Shown: positions 1 through 64,000 of the stretch, piece by piece
How positions within the stretch are numbered: position 1 is the first letter of the stretch
How the letters are laid out: each line of letters opens with the position of its first letter
Source of the DNA: Acidobacteriota bacterium
Lineage (GTDB): Bacteria; Acidobacteriota; Terriglobia; Acidiferrales; UBA7541
NCBI GenBank assembly: GCA_003223215.1
Contig: QHYH01000080.1
Span: forward strand, 62,001-126,000
Direction: 5' to 3'
Length of the DNA: 64,000 nt
Made by a program: the position numbers and the translations under genes
The notes under the pieces: generated by a model
What the model saw: only the letters and a program-made list of their open reading frames with translations
Database searches by the model: none
What the model was told of the DNA's origin: nothing

Positions 1-163
1 CTTCGTGAATGCAACGAGCCTCGGCGGCGTGGAGAGCCTGATCGAGCACCGAGCCTCGAACGAAGGCAAACTCTCCCGCGTACCGCAGAATCTATTACGA
101 GTCTCGGTAGGCCTTGAACACCCTGACGATCTGATCGAAGACCTGTTGCAAGCACTAGCTTGA
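1..163 (+). CDS. C-terminus of a cystathionine gamma-synthase / Met gamma-lyase-family PLP enzyme (partial)
   Basis: The frame starting at base 2 gives 53 residues ending at a TGA at 161-163; the 5' part lies outside the window. The tail contains SLGGVESLIEHRAS and LLRVSVGLEHPDDLIEDL, the hallmark C-terminal segments of the Cys/Met-metabolism PLP enzyme family (cystathionine gamma-synthase, cystathionine beta/gamma-lyase, O-acetylhomoserine sulfhydrylase). These enzymes handle trans-sulfuration between cysteine, homocysteine and methionine in the cytoplasm. The lysine that binds PLP is not in the window, so the exact reaction cannot be told apart from this end. Confidence 0.85.
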   Translation, partial: FVNATSLGGVESLIEHRASNEGKLSRVPQNLLRVSVGLEHPDDLIEDLLQALA

Positions 164-165
164 AG

Positions 166-305
166 GAGGCGGTGACCAACACCTCATACTCAGCTTCTGC
201 TCGTCTCAATAGTTCGCCGCTTGCCTTGCCGGCGCGGCCCGCTTCCTGAACCGTCAGAGATTTGTGTCCGTGTTTTGTGAGGAACGCCTTCGGTGCTTTC
301 GGCAC
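166..305 (-). pseudogene. Remnant of a DUF5615-type PIN-like (VapC-related) toxin
   Basis: Read on the minus strand from a possible GTG at 305, the frame gives a stretch with HGHKSLTVQEAGRAGKAS followed by GELLRRAEAEYEVLVT. This matches the core of DUF5615 proteins (GHEVxTVQExGWAGxxxGELLxxAExxFDVxVT), small PIN-like nucleases found in toxin-antitoxin-like pairs. The N-terminal beta-strand with the first acidic residue is missing, the usual catalytic D after VT is absent (VTAS), and the frame then runs antisense into the neighbouring PLP gene. No antitoxin is seen upstream. I read it as a decayed fragment. Confidence 0.4.
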
Positions 306-548
306 TCACTCATGAATGATCAGGGAAGAGAACCGCTCACAGACGCCAAGTCATTGAACCCGAAAGCCCAGGTAGTGCTGGCGTGCGTTGCCGATACGCA
401 CAACACACTCTGGTCTGGTTCGCTTCATTGAATGAGTGACTTCGTTGGGTTCCCCCGCTAAAATTGGTCGTTGTTCGTCTCGACGAAGGACAAGTTGGAA
501 CTGAGTTTTTGGTTGACAGTCAAGATTCTTATGATGCCTCCGCATTTG

Positions 549-1472
549 ATGCGACTGACAGGGACCCTTAGGAATTCACAGTCCATTGTGCTGAGCTTTT
601 GGTTGGCGGTTCTCTGCTGCAGTCAGGGTATCGCGGGCCAAGGCAGGGCCGGCCTGAGAGCTGAAGTTCGCCGAAAAAGCCTTCGGAACTTTGTTGCGCG
701 AGCTTCCGGTGACCAAGATCCCCTTGGGCAGGAGCAAGCTTCGCAGGCGCAGGCTCCGCAGTCTTCTCCCTCCCCACAGGTGCAGGCGGGTCAGACGCTC
801 TTTACCGCCCAGTGCGCCTTTTGTCATGGACGTGACGCGGCCGGCGGCGAGACCGGCCCGGACCTGACGAGCTCCGAGACCGTGGAAAAAGACGTCGGCG
901 GGAACGAAATCGGCTCGGTAGTTCGCACAGGGCGGCCGGATCGAGGAATGCCACAGTTCAACCTCACCGATACCGATCTGGCAGCCATCGTTGCATTCCT
1001 TCACGATGAGAAGGCAAAGGCAGAGTCAAAGCCGGGCCGCCGCCGTAACGTTCAACCGGAAGATCTCCAGACTGGCAATGCCGAGGAAGGCCAGGATTAT
1101 TTCAATGGAGCCGGGGGCTGCTCGAGGTGTCACTCTCCTACCGGCGACCTGGCTGGCGTGGCCAACCGGCTGAGAGGACTGGCGCTTTTGCAGCGTATGC
1201 TGTATCCCAAGCCCCGCAAAAGCGGCCCTGCCGATTCCCCGGCGGCGGTCACTGTGACCTTGGCTACGGGGCAGACCGTAACCGGCAAACTGGCGTATCA
1301 AGACGAATTCGTGATCGGACTGACAGATTCTTCCGGGTGGTACCGTTCCTGGTTCAAGGGCGGGGTGAAGGTCAAGGTGGTCGATCCACTCGAAGCGCAC
1401 AGCGAGCAGCTCGGAAAGTACACCGATGAAACTATGCACAACGTGCTGGCTTACCTTCAAACGCTGCGTTGA
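549..1472 (+). CDS. Secreted di-heme c-type cytochrome
   Basis: A 307-residue protein from the ATG at 549, chosen because it places a signal peptide (hydrophobic LSFWLAVLCC segment) at the N-terminus; the frame is open from 471, so longer starts are possible and no clear ribosome binding site decides. Two CXXCH heme sites are visible, CAFCHG (about residues 89-93) and CSRCHS (about 191-195), each in a small cytochrome c fold. The C-terminal ~70 residues (VTVTLATGQTVTGKL...) look like a beta-rich extension. It lies upstream of a PQQ dehydrogenase on the same strand, so the likely role is periplasmic electron acceptor for that enzyme (inference). The stop TGA overlaps the first bases of an IS605-like element. 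Confidence 0.85.
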   Translation: MRLTGTLRNSQSIVLSFWLAVLCCSQGIAGQGRAGLRAEVRRKSLRNFVARASGDQDPLGQEQASQAQAPQSSPSPQVQAGQTLFTAQCAFCHGRDAAGGETGPDLTSSETVEKDVGGNEIGSVVRTGRPDRGMPQFNLTDTDLAAIVAFLHDEKAKAESKPGRRRNVQPEDLQTGNAEEGQDYFNGAGGCSRCHSPTGDLAGVANRLRGLALLQRMLYPKPRKSGPADSPAAVTVTLATGQTVTGKLAYQDEFVIGLTDSSGWYRSWFKGGVKVKVVDPLEAHSEQLGKYTDETMHNVLAYLQTLR

Positions 1473-1712
1473 CATCCTCCCCGCCGCAAGCGGCGAGGAT
1501 TCCTACGGCCTCTCGGTTTGTTTTTCCGAGATGGCTTCGGGGGGTTCCTCCCACAACCGCCCTACTTCAGCGGAGGACCACGAAGAGGCTTTACTTTTGG
1601 GCTGCCCGCCCATAGGTCGTTCGGACAGAGAATGGAGAGCAGTTCGGGAGAGAAAGAGGGGCCTTATATCCTCGGCCTAAAAACGCCGAGGCTTTACGGC
1701 CCACCTGGTAAG
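1471..1712 (-). mobile_element. Miniature IS200/IS605-type element or tnpB 3'-end (omega-RNA-like) remnant
   Basis: On the minus strand the segment ends with GGAATCCTCGCC, loop GCTT, GGCGGGGAGGATGTC (hairpin 1480-1498), the form typical of right ends of IS605/IS1341 tnpB elements. At the other side a second hairpin, CCTCGGC (1670-1676) and GCCGAGG (1685-1691), is flanked by TTATAT and by TTTACGGCCCACC, as in left ends of the same group. Neither tnpA nor tnpB is present; the ~240-base interior has no credible protein. It sits between the cytochrome stop codon and the PQQ dehydrogenase. Exact borders are uncertain. Confidence 0.5.
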
Positions 1713-1774
1713 GCGTGTTTCTTTTCCATAGGTCGCGTTTCGGTAGTCGCGGATTTTCTGTAGGGCAGTCAAGA

Positions 1775-3397
1775 ATGAAACTCGGATCTTCCTGTTTGCC
1801 TCTTCTCGCTGCAGGTTTGCTGCTCGGGGTGTTGCACGGCCCGGCGTTTGGTCAAGGCGCGGACGGGGGGCTGGACTCCGCTACGCTTTTGAAGCCGTCC
1901 GCCGACAGTTGGCCCACTTATCACGGAACGTACTCTGGTCAGCACCACAGCCGTCTAGCGCAGATTACTCCCGCGAATGTTTACCGGGTGACGCTTGCGT
2001 GGGCCTTTGAGACCGGTCAAACCGCGCAGATAAAAGCCACGCCGATCCTCGTCAACGGCATTTTGTACGCAACGACGCCGGATAACGTCTGGGCCCTCGA
2101 CGCCAGGTCAGCTAATGTCGTGTGGCACTATACCTACCCACCCAACCAGGGCCTTCACATCGGTCACCGGGGAGTTGCCGTCTACAGGGACTCTGTTTAT
2201 TTCACGACGCCAGACGCGCACTTGATCTCGCTGGATGCAAGAGACGGGAAGGTGAAGTGGAATGTCGTAATCGCTGATGTAAAGAAGGGGTATTGGACAA
2301 CCATGGCGCCGCTGGCGGTTCGCGACCACATCATTGTTGGCACGTCCGGAGATTTCGACAATCTGGCTGGCATGCTGAAGTCGTTTGATCCGGAAACCGG
2401 GAACGTTCAATGGACCTTTTACAGCACTCTTCCCCGAGAAGCACCGGAGGCTTTCAGCGGTGGCGCCACCGGCGGAAACATGTGGATTACGGGAACGTAT
2501 GATCCACAGCTCAATCTCGTTTACGTCGGAACAGGAAATCCCACGCCTGTGCTGGCGGCCCAGGATCGTCCGGGAGACAATCCTTGGACATGCAGCATCG
2601 TGGCGCTGAATCCCGACACCGGTAAGTTGGCTTGGGGGTTCCAGGCGTCGCCCCACGATACGCATGATTGGGATGCCGTCGAGGTTCCGGTCCTCGTCGA
2701 TGGCAATTTCAAGGGTGTCCCCAGAAAGATGTTGTTGCAGGCTTCTCGAAATGGTTATTTCTTTGTGCTGGACCGCACTACGGGAAGCAGCCTTCTTACG
2801 ACTACCTTCGCGGCTGTCAATTGGTCCGCCGGGGTCGACAAAAACGGCCGCCCAATTCCCAACCCTGCGAAGGATCCAGCGCGTGACGGGCGACTGATTG
2901 CGCCGGACGAAGGCGGCGCGACAAATTACCGCTCGCCGAGTTTTGACGCCAAGACCGGGCTGTTCATCGTCAGCGCGCGGGATGCCTACGGTATCTATTT
3001 CTCGAAGCCCGAGCACGGTGAGTACGGCTGGGCTGGGGCAGACTACGGAATCTTTGGCAAGGGAATGCTGAAAGCCATCGATTATCAGACGGGAAAGGTG
3101 CGTTGGACGCATGACCTTGGCGGCGGAGGAAGCGCGGGAGTCTTGACTACGGACTCAGGATTGACTTTCACCGGTGATTCGGCCGGCAACGTTTTGGCGC
3201 TTCGGACCATCGACGGGACAACGCTCTGGCACTCCCGTATTGGGCATGTGGGGAATTCTCCGATCACGTATGAGCTTGATGGGCGGCAGTATGTCCTGGT
3301 AGCCAGCGGCGGAACGCTGTATGCCTGGGCGCTCCCGGAAATGCCGCGCGCCATCAGGCACGGAAGCCCGTCGCAAACCAATCCAAAATCACACTGA
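1775..3397 (+). CDS. PQQ-dependent (quinoprotein) alcohol/sugar dehydrogenase, periplasmic
   Basis: A 540-residue protein from the ATG at 1775, which gives a clean signal peptide (MKLGSSCLPLLAAGLLLGVL... AFGQ); the in-frame ATG 20 codons earlier would bury it. An eight-bladed PQQ propeller is indicated by repeated W-motifs: TYHGTYSGQHHSRLAQI, ALDARSANVVWHY, LDARDGKVKW, FDPETGNVQW, LNPDTGKLAW, FVLDRTTG, IDYQTGKVRW, LRTIDGTTLW. HDTHDWDAVEVPVL is the conserved PQQ-enzyme segment. No heme-binding CXXCH is present, so it needs a separate cytochrome, and the di-heme protein upstream is the obvious partner. The substrate cannot be told. Confidence 0.85.
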   Translation: MKLGSSCLPLLAAGLLLGVLHGPAFGQGADGGLDSATLLKPSADSWPTYHGTYSGQHHSRLAQITPANVYRVTLAWAFETGQTAQIKATPILVNGILYATTPDNVWALDARSANVVWHYTYPPNQGLHIGHRGVAVYRDSVYFTTPDAHLISLDARDGKVKWNVVIADVKKGYWTTMAPLAVRDHIIVGTSGDFDNLAGMLKSFDPETGNVQWTFYSTLPREAPEAFSGGATGGNMWITGTYDPQLNLVYVGTGNPTPVLAAQDRPGDNPWTCSIVALNPDTGKLAWGFQASPHDTHDWDAVEVPVLVDGNFKGVPRKMLLQASRNGYFFVLDRTTGSSLLTTTFAAVNWSAGVDKNGRPIPNPAKDPARDGRLIAPDEGGATNYRSPSFDAKTGLFIVSARDAYGIYFSKPEHGEYGWAGADYGIFGKGMLKAIDYQTGKVRWTHDLGGGGSAGVLTTDSGLTFTGDSAGNVLALRTIDGTTLWHSRIGHVGNSPITYELDGRQYVLVASGGTLYAWALPEMPRAIRHGSPSQTNPKSH

Positions 3398-3804
3398 CGT
3401 TTTTGAACAGAACGTAGCTACTCATTGCTCATTGGACCAGCAAACTGGATGCAGTGCCAGAGCCCGGAATTCGGGCATGGTGCTGTCTTTCTTGCGGTGT
3501 TGCTGCTCGGGGAAACAGGCTATAAGGAACACCACTTTTGCGAAATGCATTCGTGAGACGTCCTCTTCCAGGGCCTTGGGTAGACCTGCGGGCTCCTCAT
3601 TGACTGGTGCGCCTGCGTGCCGCGGTTTTGGCGACGTTTGAAGCCGATGGCTGAACGTTGGATAGACCCACCGGAATCCGGATCGCGATCCTAGAAATTG
3701 TGCGCACGGCGTGTCAGGGGACTATTGATCAGCGTTTCTCATCTGAACAACGGTAGCTTGCGAAGGCCGACGTGGGGAAAAAGTTCAGGAATCCTTCCGG
3801 TCGG
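3398..3804. other. Intergenic stretch with no recognisable gene
   Basis: About 400 bases between the convergent ends of the PQQ dehydrogenase and a minus-strand membrane protein. Short open frames exist on the plus strand but none starts with a ribosome binding site or resembles a known family. No clear terminator hairpin followed by a T-run was seen. Confidence 0.4.
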
Positions 3805-4422
3805 TCACGGCGCAGACCACATCACCTTTTTGTCTTTGCCGAAGAGCACAAGGGATGCTGCCGAGGTTCGTTCGTTTTGTCCGGTACCGGGAAATTCCAC
3901 GTCAACACGGCCGAGGTTGAGGGAATAACCTTCCTTGTCCGTCACAGCAATCCTTGGTCCTCCAAGGTCTTCATCGAGATTGACCCGGAATGTTCCAGCA
4001 GAACCGAACATCTCAATCGCGTTATGACTTCCTGCGACCATGAGGACACCGTTTGGGGGTAAACCGAGTCCGAGAGAGGCATTCGGCGACTCCGTAGTTC
4101 CAGCATGTAGGTAAACGCTTTCTCCAGTTCCGATTGGCCTCAAGGTCAAGGACGGCGAAGGCGTTGTCGAGAGGGCTACAACAAAATCCCCACTAGCATC
4201 ATTGAACGTAAGTTCAGGGCCTCCGGAGACGGACATCGACAAAAGCGCACGGACTTTCCTCGAAGCATCCAGCAGGCGAAATTCATTCGCCTCAACAACC
4301 TTGTTGGTCTTAGCCTGCCCGCCGATGATGAGCGTTGACACGACAACGGCTGCGACGATCCCGATTTTCTTCATCCGCCGATTTTCTCTTTCGAGTTTTT
4401 CCACACGGGCGTTGATGTCCAT
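3805..4422 (-). CDS. Membrane-anchored hypothetical protein with coiled N-terminus
   Basis: 205 residues, not assigned to a named family. The first ~16 residues are charged and helical (INARVEKLERENRRMKK), followed by one membrane segment (IGIVAAVVVSTLIIGG, about 20-35), then an extracytoplasmic domain that starts VVEANEFRLLDASRKVRALLS. Proteins with this plan (EAxxFxLxDxxGKxRA after a single helix) are common hypotheticals in Acidobacteriota. The C-terminal domain is beta-rich with glycine and proline. It stands alone between two gene-poor stretches. Confidence 0.7.
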   Translation of the reverse strand: MDINARVEKLERENRRMKKIGIVAAVVVSTLIIGGQAKTNKVVEANEFRLLDASRKVRALLSMSVSGGPELTFNDASGDFVVALSTTPSPSLTLRPIGTGESVYLHAGTTESPNASLGLGLPPNGVLMVAGSHNAIEMFGSAGTFRVNLDEDLGGPRIAVTDKEGYSLNLGRVDVEFPGTGQNERTSAASLVLFGKDKKVMWSAP

Positions 4423-5101
4423 GCTGTCCTCCTCGTCGAGCGACGCGCTTCCTTAGCCTACCGGCCGGAAAGGTTCTGGGAGAAAGTAGGCGAACATAAC
4501 TAGAAAGTCGCCTAAGCTCCCTCAGCTCGCGTTCGTCGCTTTTGGGGTGTTTCCTTTTGGTTGGCCAGGGTTTCTAGTAATAGTACCAGACTAAGCCGAA
4601 AGACTGTAAAGCAAAGATACCCCGACATACCCCGATTCGATACCCCCATTTACCCCGATTCCTGGCAAGGCGGCAGTCTAGAGATCGAGCCGCACCGGCA
4701 AATCGCGGAGGCCGCCCAAGGAAGCCATCTCAAGCACGATGAGTTTCAGGAGGAAATCATAGCGGGATATCGCGGAGAACGATCGGAGAGTCTTGCTATC
4801 GTGGTCTTGTGCATCCATGCCACGTCGCCACTAAAAACATGCACTTCAAAAACAGCACATGACGTCTAGCGCAGCGTCAAGCGAGATGATTGGACCATCC
4901 TGCGGTGGAAACAAATCAAGGCGGCACCGAAGAAGATGATAGGCTCGCTTTACGTGGGTGCGATGAAAAGCACTGTTTTAACAATCGCCGCCATGCCGTC
5001 CATGCCGCGATCCTTGGCCGGGGCACGATCCCGAAAGGCGTACAATTCAGGGACAAAGAGGTGTGGCTGATGAAGTGGTTACTTGCCGTCCGTGAGCCAG
5101 A
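4423..5101. other. Gene-poor stretch with a short tandem-like motif
   Basis: About 680 bases with no supportable gene. At 4617-4664 a 12-base motif, ATACCCCGATTC or close variants, occurs four times in imperfect array (ATACCCCGACAT, ACCCCGATTCGA, ATACCCCCATTT, ACCCCGATTCC). A weak plus-strand frame (4890-5105) abuts the ligase start with an ATGA overlap, but it has no family resemblance and no good ribosome binding site. Confidence 0.4.
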
Positions 5102-6115
5102 ATGAAGCAGAAGGCCGGAGTCAGAACACTCGCATCTCTTCCCTATAGAAAAGCGGACTTCGTCGAACCTATGGACTGCGCCCCGGTCACGAAGCTGCCC
5201 GACGGCCCGGAGTGGATTTACGAAATTAAGCTCGATGGCTACCGCGCTGTTGGTGTCAAATCGGATCGTGGTGCAATGCTGTTTTCTCGGCGGCACAAGT
5301 CCTTCAACCATTATTATCCACACATTGTCGACGCCCTTGGCGAGCTTCCAGAAGGCACAGTGGTTGATGGAGAAATCGTCGCGCTCGACAAATCAGGCCG
5401 TCCAAGCTTTGATCTGCTCCAAAAGTGGATGCGCGATGCATCGCTGCGGAAGCTTTACTTTATCTTTGATCTTCTCATCTGCCACGATCGTGATCTCACC
5501 AGATTGCCCTTGAGCGAACGTCGAAGGCTGATGAAATCCCTTCTGAAACTGCGGTCCGGTCGCATCCGTATCTGCGATCAGTACAATGTGTCAGCGACCG
5601 ATATGCTTGCCGCCGCGCGTCAGCAGCAACTCGAAGGCGTCGTTGCCAAGCGCAGGGACGGTCTATACGAACCTGGAAAGCGTTCCGGCGGGTGGGTCAA
5701 AAATCGCGTGAATCGCGGCCAGGAATTTGTGATTGGCGGATACATTCCGGGGCCTCACGGATTCGACTCGCTAATCGTCGGTTATTACGAAGGGAAAGAC
5801 TTACTGTACGTCGCTCGCGTTCGCAATGGATTCATCCCGGCATCGCGACGACACGTCTATGAGAAAATCCGTCATCTTGTTTCGCCAACGATGCCCTTCG
5901 CAAACCTGCCGGACACGCACAAATCAAGATGGGGCGACGAACTCACGGCGGAGAAAATGACGCAATGCGTTTGGCTGCGACCCGAGTCGGTTGCACAGAT
6001 TGATTTTTTGGAGTGGACGCCAGGAGATCGGCTCCGGCACGCAAAATTTGCGGGGCTGCGGGAGGACAAAGACCCAGGAGACGTCGTCAAGGAAGCTGGC
6101 AAAGCTGATCCCTGA
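5102..6115 (+). CDS. ATP-dependent DNA ligase, LigD ligase-domain type
   Basis: 337 residues. Motif I with the nucleotidyl-accepting lysine is EIKLDGYR (Lys43), motif III is VVDGEIVAL, motif IIIa is LYFIFDLL, motif IV is EGVVAKRRDG and motif V lies at GGWVKNR. The C-terminal OB-fold carries FVIGGYIPG and the LigD-typical tail (FLEWTPGDRLRHAKFAGLREDKDP). It seals nicks in duplex DNA after self-adenylation. Bacterial LigD proteins join this module to polymerase and nuclease domains; here the ligase stands alone, and no Ku gene is visible in the window. A role in end joining or base repair is therefore inference. Confidence 0.9.
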   Translation: MKQKAGVRTLASLPYRKADFVEPMDCAPVTKLPDGPEWIYEIKLDGYRAVGVKSDRGAMLFSRRHKSFNHYYPHIVDALGELPEGTVVDGEIVALDKSGRPSFDLLQKWMRDASLRKLYFIFDLLICHDRDLTRLPLSERRRLMKSLLKLRSGRIRICDQYNVSATDMLAAARQQQLEGVVAKRRDGLYEPGKRSGGWVKNRVNRGQEFVIGGYIPGPHGFDSLIVGYYEGKDLLYVARVRNGFIPASRRHVYEKIRHLVSPTMPFANLPDTHKSRWGDELTAEKMTQCVWLRPESVAQIDFLEWTPGDRLRHAKFAGLREDKDPGDVVKEAGKADP

Positions 6116-6290
6116 TCGAGAAAACAACCGGCGGCGCGCACCTAGGCTCGGGCCTGAACGAAGTGGGACACCTCCACCATACCTACGGGAAAGATTCAGC
6201 GAGAACTCCCCTCTTTATACTCACAGGCCCTCAAAAGCAAAACGTAAAACACAAGGATGGGATTTTTTTAGCTTGTCGGAATGCTACGTG

Positions 6291-6563
6291 CTAATACGTT
6301 CGCAACAAGCTGCTCCGATGCGGTAAGGCGTATACGTCGCGGTCCCTTGCCCGGTCGTTAGCCATTTTCTTCGCGGCTCTCGCCTTCGCCCACCGCGCTC
6401 TTTGCGCCTTCGCTATTCTGGCCCTCGCACTTCGAGACAAGCGTCGTCTCTTGCCACGACCGACTCCGTTCTTTCCGTTCAAGATTTCGATGGCCGACTT
6501 GAGTGTGTCCAACTTTTTTTGCAGCTTGGACGCTTCGCTTTTCAACCCTGATAGAATGTCCAT
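6291..6563 (-). CDS. Small basic protein with helical N-terminus (hypothetical)
   Basis: 90 residues from an ATG preceded by GGAGG four bases upstream, which supports real translation. The first 30 residues form a likely coiled coil (SEASKLQKKLDTLKSAIEIL); the middle is strongly basic (GRGKRRRLSRSARARIAKAQ, then RARWAKARAAKK). Short proteins of this plan, with an NAKAQ/RWAK-type basic motif after a leucine-zipper-like helix, are frequent in Acidobacteriota and could bind nucleic acid, but no function is known to me. Homologues tend to end near ARAAKK; the last ~20 residues here may be a read-through tail. Confidence 0.6.
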   Translation of the reverse strand: MDILSGLKSEASKLQKKLDTLKSAIEILNGKNGVGRGKRRRLSRSARARIAKAQRARWAKARAAKKMANDRARDRDVYALPHRSSLLRTY

Positions 6564-6707
6564 GTTTCCTCCGACAAGAATTTATCACCGTAACTTACGG
6601 GCCCGCCCTGTTGCGGCTCCAATTACCGCAATGCATCTTCCAAACCTTCGTACTATAGGGGCCAAGAATCTTCGTCAGTTACCTTTGCCTCTGGAGATAC
6701 CACCTTC

Positions 6708-6818
6708 ATGCTGTTGCACTTGATTGCCGTGGCGCTGGTTGTGGGTACGATTGCGGTTCCGCTGTGCCTGCTGCGGTTTGTGTATTGCTTTGTGAAGAAG
6801 GGCGCAACCCGACGATAG
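6708..6818 (+). CDS. Possible 36-residue membrane miniprotein
   Basis: ATG at 6708 to TAG at 6816-6818. The product is one hydrophobic helix (LLHLIAVALVVGTIAVPLCL) followed by aromatic residues and a basic tail (KKGATRR), a layout typical of single-pass small membrane proteins. A GGAG sequence lies about 11 bases before the start. There is no homology support and the frame is short, so this is a candidate only. Confidence 0.3.
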   Translation: MLLHLIAVALVVGTIAVPLCLLRFVYCFVKKGATRR

Positions 6819-6831
6819 CCACTGGCGAAGG

Positions 6832-7012
6832 GAGGGGGCAAGTCTGCCCGGGGTGTGGGGCTTCCACAAACCCTGCCCCCTGCTAGTGACCCTCCGCAAA
6901 GTGAGTGTTCAGTCTTACTGTGTACCGGAAGGCCCGCGGCAGAATCCGGGGATCCCCGTAATTGCATGCGGGGGGTTTCGCTCAGTTGAGCATTTTCGGC
7001 TTTCCTCGAGCG
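6832..7012. repeat. Dispersed intergenic repeat, copy A
   Basis: Shares a colinear series of blocks with 8304-8510: GGGGGCAAG, GTGTGGGG with TTCCACAAA, CCGCAAAGTGA, TACTGTG followed by ACCG, GCAGAATCCGGG/GCAATCCGGG, GGGTTTCG with CTCAGT, and TCGGCTTTC. The two copies differ by many substitutions and small indels, so they are old. Neither carries a conserved protein frame across its whole length. A family of structured repeats or a mini-mobile element are both possible. Confidence 0.55.
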
Positions 7013-7048
7013 GCAAAGTTTCTGAATCTTCCCAAATCTTCCTCGTCA

Positions 7049-7426
7049 CGCCACCGTTGTGGAGACCTTGTTCGGCCCTAGACTTTCAGCGGAATTTGCT
7101 GGCCGTTCAGTAACCATCGACAGCCAGTTCTCCGGGCCGTTCAGCGCGTTGAAATCTGCATTGGACAGTTGCTGACCCGGTAGATTCAAAGCCAGGATTT
7201 TGACCCTCGGGTATTTCTCTCTTAAGCCAGTCCGCCATTTCTTCTCGGATGGCCTCCGCTGCCGCATGACCCACAATGAAGAGGTCATAGTGGTGAATGG
7301 AGCCTAATAGGACTCTCGCCTTCTCGTTGCCCATCACGGTGATTACACCGTATCCGTGTGATCGAAGCGGTTCGGCTGTGTCGTTGCCCAACCTCTCATC
7401 ATAGGCGATATGAAAAATCCGTGTAG
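7049..7426 (-). pseudogene. Frameshifted CheY-like receiver domain remnant
   Basis: Minus-strand frame one reads TRIFHIAYDERLGNDTAE, then LRSHGYGVITVMGN and HHYDLFIVGHAAAEAIREEM; after ADWL the match moves to another frame (LREKYPRVKILALNLPGQ, then DFNALNGPENWLSMVTE). Together this is a degenerate receiver-like domain of the kind common in Acidobacteriota (YDLxIxGHxxP, PxxxILxL). The shift lies near 7226. There is no ATG, GTG or TTG before the first homologous residues within the open frame, so the 5' end is damaged too. Confidence 0.5.
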
Positions 7427-7442
7427 TGGCCCACCACTCTGC

Positions 7443-7595
7443 CTAAGGCACATTCATCTGCGCGACGATCTGGCGCGTCTTTGCATCCGCTGCAAAACAC
7501 TCGTTGCTCGTGCGTTTCGCCAACTCTCGCAGCGTGAGCAGACTAAACTCCAAGTCAGACACAGCGGTAATCCTCCGTGCCGAGCCACTTGGCAT
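7443..7595 (-). CDS. Possible 50-residue small protein
   Basis: ATG at 7595 to TAG at 7443. The product contains ITAVSDLEFSLLTLRELAKR followed by TSNECFAADAKTRQIVAQMN, a compact helical, amphipathic sequence. It lies just upstream of the receiver-domain remnant on the same strand. I recognise no named family; similar short helical ORFs occur in Acidobacteriota, and the start is uncertain because the frame stays open upstream. Confidence 0.3.
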   Translation of the reverse strand: MPSGSARRITAVSDLEFSLLTLRELAKRTSNECFAADAKTRQIVAQMNVP

Positions 7596-7786
7596 GACCT
7601 CGAATATCTCGCATGCCGCTGCATGATGGCTAGCTCGCTCGAAACCTAGATCACGAGACGGAACCCGTTAAGGTCTGGTCTTTGACAGTTCTTCGACTCA
7701 ACTCCGCAAGCTCAAATCCGGCTAACTCCGCTTGGCCGCGAACATCACCTTAAAATGAGGCCCCAGTGAGGTTCTCCCTAACAACG

Positions 7787-8095
7787 CTAGCGCCTATGCG
7801 GCTTCTGCCACTTCTCAACGCGAACCTCAAGTCGGAGACCAACAGCAAATTTGCCTTCCCCTAGGGGCTGACAGTAAACCACCCGTCCCGGTAAATTTAC
7901 TTGTTCCTCGGATGCATCCAAGCGCACGAGCTTACCCGGAGCACAGACCGAATCGGTAATCACCCGTGCGCCCCGAGGACTCACGTTCTCGGTGAATGCC
8001 TCAACTTTTGCGGTCGACGACCCGTCCAGGTGCAAAAGCCCTACGACTTCTGTCTTTGCAATCCGCTGCTCGAATCGGCCAGTCGGCATCCGCAT
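7787..8095 (-). CDS. PilZ-domain protein (c-di-GMP binding, small)
   Basis: 102 residues spanning a single PilZ-type beta-barrel. The two c-di-GMP-binding signatures are visible: RXXXR as RFEQR (residues 7-11) and the D/NXSXXG motif as NVSPRG (about 38-43). VVYCQPLGEGKFAVGLRL near the end is the typical closing strand. Such stand-alone PilZ proteins act as c-di-GMP receptors that alter partner proteins. No operon partner is evident. Binding is inferred from the motifs. Confidence 0.7.
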   Translation of the reverse strand: MRMPTGRFEQRIAKTEVVGLLHLDGSSTAKVEAFTENVSPRGARVITDSVCAPGKLVRLDASEEQVNLPGRVVYCQPLGEGKFAVGLRLEVRVEKWQKPHRR

Positions 8096-8303
8096 CCTTC
8101 GCCCTCCCCGTCATTGCCTTTCTGCGGACGCCCGGGCTAGCCTTGGGCTAGCCTAGCTGGGTTCACAGGAAGGTAAAGTTCCGCCGAATTCTCTCGCCTT
8201 CCACCGCACAACCGACTAAACCGCGCATAGGAATCGCTTGTAAGCAGTTAAGGAATCCAGCGAGCACGCGAATTCTTTTTAAACACTCGTACACTTCTTG
8301 AGG

Positions 8304-8510
8304 TACGGGGGCAAGCCTGGCTGGCGGTGTGGGGGTTTCCACAAAGAACTCGCCCCCCTTGGTGCTCATCCGCAAAGTGAAGTATCAGTGGTACTGTGAA
8401 CCGAAGGGTTAGCGCCGCAATCCGGGAATCACTGTAAATTACCTGCGGGGTTTCGGGGTATCGCTCAGTCGACGCTTTCAGAAGTCACTCTCGGCTTTCT
8501 TTGAACGGGG
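8304..8510. repeat. Dispersed intergenic repeat, copy B
   Basis: Counterpart of the repeat at 6832-7012, in the same orientation and about 1.5 kb away. Conserved blocks include GGGGGCAAG, GGTGTGGGGG with TTCCACAAA, CATCCGCAAAGTGA, GTACTGTGAACCG, GCAATCCGGGAATC, GGGGTTTCGGGG and TCGCTCAGTCG. It lies upstream of nothing on the plus strand and just downstream of the sugar-kinase gene on the minus strand. A 70-residue minus-strand frame (8163-8375) begins inside it but is probably fortuitous. Confidence 0.55.
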
Positions 8511-8622
8511 GGACGTTTCCATCGGGCCAGTAGGCGGGATGGGATGCGTTGCCGGTCATTTTCGGCGATTTGATTCAGGAGTGAGCCAGTCTCTCCAAGG
8601 AGATACCGCGATAGAAGATTGC

Positions 8623-9576
8623 TCACGGGATTCCTCCTTTTCTCTGGCCGGCGGGCGTTTGTAAAAAAGACTCTCGATGATGCTGGTCGCGCAGGGCCTC
8701 GGTACCACCGGCGCGGGTTGTAGAGAGCGCCGCAACGGCGTTGCCATACTCAAGGCACGCCTCCAAATTGGCGCGGAGAATGAATTTATGGAGGAATCCG
8801 GCATTGAAACTGTCGCCCGCGCCAACCGTGTCCACAGGCTGAACCGGCATGGAAGGTACACGGAATTGATCTTTGCCACGCCTGGCCATTGCGCCTTCCG
8901 GGCCGCATTTGATCACCACAATCGGAACTAGCTGCGCTAGCACGTCAAGCGCGCTTTGCACATCCGCTGTGCCGGCGAGCTTGCGTGCCTCTCGCTCATT
9001 GGGCAAGAAGATGTCAACGCTCTTCAGAGCGGACTTAACGTCGTCAGCCCAAAGATCTTCGGGGTCGTCGTTGGTATCGAGTGAAGTAGTGAGTCCTGAC
9101 TTTTTCATTTGCGAAAAAAGATCGGGGATCCTGGGTCGGAGTCCGCGCAGAAGAAAGAAGGAAGAAAGATGAAAGTGAGAGGCGCTGCGGAGATAGTTCA
9201 GATCGAGGTGGGCAAATTGCAAGTCCAGTGTGGTTCCCAAATAGGTGAGAATCTGGCGCTGCTTCGAAAGAGGAAGAATTACGGTGACGCCGGTGGTTTT
9301 GCCTGAAAGAACTTTTACGCCGGAAATATCCACGCCGCTCTCTTGCAGGCGGTCCACGCAGAAGTTGCCTAGAGGATCGCCGCCGATGCAGGAAGTGAAA
9401 CCAACGCGGCTGCCCAGGAGCGAAATGTTGTGGGCAAAGATTGCCGAAGAACTGCCGAGAGTTATCGCAAAAGTTTCGGCCAGGTGTTCGCGTTCGGGTT
9501 CGAGTGTTGCGGGCAGGCCGTACAGAATCAGGTCCGCGTTGAGTTCGCCGACGACGCTAATGTCAAAGCGCTTCAC
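8623..9576 (-). CDS. PfkB-family (ribokinase-like) sugar kinase
   Basis: 317 residues, starting with GTG whose GTGA overlaps the stop of the upstream kinase, so the pair is translationally coupled. The N-terminal PfkB signature (VVGELNADLILYG) and C-terminal signature DTVGAGDSFNAGF (249-261, catalytic base Asp255) are intact. It phosphorylates a sugar hydroxyl with ATP. It is nearer to ribokinase / fructokinase / ketogluconate-type kinases than to phosphofructokinases, so it could make the sugar-6-phosphate that the locus's isomerase uses (inference). It is the last gene of the lacD-kinase-kinase unit. Confidence 0.88.
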   Translation of the reverse strand: MKRFDISVVGELNADLILYGLPATLEPEREHLAETFAITLGSSSAIFAHNISLLGSRVGFTSCIGGDPLGNFCVDRLQESGVDISGVKVLSGKTTGVTVILPLSKQRQILTYLGTTLDLQFAHLDLNYLRSASHFHLSSFFLLRGLRPRIPDLFSQMKKSGLTTSLDTNDDPEDLWADDVKSALKSVDIFLPNEREARKLAGTADVQSALDVLAQLVPIVVIKCGPEGAMARRGKDQFRVPSMPVQPVDTVGAGDSFNAGFLHKFILRANLEACLEYGNAVAALSTTRAGGTEALRDQHHRESFLQTPAGQRKGGIP

Positions 9577-10574
9577 CGCGCAGTCTCCTTTTTCATGACG
9601 CGCTCGACGCGAACACTCGGCTCGAAGCGCGAAACATCTTCTTTTTTAATGCGAGCCGGAAGCGGCGCGAGGCAATTGGCCGCTCCGCAAGCCACCGCCA
9701 GAGCCAGGCTGCGTTCGAAGGGAAGGCCCGCCGCAGTGGCGAATGCAAAACCGGCAAGAGCCGAGTCGCCGCAACCAACTGTAGATTTAGCGCGCAACGG
9801 AGCGGTCCAGACATGAACTGCAGGCTCATCGTGCTGCCGAATTCCGACAATTCCACGGTCGCCCAGACTGATCGCTGCAGACTTCGCGCCGCACCCCAAC
9901 AGTTTCCGCACCGCCTCACCTGCAGAGAGGGGGTCATTTACGACAATCCCGGTGACGCTTCGCTCTTCTTCGCGATTGATCTTGACGAAGTCCGGGCCGG
10001 CGGCCAGCGCTTCCCCCAAAGGTGAGCCGCTGGTGTCGAGGAATGCGAGGCAGCCGGAGGCTTGGGCCAATTTCAAAAGCACGGCAGAGGCTTCCGCGGG
10101 AACACCCGGAGGCTGGCTCCCGGAGATTAGCACAATTTTCTTGCTCGCTATTCGCTGAAACTCATTGGCGCAAGTTTTTTGAAATTCGCACCACTCGGAC
10201 TGTGCAATCGTTCCTCCGGGCTCAAGGATTTCGGTTACCGTGGCACGAGTATCCACGATTTCGAGGTTGACGCGAGTGCATTGGACTGTGGGCACAGAGA
10301 CTGCTTCGATTTTCAACCGGCGAAGCCCTTCTATTAATTCGTTTCCCGTTGCGCCACCGGCAAAACCAATCCACCTAGGATTTGCCCCTAAACCTTGGAG
10401 CGCCATGGCTACATGCGCGGCCTTGCCCCCCGGCGTGCGATGGACTTCGGAGACGCGATTGACGCGTCCGACCTGGAATTCATCTAGCACCAGTCGCGTG
10501 TCGATGGCAGGATTCAAGCTCACACAGAAAAAAAGGGCGTTCTGACCGCGCGGACCTGCCTCTGACTTATTCAT
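9573..10574 (-). CDS. 1-phosphofructokinase / tagatose-6-phosphate kinase-type PfkB kinase
   Basis: 333 residues from the ATG at 10574, which overlaps the last codons of the aldolase gene (ATGAATAA); a longer upstream start would run deep into that gene. The LNPAIDTRLVLDEFQVGRVN segment and TPGGKAAHVAMAL motif mark the LacC/FruK branch, and STVGCGDSALAGF (264-276, Asp270) is the catalytic signature. The likely reaction is tagatose-6-phosphate + ATP to tagatose-1,6-bisphosphate, supported by the adjacent LacD-type aldolase. Fructose-1-phosphate is an alternative substrate. Confidence 0.88.
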   Translation of the reverse strand: MNKSEAGPRGQNALFFCVSLNPAIDTRLVLDEFQVGRVNRVSEVHRTPGGKAAHVAMALQGLGANPRWIGFAGGATGNELIEGLRRLKIEAVSVPTVQCTRVNLEIVDTRATVTEILEPGGTIAQSEWCEFQKTCANEFQRIASKKIVLISGSQPPGVPAEASAVLLKLAQASGCLAFLDTSGSPLGEALAAGPDFVKINREEERSVTGIVVNDPLSAGEAVRKLLGCGAKSAAISLGDRGIVGIRQHDEPAVHVWTAPLRAKSTVGCGDSALAGFAFATAAGLPFERSLALAVACGAANCLAPLPARIKKEDVSRFEPSVRVERVMKKETAR

Positions 10575-11568
10575 TGGCGGGATACTTTTCCAACCAAGGC
10601 GTGGCATGCCGCAGGCTCGCGTTGACGGCTCGGATGTTCGCCACTCCGTCGGTTTCCAGCCATTTTTGAAGGGCCTCCGCTCCACCGCGGACAAAAACGC
10701 CTACCCCGTCCTTCCACGTGGCGCGTCCACAAAGGACGCCGCAAAAATGAACGCCGGCCTCGGAGGCAAGCTCGAGAGCTTCGTTGAACACGCGATTGCT
10801 GACGCCCGCGGAGAGAAACAGAAATGGTTTTGCGGCTGCTTCCGCAGCGCGGCGAAAAAGATCGAGAGCGTCCTTGCGGCTGTGCACAAACGTTCCGTCA
10901 CAAGCCGAAGAACCTTGAACGTAAGCCATGGTTACGGGAACTCCCACTTTCAAAACATCCACACAATAGCGGGGTTGCGAAAATTCCTTCATAGCGCTCG
11001 ATAGGACTTCCGGCTTGCAACGCGCAAATTCGCGGCTTTGATCCTCCACGCCAGCCTGATAAGGAACAATTTCAAGAAAAAATGGGACGTCCGAGCCGGC
11101 GCATTCCCAACCGACACGCTCCACCCAGGCACGCTTGCGATCCATGATTTCCGGCGCATCCGAAAGCGCATAGTACAGCAAGACCTTGATGCACTGCGCG
11201 CCGGCGTCAAGCAGCCGGCGCACGGACCAGCCTTCCAGCAACCGGGGAATGCGGCCGGGAACGCTGGGATCATAGCCGCTGACTTCGTAGGCCATCAGAA
11301 GTCCTGAAGTGGAGGCGCGCTGCGCAGCGGCGGGCAAACCGTATTCGGGCTCGAGAAGCACGGCGCTGGCGTGCGGAGAGAGCGCGCGCACGACGATGGA
11401 CTTGAATTCTTCCACTTGTTCACGGGGGACGGCTTGTTTCTCGATTTTCAGCTCCGCGGAGAACAGTTTTCGCAGCGCGTCGCGCTGGTCGATGGCAAGC
11501 GCCGCAATAACTCCGCGAGGATCGGAAACGAATTCGAGTCTCTTGCGCTTTCCGGGGGACAGCTTCAC
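10567..11568 (-). CDS. lacD: Tagatose-1,6-bisphosphate aldolase, LacD type (class I)
   Basis: 333 residues, close to the ~325 of LacD. Key features are IAALAIDQRDALRKL near the N-terminus, VLLEPEYGLPAA, GAQCIKVLLYY (strand with Lys128) and DVLKVGVPV with the Schiff-base lysine (Lys207), then FLFLSAGVSNRVF and FCGVLCGRATWKDGV. It cleaves tagatose-1,6-bisphosphate to dihydroxyacetone phosphate and glyceraldehyde-3-phosphate without a metal. First gene of a three-gene overlapping unit with two PfkB kinases. A terminator separates it from the TonB receptor upstream. Confidence 0.9.
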   Translation of the reverse strand: MKLSPGKRKRLEFVSDPRGVIAALAIDQRDALRKLFSAELKIEKQAVPREQVEEFKSIVVRALSPHASAVLLEPEYGLPAAAQRASTSGLLMAYEVSGYDPSVPGRIPRLLEGWSVRRLLDAGAQCIKVLLYYALSDAPEIMDRKRAWVERVGWECAGSDVPFFLEIVPYQAGVEDQSREFARCKPEVLSSAMKEFSQPRYCVDVLKVGVPVTMAYVQGSSACDGTFVHSRKDALDLFRRAAEAAAKPFLFLSAGVSNRVFNEALELASEAGVHFCGVLCGRATWKDGVGVFVRGGAEALQKWLETDGVANIRAVNASLRHATPWLEKYPANE

Positions 11569-11617
11569 TTCGATTCTCCGTTCGGGAGTGGCTTGCAGCT
11601 CAAATGCTTTCTCTTGC

Positions 11618-11647
11618 GAAAAAGGGGCGAACTTTCGTCCGCCCCTT
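11618..11647 (-). terminator. Rho-independent terminator after the TonB receptor gene
   Basis: On the minus strand, GGGGCG pairs with CGCCCC around a ~10-base loop and is followed by TTTTTCG. It lies ~70 bases after the receptor stop and ~50 bases before the aldolase start, so it probably makes the receptor a separate transcript or attenuates expression of the aldolase-kinase genes. Confidence 0.6.
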
Positions 11648-11714
11648 CCTGCTCATGCTAATTGTTTGCGTTTCCGCGAACTAGAACGTAATCCTCAGCC
11701 GCAGGCGCACGCGC

Positions 11715-14700
11715 TCAAAAGGTGAGCCGCAAGGCGAGTTGAATGACTCGCGGATCGTGGCCCGGGGCGTTGATAATGCCAAATGTGCCGCAATCCACAC
11801 ACGTATCCGGATCGCCCATACCAGTGCGGTTAAAGACATTGAACATGTCCGCGCGGAACTGAACTCCGACTCGTTCTGTTATCCGCGTGTTCTTCACAAT
11901 CCCAAAATCCTCGCTAGTGTGGCCTGGTCCCCGAGTGTGCGGCAGGAAACCGGGCGAATTGCCAAAACGAAGAGCGAAGGAGTTGACGGGAGAACGAGGT
12001 GGCGTCGCAAACGCAGCGGGGTTCAGGTACTGCGTCCCGTTGACGATGTCCAGACCGTGCGTGGGCAAGGTCTGAGGGACTCCGGGGATAACATCTGCGC
12101 GCAACCCGCAAGATGCCGCGCCACATGAGCTAGCAAAAGAAAAAAAGCCGGGGGAGAAGGACGAGAAGATAACCAGCGGATCGCCGGAGGAGTAGTTCTG
12201 GATTGCCGTAAGCTGCCACCCAGAAACCAGGCGGTCGACTGGCCCGGCAGTGTTCAGCCATTTCCTGCCATGCCCGAACGGCAACTCATAGATCCAGGTG
12301 AGTTTTAGGAATTGAGGGAAATCGAAGCTGGCGATCGCTTTCTCCGCCTTGCGGTTATAAAAGTCCTGAACCACCTGACTGCCAGAAGCGGAAAGGGCAC
12401 TGTCCGTGTCCGTGAGAGTCTTGGACCAGGTGTAGGCGGCTATGAAGCTCAAGCCGTGCCGCATAGTTTTGCGAGCCATGAGCTGGAGAGAGTGGTAAGT
12501 GGAATTTCCTATGGTCGGATAGTTGTTGACGAGGCCCTGAAACTGAGGAAAAGGCTGGATGGCCGCAGCCACGGACGTGTCGTAGTTGTTGTTCTCAAAA
12601 TCAGGATACGGCAGGCCGGTGACCCCAAGCTGAGCGAGCATGGCCGCTGAATTCGGGAAGTCGGCGGTGTCACAGTTGCTTAGTGCACAGGCTAAATCCT
12701 CGGTCAAGTAATCGCCCAGGCCTAGAAACTTTGTGGGCGCCTGGTTGAATGAGGAGCCAAAGTAGCCATTCAGAAGGCGTGTGCCTTTCGAGCCCACATA
12801 GTCGGCCTGAAGCAGGACGTCGTAGGGCAGCAAATACTGAAATCCGGCGCTCCAGTTCTGGGCATACGGCTGTGCCGCAGCATTCCTGGGCATGAAGTCG
12901 ATAAATTGTCCGTTAGCCGATGCCGGATCACGATTAGGCAGTGTTGGTCCCGTATACGGAGGAACACCTACCTGTGCCAGCGCTGGCAAAGGAGCCGACT
13001 TCAGGGTCGACAAGTAGGTCGCTGGATCTTGGGGAAATCCAGTTGGAGATGATCCCTTGTTCAAATTCACAGCGCTGTTGAACCCGAAAAGGTTTTGGCT
13101 GCCAAAATTGTTTTCGATAGGAGGACCGTAGGAGATTCCGTAACCGCCACGAAAGACTAGATTTTTGTAGATCTGGTAGGCCAGGCCGAAGCGCGGTCCT
13201 ACCTCTTTGAAGTACCAATCCTGGAAGGAATTGCGGTGGATGCAGGTTGAGCAACTGCCCAGGAACACCAAGGCTCCGGGAATGTTGTCGGCGCCAGGAT
13301 TTGGCACGGTTGGGTCGAATCCCGACTCGCGGTTCAGCACTTCTCTTTGAGGCACTGGAATCTCCCAGCGGAGCCCAAGATTGAGAGTTAGTTTGGGTGT
13401 GGCTTTAAAGTCGTCTTGGGCAAAAAAGGCATATACGCCAGCGCGATAGCCAGGCTCGGTGGTATAAATGGAGCGGGTGCCGCTCTGCACGGCCCCGAGG
13501 ATGAAGCTGGCAAAAGGATGACCAGTCGACGAAGTAAAGAGGGGAAGCGACGTCTCGCGATCGGTGAAAGAGAAACTGCCCGAGAGTTGACCGGGCTCAA
13601 AAGTGTTGTAACGATAGCGGCGAAACTCTCCGCCAAACTTCAGGCTGTGCTTGCCGCGCAAATAGCTGAAGGTATCTTGGTAAACGTAACTCTCGGAAGG
13701 GTCGACGTTCTTGCATCCCACGCCGAAGAGCGGAGTAACCTGAACATGGCCGCTGAATTTCATGGGCGGGAAGCAGTCGTTGGGAATGCCAGGAATTCCC
13801 AACTGCGGAGTGAATTTGGCGTTATCGGTGATGTTGTTCTTGTTTTGAAAACGGTTGTAGCCCACAGAGAATTCATTCACGCTGCGGCTGCTGATCGTCC
13901 ATGCATGGGCGATGCGCACTTGCGGACCACCCACGATCTGTCGCTTAACGGGGTTGATCGGTTGTCCGGGAAAGGGCAGGAATGTCCTGCTGTTGTTCCT
14001 GTTATACCGGTCTCTCTTATTCCAAGTAAAGGACCCCCAAAGCTTTTGCCTGCTCGTGAGGACGTGATCGATTTTGCCGGTATACGCATTCCGAGAGAGT
14101 ATTGGGCAGCAGCCGTTGAGTCGGAAGGCGTTATTGATGTTTCCTGGCAACGAAGGGTCAGGAATCATGGGGAGGAGAACAGATGTAGCATTACTGAACT
14201 CAGCGGCAGGGATAATGTTTAAGTTGCCGCCCGACGAAAACGGATCGCGGATTACGGCGTCGGCGTTCGCAGTCAAACCGGTCTTAGTGTCAACTTGCCC
14301 TGCAGTCACATTGCGCGTGGTTGTCGGGTCGTAGATCTCATTGCTAAAGACGGGTCGACCTAGCGCGTCAGTGCCGACCTGGGATCCCAACCAGGAACTG
14401 AAATCGCCGCTCTTCATCGCTGCTGTCGGCAACGTCATCTTGCCCGCGAAAGCAAAGCTTCGGAAGCGATCGCCTTCGTAGTTGAAGAAGAAGAAAGTGT
14501 GATCTTTTCTGATCGGGCCCCCGATTGTTCCTCCGAAATTGTTTTCCTTCTGATTGTCCTTGGGAGGGCCAAACACACCTGTGGCGTTAAACACGGGGTT
14601 CTTGTTGTATTCAAAAAGCGACCCATGAAAATCATTGGTTCCTGATTTATAACTGAAATTAGCGATGCCTCCGCCTGTCTCGCCGAACTCCGCAGAGTAA

Positions 14701-15368
14701 TTGGACGTCTGCACCTTGAACTCGCCAATTGAGTCTGTTCCAGGACTGAACTCATCCAGGCTGCCTCCGCTGAGGTCGTAACGGCCAATGGTTACGCCGT
14801 CTATGAGAATTTCATGGCTGAAGAGCTGGCCGCCGTTGATCGACCCCGAAAAAGTACCGCCCGCGGTTCCCGGCAAGCTGGTGAAGATGAAAGTCTGGAG
14901 TTGGCGTCCTCCATCACCAACTTCAATGGGCAGCGTCTCAAATTCTTGCGGGCTCACGGAAGAGCTTACTTCTGCGGTGGAGGGCGTGAGCAACGGCGTG
15001 GCGGACGCTACTTCGACTTCTTCAGATTGACTGCCCACCTGCAGCGTCACGTCAACCGTAACCACCTGCGCGACCGGCACGAGAATCTGGTCGACTACTT
15101 CTGTCTTGAAACCTTGCTTTTGTGCTTCCAACCGGTAAGTGCCAGGAGGCACAGCCACCCTGTAATAGCCGGCGCTGCTGGTGGTGGCTGGCCACTTCAC
15201 TCCGGTCTCGACGTTCGTAATCGTGAGCGGGAGATCGGGAACTGCGGCGCCGCTCGAATCCGCTACTGTTCCTGTGATGGCGCCAAGATTACCCTGCCCG
15301 TGGATCGTTTTGGTTGCCGAAATTAGGATTGTCAGGAGGACGCAAACCCATGCAGCTGTGCGCTTCAA
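11715..15368 (-). CDS. Oar-like TonB-dependent receptor with N-terminal carboxypeptidase-regulatory domain
   Basis: 1,217 residues from a TTG at 15368, preferred because GGAGGTG sits five bases upstream; the frame is open further back. A signal peptide is followed by a carboxypeptidase-regulatory-like fold (about 30-115; GAITGTVADSSGAAVPDLPL, then SAGYYRVAVPPGTYRLEAQK), a plug-like region with ILIDGV, and a long outer-membrane barrel ending in a hydrophobic-aromatic strand (RVIQLALRLTF). This is the large Acidobacteriota TonB receptor type, thought to import oligosaccharides or other large nutrients. It is divergent from the DeoR-type regulator, with operator-like repeats between them, so it likely imports the sugar of this locus. 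Confidence 0.88.
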   Translation of the reverse strand: MKRTAAWVCVLLTILISATKTIHGQGNLGAITGTVADSSGAAVPDLPLTITNVETGVKWPATTSSAGYYRVAVPPGTYRLEAQKQGFKTEVVDQILVPVAQVVTVDVTLQVGSQSEEVEVASATPLLTPSTAEVSSSVSPQEFETLPIEVGDGGRQLQTFIFTSLPGTAGGTFSGSINGGQLFSHEILIDGVTIGRYDLSGGSLDEFSPGTDSIGEFKVQTSNYSAEFGETGGGIANFSYKSGTNDFHGSLFEYNKNPVFNATGVFGPPKDNQKENNFGGTIGGPIRKDHTFFFFNYEGDRFRSFAFAGKMTLPTAAMKSGDFSSWLGSQVGTDALGRPVFSNEIYDPTTTRNVTAGQVDTKTGLTANADAVIRDPFSSGGNLNIIPAAEFSNATSVLLPMIPDPSLPGNINNAFRLNGCCPILSRNAYTGKIDHVLTSRQKLWGSFTWNKRDRYNRNNSRTFLPFPGQPINPVKRQIVGGPQVRIAHAWTISSRSVNEFSVGYNRFQNKNNITDNAKFTPQLGIPGIPNDCFPPMKFSGHVQVTPLFGVGCKNVDPSESYVYQDTFSYLRGKHSLKFGGEFRRYRYNTFEPGQLSGSFSFTDRETSLPLFTSSTGHPFASFILGAVQSGTRSIYTTEPGYRAGVYAFFAQDDFKATPKLTLNLGLRWEIPVPQREVLNRESGFDPTVPNPGADNIPGALVFLGSCSTCIHRNSFQDWYFKEVGPRFGLAYQIYKNLVFRGGYGISYGPPIENNFGSQNLFGFNSAVNLNKGSSPTGFPQDPATYLSTLKSAPLPALAQVGVPPYTGPTLPNRDPASANGQFIDFMPRNAAAQPYAQNWSAGFQYLLPYDVLLQADYVGSKGTRLLNGYFGSSFNQAPTKFLGLGDYLTEDLACALSNCDTADFPNSAAMLAQLGVTGLPYPDFENNNYDTSVAAAIQPFPQFQGLVNNYPTIGNSTYHSLQLMARKTMRHGLSFIAAYTWSKTLTDTDSALSASGSQVVQDFYNRKAEKAIASFDFPQFLKLTWIYELPFGHGRKWLNTAGPVDRLVSGWQLTAIQNYSSGDPLVIFSSFSPGFFSFASSCGAASCGLRADVIPGVPQTLPTHGLDIVNGTQYLNPAAFATPPRSPVNSFALRFGNSPGFLPHTRGPGHTSEDFGIVKNTRITERVGVQFRADMFNVFNRTGMGDPDTCVDCGTFGIINAPGHDPRVIQLALRLTF

Positions 15369-15450
15369 AGGACACCTCCAAGGAACTGCCGCCGCAAGGA
15401 TGTAGCACAATAGGAAAGCAAACACAACAACAAACAAAAAATAAAGTGGG

Positions 15451-15506
15451 CAAAGAAAGAAGACGAAAACATTGGCAGCCTCAATACTTTCGTTTACTTT
15501 GACTGG
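15451..15506. promoter_or_regulatory. AgaR/DeoR-like operator repeats between the receptor and the regulator
   Basis: On the minus strand 15475-15451 reads TTTTCG TCTTC TTTCT TTG; on the plus strand 15488-15506 reads TTTCG TTTAC TTTGA CTGG. Both are five-base-phased TTTC(G) repeats like those bound by the DeoR-family repressor AgaR of E. coli (TTTCRTTTYRTTTY-type). They lie between the divergent start codons, a natural place for autoregulation and co-control of uptake. Confidence 0.45.
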
Positions 15507-15550
15507 CAGGCCGGAAGGACCGTATACTTGCCACCAATGGAAAATCCCGC

Positions 15551-16336
15551 ATGAGCCCTAAAGCCCGCCTTTTGACAGAACAGCGGCGCCGAAACCTTCT
15601 GGATCTTGTCGATCAACAAGGCCAAGTCACCGTGGCCGATATGGTGAAGCGCTTTGCAATTTCGGCAGTCACGGTCCGCAGCGACCTGGATGCGCTTGCT
15701 TCCCTGGGAGCCGTGGTTCGATCCCATGGCGGAGCGGTTCGGCGGCTGGAAGCTACGCAAGACTACCCGCTAGGCACCAAGGAAACTCTGCACAGGGAAG
15801 AAAAGATTCGGATTGGAAAAGCAGCCGCCGAATTGGTGCAACCCGGGGAGACCATCATTCTCGATTCCGGTACGACCACAGCGGAAGTTGCGCGGCACTT
15901 GAAACGCATGAAGACGCAGCCCCTCACGGTCATCACCAATGCATTGAACATCGCCATGGAACTGGCCGATTTGCCCGGCGTTTCCCTGATTATGATCGGC
16001 GGATTGCTACGCCCGGTTTCTTATTCGTTCGTAGGACCGCAGGCCGAAGCGATGATGAACGAGTTTCACGCGGACCGGCTCTTCCTCGCGGTCGACGGTT
16101 TCGACTTAGAGAACGGCCCTTCGACGCCCGATGTGCTTGAAGCCCAACTCAACAATGTGATGATCCGTTCTGCGCGCGAAGTAAATGTGATTACGGACTT
16201 CAGCAAATTGGGCCGCCGCAGCGTTTCGAGAATAGGACCTTTCGATCGAATCCGGCGTTTATTTACGGACAACCGAGCTCCTCAGGAATTCACGGAGGGG
16301 CTTCGTAAGAGGGGCATCGAGGTCATTGAGGTTTAG
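15551..16336 (+). CDS. DeoR/AgaR/GlpR-family transcriptional repressor
   Basis: 261 residues. The N-terminal winged HTH is clear (RRRNLLDLVDQQGQVTVADM with VTVRSDLDALASLGAVVRSH), followed by the sugar-phosphate-sensing domain (IILDSGTTTAEVARHL, LTVITNALNIAMEL, MIGGLLRP, LFLAVDGFD). These proteins bind DNA until a sugar phosphate releases them. Placed among genes for a tagatose-phosphate route, it most likely senses an amino-sugar or tagatose phosphate. It is divergent from the TonB receptor, and its 3' end overlaps by 14 bases the convergent DUF5107-TPR gene. Confidence 0.9.
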   Translation: MSPKARLLTEQRRRNLLDLVDQQGQVTVADMVKRFAISAVTVRSDLDALASLGAVVRSHGGAVRRLEATQDYPLGTKETLHREEKIRIGKAAAELVQPGETIILDSGTTTAEVARHLKRMKTQPLTVITNALNIAMELADLPGVSLIMIGGLLRPVSYSFVGPQAEAMMNEFHADRLFLAVDGFDLENGPSTPDVLEAQLNNVMIRSAREVNVITDFSKLGRRSVSRIGPFDRIRRLFTDNRAPQEFTEGLRKRGIEVIEV

Positions 16337-19300
16337 CTTGAGGTGTAGCTCCCGCGAGTGCCAGGCGGCTGAGGTAATGGGACATGCGGGTTTCCGGCGC
16401 ACGTAATGCTTCCCGCAGCGACGCGTCTCCTTTCTGCGTTTCTCCGAGCGCAATTTGCAAAACTCCCTCGGTATACAGCCACCAACCCGGTGAACTATTG
16501 GTTTGCACATTGGATTCTGCTTGCAACGAGGCGGCATTGAGACGCGCCTGCCATTGCGTTGAATCATAGCCATCGACCTTCCGAGCGGAGGCCCACGCCC
16601 AAACCATGTCCGAGGATCCGTCCGCTTGAGCGGCGCGGCGGTACAATTCATCCGCGTCCTTCTTTTGGCCGCACGCTAGCGACACCTCGCCAAGCAAAAA
16701 GTGACTTCGCGCCGAATCCAGAAATGGGGCGAGCCCGTCTTGCGTAAACGCCAAGCCGTTCACGGGAGAACCCAGGGACTTCGAAACGGCGAGAGCATCT
16801 TTGCAATGGTTTGTTCGCGCAAGTGTCAACGCTCGCTGCAAGTTGACCTCGACCCACACTTGACGAACATTCGTGCCGCCTTCTTCGCGTCCAAAGAAGC
16901 GGTTCTTGAACAAATCCATGGCCGCTTCATAGTTCCCTTCTTCCGCTCGATTCAAAGCAAGCTCGTACACCAGAGACGTGGGCATGCGGCTCAAATCGGG
17001 ATAGCGCTCGAGTATTTTCACCCGCTCAGTTGCGGATTTTCCAAGCAGCGTCATGGCCACCACTGCTCCCGAATAATTCACATTGTTCCAAGGATCGTTC
17101 GCGATTCCTTCTTTGAAGGCATTGGACGCGGTGGCGAATTCGTGTTTTATGTTGAGCAATGCGAGCCCGGTGCTTGCTTGCAGGACTGGTATTTTGGGAT
17201 TTAGGTCGCGGGCGCGATTCCATTCGGAGAGCGCCGCATCCGTCTGGCCGCGTGCAAACCGCCACGTTCCGAGAAGATAGTGCGCAGTTGCATCCCTTTC
17301 ATTCCTTCGAATGGCGGCGCGCAGGGCCCGCTGCTCTTCGATGCGGCTCGGAAAAATGTACAGGGTCGAAAGGCGCGAGGCTTGCGCATCGTCCTTTTCC
17401 GGAGACTCGCCAGCTTTCTCGCGGCAATATCCGCGAAAGTAGACAACCAACGGATGGTTCTGGGGCGCGACGGAGCCAGGTTCAGCCTGATCGGCTCTTA
17501 CGGAAGGATACTCTCGACCTAGAACTTCTACTGCTTTTCGGTAGAGTCCCAAACGCGCGTATTCGTAGGCGATGTTCAAAAGGCGATAAGGGTCGCCAGC
17601 CAAATGCGCAAGGTCTGGATTTCCAAGCTCTTCGCGGAGAAAATTGCTCAAGGGAAAGCGCGCGAGGCGCTCGCGTGCGAGCGTTTCCGCTTCTTTGGTT
17701 TCTCCAAGCGCCTTGTGAACGGCTGCCAGTTCTTCCACAGCACGCAAATCTTCGGGAGCGGATTGCAAACTCAGCGTCAGCAACTCTTTGGCTTGTTCTA
17801 ATTTGCCAGCGCGCGCCTGCAATTCCGCAAGACGGACTGCGGCCGCGGCCCGAAAGGCGGGCAACCGCAGAGCTTCGCCGTAAACGTCAGCCGCCTCCTC
17901 CTCTCGTTCGAGCCCCTCATACGCAATTCCAAGATAGTAGGAAATTTCTGTGTCGCTGGTGTTCCGGTCATGAACCTCAGCCAGCAGCGGGATCGCTTCC
18001 TCGAAGCGATTCAGGCTGGCGTTAAGTCGTCCTGCGGCTTTAAGTAATTCAAAGCTGCCCGGAAATTTCTGCAGAGCCTTCTCGTAAGTCTGGTCGGCGG
18101 CCAGGACGTTACCGTTTAACTCTTCATCTTTCCCCAATTGAAGCCAGTCGTCCGCAGTTCGCCCGCTCTCTTCGGGAATCTTGTAGGAAACCTGAGGGCC
18201 GAGCTTGATCTGGGATTCCGGCATCCAGTCATATTGGCCTTCGGTCTGCCTCAGCAGAACGGCGCCGTCACGATTCTTGAGTTCGAATGTGAGGCTTCCC
18301 GCGCCGGTGGGAATCGTAACTTCTTTTTTCCAGACACGCTCGGGGGCCAAATCCTCTTCTTCCTGTAGCAACGAAGTAGTCCCGTTTAGGATGGAGATCG
18401 CCGCTGCGGGTATTTTCCGGTTGGCATTGAATGCGACGTGCAAAATGCCATTATTTCGCTGTAAATGAACTACGCCTGCCAGGTTGGCGCGCGAAATGCC
18501 GCCCGTGTCGCGCACCGGCATCCAGTACTCTGTAAAGGAGATTCCTTGCCGGGGCTCTAGGAAGCCGTACGTCTCCTGGTTGCGGAAGAGACCTGCTTGC
18601 AGCTCGACGTACGCGCTGTCGTTGTCCGAAAGAGCCTTGCGCCAATCGAGGCCATCCGGGTCCACACCCCACGACCAGATTTTCTTGGCGGGCACTTGCA
18701 GATACTCAGCAAAGTGCGCTGTGCCAGTGTTGGTGTGGGGATTCCACACTCCCATGAAATCTTCCCGGCTTCCATGCGTGAATAAGGATACGGGGCCATC
18801 CGTCTGATTTCGAATGACGCTCAGATCCTTACCTTGCGCATCAATAGGCCAACGCTGCACCTCAGCAAATCCGTGCGCGGCGGCAAAGCGCTGAGGATAT
18901 TGGATTTGAGAGTCATGCCAAACTTGCACTCCCGCATTGTTCCACCAATAAAAACGATGGCGAACGTCGCTGCGGTTGCTGAGAGTGACGCGCTGCTCCA
19001 ATACAGTGGAGCCCGCGCGCAGAGTCAGTTCCACCATCCATTCCATGCCATAGACTCTGTCGATGTTGCCTACGGTCGTCGAGGCGCTGCCGTCCGGATG
19101 TTCCGCGAACGCGTAGTTCACCGGCGACATCGAGACCCAATTGTGGGAAACAGGAAAATTGAACTCAACGCCAAAGGCCGCCCACGCACCTCGATAACCG
19201 ATTCGAGCTTTCCTGATCGACGGATTCGCGTAGAACATCGGTTGCCCGCTGATTTTGTCGACGCAGGTGTAAAGATGGCCGCCCATATCCGGAAGCACGG

Positions 19301-19598
19301 AACATTTCAAGTACTCATTTTCGAGATAGACGGCACGCCACTCGTGTTCCGCGCGCGTGTTGGTGATTTCGTTTCGAAGAGTATAGGGATAGTTGAAGCG
19401 GCCAGTCGAGAATTGATCAAAAGGAGGATTCGGGTCAGGCGCTCCCTCCTCGTAGGTCGGGAGCTTCAGGACGCTTTCCCACACGCGCACTTGCCCGCAA
19501 GTCGGTATCGAGAAAACCAGCAAGAAAAGGAAAGCAGGGGCCCAGCGCCCGGCTCTCACCCCGGAGAGAGAATTTCGCGGGCACGTATTTATGACCAT
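16323..19598 (-). CDS. Secreted DUF5107-TPR protein
   Basis: 1,091 residues with a signal peptide (WAPAFLFLLVFSIPTCGQ). The N-terminal ~370 residues match DUF5107: RFNYPYTLRNEITN, VLPDMGGHLYTCVDKISGQ, FGVEFNFPVSHNWVSMSPV and HRFYWWNNA; this domain resembles galactose-mutarotase-like sandwich folds in enzyme-like proteins. Residues ~480-1090 are a long run of TPR-like helices (DDWLQLGKDEELNGNVLAAD, ETEISYYLGIAYEGLEREEE and later ones). It starts 14 bases after the SIS isomerase stop, so the two are co-transcribed. A role in handling extracytoplasmic glycan is inference. Confidence 0.85.
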   Translation of the reverse strand: MVINTCPRNSLSGVRAGRWAPAFLFLLVFSIPTCGQVRVWESVLKLPTYEEGAPDPNPPFDQFSTGRFNYPYTLRNEITNTRAEHEWRAVYLENEYLKCSVLPDMGGHLYTCVDKISGQPMFYANPSIRKARIGYRGAWAAFGVEFNFPVSHNWVSMSPVNYAFAEHPDGSASTTVGNIDRVYGMEWMVELTLRAGSTVLEQRVTLSNRSDVRHRFYWWNNAGVQVWHDSQIQYPQRFAAAHGFAEVQRWPIDAQGKDLSVIRNQTDGPVSLFTHGSREDFMGVWNPHTNTGTAHFAEYLQVPAKKIWSWGVDPDGLDWRKALSDNDSAYVELQAGLFRNQETYGFLEPRQGISFTEYWMPVRDTGGISRANLAGVVHLQRNNGILHVAFNANRKIPAAAISILNGTTSLLQEEEDLAPERVWKKEVTIPTGAGSLTFELKNRDGAVLLRQTEGQYDWMPESQIKLGPQVSYKIPEESGRTADDWLQLGKDEELNGNVLAADQTYEKALQKFPGSFELLKAAGRLNASLNRFEEAIPLLAEVHDRNTSDTEISYYLGIAYEGLEREEEAADVYGEALRLPAFRAAAAVRLAELQARAGKLEQAKELLTLSLQSAPEDLRAVEELAAVHKALGETKEAETLARERLARFPLSNFLREELGNPDLAHLAGDPYRLLNIAYEYARLGLYRKAVEVLGREYPSVRADQAEPGSVAPQNHPLVVYFRGYCREKAGESPEKDDAQASRLSTLYIFPSRIEEQRALRAAIRRNERDATAHYLLGTWRFARGQTDAALSEWNRARDLNPKIPVLQASTGLALLNIKHEFATASNAFKEGIANDPWNNVNYSGAVVAMTLLGKSATERVKILERYPDLSRMPTSLVYELALNRAEEGNYEAAMDLFKNRFFGREEGGTNVRQVWVEVNLQRALTLARTNHCKDALAVSKSLGSPVNGLAFTQDGLAPFLDSARSHFLLGEVSLACGQKKDADELYRRAAQADGSSDMVWAWASARKVDGYDSTQWQARLNAASLQAESNVQTNSSPGWWLYTEGVLQIALGETQKGDASLREALRAPETRMSHYLSRLALAGATPQAKPQ

Positions 19599-19612
19599 CT
19601 GTCCCTCAGCAT

Positions 19613-20896
19613 TTATTTATTCGATTTCCCGTTCTTGCGTGGGGCGCTGCCGTCGCGATCCAAGGGGTGTTTCATGAAGGAAGCATGCAAGGGAAATTTT
19701 TCCACCACGCGATTGATAATTCCTTCTTCCGAGGGAGAATCGGGAAGAAGACCTTCTTCCAGGCAGCGGAAGAAAGCTAAAAGCTGGGCTACTACGACAT
19801 GAATCGCCAAGTCATCATCCTCGCCAAGTTCACTCAATCCGCGGCACTCGATAACCTCATCGCCATTTCTTACCGCGGAATCCGGGATGTTTTCACCGAC
19901 GATGACCTTAAGCAGCCCAAGTCTCTTGCGATCCAACTCGCGCAGCAAATCCAATTCATAGGCGCGGATGGTGCGATCAGACGATAGGTGACAAACCACA
20001 AGCGTGTCGTCGTGCACGTAACTCATGGGACCGTGACGAAAGCCCAGGTACGTTTCGCAAACGGTTGTCACGCGCCCCGCCGTTAGCTCCAGCATTTTCA
20101 ATGCTGCTTCGCGCGAGGCTGCGAAGCGCGACCCGCTCCCAAGAAACACCGCCCGCCGAAAGTCTGCGGCTCCAATCCTTCCCAGCGTATCGAACTTCGA
20201 CCGGAGCAATTCGCTCGCAATTTGGCCGAGCCTCTCGCACAATGCTCGATACTCATTCGCTCTCTCGAGCATTCCCAGGAAACGTACAGCCAGCAGCAAG
20301 TTCGTGAAGCTGCTGGTCATCACCAGGCTCTTATCAAGCGTTTCGCTAGGAAGGGTGATGACCCGCACGTTCTTGGTTTCATGCCAGGCCCGGGCTAGTC
20401 TTCCATGCTCGTTGCACGTGACCACAATGTGCCGAATTTGCGGCTCCGTGCTCAGCAACAGTTCAACGGCGCCGCTGCTCTCGGGGCTGTCGCCCGACCT
20501 CGCCACGGAAACAAGCACTCCAGGCCTGCCGGGAGGAAGCGCTTTCCCGCCGTACATTAACAACGCCCCACCACTGATGGATTCCGTAGGGATGCCGAGC
20601 GCATTCTGCAGAGGAAAACGCACACATTCCCCAGCATACTCCGAACTGCCAGAGCCAGTGAGCGCCAAACTGTGAATTCCCTTCAGGTCTTCGTTCAGGC
20701 CATCGCGTGAATCGAGCATGCGATCGCAAGTGCGCAGCCAGGTCCATGGCTGCTGGCAGATTTCACGAATCGTGTGGAAATAACCAAGCCGACGCTGCTC
20801 TTCTTCGGAATGCCCAAATAATTCTGTTGCTTTCGCCTGGTCCTTTGCCAAGGCCCGTTGCCATTCGTCTTGCATCAATGAGTGTGCGTCGTCCAT
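19613..20896 (-). CDS. agaS: SIS-domain sugar isomerase, AgaS type (putative tagatose-6-P aldose/ketose isomerase)
   Basis: 427 residues, somewhat longer than the ~385 of E. coli AgaS. Two SIS domains: the first holds LALTGSGSSEYAGECV and VLVSVARSGDSPES, the second AVFLGSGSRFAASREAALKM then LELTAGRVTTVCETYLGFRH with GPMSYVHDDT. AgaS-type enzymes convert galactosamine-6-phosphate to tagatose-6-phosphate with loss of ammonia. The tagatose-6-P kinase and LacD aldolase nearby give the following steps. Preceded by the BNR protein (37-base gap) and followed by the DUF5107-TPR gene (14-base gap). A glucosamine-6-P deaminase-like role is less likely. Confidence 0.8.
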   Translation of the reverse strand: MDDAHSLMQDEWQRALAKDQAKATELFGHSEEEQRRLGYFHTIREICQQPWTWLRTCDRMLDSRDGLNEDLKGIHSLALTGSGSSEYAGECVRFPLQNALGIPTESISGGALLMYGGKALPPGRPGVLVSVARSGDSPESSGAVELLLSTEPQIRHIVVTCNEHGRLARAWHETKNVRVITLPSETLDKSLVMTSSFTNLLLAVRFLGMLERANEYRALCERLGQIASELLRSKFDTLGRIGAADFRRAVFLGSGSRFAASREAALKMLELTAGRVTTVCETYLGFRHGPMSYVHDDTLVVCHLSSDRTIRAYELDLLRELDRKRLGLLKVIVGENIPDSAVRNGDEVIECRGLSELGEDDDLAIHVVVAQLLAFFRCLEEGLLPDSPSEEGIINRVVEKFPLHASFMKHPLDRDGSAPRKNGKSNK

Positions 20897-20933
20897 ACAA
20901 TTCTGCGGTTCCTTCTGACCTCCAAACCTAGTG

Positions 20934-23216
20934 CTAATGTCCGGGTTGGAGTTGCGGAGTCATGATATCGATCGGGCGATCCTCTCCGTCCACCGAACCA
21001 TACCAAACGCCGCCGCCGAAAGTTGTGATGTAAACCATTTTCGCGTTCTCGGGGTCGGGGATGACGCGATGTCCCCACTTGAAATTGAAGCCTGGTATGC
21101 GCGTCCAATGCTCGCCCCGGTCGGTGGACATCCAGGCCGAAGACTCAAACCCCGCAGCATAAAGTAGGTTCGCATCCCGCGGATCTATCGTGACGTCGTA
21201 GATGTGGCGATCGCGTTCCAGCACCTGCCTCCAGGTCTTGCCTGCATCTTCAGACAAGAAGATGCCTCCACCGTCGCCGTGTTCGCCTTTATCCCGAGCC
21301 CACGCCGCTAGATAGAGGCGAGCCGGCGTGTTCGGATCCACTAACAGTCCATTTGGGCCATTGCTTCCTTGCGGCATGGCTACCGGTGTCCAGTGTTCAG
21401 CCCCATCCGCAGAACGATAAATCGCTCCGTCGCCGTCGTTTCCAATGCTTCCGTCTTCCGAACGCCGTGCCACTAAAACGTAGAGCGTTCCCTTGGAGTC
21501 CCTCACGATTCTCCAGGCAAAGGGTTCTTTCTGGACGATCCCTGCATTTTTCAGCGTCCAGTTCTTTCCGCCATCCGTGCTCTTGTAGACGCCGCGCCCA
21601 AACGCCGCAACATACAGAACACGCGCGTCCGGCGGGCTGGTGGGATCCAACAGAATATGCGTAGCCGCCGTTTGCTCCATGCCATGATTGGATTTTGTCC
21701 ACGTGCGACCGCCGTCATCGCTGCGGCAGACTCCGCCGCGATAGTCCAGAACCGCTTTTCTCCTCCACATCTTCGGCCGCGGTAAATCATGCGTCCAGCT
21801 ATTAACACTCCACACCCGCCCCTTCACTGTGGGGTCAAATACAATCCAGTACGTCGTATTCATCCACTCTTTCGGCACGCCTCGCGTCGAACTCACCCAG
21901 GATTTTCCGCCGTCTTCGCTGCGGAAAAGGCCTATGTCGGTTGTGGAGATGAACTGCCGATTGTGATCGAAAGGGTCAAAGTGATAGCCGTAGGTGCTTG
22001 TAACGTCGAGCCCCATACTCACCCATCCGTTTCCCTCTGCCTTTCGCGAATATACGGCGACCCAATTTGCGCCGCCGTCGGTCGTGCGCATGGTTCTGCC
22101 CAAGTCTGTCCCGTAGCTGACGTTGGCGTCCTGGTCAGCCACCGTGAGCGCCAGCGGATTCTCTCCCCAATCCGTCCCAAACCGTTCGGTGATCCAGGCG
22201 TCGTGAACATTGGCGCCCGGTTCTGCAGTGGGACTGCTGTCTTCTTTCCAAACCAGGATCCAAGTTCGCCCGGCGTCTGCCGTCTTAGCGACACCAAGCC
22301 ATTTCACTCCACCTTCTTCCAAGTCCTTGTAGGAGACATAAGCCGTATCGGGGTTATGGAGACTCGTTGCGAGGGCCCGCAGCTTTGCATTTCCCGGCCC
22401 CAAATTCACTTTCCGCCAGGTTGTGCCTTCGTTGTCGGACACAAATGCCGTCTCATCACCAATCGTATAAATGACCGCCTTTCCGTCCTTAGTGAAGCCC
22501 GCGGAGATATCCGTGATTGTGTTTACAGGAGGCGCGGCAATCTTCTGCAAACCAGACGGCGTTTTCGCCGCAATAAAATGCGCGCCGGCCATGAGTAGTA
22601 TTCTCCCACCTGCCGGAGAACTTGGATTCACCCACACTCTTTTGGCCACTTCGGGTAAGTCTGCTTCCTTTGTCCAACTCTGTCCCCCGTCCCGGGAAAC
22701 AAAAAGACCAGACGTCCCCTTTCTTCTATCGCCTGCGGTCACATAAAAAATCTTGGAATCGACAGGATCAATGGCCATGGCCGTTATGCTGCCTAGCGGG
22801 TTGGGCTCAGCGAGGATCTCTTCGTCGGAATGATCGGAGCTCATTTTGAGGCCCGTTATCGAAGAGGGCTTCGGATAAACCAGGTTCCAGGTCGCCCCTT
22901 GATCCTGGCTCCGCCACAAACCGACGGATTGCGCGTAGAGCGTGTTCGCATCCAAGGGATCAAAAACAAAGAATTGCACGACACCCCGTAGATTAAACAT
23001 GCGCCAGGACTTGCCGCCGTCATGGGTGATGTAGGCGCCGGTCATGTCACAACTGGCGAGGACCGTATTCAGGTCATGCGGACTGACCGTCGGGTGAAAC
23101 ATGGCTCCTCCACCTCCCGGCCCGATAATCCTGAAATTACCGGGGCGGGGCGTGTCGCCATTGCCGTTGGCCAGGAGGAGGAACCCCAGGAGCGCGCGGA
23201 GAAAGAAAAGCGTCAT
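20934..23216 (-). CDS. Secreted BNR/sortilin-type beta-propeller protein
   Basis: 760 residues with a short signal peptide and about a dozen Asp-box motifs (SxDxGxxW): THDGGKSW, SQDQGATW, SRDGGQSW, SDNEGTTW, TADAGRTW, TTDGGANW, SEDGGKSW, SDDGGRTW, STDGGKNW, SADGAEHW, SEDAGKTW and STDRGEHW. This spacing is typical of VPS10/sortilin and GH74-like seven-bladed propellers, some of which are xyloglucanases or exo-sialidases. I cannot assign catalytic residues. It is upstream of the isomerase in the same transcript and carries an operator-like repeat just before its start. Confidence 0.85.
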   Translation of the reverse strand: MTLFFLRALLGFLLLANGNGDTPRPGNFRIIGPGGGGAMFHPTVSPHDLNTVLASCDMTGAYITHDGGKSWRMFNLRGVVQFFVFDPLDANTLYAQSVGLWRSQDQGATWNLVYPKPSSITGLKMSSDHSDEEILAEPNPLGSITAMAIDPVDSKIFYVTAGDRRKGTSGLFVSRDGGQSWTKEADLPEVAKRVWVNPSSPAGGRILLMAGAHFIAAKTPSGLQKIAAPPVNTITDISAGFTKDGKAVIYTIGDETAFVSDNEGTTWRKVNLGPGNAKLRALATSLHNPDTAYVSYKDLEEGGVKWLGVAKTADAGRTWILVWKEDSSPTAEPGANVHDAWITERFGTDWGENPLALTVADQDANVSYGTDLGRTMRTTDGGANWVAVYSRKAEGNGWVSMGLDVTSTYGYHFDPFDHNRQFISTTDIGLFRSEDGGKSWVSSTRGVPKEWMNTTYWIVFDPTVKGRVWSVNSWTHDLPRPKMWRRKAVLDYRGGVCRSDDGGRTWTKSNHGMEQTAATHILLDPTSPPDARVLYVAAFGRGVYKSTDGGKNWTLKNAGIVQKEPFAWRIVRDSKGTLYVLVARRSEDGSIGNDGDGAIYRSADGAEHWTPVAMPQGSNGPNGLLVDPNTPARLYLAAWARDKGEHGDGGGIFLSEDAGKTWRQVLERDRHIYDVTIDPRDANLLYAAGFESSAWMSTDRGEHWTRIPGFNFKWGHRVIPDPENAKMVYITTFGGGVWYGSVDGEDRPIDIMTPQLQPGH

Positions 23217-23230
23217 CCTTTTCCTTTGCT

Positions 23231-23262
23231 TTCCTTATCATTTGTTTCGCTTTCTTTCTTGG
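23231..23262 (-). promoter_or_regulatory. AgaR-like repeat upstream of the BNR gene
   Basis: Written on the plus strand the segment reads TTTCCTTATCATTTG, TTTCGCTTTC, TTTCTTGG, a run of five-base-spaced TTTC units, immediately before the start of the BNR-AgaS-DUF5107 transcript. It is the second of three such clusters in this locus. Confidence 0.4.
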
Positions 23263-23315
23263 CAGAATCCCGCTGCTTTGTCAATCCCTTTCGTCTCTTT
23301 CCGCTCGAAAATGCC

Positions 23316-24527
23316 TCAGATTTTGATTTGCAAGAGCCGGGCAGCATTCTCGTAGTAGACCTTCTTGAGAATCTCATCCGGCAATCCCAATCCATAAATC
23401 CGCCACCGCCCCTGCGGCGGAACCGGCGCCGGGGCGTAATCGAAATACTCGTCCTCGGTTTCCAGAAACCGGTAATAGATTTCATACAACTTGTCGGTGA
23501 AGATTTGCTGGGGCGTGTCGGTTCCGTGAGGAACGGCGTCGGTTCCAAATAAAATTCGATCCTGATATTTCTCAAAAAACTTCCTGGCCATGCGCGGTTG
23601 GCGGCCAAGCTCCCCGATGCGAGCGGCCATCTCCACATGCATGTTAGGAAAGCGATCCATACATTCCGCCACGTAGGGGAGATTTTCGGCATCATTGCCC
23701 ACATGAAGCACAATGAACTGCGTCTTGGGATGGCGTTCCAGAACACGGTTGCGCGCTTCCAAAATTTCAGCGTTACTTGGAAAATCCTTCCCATAGAATG
23801 ACCAATCCGGATGATTGTTCAGTTCCTCAAAGCGCTCGTTGAAGCGGTCGATGGGCAGAAAGAAAGCCTCCGGATCGGAAACGTGGATCCCCACAGGAAT
23901 ACCCAGCGATCCGCACACCTCCCACATGGGATCGAAACGTTTGTCATCCACCTTCACAAGCGGCCCCGTCGAGATTTTCTCGCGCAAGTACAATCCCAGA
24001 GTTTTTAGGATTTTCAATCCGCGTGCCCCTGCTTGGTGAGCGCGAACAATTTCGTCAGCTTGAAATTGGCTATATCCCGGTTGATTCGTACGCTCCCACC
24101 AGGGCTCCGTAAAGGTTAGGAAGCGGTCGGGATGAGGTGTCTGAAACTTTCTTATCGCCTCCTGCAATCCCTTCCCAACCCCACCTGTGAGATTGACCAT
24201 GATGCGAAGGTTTTTCCGGTCCATGAGTGGCAGCACGTCCTCGGCCGTCGCGAAATATTGCATTTCCTCGCCGATTCCCACGCCTCCGGCGTGTTTGGCG
24301 ACTGACGAAAGGTGGGTGTGAATATCTATGACGGGATAGCGCGACCGTAGCACTTTCGTTTCACGCACATGCAGCATGCTGCGTGGTTCAAAATTCCTGA
24401 GCAGTAGGGGCTCCCCGGCGTTGTCCCCTTCGATCGTTGGTGAGACAACGTTTCCGGCCGAAATTCTGCCTGCCGCCAAGAGCACTCCAGCACTTTCCAA
24501 CAGCCGACGCCTTCCGATTGCGCCCAT
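23316..24527 (-). CDS. Secreted metal-dependent amidohydrolase (Amidohydrolase-2 family)
   Basis: 403 residues from an ATG preceded by GAGGAGG. The N-terminus IGRRRLLESAGVLLAAG resembles a twin-arginine export signal. The TIM-barrel metal sites are visible: YPVIDIHTHLSS (HxH), GIPVGIHVSDP, FIVLHVGND and LFGTDAVPHG. Family members hydrolyse or decarboxylate small organic or amide substrates, so deacetylation or lactone hydrolysis is possible but not shown. It is divergent from the CBM9-like gene across an AgaR-like operator. Confidence 0.8.
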   Translation of the reverse strand: MGAIGRRRLLESAGVLLAAGRISAGNVVSPTIEGDNAGEPLLLRNFEPRSMLHVRETKVLRSRYPVIDIHTHLSSVAKHAGGVGIGEEMQYFATAEDVLPLMDRKNLRIMVNLTGGVGKGLQEAIRKFQTPHPDRFLTFTEPWWERTNQPGYSQFQADEIVRAHQAGARGLKILKTLGLYLREKISTGPLVKVDDKRFDPMWEVCGSLGIPVGIHVSDPEAFFLPIDRFNERFEELNNHPDWSFYGKDFPSNAEILEARNRVLERHPKTQFIVLHVGNDAENLPYVAECMDRFPNMHVEMAARIGELGRQPRMARKFFEKYQDRILFGTDAVPHGTDTPQQIFTDKLYEIYYRFLETEDEYFDYAPAPVPPQGRWRIYGLGLPDEILKKVYYENAARLLQIKI

Positions 24528-24558
24528 GAACCCTCCTCGTCCGAACTCCCGACGCTGC

Positions 24559-24600
24559 TTTCGTTTCGTTTCTTTTATATCGTTTACTTTCGGTTGTCAA
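24559..24600 (+). promoter_or_regulatory. AgaR-like operator in the divergent amidohydrolase / CBM9 promoter
   Basis: TTTCGTTTCGTTTCTTTTAT at 24559-24578 matches the repeat consensus known for AgaR of E. coli at nearly every position. A second unit, CGTTTACTTTCGG, follows at 24581-24593, sharing CGTTTACTTT with the site at 15491-15500. Both lie between divergent start codons (24527 and 24630). Confidence 0.5.
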
Positions 24601-24629
24601 AGTGCGATAAAGCGGCAGGAGATCGGCTG

Positions 24630-25400
24630 ATGGTTGCCTTCCGAACTGCATTTTGGCTCGTTGCAGGCGCGGCTGCGTTTGCGGCTCTCGCCGAGTCTCA
24701 CGCACGCCAAGCCGCCAACAGGCCTGAATCAACCTACCTGAGCGATATGCAACTCGAGGCCCGACGTTCTTCTGTCGAATTCTTGCCGGATGGTGAGGTG
24801 TCGAAACCTCCGTGGAGGCACGCCAAATGGACGGAATTTGACAACGATGCTTCGGGCAAGTTTCATTATCCGGAAGCAGCAACTCGCGTTGCGTCGGTTT
24901 GGACAGAAACGCACATCTACTTTGCGTTTTCCAGCCGTTACGATTCGCTGAATACTTATGAGGGCGAAGATCCGAAGCCCGAGCGCTGGCAACTTTGGGA
25001 TCGTGACGTCGTTGAAGTTTTCCTGAACCCGCAACCCGAGCGTATGAATCATTATTTTGAGTTTGAGGTAGCCCCGAACAATCAATGGATCGATCTGGAA
25101 ATCGACAAGACCAGGGACCCTTTTAACGACGCCTCTTGGAATTCCGGCTTCGAGCACGCAACTCGCATCGACGCGGAACATCATGTTTGGACCGCCGAGA
25201 TGCGTATACCTCTCGCAGCGATGAATGTGAAACAACTGCGTCAGGGCACCGAGTGGCGAGTCAATTTTTTTCGGGCCGCGGGAAAGGGCGACGACCGACG
25301 CAAGTTTCTGGCCTGGAGCATTATTCCCGAAGGGAAGACATTTCACGTGCCAACTCGGTTTGGAATCCTGAGGCTGGCGGATTGGCCTGCCAAGCCGTAA
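24630..25400 (+). CDS. Secreted CBM9-like carbohydrate-binding protein
   Basis: 256 residues from the ATG at 24630, chosen because AGGAGA lies seven bases upstream and it opens a signal peptide (VAFRTAFWLVAGAAAFAALA). The mature part is one beta-sandwich of the CBM9/DUF1083 type: PPWRHAKWTEFDN, THIYFAFSSRYDS, WDRDVVEVFLNP, YFEFEVAPNNQWIDLEIDK, HVWTAEMRIPLAAM and WRVNFFRA. Such domains bind xylan or other polysaccharide ends. Convergent with the esterase gene downstream. Confidence 0.8.
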   Translation: MVAFRTAFWLVAGAAAFAALAESHARQAANRPESTYLSDMQLEARRSSVEFLPDGEVSKPPWRHAKWTEFDNDASGKFHYPEAATRVASVWTETHIYFAFSSRYDSLNTYEGEDPKPERWQLWDRDVVEVFLNPQPERMNHYFEFEVAPNNQWIDLEIDKTRDPFNDASWNSGFEHATRIDAEHHVWTAEMRIPLAAMNVKQLRQGTEWRVNFFRAAGKGDDRRKFLAWSIIPEGKTFHVPTRFGILRLADWPAKP

Positions 25401-25420
25401 CGTCGCGATAGCGCGGTTGC

Positions 25421-27454
25421 TTAATGGATGTAGGCGCCCGACGGCAACAGATATTGGATCGGCCAGCTGCCGCGCCTTTGTTCCACAATTTCAGACCATT
25501 TCAAGATTTTCCGGTTTGGCTCGGACTGGAGGCTCATGCCGGGCAAGGTTTCGGCGATCGCGCTTGCGAGCGTATACGCTTCTCCCGCAGCGCTCACCAC
25601 AACCACGTTCACATGCAACTTCTCGGCGGCAAACCTTCTTGCGATCTCCGCGTCCTCAATCATCTGGAGGAAATACGGCCTCCCGGTCAAAAGGGAGTTA
25701 TATACATAATTCGCAAGGACGCCTGAAATCGGATTGACATAGGCGTGATCGAAGTCCAGCTCGCCCAGTAATGGATCATCCGGGGAAACCGCCGTGTAAG
25801 CCATTCGGGTCTCGCCGAGACCGCGAAAATCAAAAGAAATAATCTCGTAGCCCAGGTTCAGGTATCTTTCGATCTCGGGCCAGTCCTCCGCCGTCGCCTT
25901 GCCATTTTCCTGAAACCACAGCGCGACTCTTCGGTCGCCGCCGCCGGACTTATGAATGTACAGCAGCGGCATTTCCAGCTCCACGCTGTGATGCAACACA
26001 TAACGGTCAATCGCGACTTCTCCAACTTTCGCGCTGCCGACACTTTCCCAGGTGATTTGGCGGTCTTGAGGCGGAGCGCCGCGGTATTCGTCTACCAGCC
26101 AATCCTTAACGCCGCTGTATTTCTCCCCGTAGTATTCCGCGGCGAGTTGCCGCGCGGTTCCCGTTTTGTGCCCGATATAATATTCGCGAATCAACCCCAT
26201 CAGTGATCTTGCATCCCGGTAATCGAGTAGCACTTGCCCTGTCCGGGTGCATCGTAAGGATTCGTTGTCCAGTTCTTTTACGGGAGGAAGGCCGCTACGC
26301 ACCGGCATCTGATTAAAGCGGTCGAGAAAGTCGAGCGCCGCTTGCTGATTCTCCGGCGAGTATTGATGCGAGTGGTAGCCCTCGACAAGCGCGATGCGAT
26401 CTCCGTGGCCAAAGCGCGCGTACAGCTTTTGCAATTCGCGATATGTTTTGCGCGTGCCTTCGATAGGAACAAAATCGAGCACCGCGGCCGCCACCATCAC
26501 CGGGCGCGGATACATCAGCAAGAGCAGCCCCGGATGGTCCACGCCGTTGGAAATCATGCCGAACAAATCCTGTTCGGGATCACTATCCGGATCGGCAAAA
26601 ATACGGTTCGACATCCTCATGGGCAGGGCCGTGATATAACACGACGGCACCGCTAGTTTTATGCGCGGATCAAGCGCGGCGATTAGGGCGGTTTGCGTTC
26701 CGCCGCCACTTGTGCCGGTGATGCTGATTCGTTCGCCGTCCACTTCGGGCCGCGTAAGTAGATAATCGACGGCGCGGATGCCGTCCCATATTTCCCATCG
26801 CGCAAGATTTGCCCCGGCCAAATAAGCCAGGTTGCCCATCACTGCGTGTTCACCGCAAATCAAGTTGTAGCGGCTCTTTTGCGCTTTCTGATCCCAGAAC
26901 TGACTCCGCTCGCCCTGCCCGATGGGATCCCAGGAAATCACCACATAGCCGCGGACTACAAGTCTTTGGCAAAGCGCCTGATAGTGGAATTTCCCATCCG
27001 CTGCATGCCCGGCGGGCACCAGCACCGCAGGGTGTTTGCTCGCATGATCATTTGGAACATACACGAGCGCCGTGACATACAGTCCCGGCAAACTTTGGAA
27101 AACAAGTTTCTCAATGGAGTAGCCGTCCATGGAAATCTTGCCGACGATTACTGGGTGCAGATCGGTCTTTGCAACGGGCAAACCACCAATCATTTCGAGG
27201 AGTTTTTGCCGAAGCTCATCTTGCGTCTTCAGCAGGCCCGCTTCGTCGCGGATGGCGTCCCAGGCTTTTTGGCGGGCCTCGTCTTCCTTCCACGCTTGTT
27301 CGGCTTGATACCGCAAGTACGGCGTGATGCGTGGCCCCGATGGGACAGGCTGTTTCAAGACTCGGAAAAACTCCGCTGGGGGAGCGTCGCTCGCGGGGAG
27401 CGAACAAACCGCGCTCGCGCCGGCTAGCAGCGCGGCCATGTATGCCCGGATCAC
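25421..27454 (-). CDS. Acetyl-xylan-esterase-like alpha/beta hydrolase, secreted
   Basis: 677 residues from a GTG at 27454 whose GTGA overlaps the previous gene's stop; a longer start would lie inside that gene. The N-terminus is a signal peptide. The nucleophile elbow is GTSGGGTQT in SITGTSGGGTQTALIAALD, and HPAVLVPAGHAADGK, VVISWDPIGQGERSQFWD and the late HSHQY histidine complete an alpha/beta-hydrolase core related to AXE1 and BAAT. The C-terminal ~250 residues resemble a second, degenerate hydrolase lobe (FDFRGLGETR). A role in removing acyl groups from polysaccharide is inference. Confidence 0.78.
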   Translation of the reverse strand: MIRAYMAALLAGASAVCSLPASDAPPAEFFRVLKQPVPSGPRITPYLRYQAEQAWKEDEARQKAWDAIRDEAGLLKTQDELRQKLLEMIGGLPVAKTDLHPVIVGKISMDGYSIEKLVFQSLPGLYVTALVYVPNDHASKHPAVLVPAGHAADGKFHYQALCQRLVVRGYVVISWDPIGQGERSQFWDQKAQKSRYNLICGEHAVMGNLAYLAGANLARWEIWDGIRAVDYLLTRPEVDGERISITGTSGGGTQTALIAALDPRIKLAVPSCYITALPMRMSNRIFADPDSDPEQDLFGMISNGVDHPGLLLLMYPRPVMVAAAVLDFVPIEGTRKTYRELQKLYARFGHGDRIALVEGYHSHQYSPENQQAALDFLDRFNQMPVRSGLPPVKELDNESLRCTRTGQVLLDYRDARSLMGLIREYYIGHKTGTARQLAAEYYGEKYSGVKDWLVDEYRGAPPQDRQITWESVGSAKVGEVAIDRYVLHHSVELEMPLLYIHKSGGGDRRVALWFQENGKATAEDWPEIERYLNLGYEIISFDFRGLGETRMAYTAVSPDDPLLGELDFDHAYVNPISGVLANYVYNSLLTGRPYFLQMIEDAEIARRFAAEKLHVNVVVVSAAGEAYTLASAIAETLPGMSLQSEPNRKILKWSEIVEQRRGSWPIQYLLPSGAYIH

Positions 27455-28920
27455 TGCGTCTTCACCCTGAGCGAACCCATGGCATACCAGCCGTCTTCCT
27501 GACGGCCTTCCATCGCAAACCGAATTGCCGGCTTGCCAGTCCGGGGATCTAACATAGCAACTCGGACGTCGTAATCTCCTTCGGCCAGATTCTCCGGCAG
27601 ATACAAGGTACCGTCGTAGACGGCATCGCCGGGAAGCCATTTGCGAATGTCCACGGGCACTGGAATTACCGTCGCCATCTTGGAAGACCGCAATTCAATG
27701 GCCAGCGTAAATTCTTTGTAGATCGGCGCAACTCCTTCATTCAGCCACCACATATGAACCGGCATCATGGTTCCGGGAATGACGACCCGAGAATATTCCA
27801 GCCGCCTCAGATTGAAGCGATAGCCGATCTTCTTCTGAAAAGTTTCGAATTGACTCTTCCATTCTGCCGGTATTGGCGCGGATTTGATGTTCACCGTGCT
27901 CACGTGCCAGCGCAGCGCTTGCTCGAGGATGTAATCGAGGTCGTACTCCCTTTCTTTCCACCCGGCCACCGTATAGCAAGTTTCCAGCGAAACGGGCCTG
28001 TGCTGCCAGACGTCTTGAATCCCCGCGCGCACTACCTGCTGTGGATAGATCTCCAGCATCTCCGCAGGAAAGTAGGGATTCGTGGAACTCGTTCGCATGT
28101 CACCGAGGCAATCGAGTCTCCACCCCGTGCCATGTTGCGTCCCGTAGGTGAGCGCTTGCTGCTCATCAAAATTCATTAGCAGCGTAGTTCGCGGAAAAGC
28201 TTCGAGCCAAATGTCAATCAACTGCTTCTGATATGGAAAGGCAGGCATGTAAGGGCTCCAACCTTCTCCCCAATAGCCCACGGAGGAAATGTCCACGCTG
28301 TCCAGATAAGGGTTACCGTCGTAGCGTTTTCCGGCTTCCGCGACAAGTTCGCCCCAATACCTCAGGTACAGCGGATCGCTGAAATCCGGCTGCCAGATTT
28401 CGCCGTCCTTGTCCGGGGGTTTGTTGGCGCGCCGCGCTCCCGAGTTCCGATACCACTCCGGGAGAGGGTCTTGGTTCGAATACGGCATCAGGCGAATCGC
28501 AAGCGTTTGTCCGTGCGCCCGCGCCTCCTCGAAAGCAAGGTCCACAATCTCCCAGTGAAACTTCCCGGGCTCCGGTTCGAGAACGTTCCAATACCAGCGG
28601 CAATAAGAAACAGACGCCCCGGGGAATTCCGGCTTCGTGGCCGCTTGCGGCAGTTTCGTCACTGGTCCTACCTCGGACCACTTCAAAGGCGGATTCAGTT
28701 CCTGCCCATTGAACCTTTGAAACGTCGTGATGCCCATTCCGGGATTTACGAGCACATTATGAATCGGCTTGGGCCGGACCACCACGACATTGGTTTGCGC
28801 GGCAGCTGAAAACTTAGTTGCGAGCGAGAGAAGGATCCAAGAACAACAAGCGCAGGCGATTTTTCCGGACAGCGTTCTACCGCCCATGTGGAACTTCAAT
28901 GCCATCGATGGCCGAATCAC
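27451..28920 (-). CDS. Secreted DUF4832 / glycosidase-like protein
   Basis: 489 residues from a GTG at 28920, which has GGAGAG six bases before it; nearby ATGs are also possible. After a signal peptide comes a TIM-barrel-like N-terminal domain (YCRWYWNVLEPEPGKFHWEI, LAIRLMPYS, YDGNPYLDSVDISSVGYWGE) as in GH42/GH53-like enzymes; the EG after VGYWG is the usual acid/base region. The C-terminal half matches DUF4832 (VVIPGTMMPVHMWWLNEGVA, EGDYDVRVAMLDPRTGKPA). Overlaps the esterase gene by four bases. Confidence 0.75.
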   Translation of the reverse strand: MIRPSMALKFHMGGRTLSGKIACACCSWILLSLATKFSAAAQTNVVVVRPKPIHNVLVNPGMGITTFQRFNGQELNPPLKWSEVGPVTKLPQAATKPEFPGASVSYCRWYWNVLEPEPGKFHWEIVDLAFEEARAHGQTLAIRLMPYSNQDPLPEWYRNSGARRANKPPDKDGEIWQPDFSDPLYLRYWGELVAEAGKRYDGNPYLDSVDISSVGYWGEGWSPYMPAFPYQKQLIDIWLEAFPRTTLLMNFDEQQALTYGTQHGTGWRLDCLGDMRTSSTNPYFPAEMLEIYPQQVVRAGIQDVWQHRPVSLETCYTVAGWKEREYDLDYILEQALRWHVSTVNIKSAPIPAEWKSQFETFQKKIGYRFNLRRLEYSRVVIPGTMMPVHMWWLNEGVAPIYKEFTLAIELRSSKMATVIPVPVDIRKWLPGDAVYDGTLYLPENLAEGDYDVRVAMLDPRTGKPAIRFAMEGRQEDGWYAMGSLRVKTQ

Positions 28921-29006
28921 GCCGAACTCTCCATTCTCTCGAAAAATCGTCGGAAGCACACTCTATCGCTCCACAGACATCGCTTCAATTCACAAATGAG
29001 TATGCT

Positions 29007-30878
29007 CTATTTATCTGGAAGGGAGAACGCCGCAAGCGTATCGGATACTTTTCCTCTAAAATATCCGCCTCCTCCGGCGGCGATCACCACAAACTGTTTG
29101 CCGCTTTTCTTGCCGAGGTAGGTGATTGGAGTGGCGTGCGCGCTGGCTTCGAGGTCGCTGACCCATAGTTGCTCGCCGGTTCTTGCATCGAAGGCGCGGA
29201 AGCGGCTGTCTGTTGTAGCTCCGATAAATACCACTCCGCCCGCGGTCACGATCGATCCGCCGAGATTTGGTGTGCCCGTCGTGGTTTTTAGTTCATCCAC
29301 TCTCCCCAGCGCCACCTTCCAAACGATCTCTCCCTTATTCACGTCCACGGCATTCAATGTTCCCCACGGTGGCTTTTGGCAAGGCCACTCGTTTTCGTCC
29401 CAAAACCTTGCATATTCGCCGCCTTTGGCGCCTCGCCGAAATCGTTCCGGCGCGTCATCCGCTTGCGGCTGCATCGCTCCGACGGCCCCGAGCTCGTTTG
29501 CATTCACGAACAAATAGCCCGAGCCTTTGTCAAAGGAGCCTCCCGACCAGTTTCCGCCTCCCAGCGTGCCGGGCATCACCAACGTCAGTTCGACGCCGTA
29601 AGGCGTGTACATCCCGTGATTCTGCAGCGAATGAAACAGCTCCGCGCAATACCGATTCGATTCTGACGTTCTGATGTCTGCATCATTCACCGACTGCCGA
29701 ACAAGGGGCGGCGGTTGGACCGGAAACGGCTGCGTCGACCACGCCACTTCGCCAGGCACGTTGCTCTCGGGAACACGGCGCTCTTCTACTGGAAACAGCG
29801 GTTTTCCTGTAAGCCGGTCGAGAATGAACACGAATCCCATCTTCGTCACTTGCGCAACCGCAGGAATTTCCTTTCCATGGCGCCGCAGGCTGATTAATAC
29901 AGGCTGCGCCGGCATGTCGTAATCCCAAATATCGTGGTGCACCATTTGGTAGTACCAGACGAGCTTCCCTGTAGCAGCATCCAGCGCGACTAGGGAATTG
30001 CTGAACAAGTCCATTCCCTTGCGATCGGCTCCATAGAAATCGTAAGAGGCCGACCCCACGGGAAGAAAGACCAGACCGCGCTCCGTGTCTACACTCATGA
30101 GCGACCACACATTCGTCCCGGTGCGATCCTTCCACGCCTCTTCCTTCCAACTCTCATGCCCCGCTTCTCCTGGGTCCGGAATGGTGTGAAAAATCCAAAC
30201 CAGCTTGCCCGAGCCAACGTCAAAGGCGCGCACCGCGCCACTTGGGCCCTTCGAGGCATACTCGGGAACGGCGGCCCCGGTAATAACTAGATCTTGATAA
30301 ATTGCCGGAGGCGAGGTTACGGCATATTCCGCGCCGGGAAAAGCATCCGCAACTCCCTTGCGCAGATCGATCTCCCCATTTTTTCCAAAATCGTGGCAAG
30401 GTTTTCCCGTCTTGGCGTCCAGTGCGATCAAGCGCCCATCAAAAGTACCGAATAGAATTCTCCGGTCGTCTCCTTTCTTGTTCTCCCAGTACGCGACCCC
30501 GCGATGCTGGAAGTACTGGCGTCGACCGGTCTGCCCGGCCTGAGGATCAAACTGCCAAATCTCTTTGCTACTTTCCGCATCGAGCGCAATCACGCGGTTC
30601 GAAGGAGTAGAGAAGTACAACACGCCATCAATCACGAGAGGAGTGGATTCAAATGGGGCGACGTGGTGCCGGTCGGTTTCATTGGCGCCGCGATCCATTT
30701 CTCCCATGTGATAAGTCCACGCTCTTTTCAATCTGGCGACGTTGCTGCGGTTAATCTGCCGGAGCGTAGAGAAACGCGTCCCGCCGACATCGCCTCCATA
30801 GGATCGCCACTCCTGGGCGAAGACTCCAGGCGACATCAAAAGTAGAAAAAACAGACAGCCTGTAACAAATCGAGGCAT
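29007..30878 (-). CDS. PQQ-dependent dehydrogenase, glucose/sugar type
   Basis: 623 residues from the ATG at 30878, which begins a signal peptide (RFVTGCLFFLLLMSPGVFAQ); the frame is open much further upstream. The PQQ propeller is clear: EWRSYGGDVGGTRFSTLRQI, NVARLKRAWTYHMG, ALDAESSKEIWQFD, YYQMVHHDIWDYDMPAQPVL and FDARTGEQLW. HHDIWDYD is the segment typical of the membrane/soluble glucose dehydrogenase branch. No heme or membrane anchor is visible. Sugar oxidation in the periplasm would fit the locus; the substrate is unknown. Confidence 0.85.
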   Translation of the reverse strand: MPRFVTGCLFFLLLMSPGVFAQEWRSYGGDVGGTRFSTLRQINRSNVARLKRAWTYHMGEMDRGANETDRHHVAPFESTPLVIDGVLYFSTPSNRVIALDAESSKEIWQFDPQAGQTGRRQYFQHRGVAYWENKKGDDRRILFGTFDGRLIALDAKTGKPCHDFGKNGEIDLRKGVADAFPGAEYAVTSPPAIYQDLVITGAAVPEYASKGPSGAVRAFDVGSGKLVWIFHTIPDPGEAGHESWKEEAWKDRTGTNVWSLMSVDTERGLVFLPVGSASYDFYGADRKGMDLFSNSLVALDAATGKLVWYYQMVHHDIWDYDMPAQPVLISLRRHGKEIPAVAQVTKMGFVFILDRLTGKPLFPVEERRVPESNVPGEVAWSTQPFPVQPPPLVRQSVNDADIRTSESNRYCAELFHSLQNHGMYTPYGVELTLVMPGTLGGGNWSGGSFDKGSGYLFVNANELGAVGAMQPQADDAPERFRRGAKGGEYARFWDENEWPCQKPPWGTLNAVDVNKGEIVWKVALGRVDELKTTTGTPNLGGSIVTAGGVVFIGATTDSRFRAFDARTGEQLWVSDLEASAHATPITYLGKKSGKQFVVIAAGGGGYFRGKVSDTLAAFSLPDK

Positions 30879-31129
30879 GAATCCAAAACCAGGCAATGAG
30901 TAATGATCGAGAGAATTCCCGTCTCCTGGCGAAACAGTGTGCGACCAGGGAGAGACAAAGCGAGCCCGGCTTAAGATGGTGGGCCGGAAGTCAGGTTGCA
31001 TGCTCCTCGCCATGTGAACCCTGGCACTTGCTTCGGCCAAACGATCTAAATCTCGAACTGATTCGGGCCAAAGCATAAACGGTACCGGTCGTAACGGCGG
31101 CTTTTGACGCGTCCTTGTGTTCTTCATCT

Positions 31130-32197
31130 TCACGGAGCGAGCCAGGAGTCGAGATGCTCACGGACGAAGTTGTCGTCGTTGAGATGAGGATACCTGGCAT
31201 AAACCCGGGAGATTTCCTCGAACTGCCCGGGGCTGAGCGTTTCATTGGGATCCAGGCACCAGATGCCTTCGAGCAATCCCTGGCGGCGCAGGACTTCGTG
31301 TAGACCGGCAGTGCAGCCGGAAAAATGATTGGCGGCGTCGAAGAAGGCTGCGTTGGAATCCGTGACTTCGACACCCCTGCGAAGAAGTTCCCCTGGAATA
31401 CCGGCCGGAGCGTCGACCGCTAGGTGGCACTCCTCGAGGAGTTCCACTGCTTTGCGAGTCCAGATAGCCCAATGACCGAGAAGGCCGCCGACGATGCGGC
31501 GTTCGATGATGCGGCCGTTCGACCGGAAAACAAAGGGACTGAGCAAATCCATCACGATGTTGTCATCGTTGCCGGTATATAAGGCGATGTCGCGGCCGGA
31601 CTCGGCGACAGCACGCACGACATCGAGGGTTTGGTAGCGGTTGAAAGGTGCGATTTTGATGGCAACGACGTTTTCGATCTCCGCGAATTGGCGCCAGAAT
31701 TTGTAGGAGAGACCGCGGCCGCCGACGGCAGGTTGCAAATAGAAACCAACGACAGGCAGAATTTGCGCCACGGCGCGGGAGTGGGAGAGAAGCTCTGCGT
31801 CGCTGGCATCCTTCAGAGCGGCGAGGCTCAAAAGGCCCGCGTGGTAACCAAGATCAGCGAGGACGCCGGCTTCGCAAATAGCTTGCGACGTGTCTCCGCA
31901 GATTCCACCGATGCGCAAGAGAGGAACAGAACGGCTGCGATCAGCACGATTCATCTCTTCAGCGGCGATTTTCAGGACGGGTTCGAAGAGGCCGATACGC
32001 GGCTGGCGGATGGCGAATTGCGTTGTGTGAACACCGATGGCTAGTCCGCCCGCGCCCGCCGCAATGTAGTAGCGAGTGAGGGTGCGCTGGCGGCGTTCGT
32101 CCAGGCGGCGACGGGAATCAAGCGCGAGAGGATGCGCTGGGATGACCGTGCCGCGGGCGAGGAGTCGGTGAAGATCGAGTCGGAGTGGCACGAGCAT
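31130..32197 (-). CDS. DapA/NanA-family aldolase (dihydrodipicolinate synthase-like)
   Basis: 355 residues. It has the TIM-barrel pattern of the family: TRYYIAAGAGGLAIGVHTTQ, LADLGYHAGLLSLAAL, VVGFYLQPAVGG and a Schiff-base lysine in VVAIKIAPFNRYQT; GNDDNIVMDLL follows. The usual Y of the active-site triad corresponds to FYLQP. Family members cleave or form 2-oxo acids such as 2-keto-3-deoxy sugar acids. Here it is paired with an epimerase and a sugar-oxidising PQQ enzyme, so a sugar-acid lyase is a reasonable guess. The start is uncertain because several upstream codons are possible. Confidence 0.75.
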   Translation of the reverse strand: MLVPLRLDLHRLLARGTVIPAHPLALDSRRRLDERRQRTLTRYYIAAGAGGLAIGVHTTQFAIRQPRIGLFEPVLKIAAEEMNRADRSRSVPLLRIGGICGDTSQAICEAGVLADLGYHAGLLSLAALKDASDAELLSHSRAVAQILPVVGFYLQPAVGGRGLSYKFWRQFAEIENVVAIKIAPFNRYQTLDVVRAVAESGRDIALYTGNDDNIVMDLLSPFVFRSNGRIIERRIVGGLLGHWAIWTRKAVELLEECHLAVDAPAGIPGELLRRGVEVTDSNAAFFDAANHFSGCTAGLHEVLRRQGLLEGIWCLDPNETLSPGQFEEISRVYARYPHLNDDNFVREHLDSWLAP

Positions 32198-32285
32198 AGT
32201 TTATTAGTGAATTCCTTCGAAAAACAGATCTCCGGGCGACAGGAGCACTCCCACGATGCACCTTTCTGGCGACTGGAGCGACCAG

Positions 32286-33326
32286 CTAAAAACGGCCTGC
32301 ACGCTCTTCAAAATGAGTTGGCTTCGCCAGCGTCTCGCCGCCCCGTTCGATCCAATCCGCGATCCAAGTCATCATCTGTTGATAAGAAACGCGTGGTTTG
32401 CCGAAGATTTGAAACGCCTTTTCAGCGTTGCTGAGCAGCGCGTCGGACGCCTCCACTCCGTCGAAGTGCACCGGCTTGCCGAAGCGCACGCTAAAATCTT
32501 CGGCTAACCGGCGTACGCTGAGCACCTCCGGGCCGGTGATGTTGACAACAAATGCGGGTGAGGAGGCGTGAAGCAACGATGCCAGAGCGACGGCGGAAGC
32601 GTCGGCTTGCCAGATGGCATTGAGATAGCCCATGGAAATCGCGACGGACTTGCCGGAATAAACGCGCTGGGCGATATCCACGAGAACACCGTAGCGAAGC
32701 TCTGTGGCATAGTTGAGGCGGAGAATGGAGACTTTGGTATTTGCAGTCCGGCTGAAATGCTCCAAGACGCGTTCGCGGCCGAGACAACTCATGGCGTATT
32801 CACCGGCGGGATTCGGCGCATCGGTCTCGAGCGAGCCGCCGCGAGCAACGGGAGTCAGTCCGTAGATATTTCCAGTGGAAAATGCAGCAATCCGGCTATG
32901 GCGGAACCGCTCGCTGACCAGGCCGGGCAACAAGGAATTCATAGCCCAGGTGAGCGATTCGTTCCCGGTAGCGCCAAATTTCATTCCCGCCATGTAGATG
33001 ACATTCGGCGCATCGGGTAGACGGGCGAGCGATGCCGGATCGAGCAGATCGCAACCGATGGTTTCAATGCCCCAGGACTGCAAACGCTCGCGAAGCTGCG
33101 AAGAGGGGAAGCGGGAAACGGCGATGACACGGCGGGGAGTTGCCGTCAGATCCGAGGCGGTTTTGGCCATGCGCGCGAGAGTTGGTCCCATCTTGCCGCC
33201 CGCACCAAGAACGAGAACGTCACCGGGGAGCCGGGCGAGTGCGCGGACCGTGGACTCATGGGGTTCGCTGAGAAGAAGTTCGAGCTCGTCAATGCTAGCG
33301 ATTGACCTTTCATTGTGTGGAATCAC
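32286..33326 (-). CDS. NAD(P)-dependent epimerase/dehydratase (extended SDR)
   Basis: 346 residues. A Rossmann nucleotide motif is VLVLGAGGKMG (GxGGxxG) near residue 38, and later segments SRFPSSQL, VIYMAGMKFGATGN, AFSTGNIYGLTPVARG, YAMSCLGRERVLEHF and ILRLNYATEL follow the extended SDR layout. The usual YxxxK tyrosine appears as YAMSCLGRE, so the catalytic lysine is absent or displaced. It may modify a nucleotide sugar or sugar acid and is the first of a two-gene unit with the DapA-like gene. Confidence 0.78.
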   Translation of the reverse strand: MIPHNERSIASIDELELLLSEPHESTVRALARLPGDVLVLGAGGKMGPTLARMAKTASDLTATPRRVIAVSRFPSSQLRERLQSWGIETIGCDLLDPASLARLPDAPNVIYMAGMKFGATGNESLTWAMNSLLPGLVSERFRHSRIAAFSTGNIYGLTPVARGGSLETDAPNPAGEYAMSCLGRERVLEHFSRTANTKVSILRLNYATELRYGVLVDIAQRVYSGKSVAISMGYLNAIWQADASAVALASLLHASSPAFVVNITGPEVLSVRRLAEDFSVRFGKPVHFDGVEASDALLSNAEKAFQIFGKPRVSYQQMMTWIADWIERGGETLAKPTHFEERAGRF

Positions 33327-33476
33327 GCGCGTTTCCCGCTTGCAAGAATACAGAGGCGGAATTGTACTCGAATGGATAAAGAAACATTAGCCGCATTTGG
33401 CGGAATACAGCAAAATCCTTTGTTGCGGTACCGCGGCTTTTCTCAAGCCGCGACGCGCTGAGGCAGGCAACGGCTG

Positions 33477-34334
33477 ATGCAGATTCGGACCATGACGGAG
33501 AAGGATATTCCTGCGGGAACGCGACTGAAGGACATCGCAGGATGGAACCAGACAGAGGCGGACTGGCGGATATTTCTGAATGCCGGCCGCGATGGATGTT
33601 TTGTGGCAGAAGTAGATGACGTCGTGCGCGGAACTGCGGCGACGATCGTCTATGGAGGACGTTTTGCGTGGGTGGGCATGGTGCTGGTGGATCCGGAAAA
33701 TCGAGGCCATGGGATTGGAACAACGCTATTGAAGAAATGCCTTGAGTATCTCGATTCCATTCAAGTGCCGTGCATCAAATTGGACGCAACACCGCTCGGG
33801 AAACCAATTTATGAAGGGCTTGGCTTTGCAAGCGAGTATGAACTCGAGAGATGGACGCTGAAGAGAAGGAGAGAGGATTTACCACGTCAAGGTCAAACCG
33901 ATCCGGACGAGTTCATGCCCGCGCCTCTGCTAGAAAACGTTTTGAAAGCCGATCGCGAAGTGTTTGGTGCAGACCGAAGTGCGGTATTGAGAGCGGTGAA
34001 TCGCGCGGCGCCGCGTTTCACGGATAGCGTGTGGAATGCGGGCGGTATGGAAGGCTACGCGTTCGGAAGGCGCGGTTCGTTTGCTGATCACCTTGGGCCG
34101 TGGATCGCCAAGGATGAGGCGACGGGCCATAGAATTCTCGACAGATTTCTTGCGCAATCCTCTAGGGAAGTTGTCCTGACAGATTGCAGTAACGCAAACC
34201 CGTTTATAAAGAGGATTCTGCAGGCTCGAGGATTCGAGTACTCGCGGCCGCTCGCGAGAATGTTTCGCGGGCGAAATGAGTATCCCGGCCAGCCTGAGCT
34301 GGTTTGCGCGATTCTGGGACCGGAATTCGGATAG
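33477..34334 (+). CDS. Two-domain GNAT acetyltransferase
   Basis: 285 residues. The N-terminal half is a GNAT fold (GMVLVDPENRGHGIGTTLLK holds the acetyl-CoA loop R/QxxGxG/A as RGHGIG, then KLDATPLGKPIYEGLGF). The C-terminal half (about 140-285; FGADRSAVLRAVNR, YAFGRRGSFADHLGPWIA, VLTDCSNANPFIKRIL) matches the YitH/HolE C-terminal domain found in two-domain GNATs. It is divergent from the epimerase. Substrate unknown. Confidence 0.82.
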   Translation: MQIRTMTEKDIPAGTRLKDIAGWNQTEADWRIFLNAGRDGCFVAEVDDVVRGTAATIVYGGRFAWVGMVLVDPENRGHGIGTTLLKKCLEYLDSIQVPCIKLDATPLGKPIYEGLGFASEYELERWTLKRRREDLPRQGQTDPDEFMPAPLLENVLKADREVFGADRSAVLRAVNRAAPRFTDSVWNAGGMEGYAFGRRGSFADHLGPWIAKDEATGHRILDRFLAQSSREVVLTDCSNANPFIKRILQARGFEYSRPLARMFRGRNEYPGQPELVCAILGPEFG

Positions 34335-35161
34335 GAGATGCTTAAGTGAAACGGGCGAATAGTCGGCGCCAGGTATTCGCGCATGCGTTGGTCCCGGATC
34401 GCTCGAAGGGCCGCAGAATGGAAGACTGAATGAGCGCGCTCCCGATTCTTCGATTAGGCACGGAGAAGGAGGTCGAGCGCTTTCAGGAGCACGTCGTTCT
34501 CTGGGATGAACGATTCCTTGCGATCGCGCGTTGACTCGCCGCTGAACCGCGCGGGAGTCAGCATTGGCAACCGAATCACCGTCCAACCGATGGAGGGCTC
34601 GGTCATAGGCTCGGGCCTGAGGCTCGTTTTCTTTCTGATTGCCGCGTTTTGCCGCCTTGCGAGAGTGGCCGTCATTCTCGGCAAACGGGATGGTTGCTAG
34701 GGCCGGCGGGATTCGAACACGACCCTATAATTCTAAGTCCCGCGATTTCAAGGCGTTGCAGCCGCCCGCCAAATCCAATTACTGATTCTGCTGGCGGCCC
34801 GTAAAGCTCCCCTCGCGTCCTGTGGGCCAAGAGAGGTGCGAGCCACAAGTTGGGCAATGAGAACTCCATTGTATTGCTGACGCAATACCGGAGTATGGCC
34901 GACTGACTGGAACGGGAAAAGCTACTCGCCGCGATACGTGAGCTTGGACTGTTCAAACGGCTGCAGCCGGAGAACCTTTACCAAGGTCCAAACAATCATC
35001 GAATGGCAATTCGGTCAGAGACGGTGATGGATACACGGGTATTTCTGGAAGAACCGACCGCAAGCCTGCAGCCGCAACTCAAGCTTCTGACCAAGCGGTA
35101 GGGCTTCGGTCTTCGCGCCAATTCCTTATGTGGCTCTGCTTGTGGCAGTGTTTCGATTCCA
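34335..35161. other. Gene-poor stretch
   Basis: About 830 bases. Several short frames exist but none has both a start signal and a family match. Two reading frames look protein-like without a usable start: a minus-strand one ending near 34454 (SFIPENDVLLKALDLLLRA) and a plus-strand one at 34909-35101 (EREKLLAAIRELGLFKRLQP). These may be ends of decayed genes. A tRNA-3'-like fragment lies inside. Confidence 0.35.
34700..34745 (-). other. tRNA 3'-end-like fragment
   Basis: On the minus strand the segment reads ...GGGTCGTGTTCGAATCCC then GCCGGCCCTA, with the TTCGAATCC T-loop of tRNAs. The T-stem pairing is poor and no 5' half with a matching acceptor strand is present, so it is not a functional tRNA. 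Such fragments often mark attachment sites of integrated elements. Confidence 0.3.
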
Positions 35162-35560
35162 TTAGTTCGCCCACTTAGCCGGCGGCGTGAGCTTAACCAC
35201 CGCATCCATCAGAACCTCACGCTGCATTTCAAGCAGCTTTTCAAAATTGCGGGCCATATGCATGCAGAACCACAAGTCAGGGCCGTCTTTTAGAGCAAGG
35301 TCGCGTCCGAAATCGACGTTGGCCCGGGTTTTGCGAATATTGTCCGTTATGCAAATAAGAAACGCGGTAAGCTGCGGCAAGGAGTTGGGTATCCAGGCGT
35401 CGTTCAGGATCACCTCGACCGCGTCCTCAAAATCACTGGCGGCACGGATACAGCGAATCCATCCATCGCGTGTCACGTTCTGGTCGTTTGCAAGTTCGGC
35501 TAAGTCGACCCCCATGCGACAACGCACCTCGTCGCGCAACCCCTCAATTTGTTGCACCAT
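35162..35560 (-). CDS. Hypothetical protein (132 residues)
   Basis: Not recognised. The translated sequence is moderately hydrophobic-helical and reads naturally in places (DFEDAVEVILNDAWIPN, LKDGPDLWFCMHMARNFEKL). An overlapping plus-strand frame of similar length exists, so coding is not certain. It lies between the tRNA-like fragment and an IS4-type transposase remnant. Confidence 0.35.
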   Translation of the reverse strand: MVQQIEGLRDEVRCRMGVDLAELANDQNVTRDGWIRCIRAASDFEDAVEVILNDAWIPNSLPQLTAFLICITDNIRKTRANVDFGRDLALKDGPDLWFCMHMARNFEKLLEMQREVLMDAVVKLTPPAKWAN

Positions 35561-35655
35561 GCGACTTCTCCGATTCCATGGCTCTGCCTGTAGGTCGTAG
35601 ATACGCCATTGGCTTTAACTCTGTCCATGCGCAATCGCAAGTACTCTCCAAAAAC

Positions 35656-36144
35656 TAGGACACCGGAAAGCCGCCGACCGAAGGAGCGGCCCCATCGGGA
35701 TAGCCCCCGCCTTCGAAAATCATAGGGCCGTCCACGAACGGGGAGGCGGCTTGAAGGAAACCCTTGCCCACCCCCCGTCTTTTCGAGAAGCGGCCTGGAG
35801 TGGATAGGTACAACACACTCAGGGTTCGACAACTCTCGTGACGAAGAAGGCGACCAGGAATCTCGAGATCCCTGCGAGCGTGCTCGGCCGCAGAATTGCA
35901 ATAGGCCATGGTAAAGGCCAGCGAGAGGCGACCGGTGCGGTCCGCGATGTCCACCTTCAGGCGCAGACCGCGTAGCCCTAAAATGAGTTTTAAAGTCGCG
36001 GAAACTCTGTTCGACTTGCATGCGTTCCCGATACAAGCGCCGCACCGTCTTGATCGGTGGAAGCGCCTCACTGTGGGGGGGGGCCAGCAACCACCAAGAT
36101 TCCTGGAATTGCGCATCCGGATAGAACAGCACATTCACAGGCAC
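35656..36144 (-). pseudogene. IS4-type transposase C-terminal remnant, frameshifted
   Basis: Frame one reads PVNVLFYPDAQFQESWWLLA, then RRLYRERMQVEQSFRDFKTH; after DFKTH the match moves to another frame, LGLRGLRLKVDIADRTGRLS then LAFTMAYCNSAAEHARRDLE. YRERMQVEQSFRDFK is the YREK-like signature of IS4-family DDE transposases. The shift is at an extra T near 35979. The N-terminal catalytic part is missing: the upstream frame hits a stop immediately before AWERVPVN. Confidence 0.6.
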
Positions 36145-36390
36145 GCGCTCCCAGGCTCAAAATCAAGGAATTCCCAAAGGAGGCTTGTAACGTCGTCACT
36201 GCGCGTGAATTGAACACTCCCAGAATTTTGGCGAAGGTCAGGACATGATTGTAGTGGTGAAGTGAATCTGAGAACCCAGGCAATGGCCCCGCCGACACTC
36301 CCAAATGCATCTCCACTCCTGAATCAGAGACAGCGTACAATTGCACTCGTTGGAACTCCTCCGGAAGCGCATGTGAAAGGAAATCCAGTT

Positions 36391-39198
36391 ATGGCTGAGA
36401 TCGTCGACTGGCATCAACCACAGCCGCGGCGACGCCGCCTATTTATCTTCATGCTGGCTGTCGTTCTCGCTCTCATTTTTAGTAGCCGGACCGTATTGTC
36501 CTACTATGTCGAGGCGCTGTGGTTCGGATCGCTCGGCTACGAAGACGCATTCCGGAAAACATTGGCCCTTCAGTGGACAGTGTTTCTGGCATTCTCTGCA
36601 GTCACATTTCTCATTCTGTACGGTTGGTTCCTAGCGTTGTGGCGGGTATACGCCCGCGACTTGCCGACCGGCAGCACAATCTTCATCGGGGGGCAACCGT
36701 TCAGGCTGCCAGCCGAGCGCATCCTGGGCTTCATGGGGCTCTTGGCTTCGCTCGTCGTCGCCCTGATAACCGGTACCAGCAGCATGACGGAGTGGCCAAC
36801 GTTTGCCCTGTATTGGTATGCGCCGCGCACGACCGACGGCGTGCTGGATCCAATCTTCAACAAGCCGATCAACTTCTATCTGTTCACACTTCCCGCGTGG
36901 CAGTTCGTTGCGGGCTGGCTGGTGACCCTGTCTGTGATTGCCTGTCTATTCGCCGTTTTCTTTGTTTTTGTCACCGGCAGCACCCGGATGCTGGCGGGGG
37001 GCCGAGGCAGATACACCTCATTGCCGTGGCGCGGATTCTCCCTCGCGTTTGGTTTCTTACTGCTCACGGTCGCGATGCGCACCTATATTGGCCGGTTCGA
37101 GCAATTATTGGACAATCATACGATTTTTGATGGTGTGACCTACACGGATGCCCACGTCATGGTGACCGGCATGCTCGTGGTCTCTGCGGCGCTCGTTCTG
37201 GGCGCCGCGATTGCCTACATCAATGTGGTGTCGGTGCCGCGCCTACGCTGGCTACTCGTAGCCGTGGCTCCAGCAGTGGTCGGTTACCTCGCCGTTCAGA
37301 TCCTGGCCTGGTACGTAAGCAGCTTCATCGTGAAGCCAAACGAGCTGGCTCGCGAGCGACCCTACATTGCTTACAACATTGCCTTCACACGGCAAGCCTA
37401 TGGATTGAACCAGCTCTTGCCGCGCGAATTTCCCGCGGAGACTACCGTCGAGGCGGTTGACGTTGCGAACAATCAAGCTACGCTCCAAAATATCCGTCTG
37501 TGGGATTGGCGTGCACTGCAAGACACGCTACGCCAGATTCAGGAGATCCGCAGCTACTACGATTTTCCCGACATCGACATTGATCGGTATGAGATCAACA
37601 ACACCATGCGTGAGGTAATGCTTGCCACACGCGAGTTGAACATCGATAGGCTCCCGGAGAGCAGCCGCAACTGGATCAACGAAAAGCTTATCTATACGCA
37701 CGGCTACGGTATTACCATGAACCCGGTGAATGGCTTCACCCCGGAAGGGCTGCCGACGCTCATTCTGAGTAACATGCCCATTCAGAGTGCCGTGCCGAGC
37801 ATCGTTGTAACACGCCCAGAGATTTATTTCGGCGAACTCACCAACACTGACGTGTATGTAAAGACGCGGCAACAGGAATTCAATTACCCACAGGGCGAAA
37901 CGAACAGCCTGACGTCCTACGAGGGCACCGGCGGAATCCAGATCGGCGGTTTCCTCCGACGCGTCCTCATCGCATTCGACCGAGGCGACATTACCAAGCT
38001 CCCTTTTAGCGATGATGTCACGGAGCAGAGCCAGTTGCTGATGAGGCGGAACGTCCGTGAACGCGTAGCCACGCTAGCGCCATTCTTGACTTACGATTCG
38101 GACCCCTACATCGTCATTGGTGACGGCGGGCGGCTTTTCTGGATTATCGACGCGTTCACGACGTCGGACAGCTACCCCTATTCGACGCATTACACTCTCA
38201 GCAGTACCCCGGTTAATTATGTGCGGAACAGCGTTAAGGTCGTCATCGACGCCTACAATGGAACCACCGCCTTGTACGTGTTTGACCCACAGGACCCAAT
38301 AATCGCGGCATATCGGCGGATTTTTCCGGCCTTGCTCAAGGACGCAACGGCCATGCCACCAGCGCTGCGCAAACACGTGCGCTATCCCGAACTCTTGCTT
38401 AAGTTGCAGGCGGCCACTTACGCCGTTTATCACATGACGGATCCGCAAGTGTTCTATAACCGTGAGGACCTATGGACCGTCGCTTCAGAAGTCGGCATGG
38501 ACGAGTCCGGTCAGCAGAAAACCCTGGCTATAGAACCGAATTTCGTGCTTATGAAACTGCCGGGCGAAACCAACGCCGAGTTCGTTGAGATTCTGCCTTT
38601 CACGCCGGCCAACCGGAACAACCTGATTGGCTGGATTGCTGGACGCAGTGACGGTGCACAGTATGGTACGTCGATAGTCTACGACTTCCCGAAAAACAAG
38701 CTGGTAGACGGCCCTCTGCAGGTCGAAGCGCGTATCGATCAGAACGCCCAATTGTCGGGACAATTGACGTTGTGGAATCAACAAGGTTCCCATGTCCGAC
38801 GCGGCACTCTGCTGGTTATTCCATGTGGGCGCGCGTTGTTATATGCGGAGCCGATTTATCTGCAGGCCGAACGTAGCCCGATGCCGGAGTTACGCCTGGT
38901 GGTGCTTGTGCTGCAAGAACGGCTTGCCTACGGACCGACGTTCGACTCGGCGATGAAGGCTCTGTTTGGAGGAGAGGCCTCGTCGCTGTCCGCGCCTCCA
39001 GTGGAAGCGGCAGGAAACGCACCGCCCTCTTCTGCCACGAAAAGGCCTACGTCTGATCTGAACGCGCTCATCGCCGGTGCCGCCAAAGATCTCGCCGACT
39101 ACCAGCGACTGACAGCCGAGGGCAAGCTCGGCGAGGCTGGGCAGAAGCTTGAACAGTTAAAGCGCAAGCTCGACGAGCTGAATGCACGCCAAAAATGA
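36391..39198 (+). CDS. UPF0182-family large membrane protein
   Basis: 935 residues from the ATG at 36391 (GGAAA upstream; an earlier in-frame ATG gives only a low-complexity extension). The N-terminal third holds about seven membrane helices (LFIFMLAVVLALIFSSRTVL, WTVFLAFSAVTFLILYGWFL and later ones), followed by a large extracytoplasmic domain with the family's conserved IRLWDWRALQDTLRQIQEIR, YYDFPDIDIDRY and NPVNGFTPEGLP stretches. The last ~60 residues form a charged helix (LADYQRLTAEGKLGEAGQKL). COG1615 proteins are widespread; their function is unknown to me. Confidence 0.9.
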   Translation: MAEIVDWHQPQPRRRRLFIFMLAVVLALIFSSRTVLSYYVEALWFGSLGYEDAFRKTLALQWTVFLAFSAVTFLILYGWFLALWRVYARDLPTGSTIFIGGQPFRLPAERILGFMGLLASLVVALITGTSSMTEWPTFALYWYAPRTTDGVLDPIFNKPINFYLFTLPAWQFVAGWLVTLSVIACLFAVFFVFVTGSTRMLAGGRGRYTSLPWRGFSLAFGFLLLTVAMRTYIGRFEQLLDNHTIFDGVTYTDAHVMVTGMLVVSAALVLGAAIAYINVVSVPRLRWLLVAVAPAVVGYLAVQILAWYVSSFIVKPNELARERPYIAYNIAFTRQAYGLNQLLPREFPAETTVEAVDVANNQATLQNIRLWDWRALQDTLRQIQEIRSYYDFPDIDIDRYEINNTMREVMLATRELNIDRLPESSRNWINEKLIYTHGYGITMNPVNGFTPEGLPTLILSNMPIQSAVPSIVVTRPEIYFGELTNTDVYVKTRQQEFNYPQGETNSLTSYEGTGGIQIGGFLRRVLIAFDRGDITKLPFSDDVTEQSQLLMRRNVRERVATLAPFLTYDSDPYIVIGDGGRLFWIIDAFTTSDSYPYSTHYTLSSTPVNYVRNSVKVVIDAYNGTTALYVFDPQDPIIAAYRRIFPALLKDATAMPPALRKHVRYPELLLKLQAATYAVYHMTDPQVFYNREDLWTVASEVGMDESGQQKTLAIEPNFVLMKLPGETNAEFVEILPFTPANRNNLIGWIAGRSDGAQYGTSIVYDFPKNKLVDGPLQVEARIDQNAQLSGQLTLWNQQGSHVRRGTLLVIPCGRALLYAEPIYLQAERSPMPELRLVVLVLQERLAYGPTFDSAMKALFGGEASSLSAPPVEAAGNAPPSSATKRPTSDLNALIAGAAKDLADYQRLTAEGKLGEAGQKLEQLKRKLDELNARQK

Positions 39199-39601
39199 TT
39201 CCTCGTCCCGACGTTTCATCATGGTTGCTCTTCAATCCTTCGTTTTGCCCGTACGGTCCGCCATTTTTGCTGGCCTCGAGCGAAGTTCTCGAGCTGAATG
39301 GCAGCACGTGAATGCAAAGCGAGGGCAAAGTTGCCGGGAGTAGGGTGAGAGAAATGAGCATCGGCGAGAATCATAAAAGAAAATATAACCCCAATCGGCT
39401 CAGACAGTTCAAGATTCTCGATAGGCACCGATACAAGCGCACATACACTTGAAACACGTTCACAGTTATCGGACACCGGCCTGAATGCATTCAGACCGTT
39501 GCCCCTGACGCCGTGCTGCCCGGCACTGGAGCATGCAAACCGAGAGCCACCGTATGTCAGCTTTGGTTAACGGCCGTCGCTCTTGCCAATCGGTCGCCCG
39601 G
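39199..39601. other. Intergenic stretch without recognisable gene
   Basis: About 400 bases between the convergent UPF0182 gene and a small minus-strand gene. No protein frame with start signals, no RNA gene and no clear terminator were seen. Confidence 0.4.
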
Positions 39602-39781
39602 CTAATCTTCTGGTGAGGGATGCTGGGGTTCGGTAGAGACGGTGGGATTGGGCGGCGCTGCGGTGTTGGCTTCTTTTGCGGCGCGTCTAGCCTCTTTTTT
39701 TTGGGCGCGCTTTTCAGCTTTGGCGCGCTGCTTTTCCAGACGTTTCATTTCCTTTTGGCGCTTTTGGAACGTGACGGTCAC
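39602..39781 (-). CDS. Small basic coiled-coil protein (hypothetical)
   Basis: 59 residues from a GTG at 39781 that has GAGGAGG four bases before it. Nearly half the residues are Lys, Arg or Glu in one long helix (FQKRQKEMKRLEKQRAKAEK, then RAQKKEARRAAKEA), followed by a proline-rich tail. Short proteins beginning VTFQKRQKEMKR are recurrent in Acidobacteriota next to RRM genes. Possibly a nucleic-acid or ribosome-associated factor; unproven. Confidence 0.6.
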   Translation of the reverse strand: MTVTFQKRQKEMKRLEKQRAKAEKRAQKKEARRAAKEANTAAPPNPTVSTEPQHPSPED

Positions 39782-39835
39782 AGAGCCTCCTCGCAAGTCC
39801 GATTAACCCGGGTCAATAACGAAGACGAATGTGAG

Positions 39836-40195
39836 CTACCAGCGGGGTTCGCGCGGCTGCCGCGCGGATTCGCGATAGTCCTCGTTGGAAAATCGGCCGC
39901 GGCCATGTCCACCGCCGGGGCGTCCGCCGCCATTACCGCGGGGGCGGTCGCCTTTCGGCCGGGCTTCGTTGACCTTGAGATTGCGGCCGCCGAACTCTTT
40001 GCCATCGAGGCCCGCGATAGCGTTGGCGGCTTCCGCATCATTGGGCATTTCGACAAAGGCGAAGCCGCGAGCCCTGCCGGTTTCGCGATCGGTGACAATA
40101 TGAATGCGCCCGATCTGGCCGAAGGGCTGGAACAGCGCAGTCAAATCTGCTTCCGTGGTTTGAAAACTCATATTTCCGACAAAAAGACTTTTCAT
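39836..40195 (-). CDS. RNA-recognition-motif (RRM) RNA-binding protein
   Basis: 119 residues from an ATG with GGAGAGG four bases upstream. One RRM covers residues 1-80: RNP2 is LFVGNMSF and RNP1 is RGFAFVEM, with DLTALFQPFGQIGRIHIVTD between. The tail is Gly/Arg-rich (GNGGGRPGGGHGRGRF), like cold-shock-associated bacterial RRM proteins. It is followed on the same strand by the small basic protein and preceded by the sigma-factor gene. Confidence 0.88.
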   Translation of the reverse strand: MKSLFVGNMSFQTTEADLTALFQPFGQIGRIHIVTDRETGRARGFAFVEMPNDAEAANAIAGLDGKEFGGRNLKVNEARPKGDRPRGNGGGRPGGGHGRGRFSNEDYRESARQPREPRW

Positions 40196-40252
40196 ACGAC
40201 CTCTCCATTTGTACTTTTCCGGTGCAGGCAAAGTCTGTTCATGGGCTCTGTC

Positions 40253-42001
40253 TCACCAAGAATCTTTATAGAACGGGCGGACCAGACGGGAACGTGTGGG
40301 ATGACGGAGTTTGCGCAGGGCCTTCGCTTCAATCTGGCGGATGCGCTCGCGAGTGACGTCAAAAGTCTGACCGACTTCTTCGAGAGTGCGCGGATTACCG
40401 TCCTCAAAACCAAAACGCATGCGGATGATGCGCTCTTCGCGCGGATTCAAGTGCTTCAACATGCAAGCGACGTTTTTCTGGAGGCTGAGGCGGATGGCGG
40501 TGTCCGAGGGAGAGGCCACGGCTTTATCTTCAATAAAGTCGCCGAGGTGGGATTCTTCCTCTTCGCCGATTGGCGTCTCAAACGAGACGGGAGTCTGAGC
40601 AATTTTGCGGGTGCTGCGGACTTTTTCGATGGTGACATCCATGCGCATGGCCAACTCTTCCGAGGTAGGCTCGCGGCCAAGTTCTTGAACGAGCTGCCGG
40701 GTGCAGCGGGCCAGCTTGTTAATAACCTCGATCATGTGGACGGGAACGCGGATCGTGCGTGCCTGGTCGGCAATCGCGCGAGTGATGCCCTGGCGAATCC
40801 ACCAGGTGGCGTAGGTTGAGAATTTGTAGCCCCGCCGCCAATCGAACTTGTCGGCACCTCTCATCAGGCCGAGATTGCCTTCCTGAATGAGATCGAGGAA
40901 CTGCAGGCCATAATGGGTATATTTTTTGGCAATAGAGACCACGAGGCGAAGGTTGGCTGCGGTGAGTTCCTGCTTGGCCTGCTGGGCTTGGGCTTCGCCG
41001 CGTTGAATAACAGTCAGCGTGCGCTTAAGAGCGGTCAAACCTGTCTGACTAGATAGAGCAATTTCGTTGAGAGCGGCGCGATTGGAACGAAGCTGTTTGC
41101 GCGCTTCCGCGGCAACTTCTCCATGGGCGAGGTCGATGCGGCGCTGAAGCCGTCGAACGTCGCGTTCCAGTGTGTGCAGGCGCTCAAGGAACGCGCGAAA
41201 GTGATCCACCAGGCGCCTGCGTTCGCGCCAATGGAAAGGAATTCCGCGGGCTTCGAGAGAAATCCGGACGCGAGTGCGAGCCAGCGCCCATTTGGCGCGA
41301 ATGTGGGCTTGCCTTTTCCATTTAGGGGTTGCCGCGAATTTTTCCGCCTGGCGGAGGGCGGCCTCGTAGAGCAGAGCGATAGAGTCGATTTGCCGGAGAG
41401 TTTGTCTCGTCTTGAAGGCAATTTTCTCTTCCGTGATCTCCTCGTCAGGGAATTGCACCACTTCCTTGATGGAGCGGTCACCCTGTCGCAAAGCGGCCGC
41501 GACGGAAATAAGTTCCTTGACGACGATGGGTGAGCGGGTGATGGCCTTCATAACGACCAGCTGGCCGCACTCGATGCGTTTGGCGAGGGCCACTTCGCCT
41601 TCGCGAGTGAGCAAAGGCACGGAACCCATTTCGCGGAGATAGATGCGGACGGCGTCCTGAGACTTGGAGTCCTCACCGATGCTCAGGTCGAGAGCGGAGT
41701 CCGCGGCGAATTCCTCTTTGTGGTCCGCTTCAGAAGCGTCCACCGCGGTTGCGGCGCGGGCGCCATTTGCCGCACTCAGGTCTTCGTGTATTTCGATTCC
41801 TTGGCGCTCCAAGAGCGCCAACAGATCGTCGATTTCCTGAGACGAAAGCAGATCTGGGGGAAGGCATTCGTTGATCTCGTCATAGAGGAGATAGCCGCGC
41901 TCCTTTCCGATAACCAGGAGTTGCTGGAAATAACCGAACTCGTCTTCAATGGGCCGCGCCAAGAATGCTCCTCTGCTTGCTGGAACCGAATAATTTTGCA
42001 A
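40253..42001 (-). CDS. Primary-type sigma-70 factor (RpoD/SigA family)
   Basis: 582 residues as the open frame reads from a TTG. Region 2 is intact: [60 protein letters not shown] and [14 protein letters not shown]. Region 4 carries [16 protein letters not shown] and [20 protein letters not shown]. An N-terminal region 1.1-like segment ([20 protein letters not shown]) and a non-conserved middle are present. The start is doubtful: an ATG at 42008 (TGATG overlap with an upstream ORF) would join at [12 protein letters not shown] only with a one-base shift. Acidobacteria often have several RpoD-like genes, so it may not be the principal sigma factor. Confidence 0.88.
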
Positions 42002-42007
42002 GCGACA

Positions 42008-42229
42008 TCAAAAGGTTTCGTCGTCTCTGGGCTTCGAGCGGCTGGGCCTGGCCTTGGGAGTGTGTGCGCCCTTGTAGGCAGCAAGCTCCGCGTCGGTCAC
42101 CGAGAACGTGGAAGAGGCAGGATGACCGGCCGGCGTGGCAAATTCGCGGCGAAGCCTGACGGAGCAGATGGCGGGCGCATCTTGGTGGCGCGCGCGGTGT
42201 GCCGAAAGCGCTTCGTTCGGGATGGTCAC
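42008..42229 (-). CDS. Possible 73-residue small protein upstream of the sigma factor
   Basis: GTG at 42229, overlapping the previous small ORF's stop (GTGA), to TGA at 42008-42010, where TGATG overlaps a start ATG. The sequence TIPNEALSAHRARHQDAPAI then SVTDAELAAYKGAHTPKARP with a basic tail is not in a family I recognise. Stop-start overlaps at both ends suggest translational coupling in one transcript with the sigma factor. Confidence 0.4.
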   Translation of the reverse strand: MTIPNEALSAHRARHQDAPAICSVRLRREFATPAGHPASSTFSVTDAELAAYKGAHTPKARPSRSKPRDDETF

Positions 42230-42339
42230 GACGATTCGCCGCCGAGTCCGCGAAGACTGAAAGCGTATTCGCGGAGTGCTCCCTTGGTCCCAAACTCGAA
42301 GTATTGCAGGACGATGGGTTGTTCCACGAATGCCGTCAT
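42226..42339 (-). CDS. Possible 37-residue leader-like ORF
   Basis: ATG at 42339 to TGA at 42226-42228, giving TAFVEQPIVLQYFEFGTKGA then LREYAFSLRGLGGESS. It is coupled to the next ORF by GTGA. No Shine-Dalgarno sequence is visible. It might be a leader peptide or the end of a decayed gene. Confidence 0.3.
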   Translation of the reverse strand: MTAFVEQPIVLQYFEFGTKGALREYAFSLRGLGGESS

Positions 42340-42369
42340 TTCTGATCGAAAGGCAGGCGCAAGTTGGAC

Positions 42370-42606
42370 TTAGGAGCCTCGTGGAAATGAGAGGTGTCGA
42401 AAGGCAACGAACGCGGCCAGAACTATGATGACACACTTATGGCTCCGCGTATACGTAGTTCTTAAAATGGTTAATTCATTCCCAGGGAGGTAGCCCATTC
42501 CTCGAATGATTGCCGCTGGGTCTCGTGGAACGATTGAGAGCGTGTCGATGTCCACCGTTGATCTAGAAAACCCGTAAAGCTGCGTGATAACAAACCCACC
42601 CATCAT
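42370..42606 (-). pseudogene. Remnant of a DUF6036-like nucleotidyltransferase
   Basis: Part of the frame reads GGFVITQLYGFSRSTVDIDT followed by LSIVPRDPAAII, the core of AbiEii/DUF6036-type nucleotidyltransferase folds (GGxAxxxxGxxRxTxDIDxL with the DID acidic pair). The rest of the domain is lost after ~30 residues and a stop follows. It lies just downstream of the frameshifted hypothetical gene on the same strand. Confidence 0.45.
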
Positions 42607-42689
42607 ACCAGGCGGACTTCCTCCCCAACAGCCTCGTCCAATTCTTGCAGGAAGGAGCGCCGGGCTCGGGGACGGAATCGGATGTCGCA

Positions 42690-43223
42690 TGGGAGAGACG
42701 TTCGACGCCCAGGTCGGAAAGCATATTCCATTTGCGTGCTTCGGGAGCGCGATGCTCTCGCAGCCAATCGCGCTCGACTCTCGTCAAGGAATCATGGCAA
42801 TACGTGTCTTCCTTCGCCAGAAGCGACGGCTGGAGCAAACTCTCTTTCTGTGAAAGATTGTCCATTCGGTTTTGATCGCCGACTCTCCATGCCAACTCCT
42901 TCGCGAGCGTAGCAGTGAATCCGAGACGATTCTGGCGATCATGCAGTTTCGCATTTCTGACCAACCAGTTCCAATCAAGGTCTGCGAAGGTGAAGGCCAA
43001 CCACGGAGCCCTCAACAACTCGCACATCCAAGTCCGGTTCATCGAGGGCGGTAAACAGAACCTCCGCCGGGTTGTGCCGGACTCGTCGCCCGCGATGAAG
43101 GTAAGCGAAGCCGGGATAGCCTAGAGCAGCGAGCTCGTTTCGTAGGAAATCGCTGGGCGACGCCGACCGGTTTGGTTTCTCCCGAAAAGGAAGCGCGATG
43201 GGAGGCACGTCCAGTCCGTAGTC
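42690..43223 (-). pseudogene. Frameshifted conserved hypothetical gene (partner of the nucleotidyltransferase)
   Basis: Frame one runs IALPFREKPNRSASPSDFLR, NELAALGYPGFAYLHRGRRV, RHNPAEVLFTALDEPDLDVR; the sequence then continues in another frame as PWLAFTFADLDWNWLVRNAK, LHDRQNRLGFTATLAKELAW and REHRAPEARKWNMLSDLGVE. Together these fit one conserved protein often encoded before a DUF6036-type gene in soil bacteria (recalled, not checked). The single shift lies near 42990. Function unknown. Confidence 0.5.
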
Positions 43224-43246
43224 ACCAATGATTGGGGTGCTTGCAA

Positions 43247-43925
43247 CTACGGACGAAAACTTTTCTGATTCTTCTGGCGCGCCATTTCCAGGTCGTCCGT
43301 TTGTTTTTTCCGACGTTCGGCTTCTCTTTTTGGGCCCTCTTGCTCGTCGAGTTTCACGGCTTCCGCAATGGCGAGTTCGGCTTGTGCATTGGCCCATTTC
43401 GAAAAAACGACCAGCCCAAACACATCGCTGAAAAAGGAACGGACCAGTTTGAGGGCGTACTGCCCATCCTCCCACGACGCGACGGGCTTTTGCTGTGTGT
43501 CATATGCGGTGTCCACCCCTGAGCCAATCTCCGGCGGGACAATTGTGGCCGGACCGTACTTCGCCGAAATGGACTTCACCATATCTCCCTCAGTGAGCCC
43601 TGCGGTGGAAGATGGATCGTAATTCACTGAAATCTTGTACAGTTCGCCATTGTAGAAAGAGAAGAGAATCTGTTGGACGCTGTCCGATCGGAGGGACGTC
43701 CCGGGGATGTTCTGGGGCCACCAAGTCAGTTCCTGAATTAACGCTGGACGGCCATGAATCATCTTTACGTCGGCCATCTTTTGGCCAGTACGTTCCAGCA
43801 ATGTGGTCAAGTTCATTCCCAAGATATATAGAGTGCCGATACTTAGAAAAGTCCTGTGCAGAAAGCAATGGCGCCGTAAGGAGCAGGACAACAAGACAAA
43901 GGATCGCGCTGTGCAGCGTTTTCAT
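43247..43925 (-). pseudogene. Frameshifted secreted hypothetical protein
   Basis: The 5' frame gives a signal peptide and start of the mature chain (KTLHSAILCLVVLLLTAPLL then SAQDFSKYRHSIYLG); after a shift near 43820 the rest continues in another frame (MNLTTLLERTGQKMADVKMI, IQELTWWPQNIPGTSL, ILFSFYNGELYKISVNYDPS, GLTEGDMVKSISAKYGPATI and a C-terminal charged helix). Proteins of this plan (periplasmic, ending in a long Lys/Glu helix) are frequent hypotheticals in Acidobacteriota. One indel would restore it. Confidence 0.55.
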
Positions 43926-44073
43926 TTTTGCATCTCCCACGAATTCCTAAGAATTTGAAATCAGAGCCGTATACAGCTTTGTGGGCGCGTCTCCGTGATC
44001 CTGTCCCCCGCCGCTTCCCCGCCCGGATTCTGCTCCGGCATCAAACATCGTCGGGACAAAATCCTTTGCAGGA

Positions 44074-44457
44074 TTAGACAACGGCTTTTTGGATGAGCCT
44101 TGATTGGGCGGAAACCGTTAGGGAGCGAACGCCCAGGAAACGCTCCGACGTCACCGAAGTGACCCGAGTGATTTCCAAGGAATTAAATTTCTCCGACTTG
44201 AGTCTCGCCAAGATCTCCTTGGTTGCCCTGACGACCATCTTTTTTTCGTCAATACCGAAGACCGTCGTTCTGATTTCACGACCCATGCAGAAGGAGGTCC
44301 AATTCGCACTCTCGATGTTTCGAGCCAGTGTAGAACGATCAAGATTCTTGACGACTCTCCACCCAGGCAAGAAAACTTCACTCTCGACTGCCAAGCCTGC
44401 TGGCAAGAGCGTGCTCTCCCTGATGAGAATAGTTTCAGGCGTGTTGTTGTCTGACAT
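44074..44457 (-). CDS. Hypothetical protein (127 residues)
   Basis: Starts at the ATG at 44457 (GGGAAGGTCAA upstream, consistent with a ribosome site); longer starts add a low-quality extension. The sequence SDNNTPETILIRESTLLPAG, LFLPGWRVVK-type and NWTSFCMGREIRTTVFG, ending in a basic patch (SLEITRVTSVTSERFLGVRS), is of an Acidobacteriota hypothetical type. No signal peptide or membrane segment. Function not assigned. Confidence 0.55.
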   Translation of the reverse strand: MSDNNTPETILIRESTLLPAGLAVESEVFLPGWRVVKNLDRSTLARNIESANWTSFCMGREIRTTVFGIDEKKMVVRATKEILARLKSEKFNSLEITRVTSVTSERFLGVRSLTVSAQSRLIQKAVV

Positions 44458-44619
44458 TTGACCTTCCCTAGGGCTTGAAAACGCAGGCATCAATTGACAA
44501 TAGCTATGGTCCGCGACAGAACTGCATAACAGCTTGAAAGCCTCGGCTCGCATTCCTTGCATGCAACCGCGACGCTTGAGATTGGCCCAAGATCCCTCGG
44601 CGTTCGTGTGCCGGGATGC

Positions 44620-44884
44620 TTAGAGCCGACGGGCGTAAGCCCTTCTGCCGTTCACGTAAGCAGCCACCATGGTCACAAGGGCCGCGCTAATCATTGCAAC
44701 CAGCGTGGTGATAATCGTTCCGCCGTAGCCGAAGCCCACGGAACGTGTCAGAAGCCCGCCTACCACAGCGCCACCAATACCCATAAAGGATGGCCATAAA
44801 CGGACCATAGCTATCGCCCTGAAAAATTCTGCCGGCTCCCCAGCCAACGACTGCGCCAATGCCTGCCCATGCAAGTAAATGCAT
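44620..44884 (-). pseudogene. GlsB/YeaQ/YmgE-family membrane protein, frameshifted
   Basis: Frame one begins HLLAWAGIGAVVGWGAGRIF, QGDSYGPFMA; after a shift near 44790 the other frame gives SFMGIGGAVVGGLLTRSVGF and IITTLVAMISAALVTMVAAY. This is the transglycosylase-associated / GlsB stress-protein family: three short membrane helices with Gly-rich turns. Restoring one base would give a ~87-residue protein. Confidence 0.6.
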
Positions 44885-44985
44885 ACATCCCTCCCTTGAT
44901 CGAATCTTCCGATCTCCTTCATTGCGACTGGCTAATTCGTGCCTCCCTCAGAGGACACTTTCTTTACCCGCAGCTGGTTGCGAAT

Positions 44986-45903
44986 TCACTCGGTCACGAG
45001 CAACGAAGCTTGTTCCGTACTCTGGCTCTTCCTCTTGTACAACTCACGGTCTGCTGCTTGTAGGAGGTCTTCAATCGTCTCACCGTCCCGCGGGTAAACA
45101 GCCACTCCGATGCTTGCGGAAAGAGTCGGTTGCTCACTGTCCGTTGCTATCCGCTCGCGGATACGAGAGGCAACAAACGCTGCGGCACTGGCGGTCGTCT
45201 CGGGCAAGATGACAGCAAACTCATCGCGACCATATCGCGCGGCCGTGTCAACCGCCCGGCAAAACAAACGGAGCACTCCGCTAATGCGGCACAGTGCCCG
45301 GCTGCCTACCAGGTGGCCGTAGCGGTCATTGATATTCTTCAGCCCATCCAAGTCCAGCAGCAGAACAGCAAACGGCCGTCGCGTGCGCCTCGATCTTTCC
45401 ATCTCCGCACGGAGGACGTCTAGGATCCGACCATAGTTGCCAAGGCCGGTAAGGGGATCGGTAATGGCCAAGAGTCGTGCCTGCGGTTCCGCTCGTTTAC
45501 GCTTGGTCAGGTCGAAAGCCGAGAATAGCTTGGCCGGCACGCCATCGAAGTCAATCTTTGCTGCAATGATCTCAAGCCAACGCTCCTCGTGATTCTTCGT
45601 TAGAATTCTGACCTCACGCCGCGAAGCGAAGCCAGTCTCCTCTTCGCGCGCGCCCCGCGCTATGACTGCCTCTTGAGCATCAGGCTGGACAAGATCGCAG
45701 AAATCCATTGATACGAGTTCCGCTCGTGTATAACCAGTGATGGCCTCTGCGGCATGATTCACATAATGGAACCGCTTTCCGCAGCTAACGAATACCGGCG
45801 ATGCAAGAGTCTCGACTAAGGTGCGGAAGCTCGCCTCGCGCTTCCGGCGGGGCTTATCTCTCACTGGGACCTTCCTAGCCCGCTTTGTAGCTCTCATGCA
45901 CAT
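44986..45903 (-). CDS. PAS-GGDEF protein (probable diguanylate cyclase, altered active-site motif)
   Basis: 305 residues from the ATG at 45903 (AAGAAGAG upstream). PAS domain at about 24-137 (FVSCGKRFHYVNHAAEAITG, YTRAELVSMDFCDLV) and GGDEF domain at ~144-300 (ITDPLTGLGNYGRILDVLRA, VLLLDLDGLKNINDRYGHLV, SIGVAVYPRDGETIEDLLQA). The signature motif is GRDEF (225-229), an Arg replacing the second Gly, so activity may be altered. No transmembrane helix. It would make c-di-GMP if active. Confidence 0.82.
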   Translation of the reverse strand: MCMRATKRARKVPVRDKPRRKREASFRTLVETLASPVFVSCGKRFHYVNHAAEAITGYTRAELVSMDFCDLVQPDAQEAVIARGAREEETGFASRREVRILTKNHEERWLEIIAAKIDFDGVPAKLFSAFDLTKRKRAEPQARLLAITDPLTGLGNYGRILDVLRAEMERSRRTRRPFAVLLLDLDGLKNINDRYGHLVGSRALCRISGVLRLFCRAVDTAARYGRDEFAVILPETTASAAAFVASRIRERIATDSEQPTLSASIGVAVYPRDGETIEDLLQAADRELYKRKSQSTEQASLLVTE

Positions 45904-45937
45904 CGAAAACTCTTCTTGTAGTGTCCCTTGTCGAAAA

Positions 45938-45966
45938 CCAAGGGGCGGACTTGGCCCGCCCCCCAA
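45938..45966 (-). terminator. Probable terminator after the ABM-like gene
   Basis: GGGGCGG pairs with CCGCCCC with a short loop (ACTTGGC region, 45942-45963); on the minus strand the stem is followed by TTGGTTTTCG. It lies between the ABM-like stop (45986) and the PAS-GGDEF start (45903). Confidence 0.45.
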
Positions 45967-45985
45967 ACAAAGAGACCTATTGGCT

Positions 45986-46300
45986 TCAGGCCGCTGAAGC
46001 AGCGGCGATCTTGTGGAATGTGGAATTGGCAACCTCATAGGTCTCGACCTGAGGGGTTCCGTCAATCACCTTCGCCAGAGCCTTCGCCACTTCGGCGTAA
46101 CTTTCGCGGTTGTAGTTTTCCGCGTTCTCTGCCCGGTCCCACAAGCTGATGCCAAATCCCTTGCCTCCCGGTGCGACAAACGTGATTTCGTCCAGGAATC
46201 CCTTTTGTTTCCGAAGAAGGGGAATGACTTCCCTTTCCAGAGTCTGGGTGAACTCCGGAATGCTGCCCTTCAGATGCATAGTGACTTTGCGTGCAAACAT
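45986..46300 (-). CDS. ABM-like (antibiotic biosynthesis monooxygenase-type) small protein
   Basis: 104 residues from an ATG with AGGAGG five bases upstream. A ferredoxin-like fold is indicated (FARKVTMHLKGSIPEFTQTL, EREVIPLLRKQKGFLDEITF, YAEVAKALAKVIDGTPQVET). The ABM/DUF fold dimerises and may act in oxidation or sensing; no catalytic residues can be named. Divergent from the XRE regulator. Confidence 0.7.
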   Translation of the reverse strand: MFARKVTMHLKGSIPEFTQTLEREVIPLLRKQKGFLDEITFVAPGGKGFGISLWDRAENAENYNRESYAEVAKALAKVIDGTPQVETYEVANSTFHKIAAASAA

Positions 46301-46402
46301 GTCAACCTCCTTGGTTGGCTGACCAAGGGGGATTCAGATAACTTGCTTTGGTATAGACATTCTGAAAGCGCCCTCAGTTCCTTAACCACCGTAGGTTAAT
46401 TA

Positions 46403-46418
46403 ACTTGACCTGTCAAGT
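46403..46418. promoter_or_regulatory. Inverted repeat upstream of the XRE regulator
   Basis: ACTTGAC, CT, GTCAAGT is a perfect 7-2-7 palindrome between the divergent ABM-like and XRE genes. Its TTGACC half could serve as a -35 box for the XRE gene. Autoregulatory binding of the XRE protein is possible. Confidence 0.45.
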
Positions 46419-46475
46419 GAAATCTGAGACTATCCCTACGATTAATCAGATGGAGTTAATTCCACGGAGGCGCCT

Positions 46476-47513
46476 GTGGATGTTTGCTTGGTGATTAAAC
46501 AGCGGCTGCGAGAACTAGGGTTTGAACAGCGAGATTTGGCGACCGCCGCCGAAGTTACCGAATCCTATATTTCGCAGCTGCTGACGGGGAAGAAATTGCC
46601 CCCGGAGCCTGGCCGGACAGACATCTACGACAAGATAGGGAAATTCTTGAAACTTCCGAGCGGCAAGCTCTCAAGGCTGGCCGAGCATCAGCGCAACGAG
46701 GAATTAAAGAGAAACTTGGGCCCACCCAAGCCATTGTTCAAAGAAGTTCGAGAGCTGATTCTCCGCAAGTGCGCGCCCGACAAAGAGGACCAAATACGGG
46801 TGATTTTCGAGAAGCAACCCTTCGGCGAACTCGAGCGCCTCGTCACACAAAAGCTGTTGGACATTGTCAAGAGAGTCGCGAAAAACGAGTTGGCGAATGA
46901 AACCTGGCTCCACGCGGTAGCGCGACTTAGCCGCCGAAGTTATGAGGCGATGCGGGTCAGCATCCTCGAGTTTCTCGACACGGATGTCTTCAACGTGTCC
47001 GTCGAGAACTGCGTTTCCTTCCTGGATCCCCTGATCGAATCCTGGGATATCGATCTCGCGACCTTCAGCATGGAAATCGTCTTGAACCGGAGACTTATTC
47101 CGGATTATGCAAAGAAATTCGAGTTTGTCGAAGGGGAAGCGGCTCAAACCGAGGAAGAGCCGGGACTTAAAGAATTCCTCCGGCACCGATCTGTGAGGGG
47201 TGACGTAACCGAGGAAGAAATCGAGTTCCTGAAGAGCTTGAGGTTTCGCGGAAAGCATCCAACGCCACTCTACTATTACCGAGAATTGCAGAGCCTCAGA
47301 GACCCGCTCCACTTTCGCGCGCTCGTCACCCACACCATGCGAAGAAAAACAAAGGGTCAGTCCCAACCCGCGGGCTCGGTCGCCCCAATGCATAAATACC
47401 TGGAGGTTGACAGCATTGAGAAGCAATTGCAGGTTAACGACAGAAAAAGAGCAATATTGCGCTGGGCTGAGCGCCGGGGCAATCCGGCCAAAAAACAAAA
47501 AGGAAAGCCCTAG
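46476..47513 (+). CDS. XRE-type helix-turn-helix regulator with long C-terminal domain
   Basis: 345 residues from a GTG with GGAGG five bases upstream. The N-terminal HTH (IKQRLRELGFEQRDLATAAE, VTESYISQLLTGKKLPP) is Cro/XRE-like; the next ~270 residues are a helical domain without known name (DIYDKIGKFLKLPSGKLSRL, IREKCAPDKEDQIRVIF-type). Proteins with this plan are repeatedly seen in Acidobacteriota. Ligand and targets unknown. The upstream palindrome suggests autoregulation. Confidence 0.78.
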   Translation: MDVCLVIKQRLRELGFEQRDLATAAEVTESYISQLLTGKKLPPEPGRTDIYDKIGKFLKLPSGKLSRLAEHQRNEELKRNLGPPKPLFKEVRELILRKCAPDKEDQIRVIFEKQPFGELERLVTQKLLDIVKRVAKNELANETWLHAVARLSRRSYEAMRVSILEFLDTDVFNVSVENCVSFLDPLIESWDIDLATFSMEIVLNRRLIPDYAKKFEFVEGEAAQTEEEPGLKEFLRHRSVRGDVTEEEIEFLKSLRFRGKHPTPLYYYRELQSLRDPLHFRALVTHTMRRKTKGQSQPAGSVAPMHKYLEVDSIEKQLQVNDRKRAILRWAERRGNPAKKQKGKP

Positions 47514-47693
47514 AGCGTTTCGCTGGCTAAAACGAACAAGCTCTTATGACCGAGAACGTCAACGAGTTGCTCGACTTCCTGATTGCTCTGGACGGCATCT
47601 CGGCAAGAACTGAAATACAGAGCGTAGCGCCAAGATCAGCGGGCACTGGCAGGTTTCCTGCGGGAAGTTGTTCGACATGCCGGCATGGGTGAT

Positions 47694-48434
47694 TTAGTGC
47701 TCTGGATTTGAAAGGAACCGGTATCCGAGTCCGCGAACTGTAAGCAAATAGCGGGGTTTCGAGGGCTTAGGCTCAATATAACGGCGCAAGCGCACGATGA
47801 AGTTGTCTATGGCCCGCGTATCTGTATCTTGGTGCAAATTCCAGACTTCCTGAAGAATCGCTTTCCGGGACACCGGATGTCCAGCGTTCCTGATCAAGTA
47901 GCGGAGGAGGTCTGACTCCATCACAGTAAGTTGCACGATGTTGCTGCCGGAACGCAATTGAAGATTCTGAAAATCAATGATTTTGTCGTCGAATCGGAAG
48001 CTGTCCTGCGAGTCTGCATCTGGGCGCGCGTGATCCCCAGTGGCAGAATTCGTGATGCGCGACCAATTCTTCCGGCGCAGCAGGCCTTCGATCCGCGCGA
48101 TTAGGATAGCCAGGTTGAACGGCTTCGCCAAATAATCATCTGCGCCAGATTCGAATCCCTTGAGCACATCCTCCGGTCGCCCCCGAGCAGTTAACATAAG
48201 CAGTGGGATGTAATTCTTCGCTTCGCGCAATTCGCGGGCAACCGAAAAGCCATCTTTGCCCGGCAGCATGACGTCGAGCACAAGAGCATCAAAGTCTTCT
48301 CGATTCTTCACCAGACGGGTTAATGCGTCTTCACCCCGCTCCGTTATATCCACGGAGTGGCCTTCGGCTTCGAAGTTGAACCGAAGTCCCTGCGCTAGAT
48401 GCATCTCGTCTTCGACAATGAGTATCCGGCTCAT
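47694..48434 (-). CDS. OmpR/PhoB-family response regulator
   Basis: 246 residues. The receiver domain shows ILIVEDEMHLAQGLRFNFEA, the phosphoacceptor Asp in ALVLDVMLPGKDG (about residue 53), LMLTARGRPEDVLKGFESGA and DDYLAKPF. The C-terminal winged helix ends with NPEH after GLGYRFLSN. Start ATG at 48434 overlaps the stop of the histidine kinase gene (ATGA). It would bind promoter DNA after phosphorylation by that kinase. Confidence 0.92.
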   Translation of the reverse strand: MSRILIVEDEMHLAQGLRFNFEAEGHSVDITERGEDALTRLVKNREDFDALVLDVMLPGKDGFSVARELREAKNYIPLLMLTARGRPEDVLKGFESGADDYLAKPFNLAILIARIEGLLRRKNWSRITNSATGDHARPDADSQDSFRFDDKIIDFQNLQLRSGSNIVQLTVMESDLLRYLIRNAGHPVSRKAILQEVWNLHQDTDTRAIDNFIVRLRRYIEPKPSKPRYLLTVRGLGYRFLSNPEH

Positions 48435-49336
48435 ACGCGATAAACTCTAGGAAGGCGCATCGTGAACGTGCTGCCGAGGCCTTCGCCTTCGCTTTCAGCG
48501 TAGGCATCACCACCGTGGCGGCGGGCGATTGAGCGCACGATAAACAGACCGAGGCCGGTTCCCCTGACCTGTCCCGTGGCAGGATTTGGCGCCCGGTAGA
48601 ACCGGTTGAAGATGCGTTTCAGTTCTTTCCTTCCGATGCCGACACCGTGGTCAAGTACGCGCAGCGCAACCGTATCGATGTTGGGGGTCAAGATATCAAC
48701 AACGATATTCTTTTCTTCCCCCGAGTATTTAACGGCATTGTCAAAGAGATTGAAGACTGCGGTGCGCAACTCCTCGGCGCTCCCTATAACAGTAATCTCA
48801 TCGGACGGCTTACTGCCCCAATGCAATGCGCTGGAGGATAAGTGCTGCCGCAACCGGGTAAGTTCGAGCATATCGCTCACGATTTCGTTGAAGTTGACAC
48901 CCTGCCAACTCTGTCGCAGACTGCCTTGCCGTACCTGGCTGGCCTTGAGCACTTGCTCCACCGTACCAAGCAGGCGATCCGTGTCCTCAAGCATGATGTG
49001 ATAGAAATCTCGGCGCTGCGCTTCGACCAGTGGTCGGCTCTCAAGCGTCTCCAGATACAGCCGAATTGACGCGATCGGTGTCTTCAGCTCGTGCGTGATG
49101 GCATTCAGGAAGCTGTCTTGCTGTTCATTTCGGCGAATTTCGCGGACGAGGAAAATCGTATTCATCACAAGACCGGCGATCAATAGCGGAAAGAGGATGA
49201 TGCCGAGGACAAGTGGAGCAGCCTGCCGCCAGTTGAAGATCATCCAGCCGACATTGAGCGCGATTGCCAGAGCGACAAGACAGGCACCCAGCGCAATAAA
49301 GAATGCGATCGCTTTCGTGCGGCGTGTGATGCGCAT
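48431..49336 (-). CDS. Membrane sensor histidine kinase
   Basis: 301 residues with two N-terminal membrane helices (AIAFFIALGACLVALAIALN; LVLGIILFPLLIAGLVMNTI) and almost no periplasmic loop between them. HisKA carries the phosphorylatable His in ITHELKTPIASIRLYLE; HATPase motifs are FNLFDNAVKYS (N box), DHGVGIG (G1) and GTGLGLFI (G2). A coupled gene for the response regulator follows. With so small an outer loop it may sense a membrane or cytoplasmic signal. Confidence 0.92.
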   Translation of the reverse strand: MRITRRTKAIAFFIALGACLVALAIALNVGWMIFNWRQAAPLVLGIILFPLLIAGLVMNTIFLVREIRRNEQQDSFLNAITHELKTPIASIRLYLETLESRPLVEAQRRDFYHIMLEDTDRLLGTVEQVLKASQVRQGSLRQSWQGVNFNEIVSDMLELTRLRQHLSSSALHWGSKPSDEITVIGSAEELRTAVFNLFDNAVKYSGEEKNIVVDILTPNIDTVALRVLDHGVGIGRKELKRIFNRFYRAPNPATGQVRGTGLGLFIVRSIARRHGGDAYAESEGEGLGSTFTMRLPRVYRV

Positions 49337-49418
49337 GCCTTCTAGTTTATGTCAGAGTTGTACCCGCTCCATCAAAAAAAACTGTCGTCTGCTGGCATTT
49401 CTTGTTGCTCGCCGATGC

Positions 49419-50321
49419 TTAATTTTTTGGGAGCGCTGGCAGCAAAATCTGAGGTTTCGTAACTTCAGCAGGAATCATGGTTCGGGTTTCCGTGCTATTC
49501 ACTGCGGGAAGCTTGACGTCCCACGCGAGACCGAGAACTCGCAGCGCCCAGATCCCGTACCAGTTCACATCAAACTCATACCAGGCAAGGCCGTGACGCG
49601 CCGCCTGTGCGGCTGCGTGATGATTGTTGTGCCACCCTTCCCCGAACGTCAGCATCGCCACCCAAAAGCTGTTTTTGGACATATCACCTGTGATGAACCG
49701 CTGCGATCCCCACATATGCGTTGCGGAGTTCACGAGCCAAGTGGCGTGGAGACCGACGGTCGTTCGCAAGAACAGTCCCCATAGCAGGCACGACCAGCCA
49801 CCGATCGCGAAGATAAGCACACCGAGGAATGTGACCGGAATCCAGTGCCACTTGGTGATCCACACATGAAATCTGTCTTTCCGAAGATCCGGCACGAAAG
49901 GTAAGAGTTCTTTGGTATTGTTATGCATTGCCTGGCCCGTCAGAATCCAACCCATGTGCGCCCACAACCCCCCTTCGCACGGCGAGTGCGGATCACCTTC
50001 CCTGTCGGTATTTTGGTGATGGACACGATGCGTCGCCACCCAGGCGATCGGCCCTCCCTCGAGGGCCAGGGTTCCGCACACAGTCAGGAAGTATTCCATC
50101 CATTTCGGCGTCTTGTAGCCTCGATGCGTGAGCAGCCGGTGATAGCCCATGCCTATCCCAAGACTTCCGGCAATCCACCAAAGCAGAACCGCTAGGGCAA
50201 ATGCCTTCCAAGTGAAGAAGAACAATGCGAGGATGGCGCCAACGTGGAACGCTCCTATGAAGAAGCTCGTCGTCCAGTTAACAGGCTGCGCAAATGTCTT
50301 GTCACGTTTAAGGATGCTCAT
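49419..50321 (-). CDS. Fatty-acyl-CoA delta-9-type desaturase
   Basis: 300 residues with four membrane spans. The three histidine boxes of membrane desaturases are HRLLTHR, HRVHH (THRVHHQNTD) and HNNHH (EGWHNNHHAAAQ). It would add a cis double bond to saturated acyl chains, using di-iron chemistry with an external electron donor. No neighbouring reductase is visible. Start at 50321 has GAGGAG upstream. Confidence 0.88.
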   Translation of the reverse strand: MSILKRDKTFAQPVNWTTSFFIGAFHVGAILALFFFTWKAFALAVLLWWIAGSLGIGMGYHRLLTHRGYKTPKWMEYFLTVCGTLALEGGPIAWVATHRVHHQNTDREGDPHSPCEGGLWAHMGWILTGQAMHNNTKELLPFVPDLRKDRFHVWITKWHWIPVTFLGVLIFAIGGWSCLLWGLFLRTTVGLHATWLVNSATHMWGSQRFITGDMSKNSFWVAMLTFGEGWHNNHHAAAQAARHGLAWYEFDVNWYGIWALRVLGLAWDVKLPAVNSTETRTMIPAEVTKPQILLPALPKN

Positions 50322-50813
50322 CGTTTCGTACTCCTCGGCAACACTTCTGCCGATCCTCCCTACGAACCTAGCACGCGAAACTCCGAGCTTCTGTAATAGT
50401 TATGTAATCTCTTCCCGCCTTGTTTTGAAAGAATCTGCGTTCAAGAGGAACTCAGAGGGCTTTTGAAAAACATCTTAAAGTGGTGATCGGCGCCGCGGAA
50501 TTAGAAACAAATTGCCTTCAGCTGCTACTCTGTCACGGTCTCTGCCATGTGGCATCACAACAAACCCGCGTCGAAATCGGCTCGGCAAGCTTAAGAAAGG
50601 ATTTGGAATCCGGTTGTCACTCACGCCGCTGAGAATTCACACACGAACCGGACCATCAGCGCTAATCTGCCCCTTTTACCTCAGGTGTTCCCAGGAAATG
50701 GCATGAACCCATGTAGTGAGACAAATTGTTTGGGCACACTTGTAGCTGTATTCAGCCTTCCTTACATCTCCTAGCAACCGGTTCCAGTTGTGTGCCGTTT
50801 GTGACTCGGGTCT
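50322..50813. other. Intergenic stretch with no recognisable gene
   Basis: About 490 bases between the desaturase and the ABC operon's last gene. A plus-strand frame near 50512 is short and unsupported. No RNA gene or clear terminator seen. Confidence 0.4.
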
Positions 50814-51716
50814 TTAACGGACGATGCTGGGAATTTGGTCAGGGATGGAAGACTCTACCGATGGCTTGACGCTTTCCTCCACCTCATGGCTCGCAACAAC
50901 GCTCGAAACCTTATCGCCATCGGAATCAAGGAGCGCGCCTCGGGGGAGCGCGGCGACGAGCTTCTGTGTGTAAACATGCTGCGGGGCGCCGAAAATTTGT
51001 GCTGGCGGAGCACATTCGAGAATTTGGCCTGCATGCAAAATTGCGATGCGATGACAAAGCGCCGCAACCGACAGCAAATCATGAGAGATGTAAAGGATTC
51101 CCATCCTAAGCTCACGGCTGAGCTGGGCAAACAAGCGGAGAATTTCCGACTGGGTGATGGTATCCAAGGCGCTGGTGGGCTCATCAGCAATCAACAGCGA
51201 AGGGCGGTGGAGGATGGCCATGGCAATGATGACTCGCTGAGCTTGCCCGACACTAAGTTGCGAGGAATAGCGCCGGAGGAAGGACCTTTCTGCAGGAAGG
51301 CTGACACTCAACAATGTTTCGAGGATCGCCTTGCGAGCCGCGTCGTCCGATCCTTTAACATGCGCGCGCCAAGCCTCCTCTAGTTGCGTGCCAATTCGAA
51401 GAGCGGGGTTCAAGGCGGAAAGCGGACTTTGAAGAACTAACCCAAGTTCTCGCCCGCGCACGGAGCGCATCTCCCGCTCCGAGACCCCCATCAGATTACG
51501 CCCTTGAAACCAGATTTCGCCGCGTTGATTGCCCTTGTGGAGATGCAACAAGCGGAGAATCGCGAGCGCCAGAGTGCTTTTGCCAGAGCCGCTCTGTCCG
51601 ATCAGCCCAAGGATTTCACCCGAGTACATCTCCAGGGCAAGGGTGCGCAGGACGTTCGGTCTGTCCGGATAATCGGCCGAAAGGCACAGCGAAAGCAGCG
51701 AAGTCGTTCGAGTCAC
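50814..51716 (-). CDS. ABC transporter ATP-binding protein (DppD/OppF type)
   Basis: 300 residues with GTG start overlapping the previous stop. Walker A is GLIGQSGSGKSTLAL, the signature is LSVGQAQRVIIAMA (V in place of the usual second G of LSGGQ), Walker B is PSLLIADEPTSALD and the H-loop is YISHDLL. The C-terminal segment has the oligopeptide family tail (EDAPPAQIFGAPQHVYTQKL-like). Only one ATPase gene is found with two permeases, so it may form a homodimer. Part of a four-gene overlapping operon. Confidence 0.88.
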   Translation of the reverse strand: MTRTTSLLSLCLSADYPDRPNVLRTLALEMYSGEILGLIGQSGSGKSTLALAILRLLHLHKGNQRGEIWFQGRNLMGVSEREMRSVRGRELGLVLQSPLSALNPALRIGTQLEEAWRAHVKGSDDAARKAILETLLSVSLPAERSFLRRYSSQLSVGQAQRVIIAMAILHRPSLLIADEPTSALDTITQSEILRLFAQLSRELRMGILYISHDLLSVAALCHRIAILHAGQILECAPPAQIFGAPQHVYTQKLVAALPRGALLDSDGDKVSSVVASHEVEESVKPSVESSIPDQIPSIVR

Positions 51717-53344
51717 TGATCGCCTCCACGCCCCTGATTGGAAAGGTAAAGACTCTCGATATTCCAGAACGTTTGCGGACGCAGCACGACCGGGGAAGTA
51801 TTGGCAAGCGCCGGGGAGATGGCGACAAGCGCGTTTTTGTTCACCAGATAAATAAAGGGCTGCTGGTCCCAGACAATTTTCTGAACCTGATCAAAATAGC
51901 TTTTGCGCTGCTTTTGGTCATTCGTAGAAGCCTGGGCTTGCATGAGGCGGTCAATTTCCGCTTCCCAAGAAGTGGCAGGCGTTTTTTGTTCCGGGTTCCA
52001 TTGATGATTGCTGGATGAGCTGAGCCAGACGCTCATCTGCGCACTGGGATCCAAATCCACATTAACAAGACCAAGCAAGCAAAGCTCATAATCGAAGGTG
52101 CGGGAGATGCGTTCGATCAGGGAAGGAAAATCCAACGTCACAATATTAAGCCGGACTCCAATCTGCTCCAGGTCCTGCTGAATCATTGCGGCCATTTGCT
52201 CGCGGTATTTGTTCCCCGCATTGGTGACGACGGAGAATTCAACCGAGTGTCCATCAGGGTCATTCAAGACGTGCCCATCGAAGCGAAATCCATCCTGCTG
52301 CAAACGGCGCAGTGCGCTTTGCGGATCGTACGGATTAGGCTCGAGGGACTTGTTAAACCAGAAGAGATTTGCGGGCGAAACAGGCCCAACCGCCGGGCGC
52401 GCATGACCGCTAAATACAACGCGACAAAGGTCGCCGCGATTAATCGCCTCAGAAATGGCCAGCCGAAAGCTAGTGGAGCGGAACCATTTCTTTTTGTAAT
52501 TGGGAATGGGCGAAGAGGGGACTTGATTGAACCAAATCTGCTCAGAGTCGAGAGATGGACCAATGTCGCGCACGGCCGCGGGCGCTTCCTTGGCAAGGCT
52601 CTCAAAGTAGGAAGCGTCGAGGCTGTTGATGAGCTGAATTTCGCCACGCTTGAAACGGAGCAGCTCAAGATCTCGATTCTGTTGGACGTCTAATCGGATC
52701 GAATCGAGGTAGGGAAGCTTCCGACCCTGGGCGTCCTTCTTCCAATAATAGGAATTCCGCCTTAGCAACACGTAAGACCCGGGCTTGTATTCGGCAATGG
52801 CAAACGGTCCCAGAACCGCTGCCTCCTTCTTTGGAGAATGGGAGGAAACAATGGCCACCTGGTCAAAAAGCCGCTCGAGTCCGGCAACAGCAGATGGAAA
52901 TTCAATGACGACATTGCGCGGGTCTGGGGCGGTCACACGGACCTGGCCTTGAGAGGAGCGGAAGGAGTCGCCGGTCGGGGAGTGCAGCTCCGGATCCATT
53001 AATTTCTGCATGGTGAAAGCAACATCCTCGGCGGTAAACGGAGTTCCGTCCGAGAACGACAATCCCTCGCGCACTCGGAAGCTTATCTTCTTTCCGCCCT
53101 CGGAAACCTTCCAAGACACACCCAATTCCGGTTCGAGCGCCTGGGTCTTCCGGTTGACCCGAATTAGGACGCCGCCAGTCAGATAGCGAATGGTTTCAGA
53201 CGCTTCGTCATCGACAAGCATGGGATCGAAGGTCTTTGGCTCCGAGCGCAAGACGAAGCGCAGCTCGGCGCCAGATTGCGCCGTAGCTGGGAGAGCAGCC
53301 AAAAGGAAACTTGCAGCTAGTAATGCAAGTCTATGGTTCCTCAT
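51713..53344 (-). CDS. Peptide/nickel-type ABC substrate-binding protein (SBP_bac_5)
   Basis: 543 residues from an ATG at 53344 that overlaps the upstream permease's stop. A signal peptide (RLALLAASFLLAALPATAQS) is followed by the SBP type-5 pattern: ELRFVLRSEPKTFDPMLVDD, YLTGGVLIRVNRKTQALEPE, LGVSWKVSEGGKKISFRVRE, GLSFSDGTPFTAEDVAFTMQ and SFRLAISEAINRGDLCRVVF. Probably binds peptides or similar molecules in the periplasm. No lipobox is visible. Confidence 0.87.
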   Translation of the reverse strand: MRNHRLALLAASFLLAALPATAQSGAELRFVLRSEPKTFDPMLVDDEASETIRYLTGGVLIRVNRKTQALEPELGVSWKVSEGGKKISFRVREGLSFSDGTPFTAEDVAFTMQKLMDPELHSPTGDSFRSSQGQVRVTAPDPRNVVIEFPSAVAGLERLFDQVAIVSSHSPKKEAAVLGPFAIAEYKPGSYVLLRRNSYYWKKDAQGRKLPYLDSIRLDVQQNRDLELLRFKRGEIQLINSLDASYFESLAKEAPAAVRDIGPSLDSEQIWFNQVPSSPIPNYKKKWFRSTSFRLAISEAINRGDLCRVVFSGHARPAVGPVSPANLFWFNKSLEPNPYDPQSALRRLQQDGFRFDGHVLNDPDGHSVEFSVVTNAGNKYREQMAAMIQQDLEQIGVRLNIVTLDFPSLIERISRTFDYELCLLGLVNVDLDPSAQMSVWLSSSSNHQWNPEQKTPATSWEAEIDRLMQAQASTNDQKQRKSYFDQVQKIVWDQQPFIYLVNKNALVAISPALANTSPVVLRPQTFWNIESLYLSNQGRGGDQ

Positions 53345-54147
53345 GGCGCAAAGTCCTCCTGACGTAGGACAAGCTGAAAACAGCTCACGACGACAAGAAG
53401 CAAAAGCAGCGGAGCCAGCCGCGCGGGATTGGCCTGGACCGCGCTCCAATTCTCCAGCCCTCGAAGCAAGCCACCCCAGGAAGGCAAAGGTTCCGATACG
53501 CCGAGCCCCAGAATTCCCAAATTTGCTTCCGTAAGGATGAAAACCGGAATGGAGATCAAAAACTGCGCAAACAGTGCGGGGCGGAGATTGGGCAACACTT
53601 GCTGCAACAGAACGCGCCGGGAGGAGCAACCGCAAGCCTTGGCCTGCAGGACGAAGTCGGAGTCGCGCAAGCCGCGCGCGCCGGCACAAATCACACGCGC
53701 GGATGCAGCCCAGCCGAAGAACCCAAGAAGGGCGAACGTAATGAGCAGCGACGCAGCGGGAGAGAGGTTGAGAGGTAGTACGGCGCGCGCTGCCAGGAGG
53801 AGAAAGAGCCAAGGCAGGGACATAGCCAGGTCTGTACCACCCAGCGCGATACGTTCGAGCCATCCGCCCGCGTACCCCGCTACCCCTCCGACCAGGGCAG
53901 CAATGATCGTCGCCAATAACGATGCTGCGGGGGCCAAAAGAAGCGATATGCGGCTGCCGTAAAGCAGTCTGGAGAAAAGGTCGCGGCCTAACTCGTCTGT
54001 CCCTAGGAGGTGTATTCGAGAGGGCATCGCGTTAGGCGAGTCCCGAAATTGCTTGGCATAGGGAACAGGGACAAGAACCCCGGCGAAAAGTGCTGCAATG
54101 AAGACAGCGATCAAAAACGCAGCCGCGGTTCGGCGAAGAAGCTTCAT
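53341..54147 (-). CDS. ABC transporter permease (DppC/OppC type)
   Basis: 268 residues from an ATG at 54147, overlapping the stop of the other permease. Membrane helices include AAAFLIAVFIAALFAGVLVP and SRISLLLAPAASLLATIIAA; the EAA-type loop is ARGLRDSDFVLQAKACG, and LLGTDELGRDLFSRLLYG is the classic DppC N-terminal motif. Partner of the DppB-type permease. Confidence 0.87.
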   Translation of the reverse strand: MKLLRRTAAAFLIAVFIAALFAGVLVPVPYAKQFRDSPNAMPSRIHLLGTDELGRDLFSRLLYGSRISLLLAPAASLLATIIAALVGGVAGYAGGWLERIALGGTDLAMSLPWLFLLLAARAVLPLNLSPAASLLITFALLGFFGWAASARVICAGARGLRDSDFVLQAKACGCSSRRVLLQQVLPNLRPALFAQFLISIPVFILTEANLGILGLGVSEPLPSWGGLLRGLENWSAVQANPARLAPLLLLLVVVSCFQLVLRQEDFAP

Positions 54148-55016
54148 ACCGGGCGCGTCTCGAAGGCCTTGGTCGCAAGGTCCGCAGCAGAATTGGCGGT
54201 GAGTGTCACCAGGGTCACAAACAAAGTCATATTCACGAGCACTGGCAAATCGCGGCTTAGAGCAGCCTGCCAAGCTAGCTGGCCGATCCCTGGAGAGTCG
54301 CAGATCACTTCTATGGGAATTGCCGCCCCCAGCGCGATGCTTACGGTAACACCGCTAAGAGCGAGGATTTGGGGGGCAGCAACGGGGAAAATGTGCCAAA
54401 GAAGAATCCGAAGCGTGGAGAGACCCTTAGCGCTTGCCGTCAGGACATGAGGCAGCGCGTACGTCTGCACGAGAATGTTTCGAGCGTAACGAAAAACACG
54501 CGGAAAGACGACCACACAAATGGCCAGGGCCACCGGTCCGCGGAAATAGAGAAAGAGAATGGCTACGACCGCCGTAGGGAGACACAAGAATACGCCACTG
54601 GTCGAGGACGCGAAGAAGTCAAAACTCCATCCGCGAAGCCTAACAACAGGCAAGGCGAGCAGAAGGCCGAGCATCCACCCTCCCGCGAGGCCCAGCGCAA
54701 CGGTCCGTAGAGTGACTGGCAAGCGCTCGGCGAAAAGTTGAGTTACGGGGCGACCAAAAGAATGCGAAACGCCCAGATGTCCTCGAGCGGCGCCAGCGAG
54801 GTAGCTTGCGTAAAACTGCAACACATTGCGTTCTTCAGAATGCGAGCGCCGCAGCGCCTGAATACTGTCTTCGTGCAGGCGGGTGTCAAGCTCGCGCTCA
54901 TCTACTCCAAATCCCGGCGCGAACCGGACCAAGGTTGCCCCAAGGATTCCCCCGAGAAGAGCCGTGAGCAAGAGCGTGCCGATACGTCGGAAGAGAACTC
55001 CGGTCCAGGTCCACAT
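54144..55016 (-). CDS. ABC transporter permease (DppB/OppB type)
   Basis: 290 residues; starts at 55016 or five codons earlier. Membrane spans from LLLTALLGGILGATLVRFAP; YASYLAGAARGHLGVSHSFG and RPVTQLFAERLPVTLRTVAL are DppB-family features, and the EAA loop is VLTASAKGLSTLRIL. First gene of the transporter operon, only ~26 bases downstream of the HD-GYP gene, so it may be co-transcribed with it. Confidence 0.85.
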   Translation of the reverse strand: MWTWTGVLFRRIGTLLLTALLGGILGATLVRFAPGFGVDERELDTRLHEDSIQALRRSHSEERNVLQFYASYLAGAARGHLGVSHSFGRPVTQLFAERLPVTLRTVALGLAGGWMLGLLLALPVVRLRGWSFDFFASSTSGVFLCLPTAVVAILFLYFRGPVALAICVVVFPRVFRYARNILVQTYALPHVLTASAKGLSTLRILLWHIFPVAAPQILALSGVTVSIALGAAIPIEVICDSPGIGQLAWQAALSRDLPVLVNMTLFVTLVTLTANSAADLATKAFETRPV

Positions 55017-55042
55017 TGTGCAGCAATCCAAACGCCGTGGAG

Positions 55043-57490
55043 TTAGTGTATCGTACTGGCTGGACTTACCTCGGTGGCCACGGCTTGGCTTGTATACAAC
55101 TGGTTATGGTGCCGTCGCTTTTGCCCGAACATCCGCCGGTCGGCCGTCGAGAGAAGCTGCTCGGCATCGGAACCTTCTTCCGGGTAAAAGGCGTGCCCCA
55201 CACTCACGGAGAGCACGTCGGTACCGGAAATCTCCCGGCCCGCCTCGGCGGCTAACCGTTGCAAGTGGCGTATTTTGTCCTCAAGCGCTTCGGGCTTTAA
55301 ACCAGAGAGAATTAGAACGAATTCATCCCCACCCATCCTGGCCACGTAGTCGTATTCGCGGCAGGCTTGCTTGAGTTTTTCGGCAAAAGAGGCCAGCAGT
55401 CGATTCCCTTGCAAGTGGCCGAACCGATCATTGATTTGTTTGAAGCCATCCAGGTCACAAACCAGTACCGCGACAGACATCTGATGACGGCGGCAGCGCG
55501 CAAGTTCGCTATCGAGATGAATAAACAGAGACCGCGCGTTTGGTAGACTGGTTAAATAGTCCGTGGTCGCCGTGCGCTCGACCTGTCTGTACTTTAAAGC
55601 ATTTTCAAACGAGAGTGCGATTTTCGAACTGATCGCGAGCAGGATGCGGAGGTGATCTCGAGTAAAGGCATCTGCTTCGGTCCGATAGAGCGCCAGAACG
55701 CCAACGACGCCATCCACGCCTTCTAGGGGAACTGCCAAGACAGACCGCAAGGAATGGCCGTTCGTAGGATCATTCAAGCGTTCTGACTCAGTTGCCAGAT
55801 TCCCGTTCACGATCGGCTTTCGGTTTGCCGCCACCCATCCAGATACGCCCTCCCCAATAGGAATCCGCAGCGAAGAAAGTAGGCGGAAATTGTCGCCGCT
55901 GACATGTTCGGGAACGAGCTGAATGTTTCGGACAGAGTAGATTGCGATCGAGTCGTAGGGAACCAAGTGCTTCAAGCGAGCTGCAAGCATCGAAAGTGTT
56001 TCGTCTAAGCTAAGGGAGTTACCAAGTTCCCGTGTGATCTCGAACAGTGTTTGCACTTCATGGCGTGCTGCCGCAATAGAAGCGAGGAAATCGATCGAAC
56101 TGCTACCTGGATTGATCGGCACAATATCACTTTTTTCAAATCCCGCGCCTGGAGGTGCTGCGCTTTCGACTTTAATGTTTTTGGTCAGGCGGGCCTGTTC
56201 GCTCCCTTTGATGTTTGCCAGAAGCTCGAATTCCCGGTAGCGGCTCTGGAGCACCTCCACTACTTTCGGGTCAAAGCTCTTTCCAGCTTCCCCAATGACC
56301 TGCTCCATGGCTTTTTCCAGTGAGAGCGCAGGACGATACTGGCGATCTGAGGCAAGTCCATCCAGGCAGTCAACTACTGCGAGGATTCGCGCTCCTGTCG
56401 GAATTTCGTCCCCGCGCAGGCCGCAAGGATAACCATTTCCATCCCACCGCTCATGGTGGGCACGCACAATCGGAACTACCGGATATGGGAATTGGACGCG
56501 CTCGAGAATTTCCGCACCGACGAGGGGATGGACTTTCATGCGCTCGAATTCTTCGGGAGTAAGCCGCCCGGGCTTGGAGATGATGTGCTCAGGGACGGCC
56601 AGCTTGCCGATGTCGTGAAGAACCGCAGCCGCACGAAGCGCTTCGAGCTCGGACGGCGACAGGCCCATTTCCTTTCCAATGGACATGGCATAGACCTGCA
56701 CGCGCCGCAGGTGCTCATGCGTGCCGTGATCCTTGGCCTCGATTGCGAGCGCCAGTGCTTCAATCGTCCGCAGATGGAGAGCAGCCATGCCCTCGGCGTG
56801 ATTGCGTTCGGCCTCCAACCGGGCCAAATAAAGGCGGTAAGAACGGAAGATCAGATACACAACCGGAAGAATCAGCAGAGAAGGCTGCCAGCTAGCTTTT
56901 TTGTCAATTAGTTCTACGATTCCGGCAATCGCAGCTCCCAGCAAATAGTAGGGAAACGACCAAAAGTAACACTCGGACCAAACCTTCCGCAGGGGCTTTT
57001 GCTCGGTAAGCGAGATCACGCACGCCACCGGAACGGTGTTCAGAACGAAGAATGTTGCTCCCGAGGCGACCAGAATTAGCAGCTGGTTGTCCGCAACGAA
57101 CTGGCTCACTCTCGAATGGAATAGGTAATATGTGCCCGCCGTAGCACTCGCCATGCTCGCAACGTTGAAAGCAACCTGGACCGGCTTGGGCCAGGTCTTA
57201 GGTTTCCAGTAACACTGAACTGCCGTTCCCAAAACGCCCATCAAAAGGGTTTGAGCAAGAGTTAGCTCACGGACGCCGACCAGAATGAACACAAAGATGA
57301 CTGACATGGTTCCATGCACCCCAGGGAGACTCACTTTCATCCCGGAGGCGAGAAGAGCAAGCGCCAGATAGCAGACGTAGCGTGAGGGCTCGGTCCATTG
57401 ACCATGAAAGAGCCCCAGAGACAAGGACAAAAGCCCCGCGAGAAGAGTGATCGCTATATAGACCCGGGCTTTCATGGAGGTCGGAAGCAT
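55043..57490 (-). CDS. Membrane HD-GYP, GAF and GGDEF signalling protein
   Basis: 815 residues from the ATG at 57490. About six N-terminal membrane helices (to ~225), then an HD-GYP phosphodiesterase domain with VLHDIGKLAVPEH (HD at 292-293) and HHERWDGNGYPCGLRGDEIP (345-364), a GAF domain (~480-630; VPYDSIAIYSVRNIQLVPEH) and a C-terminal GGDEF domain with intact GGDEF (720-724) and DLDGFKQINDRFGHLQGN. One protein thus has sites for making and breaking c-di-GMP; the GYP triad is represented by NGYP. Divergent from the sigma-54 activator. Confidence 0.9.
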   Translation of the reverse strand: MLPTSMKARVYIAITLLAGLLSLSLGLFHGQWTEPSRYVCYLALALLASGMKVSLPGVHGTMSVIFVFILVGVRELTLAQTLLMGVLGTAVQCYWKPKTWPKPVQVAFNVASMASATAGTYYLFHSRVSQFVADNQLLILVASGATFFVLNTVPVACVISLTEQKPLRKVWSECYFWSFPYYLLGAAIAGIVELIDKKASWQPSLLILPVVYLIFRSYRLYLARLEAERNHAEGMAALHLRTIEALALAIEAKDHGTHEHLRRVQVYAMSIGKEMGLSPSELEALRAAAVLHDIGKLAVPEHIISKPGRLTPEEFERMKVHPLVGAEILERVQFPYPVVPIVRAHHERWDGNGYPCGLRGDEIPTGARILAVVDCLDGLASDRQYRPALSLEKAMEQVIGEAGKSFDPKVVEVLQSRYREFELLANIKGSEQARLTKNIKVESAAPPGAGFEKSDIVPINPGSSSIDFLASIAAARHEVQTLFEITRELGNSLSLDETLSMLAARLKHLVPYDSIAIYSVRNIQLVPEHVSGDNFRLLSSLRIPIGEGVSGWVAANRKPIVNGNLATESERLNDPTNGHSLRSVLAVPLEGVDGVVGVLALYRTEADAFTRDHLRILLAISSKIALSFENALKYRQVERTATTDYLTSLPNARSLFIHLDSELARCRRHQMSVAVLVCDLDGFKQINDRFGHLQGNRLLASFAEKLKQACREYDYVARMGGDEFVLILSGLKPEALEDKIRHLQRLAAEAGREISGTDVLSVSVGHAFYPEEGSDAEQLLSTADRRMFGQKRRHHNQLYTSQAVATEVSPASTIH

Positions 57491-57875
57491 TAATCGTGTA
57501 CCGATCCTTGGAACTTGCAACCTGACTGCCACGAACACGTCGCACGCGAGTCCCCCCTAACCTGCTGTGAAATCATAACTTCGAGCTGTGTCCCCCATTG
57601 GCGAGTTGTGTCGCTTGACCGGATCGGTGACAACTTGTCGCTCAACGCGCGGGCGCAGTTCCCAAGTATCTCGGCCCTTTCCGTTGGCACTCTCTCTCTG
57701 ACACTTAGCTCCGTAGGTCATTCATAACAAGAGGCTTAACTCACGCATCGAAGAGTACTTTCGGGCCATATTTTCAGTTCGGAAGTACTATGGGCAATTT
57801 GTCCGTCGGCGAATCATCATTTGAAAAGGTTTGATAATCGCAGGTCCTGTCGCCGGATTATTGGGAGCAACAAAT
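57491..57875. other. Divergent promoter region between the HD-GYP and sigma-54 activator genes
   Basis: About 385 bases with no supportable gene; upstream regulatory sequence for both divergent transcripts. No unambiguous -24/-12 (TGGCAC-N5-TTGC) promoter was found by eye. Confidence 0.4.
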
Positions 57876-58838
57876 ATGAGTTGTAGCCCTGGATCGATTC
57901 TCGGGTTGCCCGCCGTCATCCCTAGCGCAGCCATGCGACGGGTGATGGAGATGGTCAAGCGTGTGGCCCAAACGGATGCCTCCGTCCTCGTCACGGGCGA
58001 AAGCGGGGTCGGCAAAGAACTTGTCGCTCGGGCCTTGCACGAACAATCCCTTCGATGTAATTCGCCCTGGGTGGACCTCAATTGCGGGGCACTTCCAGAA
58101 CATCTCGTTGAAAGTGAGTTATTCGGTTTTGAGAAGGGCGCCTTCAGCGGTGCCACCCAGACCAAGCAGGGTCTCCTCGAACTAGCCCACCCGGGCACGC
58201 TTTTCCTAGATGAGATTGGCGACCTTGACTCCCGTTTGCAAGTGAAGCTGCTGCGAGTGTTGGATGGCGCTCCATATTACCGCCTCGGTGGGTTAAAAAA
58301 GATCTCCCCGAACGTTCGCATCGTGGCCGCCACAAATCGGGACCTGGAGAAGGGCATTGCAGGCGGCAAGTTTCGAAGCGACCTCTTCCATCGGTTGAGC
58401 CAGGTTCACATTGCAGTACCACCTCTGCGCGAGCGGCCGGAAGACATTCCTGTGCTAGCCGAGTTCTTCCTGCGCGAGCAGAACCAGAATAATGTCGGTA
58501 TCGCGCCGGCGGCACTAGAGGAGCTTCGTAACTTGCCGTGGCCAGGCAACGTACGGGAACTCCGCAATGTCGTGATTCGCGCTTCAATCATGAGATCTGG
58601 GAATGAAATTCAGGTCGAGGACTTACCGCTGGGAAAGCAGAAGACTTCGCCGCAATCGGCCCCCGTCGCGGCAAGCCTCGAAGAGATGGAACGTCAGATG
58701 ATCTTCCGCGCGTTAGACCAGACTTCCGGTCACCACGAACGAGCCGCAAAGGTGCTCGGAATTTCTCGGAGAACATTGACCCGTAAGCTGAAAAAGTATG
58801 AGGCCGCGAATGCACTTGAAGCAGTCGCTGCTGGCTGA
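57876..58838 (+). CDS. Sigma-54-dependent transcriptional activator without a receiver domain
   Basis: 320 residues from the ATG at 57876 (GGAGC upstream); a TTG 15 codons earlier is possible. An AAA+ domain has Walker A GESGVGKE (41-48), ESELFGFEKGAFSGA with the sigma-54-contact loop as GAFSGA (88-93) rather than the usual GAFTGA, Walker B GTLFLDEIG and PWPGNVRELRN. A Fis-type HTH follows (ERAAKVLGISRRTLTRKLKK). It has only a short N-terminus, so control may come from another protein or expression level. Confidence 0.9.
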   Translation: MSCSPGSILGLPAVIPSAAMRRVMEMVKRVAQTDASVLVTGESGVGKELVARALHEQSLRCNSPWVDLNCGALPEHLVESELFGFEKGAFSGATQTKQGLLELAHPGTLFLDEIGDLDSRLQVKLLRVLDGAPYYRLGGLKKISPNVRIVAATNRDLEKGIAGGKFRSDLFHRLSQVHIAVPPLRERPEDIPVLAEFFLREQNQNNVGIAPAALEELRNLPWPGNVRELRNVVIRASIMRSGNEIQVEDLPLGKQKTSPQSAPVAASLEEMERQMIFRALDQTSGHHERAAKVLGISRRTLTRKLKKYEAANALEAVAAG

Positions 58839-59118
58839 ATGCTCTCCGGCACATCCGGACGAACGTCGACGGAATCCACGGCGGGCAGCCCACGGCGTAA
58901 TGACCCTCAATATCCTCAAGTCAGATTTGCGTTCTGCCCCTATTCATGCTTTTCTCCTTGACCTGAGCGCCTCGGGGTTTCGCGCGTCCCACACCGCCCA
59001 GGAGCTCTGTTCCGGTCAAGAGGTTGCTTTCTGCCATGGCACGGGGGAAGGCATGGCCAGGGTCGTGTGGACTCGGATCGTTGGCCAACGCGTAGAAAGC
59101 GGCTTCTTGATTTGCTGA
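58810..59118 (+). CDS. Small PilZ-domain protein
   Basis: 102 residues; the start overlaps the activator's end by 29 bases, in another frame. RRNPRRAAHG gives the RxxxR motif and LDLSASGFRASHT the DxSxxG motif, so c-di-GMP binding is plausible. A basic N-terminus precedes. Coupled to the sigma-54 activator. Confidence 0.75.
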   Translation: MHLKQSLLAECSPAHPDERRRNPRRAAHGVMTLNILKSDLRSAPIHAFLLDLSASGFRASHTAQELCSGQEVAFCHGTGEGMARVVWTRIVGQRVESGFLIC

Positions 59119-59666
59119 CCTCAAGGGGTTCTCCACGCCGATTCTCTCCCGCCCTCCCTTCCGACGTCGCCCTAGCCTTCTCCTACGGATCCCTACGACC
59201 AAAGTAACTGCAACGTTTATTTGATTTTGGGTTCCGGTGCCGTTTGGGGTTCTGCAGCAGTTTGGGGAACCAGCACCCAACAATCGGTGGGAGAGTACCA
59301 ACGTAGCGATTTCGGGTGAAAACTAAAATGCAATCTACACACAGACCCGCACCGGGGGTCCGAGACACCTGGTCTCCGAGTCCCTCACCGAGTGACAAAT
59401 TGTCTTCTCCACTCCGCGGATCGGACAGCCCTAACTGTCTCAATCACAAGGAATTGCCGTTCGACAGGGTTGGCATCGCACATGCACTTCCCAAACACCG
59501 AGCGGACAGCAGGAAGGCAACTAAACCTATGAATGGGTTGGACGATAAAGCAAAACTGACGGCCCCAACCTTGGGGCGTATGGCTGCTTACGTATTAGGT
59601 TACGATGCAAACGGTAATTCCGAAATCTACGTTTCGATCAAGTTCGCACAATCTGGGAGTTCATCC
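59119..59666. other. Upstream region of the decayed subtilase; no separate gene
   Basis: About 550 bases. A plus-strand frame stays open from 59316 into the subtilase but its sequence is low-complexity and without homology, so the start at 59667 is favoured. No RNA gene or terminator was recognised. Confidence 0.4.
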
Positions 59667-61059
59667 ATGAGACGGTTCGAGCGAGAAGAGGACCTCATCC
59701 ATCCTCAAGTGTTCAACGCCGCTACGTGGGGCGCTCGGATGTTGCTGGCGATTGCAATTTGCCTGCTTGCGGTCGGCGTCTCCCTTGCTGACGGAAAAAA
59801 ACACAAGTTGTCCAACGACCTTGAAGCTTTCAAAGACGGCTCCAATGGCCCAACCGTTGACGTCATCATTCAATTCAACCAGGTGCCCACTGATGTGCAT
59901 CATCAGAAGGTACAGAACAAGGGCGGAGTGCTGAAGACGAAACTGGACGCCATCATGGGAGCTCATTATTCCGTACCGGTTGCGTCCCTCTCCTCTCTGG
60001 CGGGTGATCCCGATGTTGCTTACATCTCCCCCAATCGTCCGCTCAGCGGTACTTCGACTCTCGACTACGGCGCAGAAACAGGTCAATGCACCCGTCGCGT
60101 GGCAGCGGTGGGGTTTGGATGGCACGGGCATCGGAGTAGCGGTCATTGATAGCGGCGTCACCGCCGTTGGTGATCTCTATTGGTGGATTCCGTCGAATCA
60201 AACTTATGGCTCGCGCGTTGTCTATAGCCAGAACTTTGTTCCTGGCACAACGGATAGCTCCGACCAATATGGCCACGGAACACATGTGGCTGGGATCATT
60301 GCCGGTGCGGGCTGGTTTTCCACCGGTTCCAACTTCACTCACACATTCAAAGGGATTGCCCCGAATGCAAACATCATCAACCTGCGCGTTTTGGACCAAA
60401 ACGGTGCTGGTACCGACAGCAGTGTGATTGCGGCGATCCAAACTGCCATCAACTTGAAATCTACTTACAACATCCGTGTAATCAGCCTTTCGCTCGGGCG
60501 CCAAGTCTACGAAAGCTATCAGCTGGATCCACTCTGCCAGGCAGTTGAGGCAGCTTGGAATGCAGGCATAGTAGTGTTGGCCGCGGCTGGGAACCAGGGG
60601 CGCAACAACACCGCGGGAACAGAAGGCTACGGCACCATCGCCGCTCCAGGGAATGATCCGTAGGTCATCACCGTGGGCGCCATGAAGACGGCAGACACTC
60701 CGACCCGCATCGACGACACTATTGCAAGTTACAGTTCGAAAGGACCGACGGCGTACGACTATGTGGTGAAACCCGACATCGTTGCGCCCGGCAATCAAAT
60801 CATCTCCGCCCTGGCGCCGAATGCACCCCTACTGAGTACTCCCACCGATGTTTATCTGAGCGAGTACTCCACCTCGACTACTACCAACACGACCTCGGGC
60901 GGCAATACCAAAAATAACAAGATCTCGCCGTCTTATATGCGGCTGAGCGGCACAAGTATGGCCACACCCGTGGTAAGCGGCGCTGCTGCCCTGCTCATCC
61001 AGCAAAATCCGAACCTTACGCCGGATCAAGTCAAGGCCCGTTTGATGACACTTGTCTAA
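59667..61059 (+). pseudogene. Secreted S8 subtilisin-like serine protease, doubly broken
   Basis: Start ATG at 59667 (GGGAG upstream), signal peptide ARMLLAIAICLLAVGVSLAD, an I9-type propeptide (TVDVIIQFNQVPTDVHHQKV), then the catalytic domain. A frameshift near 60080 separates TSTLDYGAETG from QVNAPVAWQRWGLDGTGIGV; a TAG at 60661-60663 interrupts GNDP-VITVGAMK. Catalytic residues can still be seen: Asp in VAVIDSGV, His in GHGTHVAG, Ser in LSGTSMATPVVSG. The end is abrupt after VKARLMTLV, where a tail-to-tail junction with a YncE-like gene lies. Confidence 0.8.
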
Positions 61060-61800
61060 ATCGAAGACAGTCATCAGTTCGTTTCCCTCACAGGATAGGA
61101 AAGCTCGATGATGCTGGGGATCGAGAGCCATCCCGTGATTTCCCTTGCAGCGCCCAACCGGAAAGCGCCCCACAACTTCATCGGCTACCGGATCGATGAC
61201 TGCAAAAATGTTCTGATCCTGCAAATTCACGTACACCTTACGCGCTACGGGATCGTACTGCGGCATCCCGGTCTCGCTGTCAAAATGCAAGGTCTTAACG
61301 ATTTCGTCTTTGACTACGTCCACAACGGCCTCAGTTTTCCCGCGCTCGTCCGAGACGTATAGCTTGTGGAACGGCGCTGCGTACGCGCTGCCATCCGGTT
61401 TGGCTTCCGTTTTCAGTTTCTTGACCACCTTCATCTGTTTCAGGTCCACGACGCCAATCGTGTTGTCGTATGCGTTGGAAGAGTAGAATTTCCTGAGTCC
61501 CGGCACATACTCCACACCCTCCGCACCAGGAGTATCCGTGACCGTTGCGACGACCTTGTTAGTCTTAACATCAATCACATAAGTTTGTTTCGCGGCAAGA
61601 TGAGCAGATAGCAAGTAGTGATCGTCAGGATCCACAGTCAGGTAGTCGAATCGTTTTCCTCCCGGGCCTGGCAGATCGAACTCTGCTATTTTCTTAAGCG
61701 TAGGGCCGCTCGATTGAGGAGCGCCCTTAGGCGCAAACATCAGAACGAATGTTAGAAGCAGGAGCAGCGCACTGCTTTGGGCTAAGCGTTTTTTAATCAT
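61056..61800 (-). pseudogene. YncE-like secreted beta-propeller, C-terminally truncated
   Basis: Signal peptide (LAQSSALLLLLTFVLMFAPK) followed by YVTN-type repeats: DYLTVDPDDHYLLSAHLAAK, TYVIDVKTNKVVATVTDTPG, IGVVDLKQMKVVKKL, KTEAVVDVVKDEIVKTL. Family homology ends at ELMTVFDLD near 61058; the frame stays open to 60829 but that part is the antisense of the subtilase. About 90-100 C-terminal residues typical of the family are missing. Confidence 0.7.
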
Positions 61801-61809
61801 TTCCGCTTC

Positions 61810-62322
61810 CTACTTGAGAGCGATGTCGCTCAGCGCTGCCTTGATTCCAGCCGCGACCGAGGCGGTATTGCCGGCAGCCCAGAAGTGCATGAAAAAGAGT
61901 CGAGGCTGCTCCGTAAGCATATGACTATGCAGAGCCGTAATGGAAATGTGATGCTCCTCCAGCGCTGAGATAACGGGATTCACTTCCTCGGCCGTGAGCA
62001 CAAAATCGCCTGTCGTAGCAACTTTGCCCGCGCCCGTTTCTTGGAAATTGATAGACTCCGCAACGCCCTGGGGCGATGCGAGTGTCATGCCGTTTTCTGT
62101 TATTTCTTGGGAACGCGCCAAGCCAAAAGAAAGAACTCCACCTCTGAGTGTGCCTTGCCGCCCGATCGTGTCATTCGCAATTTTGACCCATTGGGGTGGA
62201 GTAGTTGGCTCAGGTGCCGGCGGCGCGGGCTTTTCAAGAGGAGTCTTTGAAGTAGCAAGAGCGGCGCGCAAGGAGCCAGCGATCTGAGCGGCGGCACCGT
62301 GGCACAGGTAATGCATGTACAT
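61810..62322 (-). CDS. DUF1259 protein, 5'-truncated
   Basis: The open frame begins with YMHYLCHGAAAQIAGSLRAA, which is the end of the first DUF1259 repeat, and continues with a full second repeat (SQEITENGMTLASPQGVAES, EEHHISITALHSHMLTEQPR, LFFMHFWAAGNTASVAAGIK). Normal proteins carry two repeats and a signal peptide, absent here, so the 5' half is lost. Function unknown. It lies nine bases from the start of the truncated YncE-like gene. Confidence 0.65.
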   Translation of the reverse strand: MYMHYLCHGAAAQIAGSLRAALATSKTPLEKPAPPAPEPTTPPQWVKIANDTIGRQGTLRGGVLSFGLARSQEITENGMTLASPQGVAESINFQETGAGKVATTGDFVLTAEEVNPVISALEEHHISITALHSHMLTEQPRLFFMHFWAAGNTASVAAGIKAALSDIALK

Positions 62323-62671
62323 TACGTGTGGCCCGCCGCGATTGCTACGTACTTTGTGATCCCCGATTTGTTTCGGGACTCTGCCATGGCTTCAATGCAG
62401 TGTGCGGTTCCATTCTACGACGTTCCGGCCTTCGGATCGCTGTAGTTGCGGCTTCGCGTCGTATCTTGGCAGTTCTATTACTCACTGACCTAGCGGTCGG
62501 TGGGCCTTACAATCTGTTGACAAATTTCAGATGCCACGGTGACAACCTTCTCGTACAATTCTGGCTATCTCAAACCGGACAAAGCTCGAAACCCGAGCAT
62601 CAGCCCGTGGATTCCCGCACGCGCTGGAGCCCGAATTTGACACCAAACGTTATTTGGCAGGAGGGGTATAC
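62323..62671. other. Intergenic / decayed stretch before the TIGR03118-type gene
   Basis: About 350 bases. The first part may include the lost 5' end of the DUF1259 gene; only ~13 residues (VRSNRGGPHV) extend its homology upstream without a start. Nothing else was recognised. Confidence 0.35.
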
Positions 62672-63796
62672 ATGAAGCGTGCCATTAAGTTCCTGAGGTC
62701 ATCTCTGATTCTTGGGCTCGCGGTGCTATTGCTTCCCGTTCTCGCATTTGCGCAACATTACAAACAAACGAACCTCGTTTCGGATTTGGCCTCGATTTCT
62801 ACGCCAAATCCTCCGGATCCCAGTCTGAAAAACCCCTGGGGACTGACTCGCTCCCCGGGCGGCAGCCCTTGGTGGGTTTCCAACAATAATTCCGGCACGT
62901 CCACTCTCTACAACGGCGCGGGCGCAGCAATTCCGATTAATGGTACTGGCAACGTCACCGTTCCGCCTCCTAATGGCTCGCCGGCGGGAACCCAGTCGAC
63001 TCCAACAGGTGTCGTTTTTAATGGCAGCCCGACGGATTTTCTCGTTGCCCCGGGCAAATCCGCCCACTTCATCTTTGTTACGGAAGATGGAACGATCTCC
63101 GGCTGGAATAGCGGGCAGAATGCCGTCCTCGTCGTCGACAACTCGGGTAACGGGTCCCCGAATGGCGCCGTCTACAAAGGCGCGACCTCGGGCGAAATCA
63201 ACGGCAACAAATTTCTTTACGTCACGAATTTTCGCAACGCGCGCGTCGAAGTCTACGACACAAATTTCAAGCGTGTCTTTCTCGGTGATGATGCTTTCGA
63301 AGCCGAGGGAGTCCCTGACGGCTTCGCTCCCTTCAACATTCAGAACATCGGCGGCACGCTCTTTGTAACATACGCCAAGCAAGACGCGGCCCGGCACGAT
63401 GACGTCGCCGGTGATGGGCTCGGTCTCGTTGAGATCTTCACGCCGGCTGGGAGACACATCGGCAATCTTCAGCATGGCTCGTGGTTCAATTCACCGTGGG
63501 GAGTTGTCTGGACCACACGTGATTTCGGCGAGTTCAGCAACGCCATTCTCGTTGGCAACTTTGGGAGTGGCAAGATTGCCGCTTTCAATGGTTTCACCTA
63601 CAAATTCATGGGCTTCGTAAAGAACCCAGACGACTCCATCATGATCATCGACGGCCTGTGGTCGCTCACCTTCGGCAACGACGGGACCGCTGGACCAGCC
63701 AACACGCTGTTCTTCAGCGCCGGCATTAACGGGGAACAGGATGGTCTGTTCGGCACGATCACCCCTGTCGACGGGCTGGACGGCGACGAGGAATAA
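62672..63796 (+). CDS. TIGR03118-type secreted beta-propeller protein
   Basis: 374 residues from the ATG at 62672 (GGAGGGG upstream; an ATG 18 bases earlier is less likely). Signal peptide FLRSSLILGLAVLLLPVLAF is followed by the family's motifs: NLVSDLASISTPNPPDPSLK, NPWGLTRSPGGSPWWVSNNN, SGTSTLYNG, LYVTNFRNARVEVYDTNFKR, PFNIQNIGGTLFVTYAKQD and FSAGINGEQDGLFGTI. The family is widespread in Acidobacteriota and Verrucomicrobia; function unknown. No PEP-CTERM tail is evident here. Confidence 0.85.
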   Translation: MKRAIKFLRSSLILGLAVLLLPVLAFAQHYKQTNLVSDLASISTPNPPDPSLKNPWGLTRSPGGSPWWVSNNNSGTSTLYNGAGAAIPINGTGNVTVPPPNGSPAGTQSTPTGVVFNGSPTDFLVAPGKSAHFIFVTEDGTISGWNSGQNAVLVVDNSGNGSPNGAVYKGATSGEINGNKFLYVTNFRNARVEVYDTNFKRVFLGDDAFEAEGVPDGFAPFNIQNIGGTLFVTYAKQDAARHDDVAGDGLGLVEIFTPAGRHIGNLQHGSWFNSPWGVVWTTRDFGEFSNAILVGNFGSGKIAAFNGFTYKFMGFVKNPDDSIMIIDGLWSLTFGNDGTAGPANTLFFSAGINGEQDGLFGTITPVDGLDGDEE

Positions 63797-64000
63797 ACAG
63801 AAGATTCTAAGTCTGGTCCTTTGTGACGAAGACGAACAGGAACCAAGAAGATTTTCGCGAATCAAACGGCGGCGGGGCGCCAACGCAGCTTCACCGGCGC
63901 TCCGCAAAGCCAATTTGAATCGCGAGCGTCCATCGACGCACTGCGAGCAACTCTGATTGCGCGGGCAGTTCTCCCCGCCATTTGTGAATTTTTTTTCCAG

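Follow-up and report, generated by a model that had tools for sequence, protein, structure and literature searches.

At one place in an acidobacterial chromosome a subtilase gene and a YncE-like gene meet tail to tail, each of them cut short, and we asked how the two ends came together and whether the frame that crosses them could be a gene. The window, meaning the whole 64,000-nucleotide stretch that was analysed, comprises bases 62001-126000 of a contig (C80) of 179,860 bases in an 8.8 Mb genome of 279 contigs with an estimated completeness of 97.65%. The locus is probably a case of gene decay by non-homologous joining in a degraded zone of the chromosome. A subtilase copy of a multi-copy locus beside a sigma-54 activator would have lost its function, its remnant would have become attached, in the absence of homology, to part of an unrelated YncE-DUF1259 operon, and further pieces of other loci would follow until an RND-efflux operon begins near 66.9 kb (Table 1). 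The joining itself is presumably recent. All edges were taken from where BLAST matches to relatives, at about 65-97% identity, stop, and they are uncertain by a few bases either way.

Table 1. Features around the joint and in the zone to its right, in window coordinates (numbers above 64000 lie past the window end)
Feature	Position	Strand	Description
Left flank	55043..59114		HD/GGDEF gene 55043-57538 (-); sigma-54 activator 57831-58838 (+); region to 59114
First-subtilase loss site	59115..59228		59114 pairs with L028:2950 and 59229 with L028:4922; ~1.9 kb less in window
Subtilase (Peptidase_S8) pseudogene	59229..61048	+	frame break ~60079, in-frame stop ~60662, in-frame loss ~60920, C-terminal tail absent
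3' extension of YncE frame	60829..61050	-	~72 codons antisense to subtilase; no longer than chance allows
Joint	61049..61050		two bases (CA) with neither subtilase nor YncE homology
3'-truncated YncE-like beta-propeller gene	61051..61800	-	~250 codons kept of ~345 in C3 copy
5'-truncated DUF1259 (PF07485) gene	61810..62332	-	one domain match kept vs two in C3 copy; abrupt homology end at 62332
Unmatched stretch	62333..62508		~176 bp without listed DNA-level match in genus
Second piece	62509..64224 (to 64000 inside window)	+	intact TIGR03118 gene 62672-63796, then 3' end of convergent gene cut at 64224
Piece	64320-64907 vs one relative, 64377-64765 vs second relative		edges differ between relatives
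Piece	64939-65497		cut Ysc84 gene
Piece	65691-66094		possibly whole small gene
Piece	66102-66170 (L083 10102-10170)		~2.1 kb past window end; 69 bases, 96-97% to three G043 contigs and one G018 contig
Pieces	66173-66561 and 66606-66807		matched stretches before RND operon
RND operon (ACR_tran, OEP, HlyD)	from 66899		one ~6.4 kb match to G041 and G017 (L045:2899-9352)

A decayed subtilase and a private joint

The left flank is collinear with a contig of a relative (G024:C85) in which two subtilase genes lie downstream, and the match to that contig is unbroken over window positions 50860-61048 except for the first of the two genes. Most of this first subtilase is absent at 59114/59229; bases 59175-59267 match the 3' end of the first subtilase gene at two further loci (L029 and L017). 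In another relative (G011:C489) the counterpart of a PAS-GGDEF gene at 44986-46312 sits just beyond the subtilase cluster; in the window this gene is found on the opposite side of the cluster, some 13 kb away.

The remaining subtilase matches Peptidase_S8 (PF00082) in two pieces of 84.9 and 75.1 bits (cut-off 21.8), and the frame break, the stop and the end at 61048 keep the whole domain out of any one open frame. The one-base frame break and the stop were absent from all six of the other subtilase copies that we aligned. The gene carries 34 private synonymous changes and 8 nonsynonymous ones, and it is changed at 14 of 330 otherwise invariant residues, compared with 4-9 of 320-325 in five other copies. 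This excess suggests that the decay need not be very recent, and there is some sign of a relaxation of constraint after a long constrained history. Several copies of the locus exist in this genome, a tandem group on contig C130 and a further, partly broken one on C171. The C171 locus (L018) is a second sigma-54 and subtilase locus, and its sigma-54 gene and first subtilase are in pieces as well. In GTDB we found 18 subtilase loci, all from metagenome-assembled genomes, 17 of them labelled "Acidobacteria bacterium" (13 of these gp2) and one Bryobacterales. A co-directional membrane gene, with a weak MASE9 match of 20.9 bits that falls below the Pfam cut-off of 24.3, lies directly 3' of the subtilase in 10 of the 18; some of the other eight end near a contig edge and some have no membrane gene close by.

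To place the joint, we searched 36 genomes of the genus, the genome itself included, with a 601-bp query placed over it and scored at most 16 candidates per genome. The query was matched in 17 of the 36, and the matches listed comprise the window itself and 39 others. On the subtilase side there were 24 of these 39, of which 21 end at 61048, two are short internal matches and one stops near 60922; the 15 on the YncE side start at 61051-61053 (10) or later (5). None of the 39 crosses the joint. When the raw sequences were written out alongside it, 13 subtilase copies and 8 YncE copies each continued in their own kind where the window switches. No exact match to a 27-mer over the joint was present in the GTDB contigs searched, a set that may omit records of this genome. 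The earlier note had described a tail-to-tail junction of two truncated genes and had proposed a comparison with relatives; the junction was borne out in geometry and coordinates, and the same fused structure was found neither among the listed matches in the genus nor, by the 27-mer, in the GTDB contigs. The abrupt subtilase end that it placed after VKARLMTLV is real, but the last residues, LV, are not subtilase sequence.

No clear microhomology was seen at 61048/61051 in the sequences compared beside the joint. Repeats were absent from the joints, the longest direct-repeat family listed in 59000-67000 being a 71%-identical 31-mer away from them, and no insertion sequence was recognised over the zone, judged from open reading frames, repeats and matches.

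A private joint could also have been made by the assembly or the library, if the contig joined unrelated molecules in a metagenome-derived genome. The genome is likely to be of metagenome origin (279 contigs, with all 18 GTDB subtilase loci from such genomes), the joint is seen in no other genome among the listed genus matches or in the 27-mer search, and several joints are clustered. Nevertheless, we consider an artefact unlikely. In a comparison with 11 loci of the same genome, exact matches of more than 16 bases were absent from the surroundings of the joint (up to 12 bases away), and those spanning it reached at most 10 bases, against a background with a median of 10 and a maximum of 15. 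Moreover, the subtilase is also broken, independently of the joint, within its homologous part, and about eight sites with gene-interior edges would all have to be wrong within 6 kb. At the other joints the spanning exact matches were 0-13 bases (same background maximum, 11 own-genome loci); a 30-base own-genome match lies beside the 65497 edge, where contig C104 is the genome's own relative of the piece.

The YncE-like fragment and the frame across the joint

On the other side of the joint, bases 61051-62332 form one ungapped match of 1282 bp, at 79% identity, to contig C3 of the same genome, where the gene order is membrane-fusion protein (HlyD_D23), AcrB-type permease, DUF1259, YncE-like and MFS. 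In the window the YncE-like gene lacks its last quarter at 61051 and the DUF1259 gene lacks its N-terminal part at 62332; past the latter point DUF1259 continues in the C3 copy (297 aa) and in a copy of a relative, G004 (a 320-aa open reading frame). A co-directional MFS-type gene follows the YncE-like gene in the four RND-type loci that we read (L019, L021, L024 and L026), the family assignment coming from a family test on L019. The piece reaches 42.7 bits with the YVTN repeat TIGR02276 (cut-off 27.85) and misses the YncE equivalog NF052280 (41.6 bits, cut-off 400), as does the intact C3 copy (52.7); its match to the Pfam family YNCE (PF21783) is also below the cut-off. Because both of these cut-offs are missed, we call the gene YncE-like and no more. 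Its dN/dS is 0.045-0.064 against three relatives, which give 0.047, 0.093 and 0.204 among themselves; these values are rough, since pS is 0.66-0.72 and synonymous sites are thus near saturation. Together with the 8 and 34 private changes of the subtilase, the low ratio suggests that much of the divergence of both genes arose under constraint. Recent copying of the pieces within the genome was considered and rejected, the own-genome matches being just 79% (YncE/DUF1259, C3), 88% (C104) and 92% (C23).

The earlier note had proposed that one deletion or rearrangement removed both 3' ends at once. A single deletion would require two intact neighbouring genes that once stood tail to tail, and the tail-to-tail geometry and the single clean joint are what it would leave behind. 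But with cuts on either side of the YncE/DUF1259 piece, at 61051 and at 62332, no fewer than two events must have taken place. In addition, the subtilase and the YncE-like gene sit in separate loci with different 3' neighbours in relatives, and among the listed matches to the joint query no contig carried both sides. A tblastn scan (1e-8) of 18 GTDB and 8 further subtilase loci, with at most 10 kb of flank per locus and with six of the 8 apparently, by their length, on the same contigs as GTDB loci, gave no YncE, DUF1259 or TIGR03118 match. Intact neighbours in the same order were thus found neither among the listed joint-query matches nor in the 26 loci of the scan. The part of the proposal that stands is a rearrangement by which two truncated genes were joined; the single deletion is unsupported, given the second cut and the different 3' neighbours, and we regard it as very improbable.

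The YncE frame does run on through antisense subtilase sequence, as had been noticed. The minus-strand open reading frame at 60829-61800 encodes 323 aa, of which the 250 codons from 61800 to 61051 align to intact YncE-like genes and the remainder is the extension listed in Table 1. When codons were shuffled, the frame stayed open for at least 72 codons in 2065 of 5000 runs. The corresponding frame, read antisense in 11 other copies of the subtilase, has lengths of 34-77 open codons and in one of them exceeds the 72 of the window. The chance of an open run of 74 codons is 0.066 when only base composition is modelled. Selection for the antisense extension was rejected on the shuffles and on the frame lengths in the other copies. 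It is scarcely credible that the 323-aa frame is a new gene, expressed as a propeller with a new tail: it is open from an ATG, its leader resembles a signal peptide by eye, its YncE part has a low dN/dS and the base-composition value is small, but about a quarter of the propeller gene is lost, shuffled codons and one other subtilase copy give frames as long, and the joint was found in no relative among the listed genus matches. Nothing at the joint appears to work as a fusion gene. By itself the joint is one between pseudogenes, and neither a YncE variant nor a short subtilase should be annotated there.

Pieces of other loci up to the RND operon

The YncE/DUF1259 fragment is the first of eight matched pieces that precede the RND operon at about 66.9 kb, beyond the window. 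Among the 18 edges of the pieces, ten fall inside an open reading frame of a relative (61048, 61051, 62332, 64224, 64907, 65497, 66102, 66170, 66173 and 66807), including both edges of the 69-bp piece. The other eight (62509, 64320, 64939, 65691, 66094, 66561, 66606 and 66899) lie at gene ends, between genes or where there is no clear gene, and these may reflect ordinary divergence; the edge at 62509, to the left of the TIGR03118 gene, is intergenic. This gene is intact inside the zone and may still be used. Between matched pieces there are 2 bases at 61049, 7 at 66095 and 2 at 66171, and elsewhere 31-194 unmatched bases. The joint resembles ordinary gene decay in kind, and what looks slightly unusual is how many pieces have sharp joints inside genes. 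A description of such a zone in an acidobacterium was not found in the titles and abstract openings that literature searches listed, which is no proof of absence.

The piece at 64320-64907 (L083 8320-8907) is 93-95% identical to two relatives, G024 and G017, with flanks at about 83-86%, and was perhaps recently exchanged.

That the pieces at 61051-62332 (YncE) and 62509-64224 (TIGR03118) were once neighbours was set aside, though not disproved. One relative contig (G023:C99) has counterparts of the two in matching orientation at a distance of about 14 kb, and another (G013:C160) also carries both. Against it, the G023 copy has an extra gene between YncE and its DUF1259-like neighbour and sits in a different operon, and in G013 the relative orientation of the two counterparts differs.

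Coverage by open reading frames is 0.27 at 64001-68000, the lowest of 26 bins over 104 kb, followed by 0.36 at 4001-8000. The latter stretch likewise matches relatives in separate blocks only, so that low-coding zones are not unique to the surroundings of the joint. The region 1500-9500, low-coding and matched to relatives in separate blocks, is perhaps another zone of pieces. At 1500-1712 it holds a dispersed repeat of about 213 bp with at least 6 further copies in the genome at 93-96% and many of lower identity in relatives.

Possible end joining and comparison with known systems

How joints without shared sequence were made may be hinted at by the repair genes of the same genome. Bacterial pseudogenes can arise by deletion and illegitimate recombination, and in short-patch double illegitimate recombination foreign or distant segments are placed without homology. 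Contig C151 encodes Ku (PF02735, 170.2 bits, cut-off 25) and, within 5 kb of it, a 942-aa frame whose LigD polymerase-domain match of 213.7 bits is one bit under the cut-off of 214.7. End joining after breaks or deletions fits the joints seen here and would be the way in which they were made; the link of Ku and LigD to these particular joints is circumstantial. Conventional NHEJ is reported to be enriched in Acidobacteria (P = 0.05) and to be associated with large genomes (PMC7719229). At 8.8 Mb, the present genome compares with 3.3-8.1 Mb in the other 35, partly incomplete, genomes of the genus.

A stronger form of this idea seems to us decidedly doubtful, given that eight of the 18 edges lie at gene ends or in no clear gene. 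In it, Ku/LigD would have strung captured scraps of DNA, some as short as 69 bp, end to end into a single chain that extends from 61049 to about 66.9 kb. If true, bacteria would have an equivalent of filler-DNA repair, here in a lineage whose genome is enlarged. Should the run of scraps prove real and end-joined, zones of this type would let one read how DNA enters and leaves large soil-bacterial genomes without homology, and they could be counted in acidobacterial genomes that have Ku and in those that lack it.

For the locus as we read it, that is, as gene decay by non-homologous joining, three known systems offer a comparison. Like bacterial pseudogenes made by deletion and illegitimate recombination, it shows truncated genes, a frame break, a stop and abrupt non-homologous joints; it differs in crowding several cut pieces from different loci into about 6 kb, with no insertion sequence recognised. 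It shares with short-patch double illegitimate recombination the foreign or distant segments set in without homology, whereas the pieces here measure from 69 bp to 1.7 kb and stand one after another. Finally, it resembles Ku/LigD end joining in its joints without long homology, in the 2, 7 and 2 extra bases at three of them and in a genome that encodes Ku and a LigD-like gene, but here the connection to the present joints is drawn circumstantially, from the presence of the genes.
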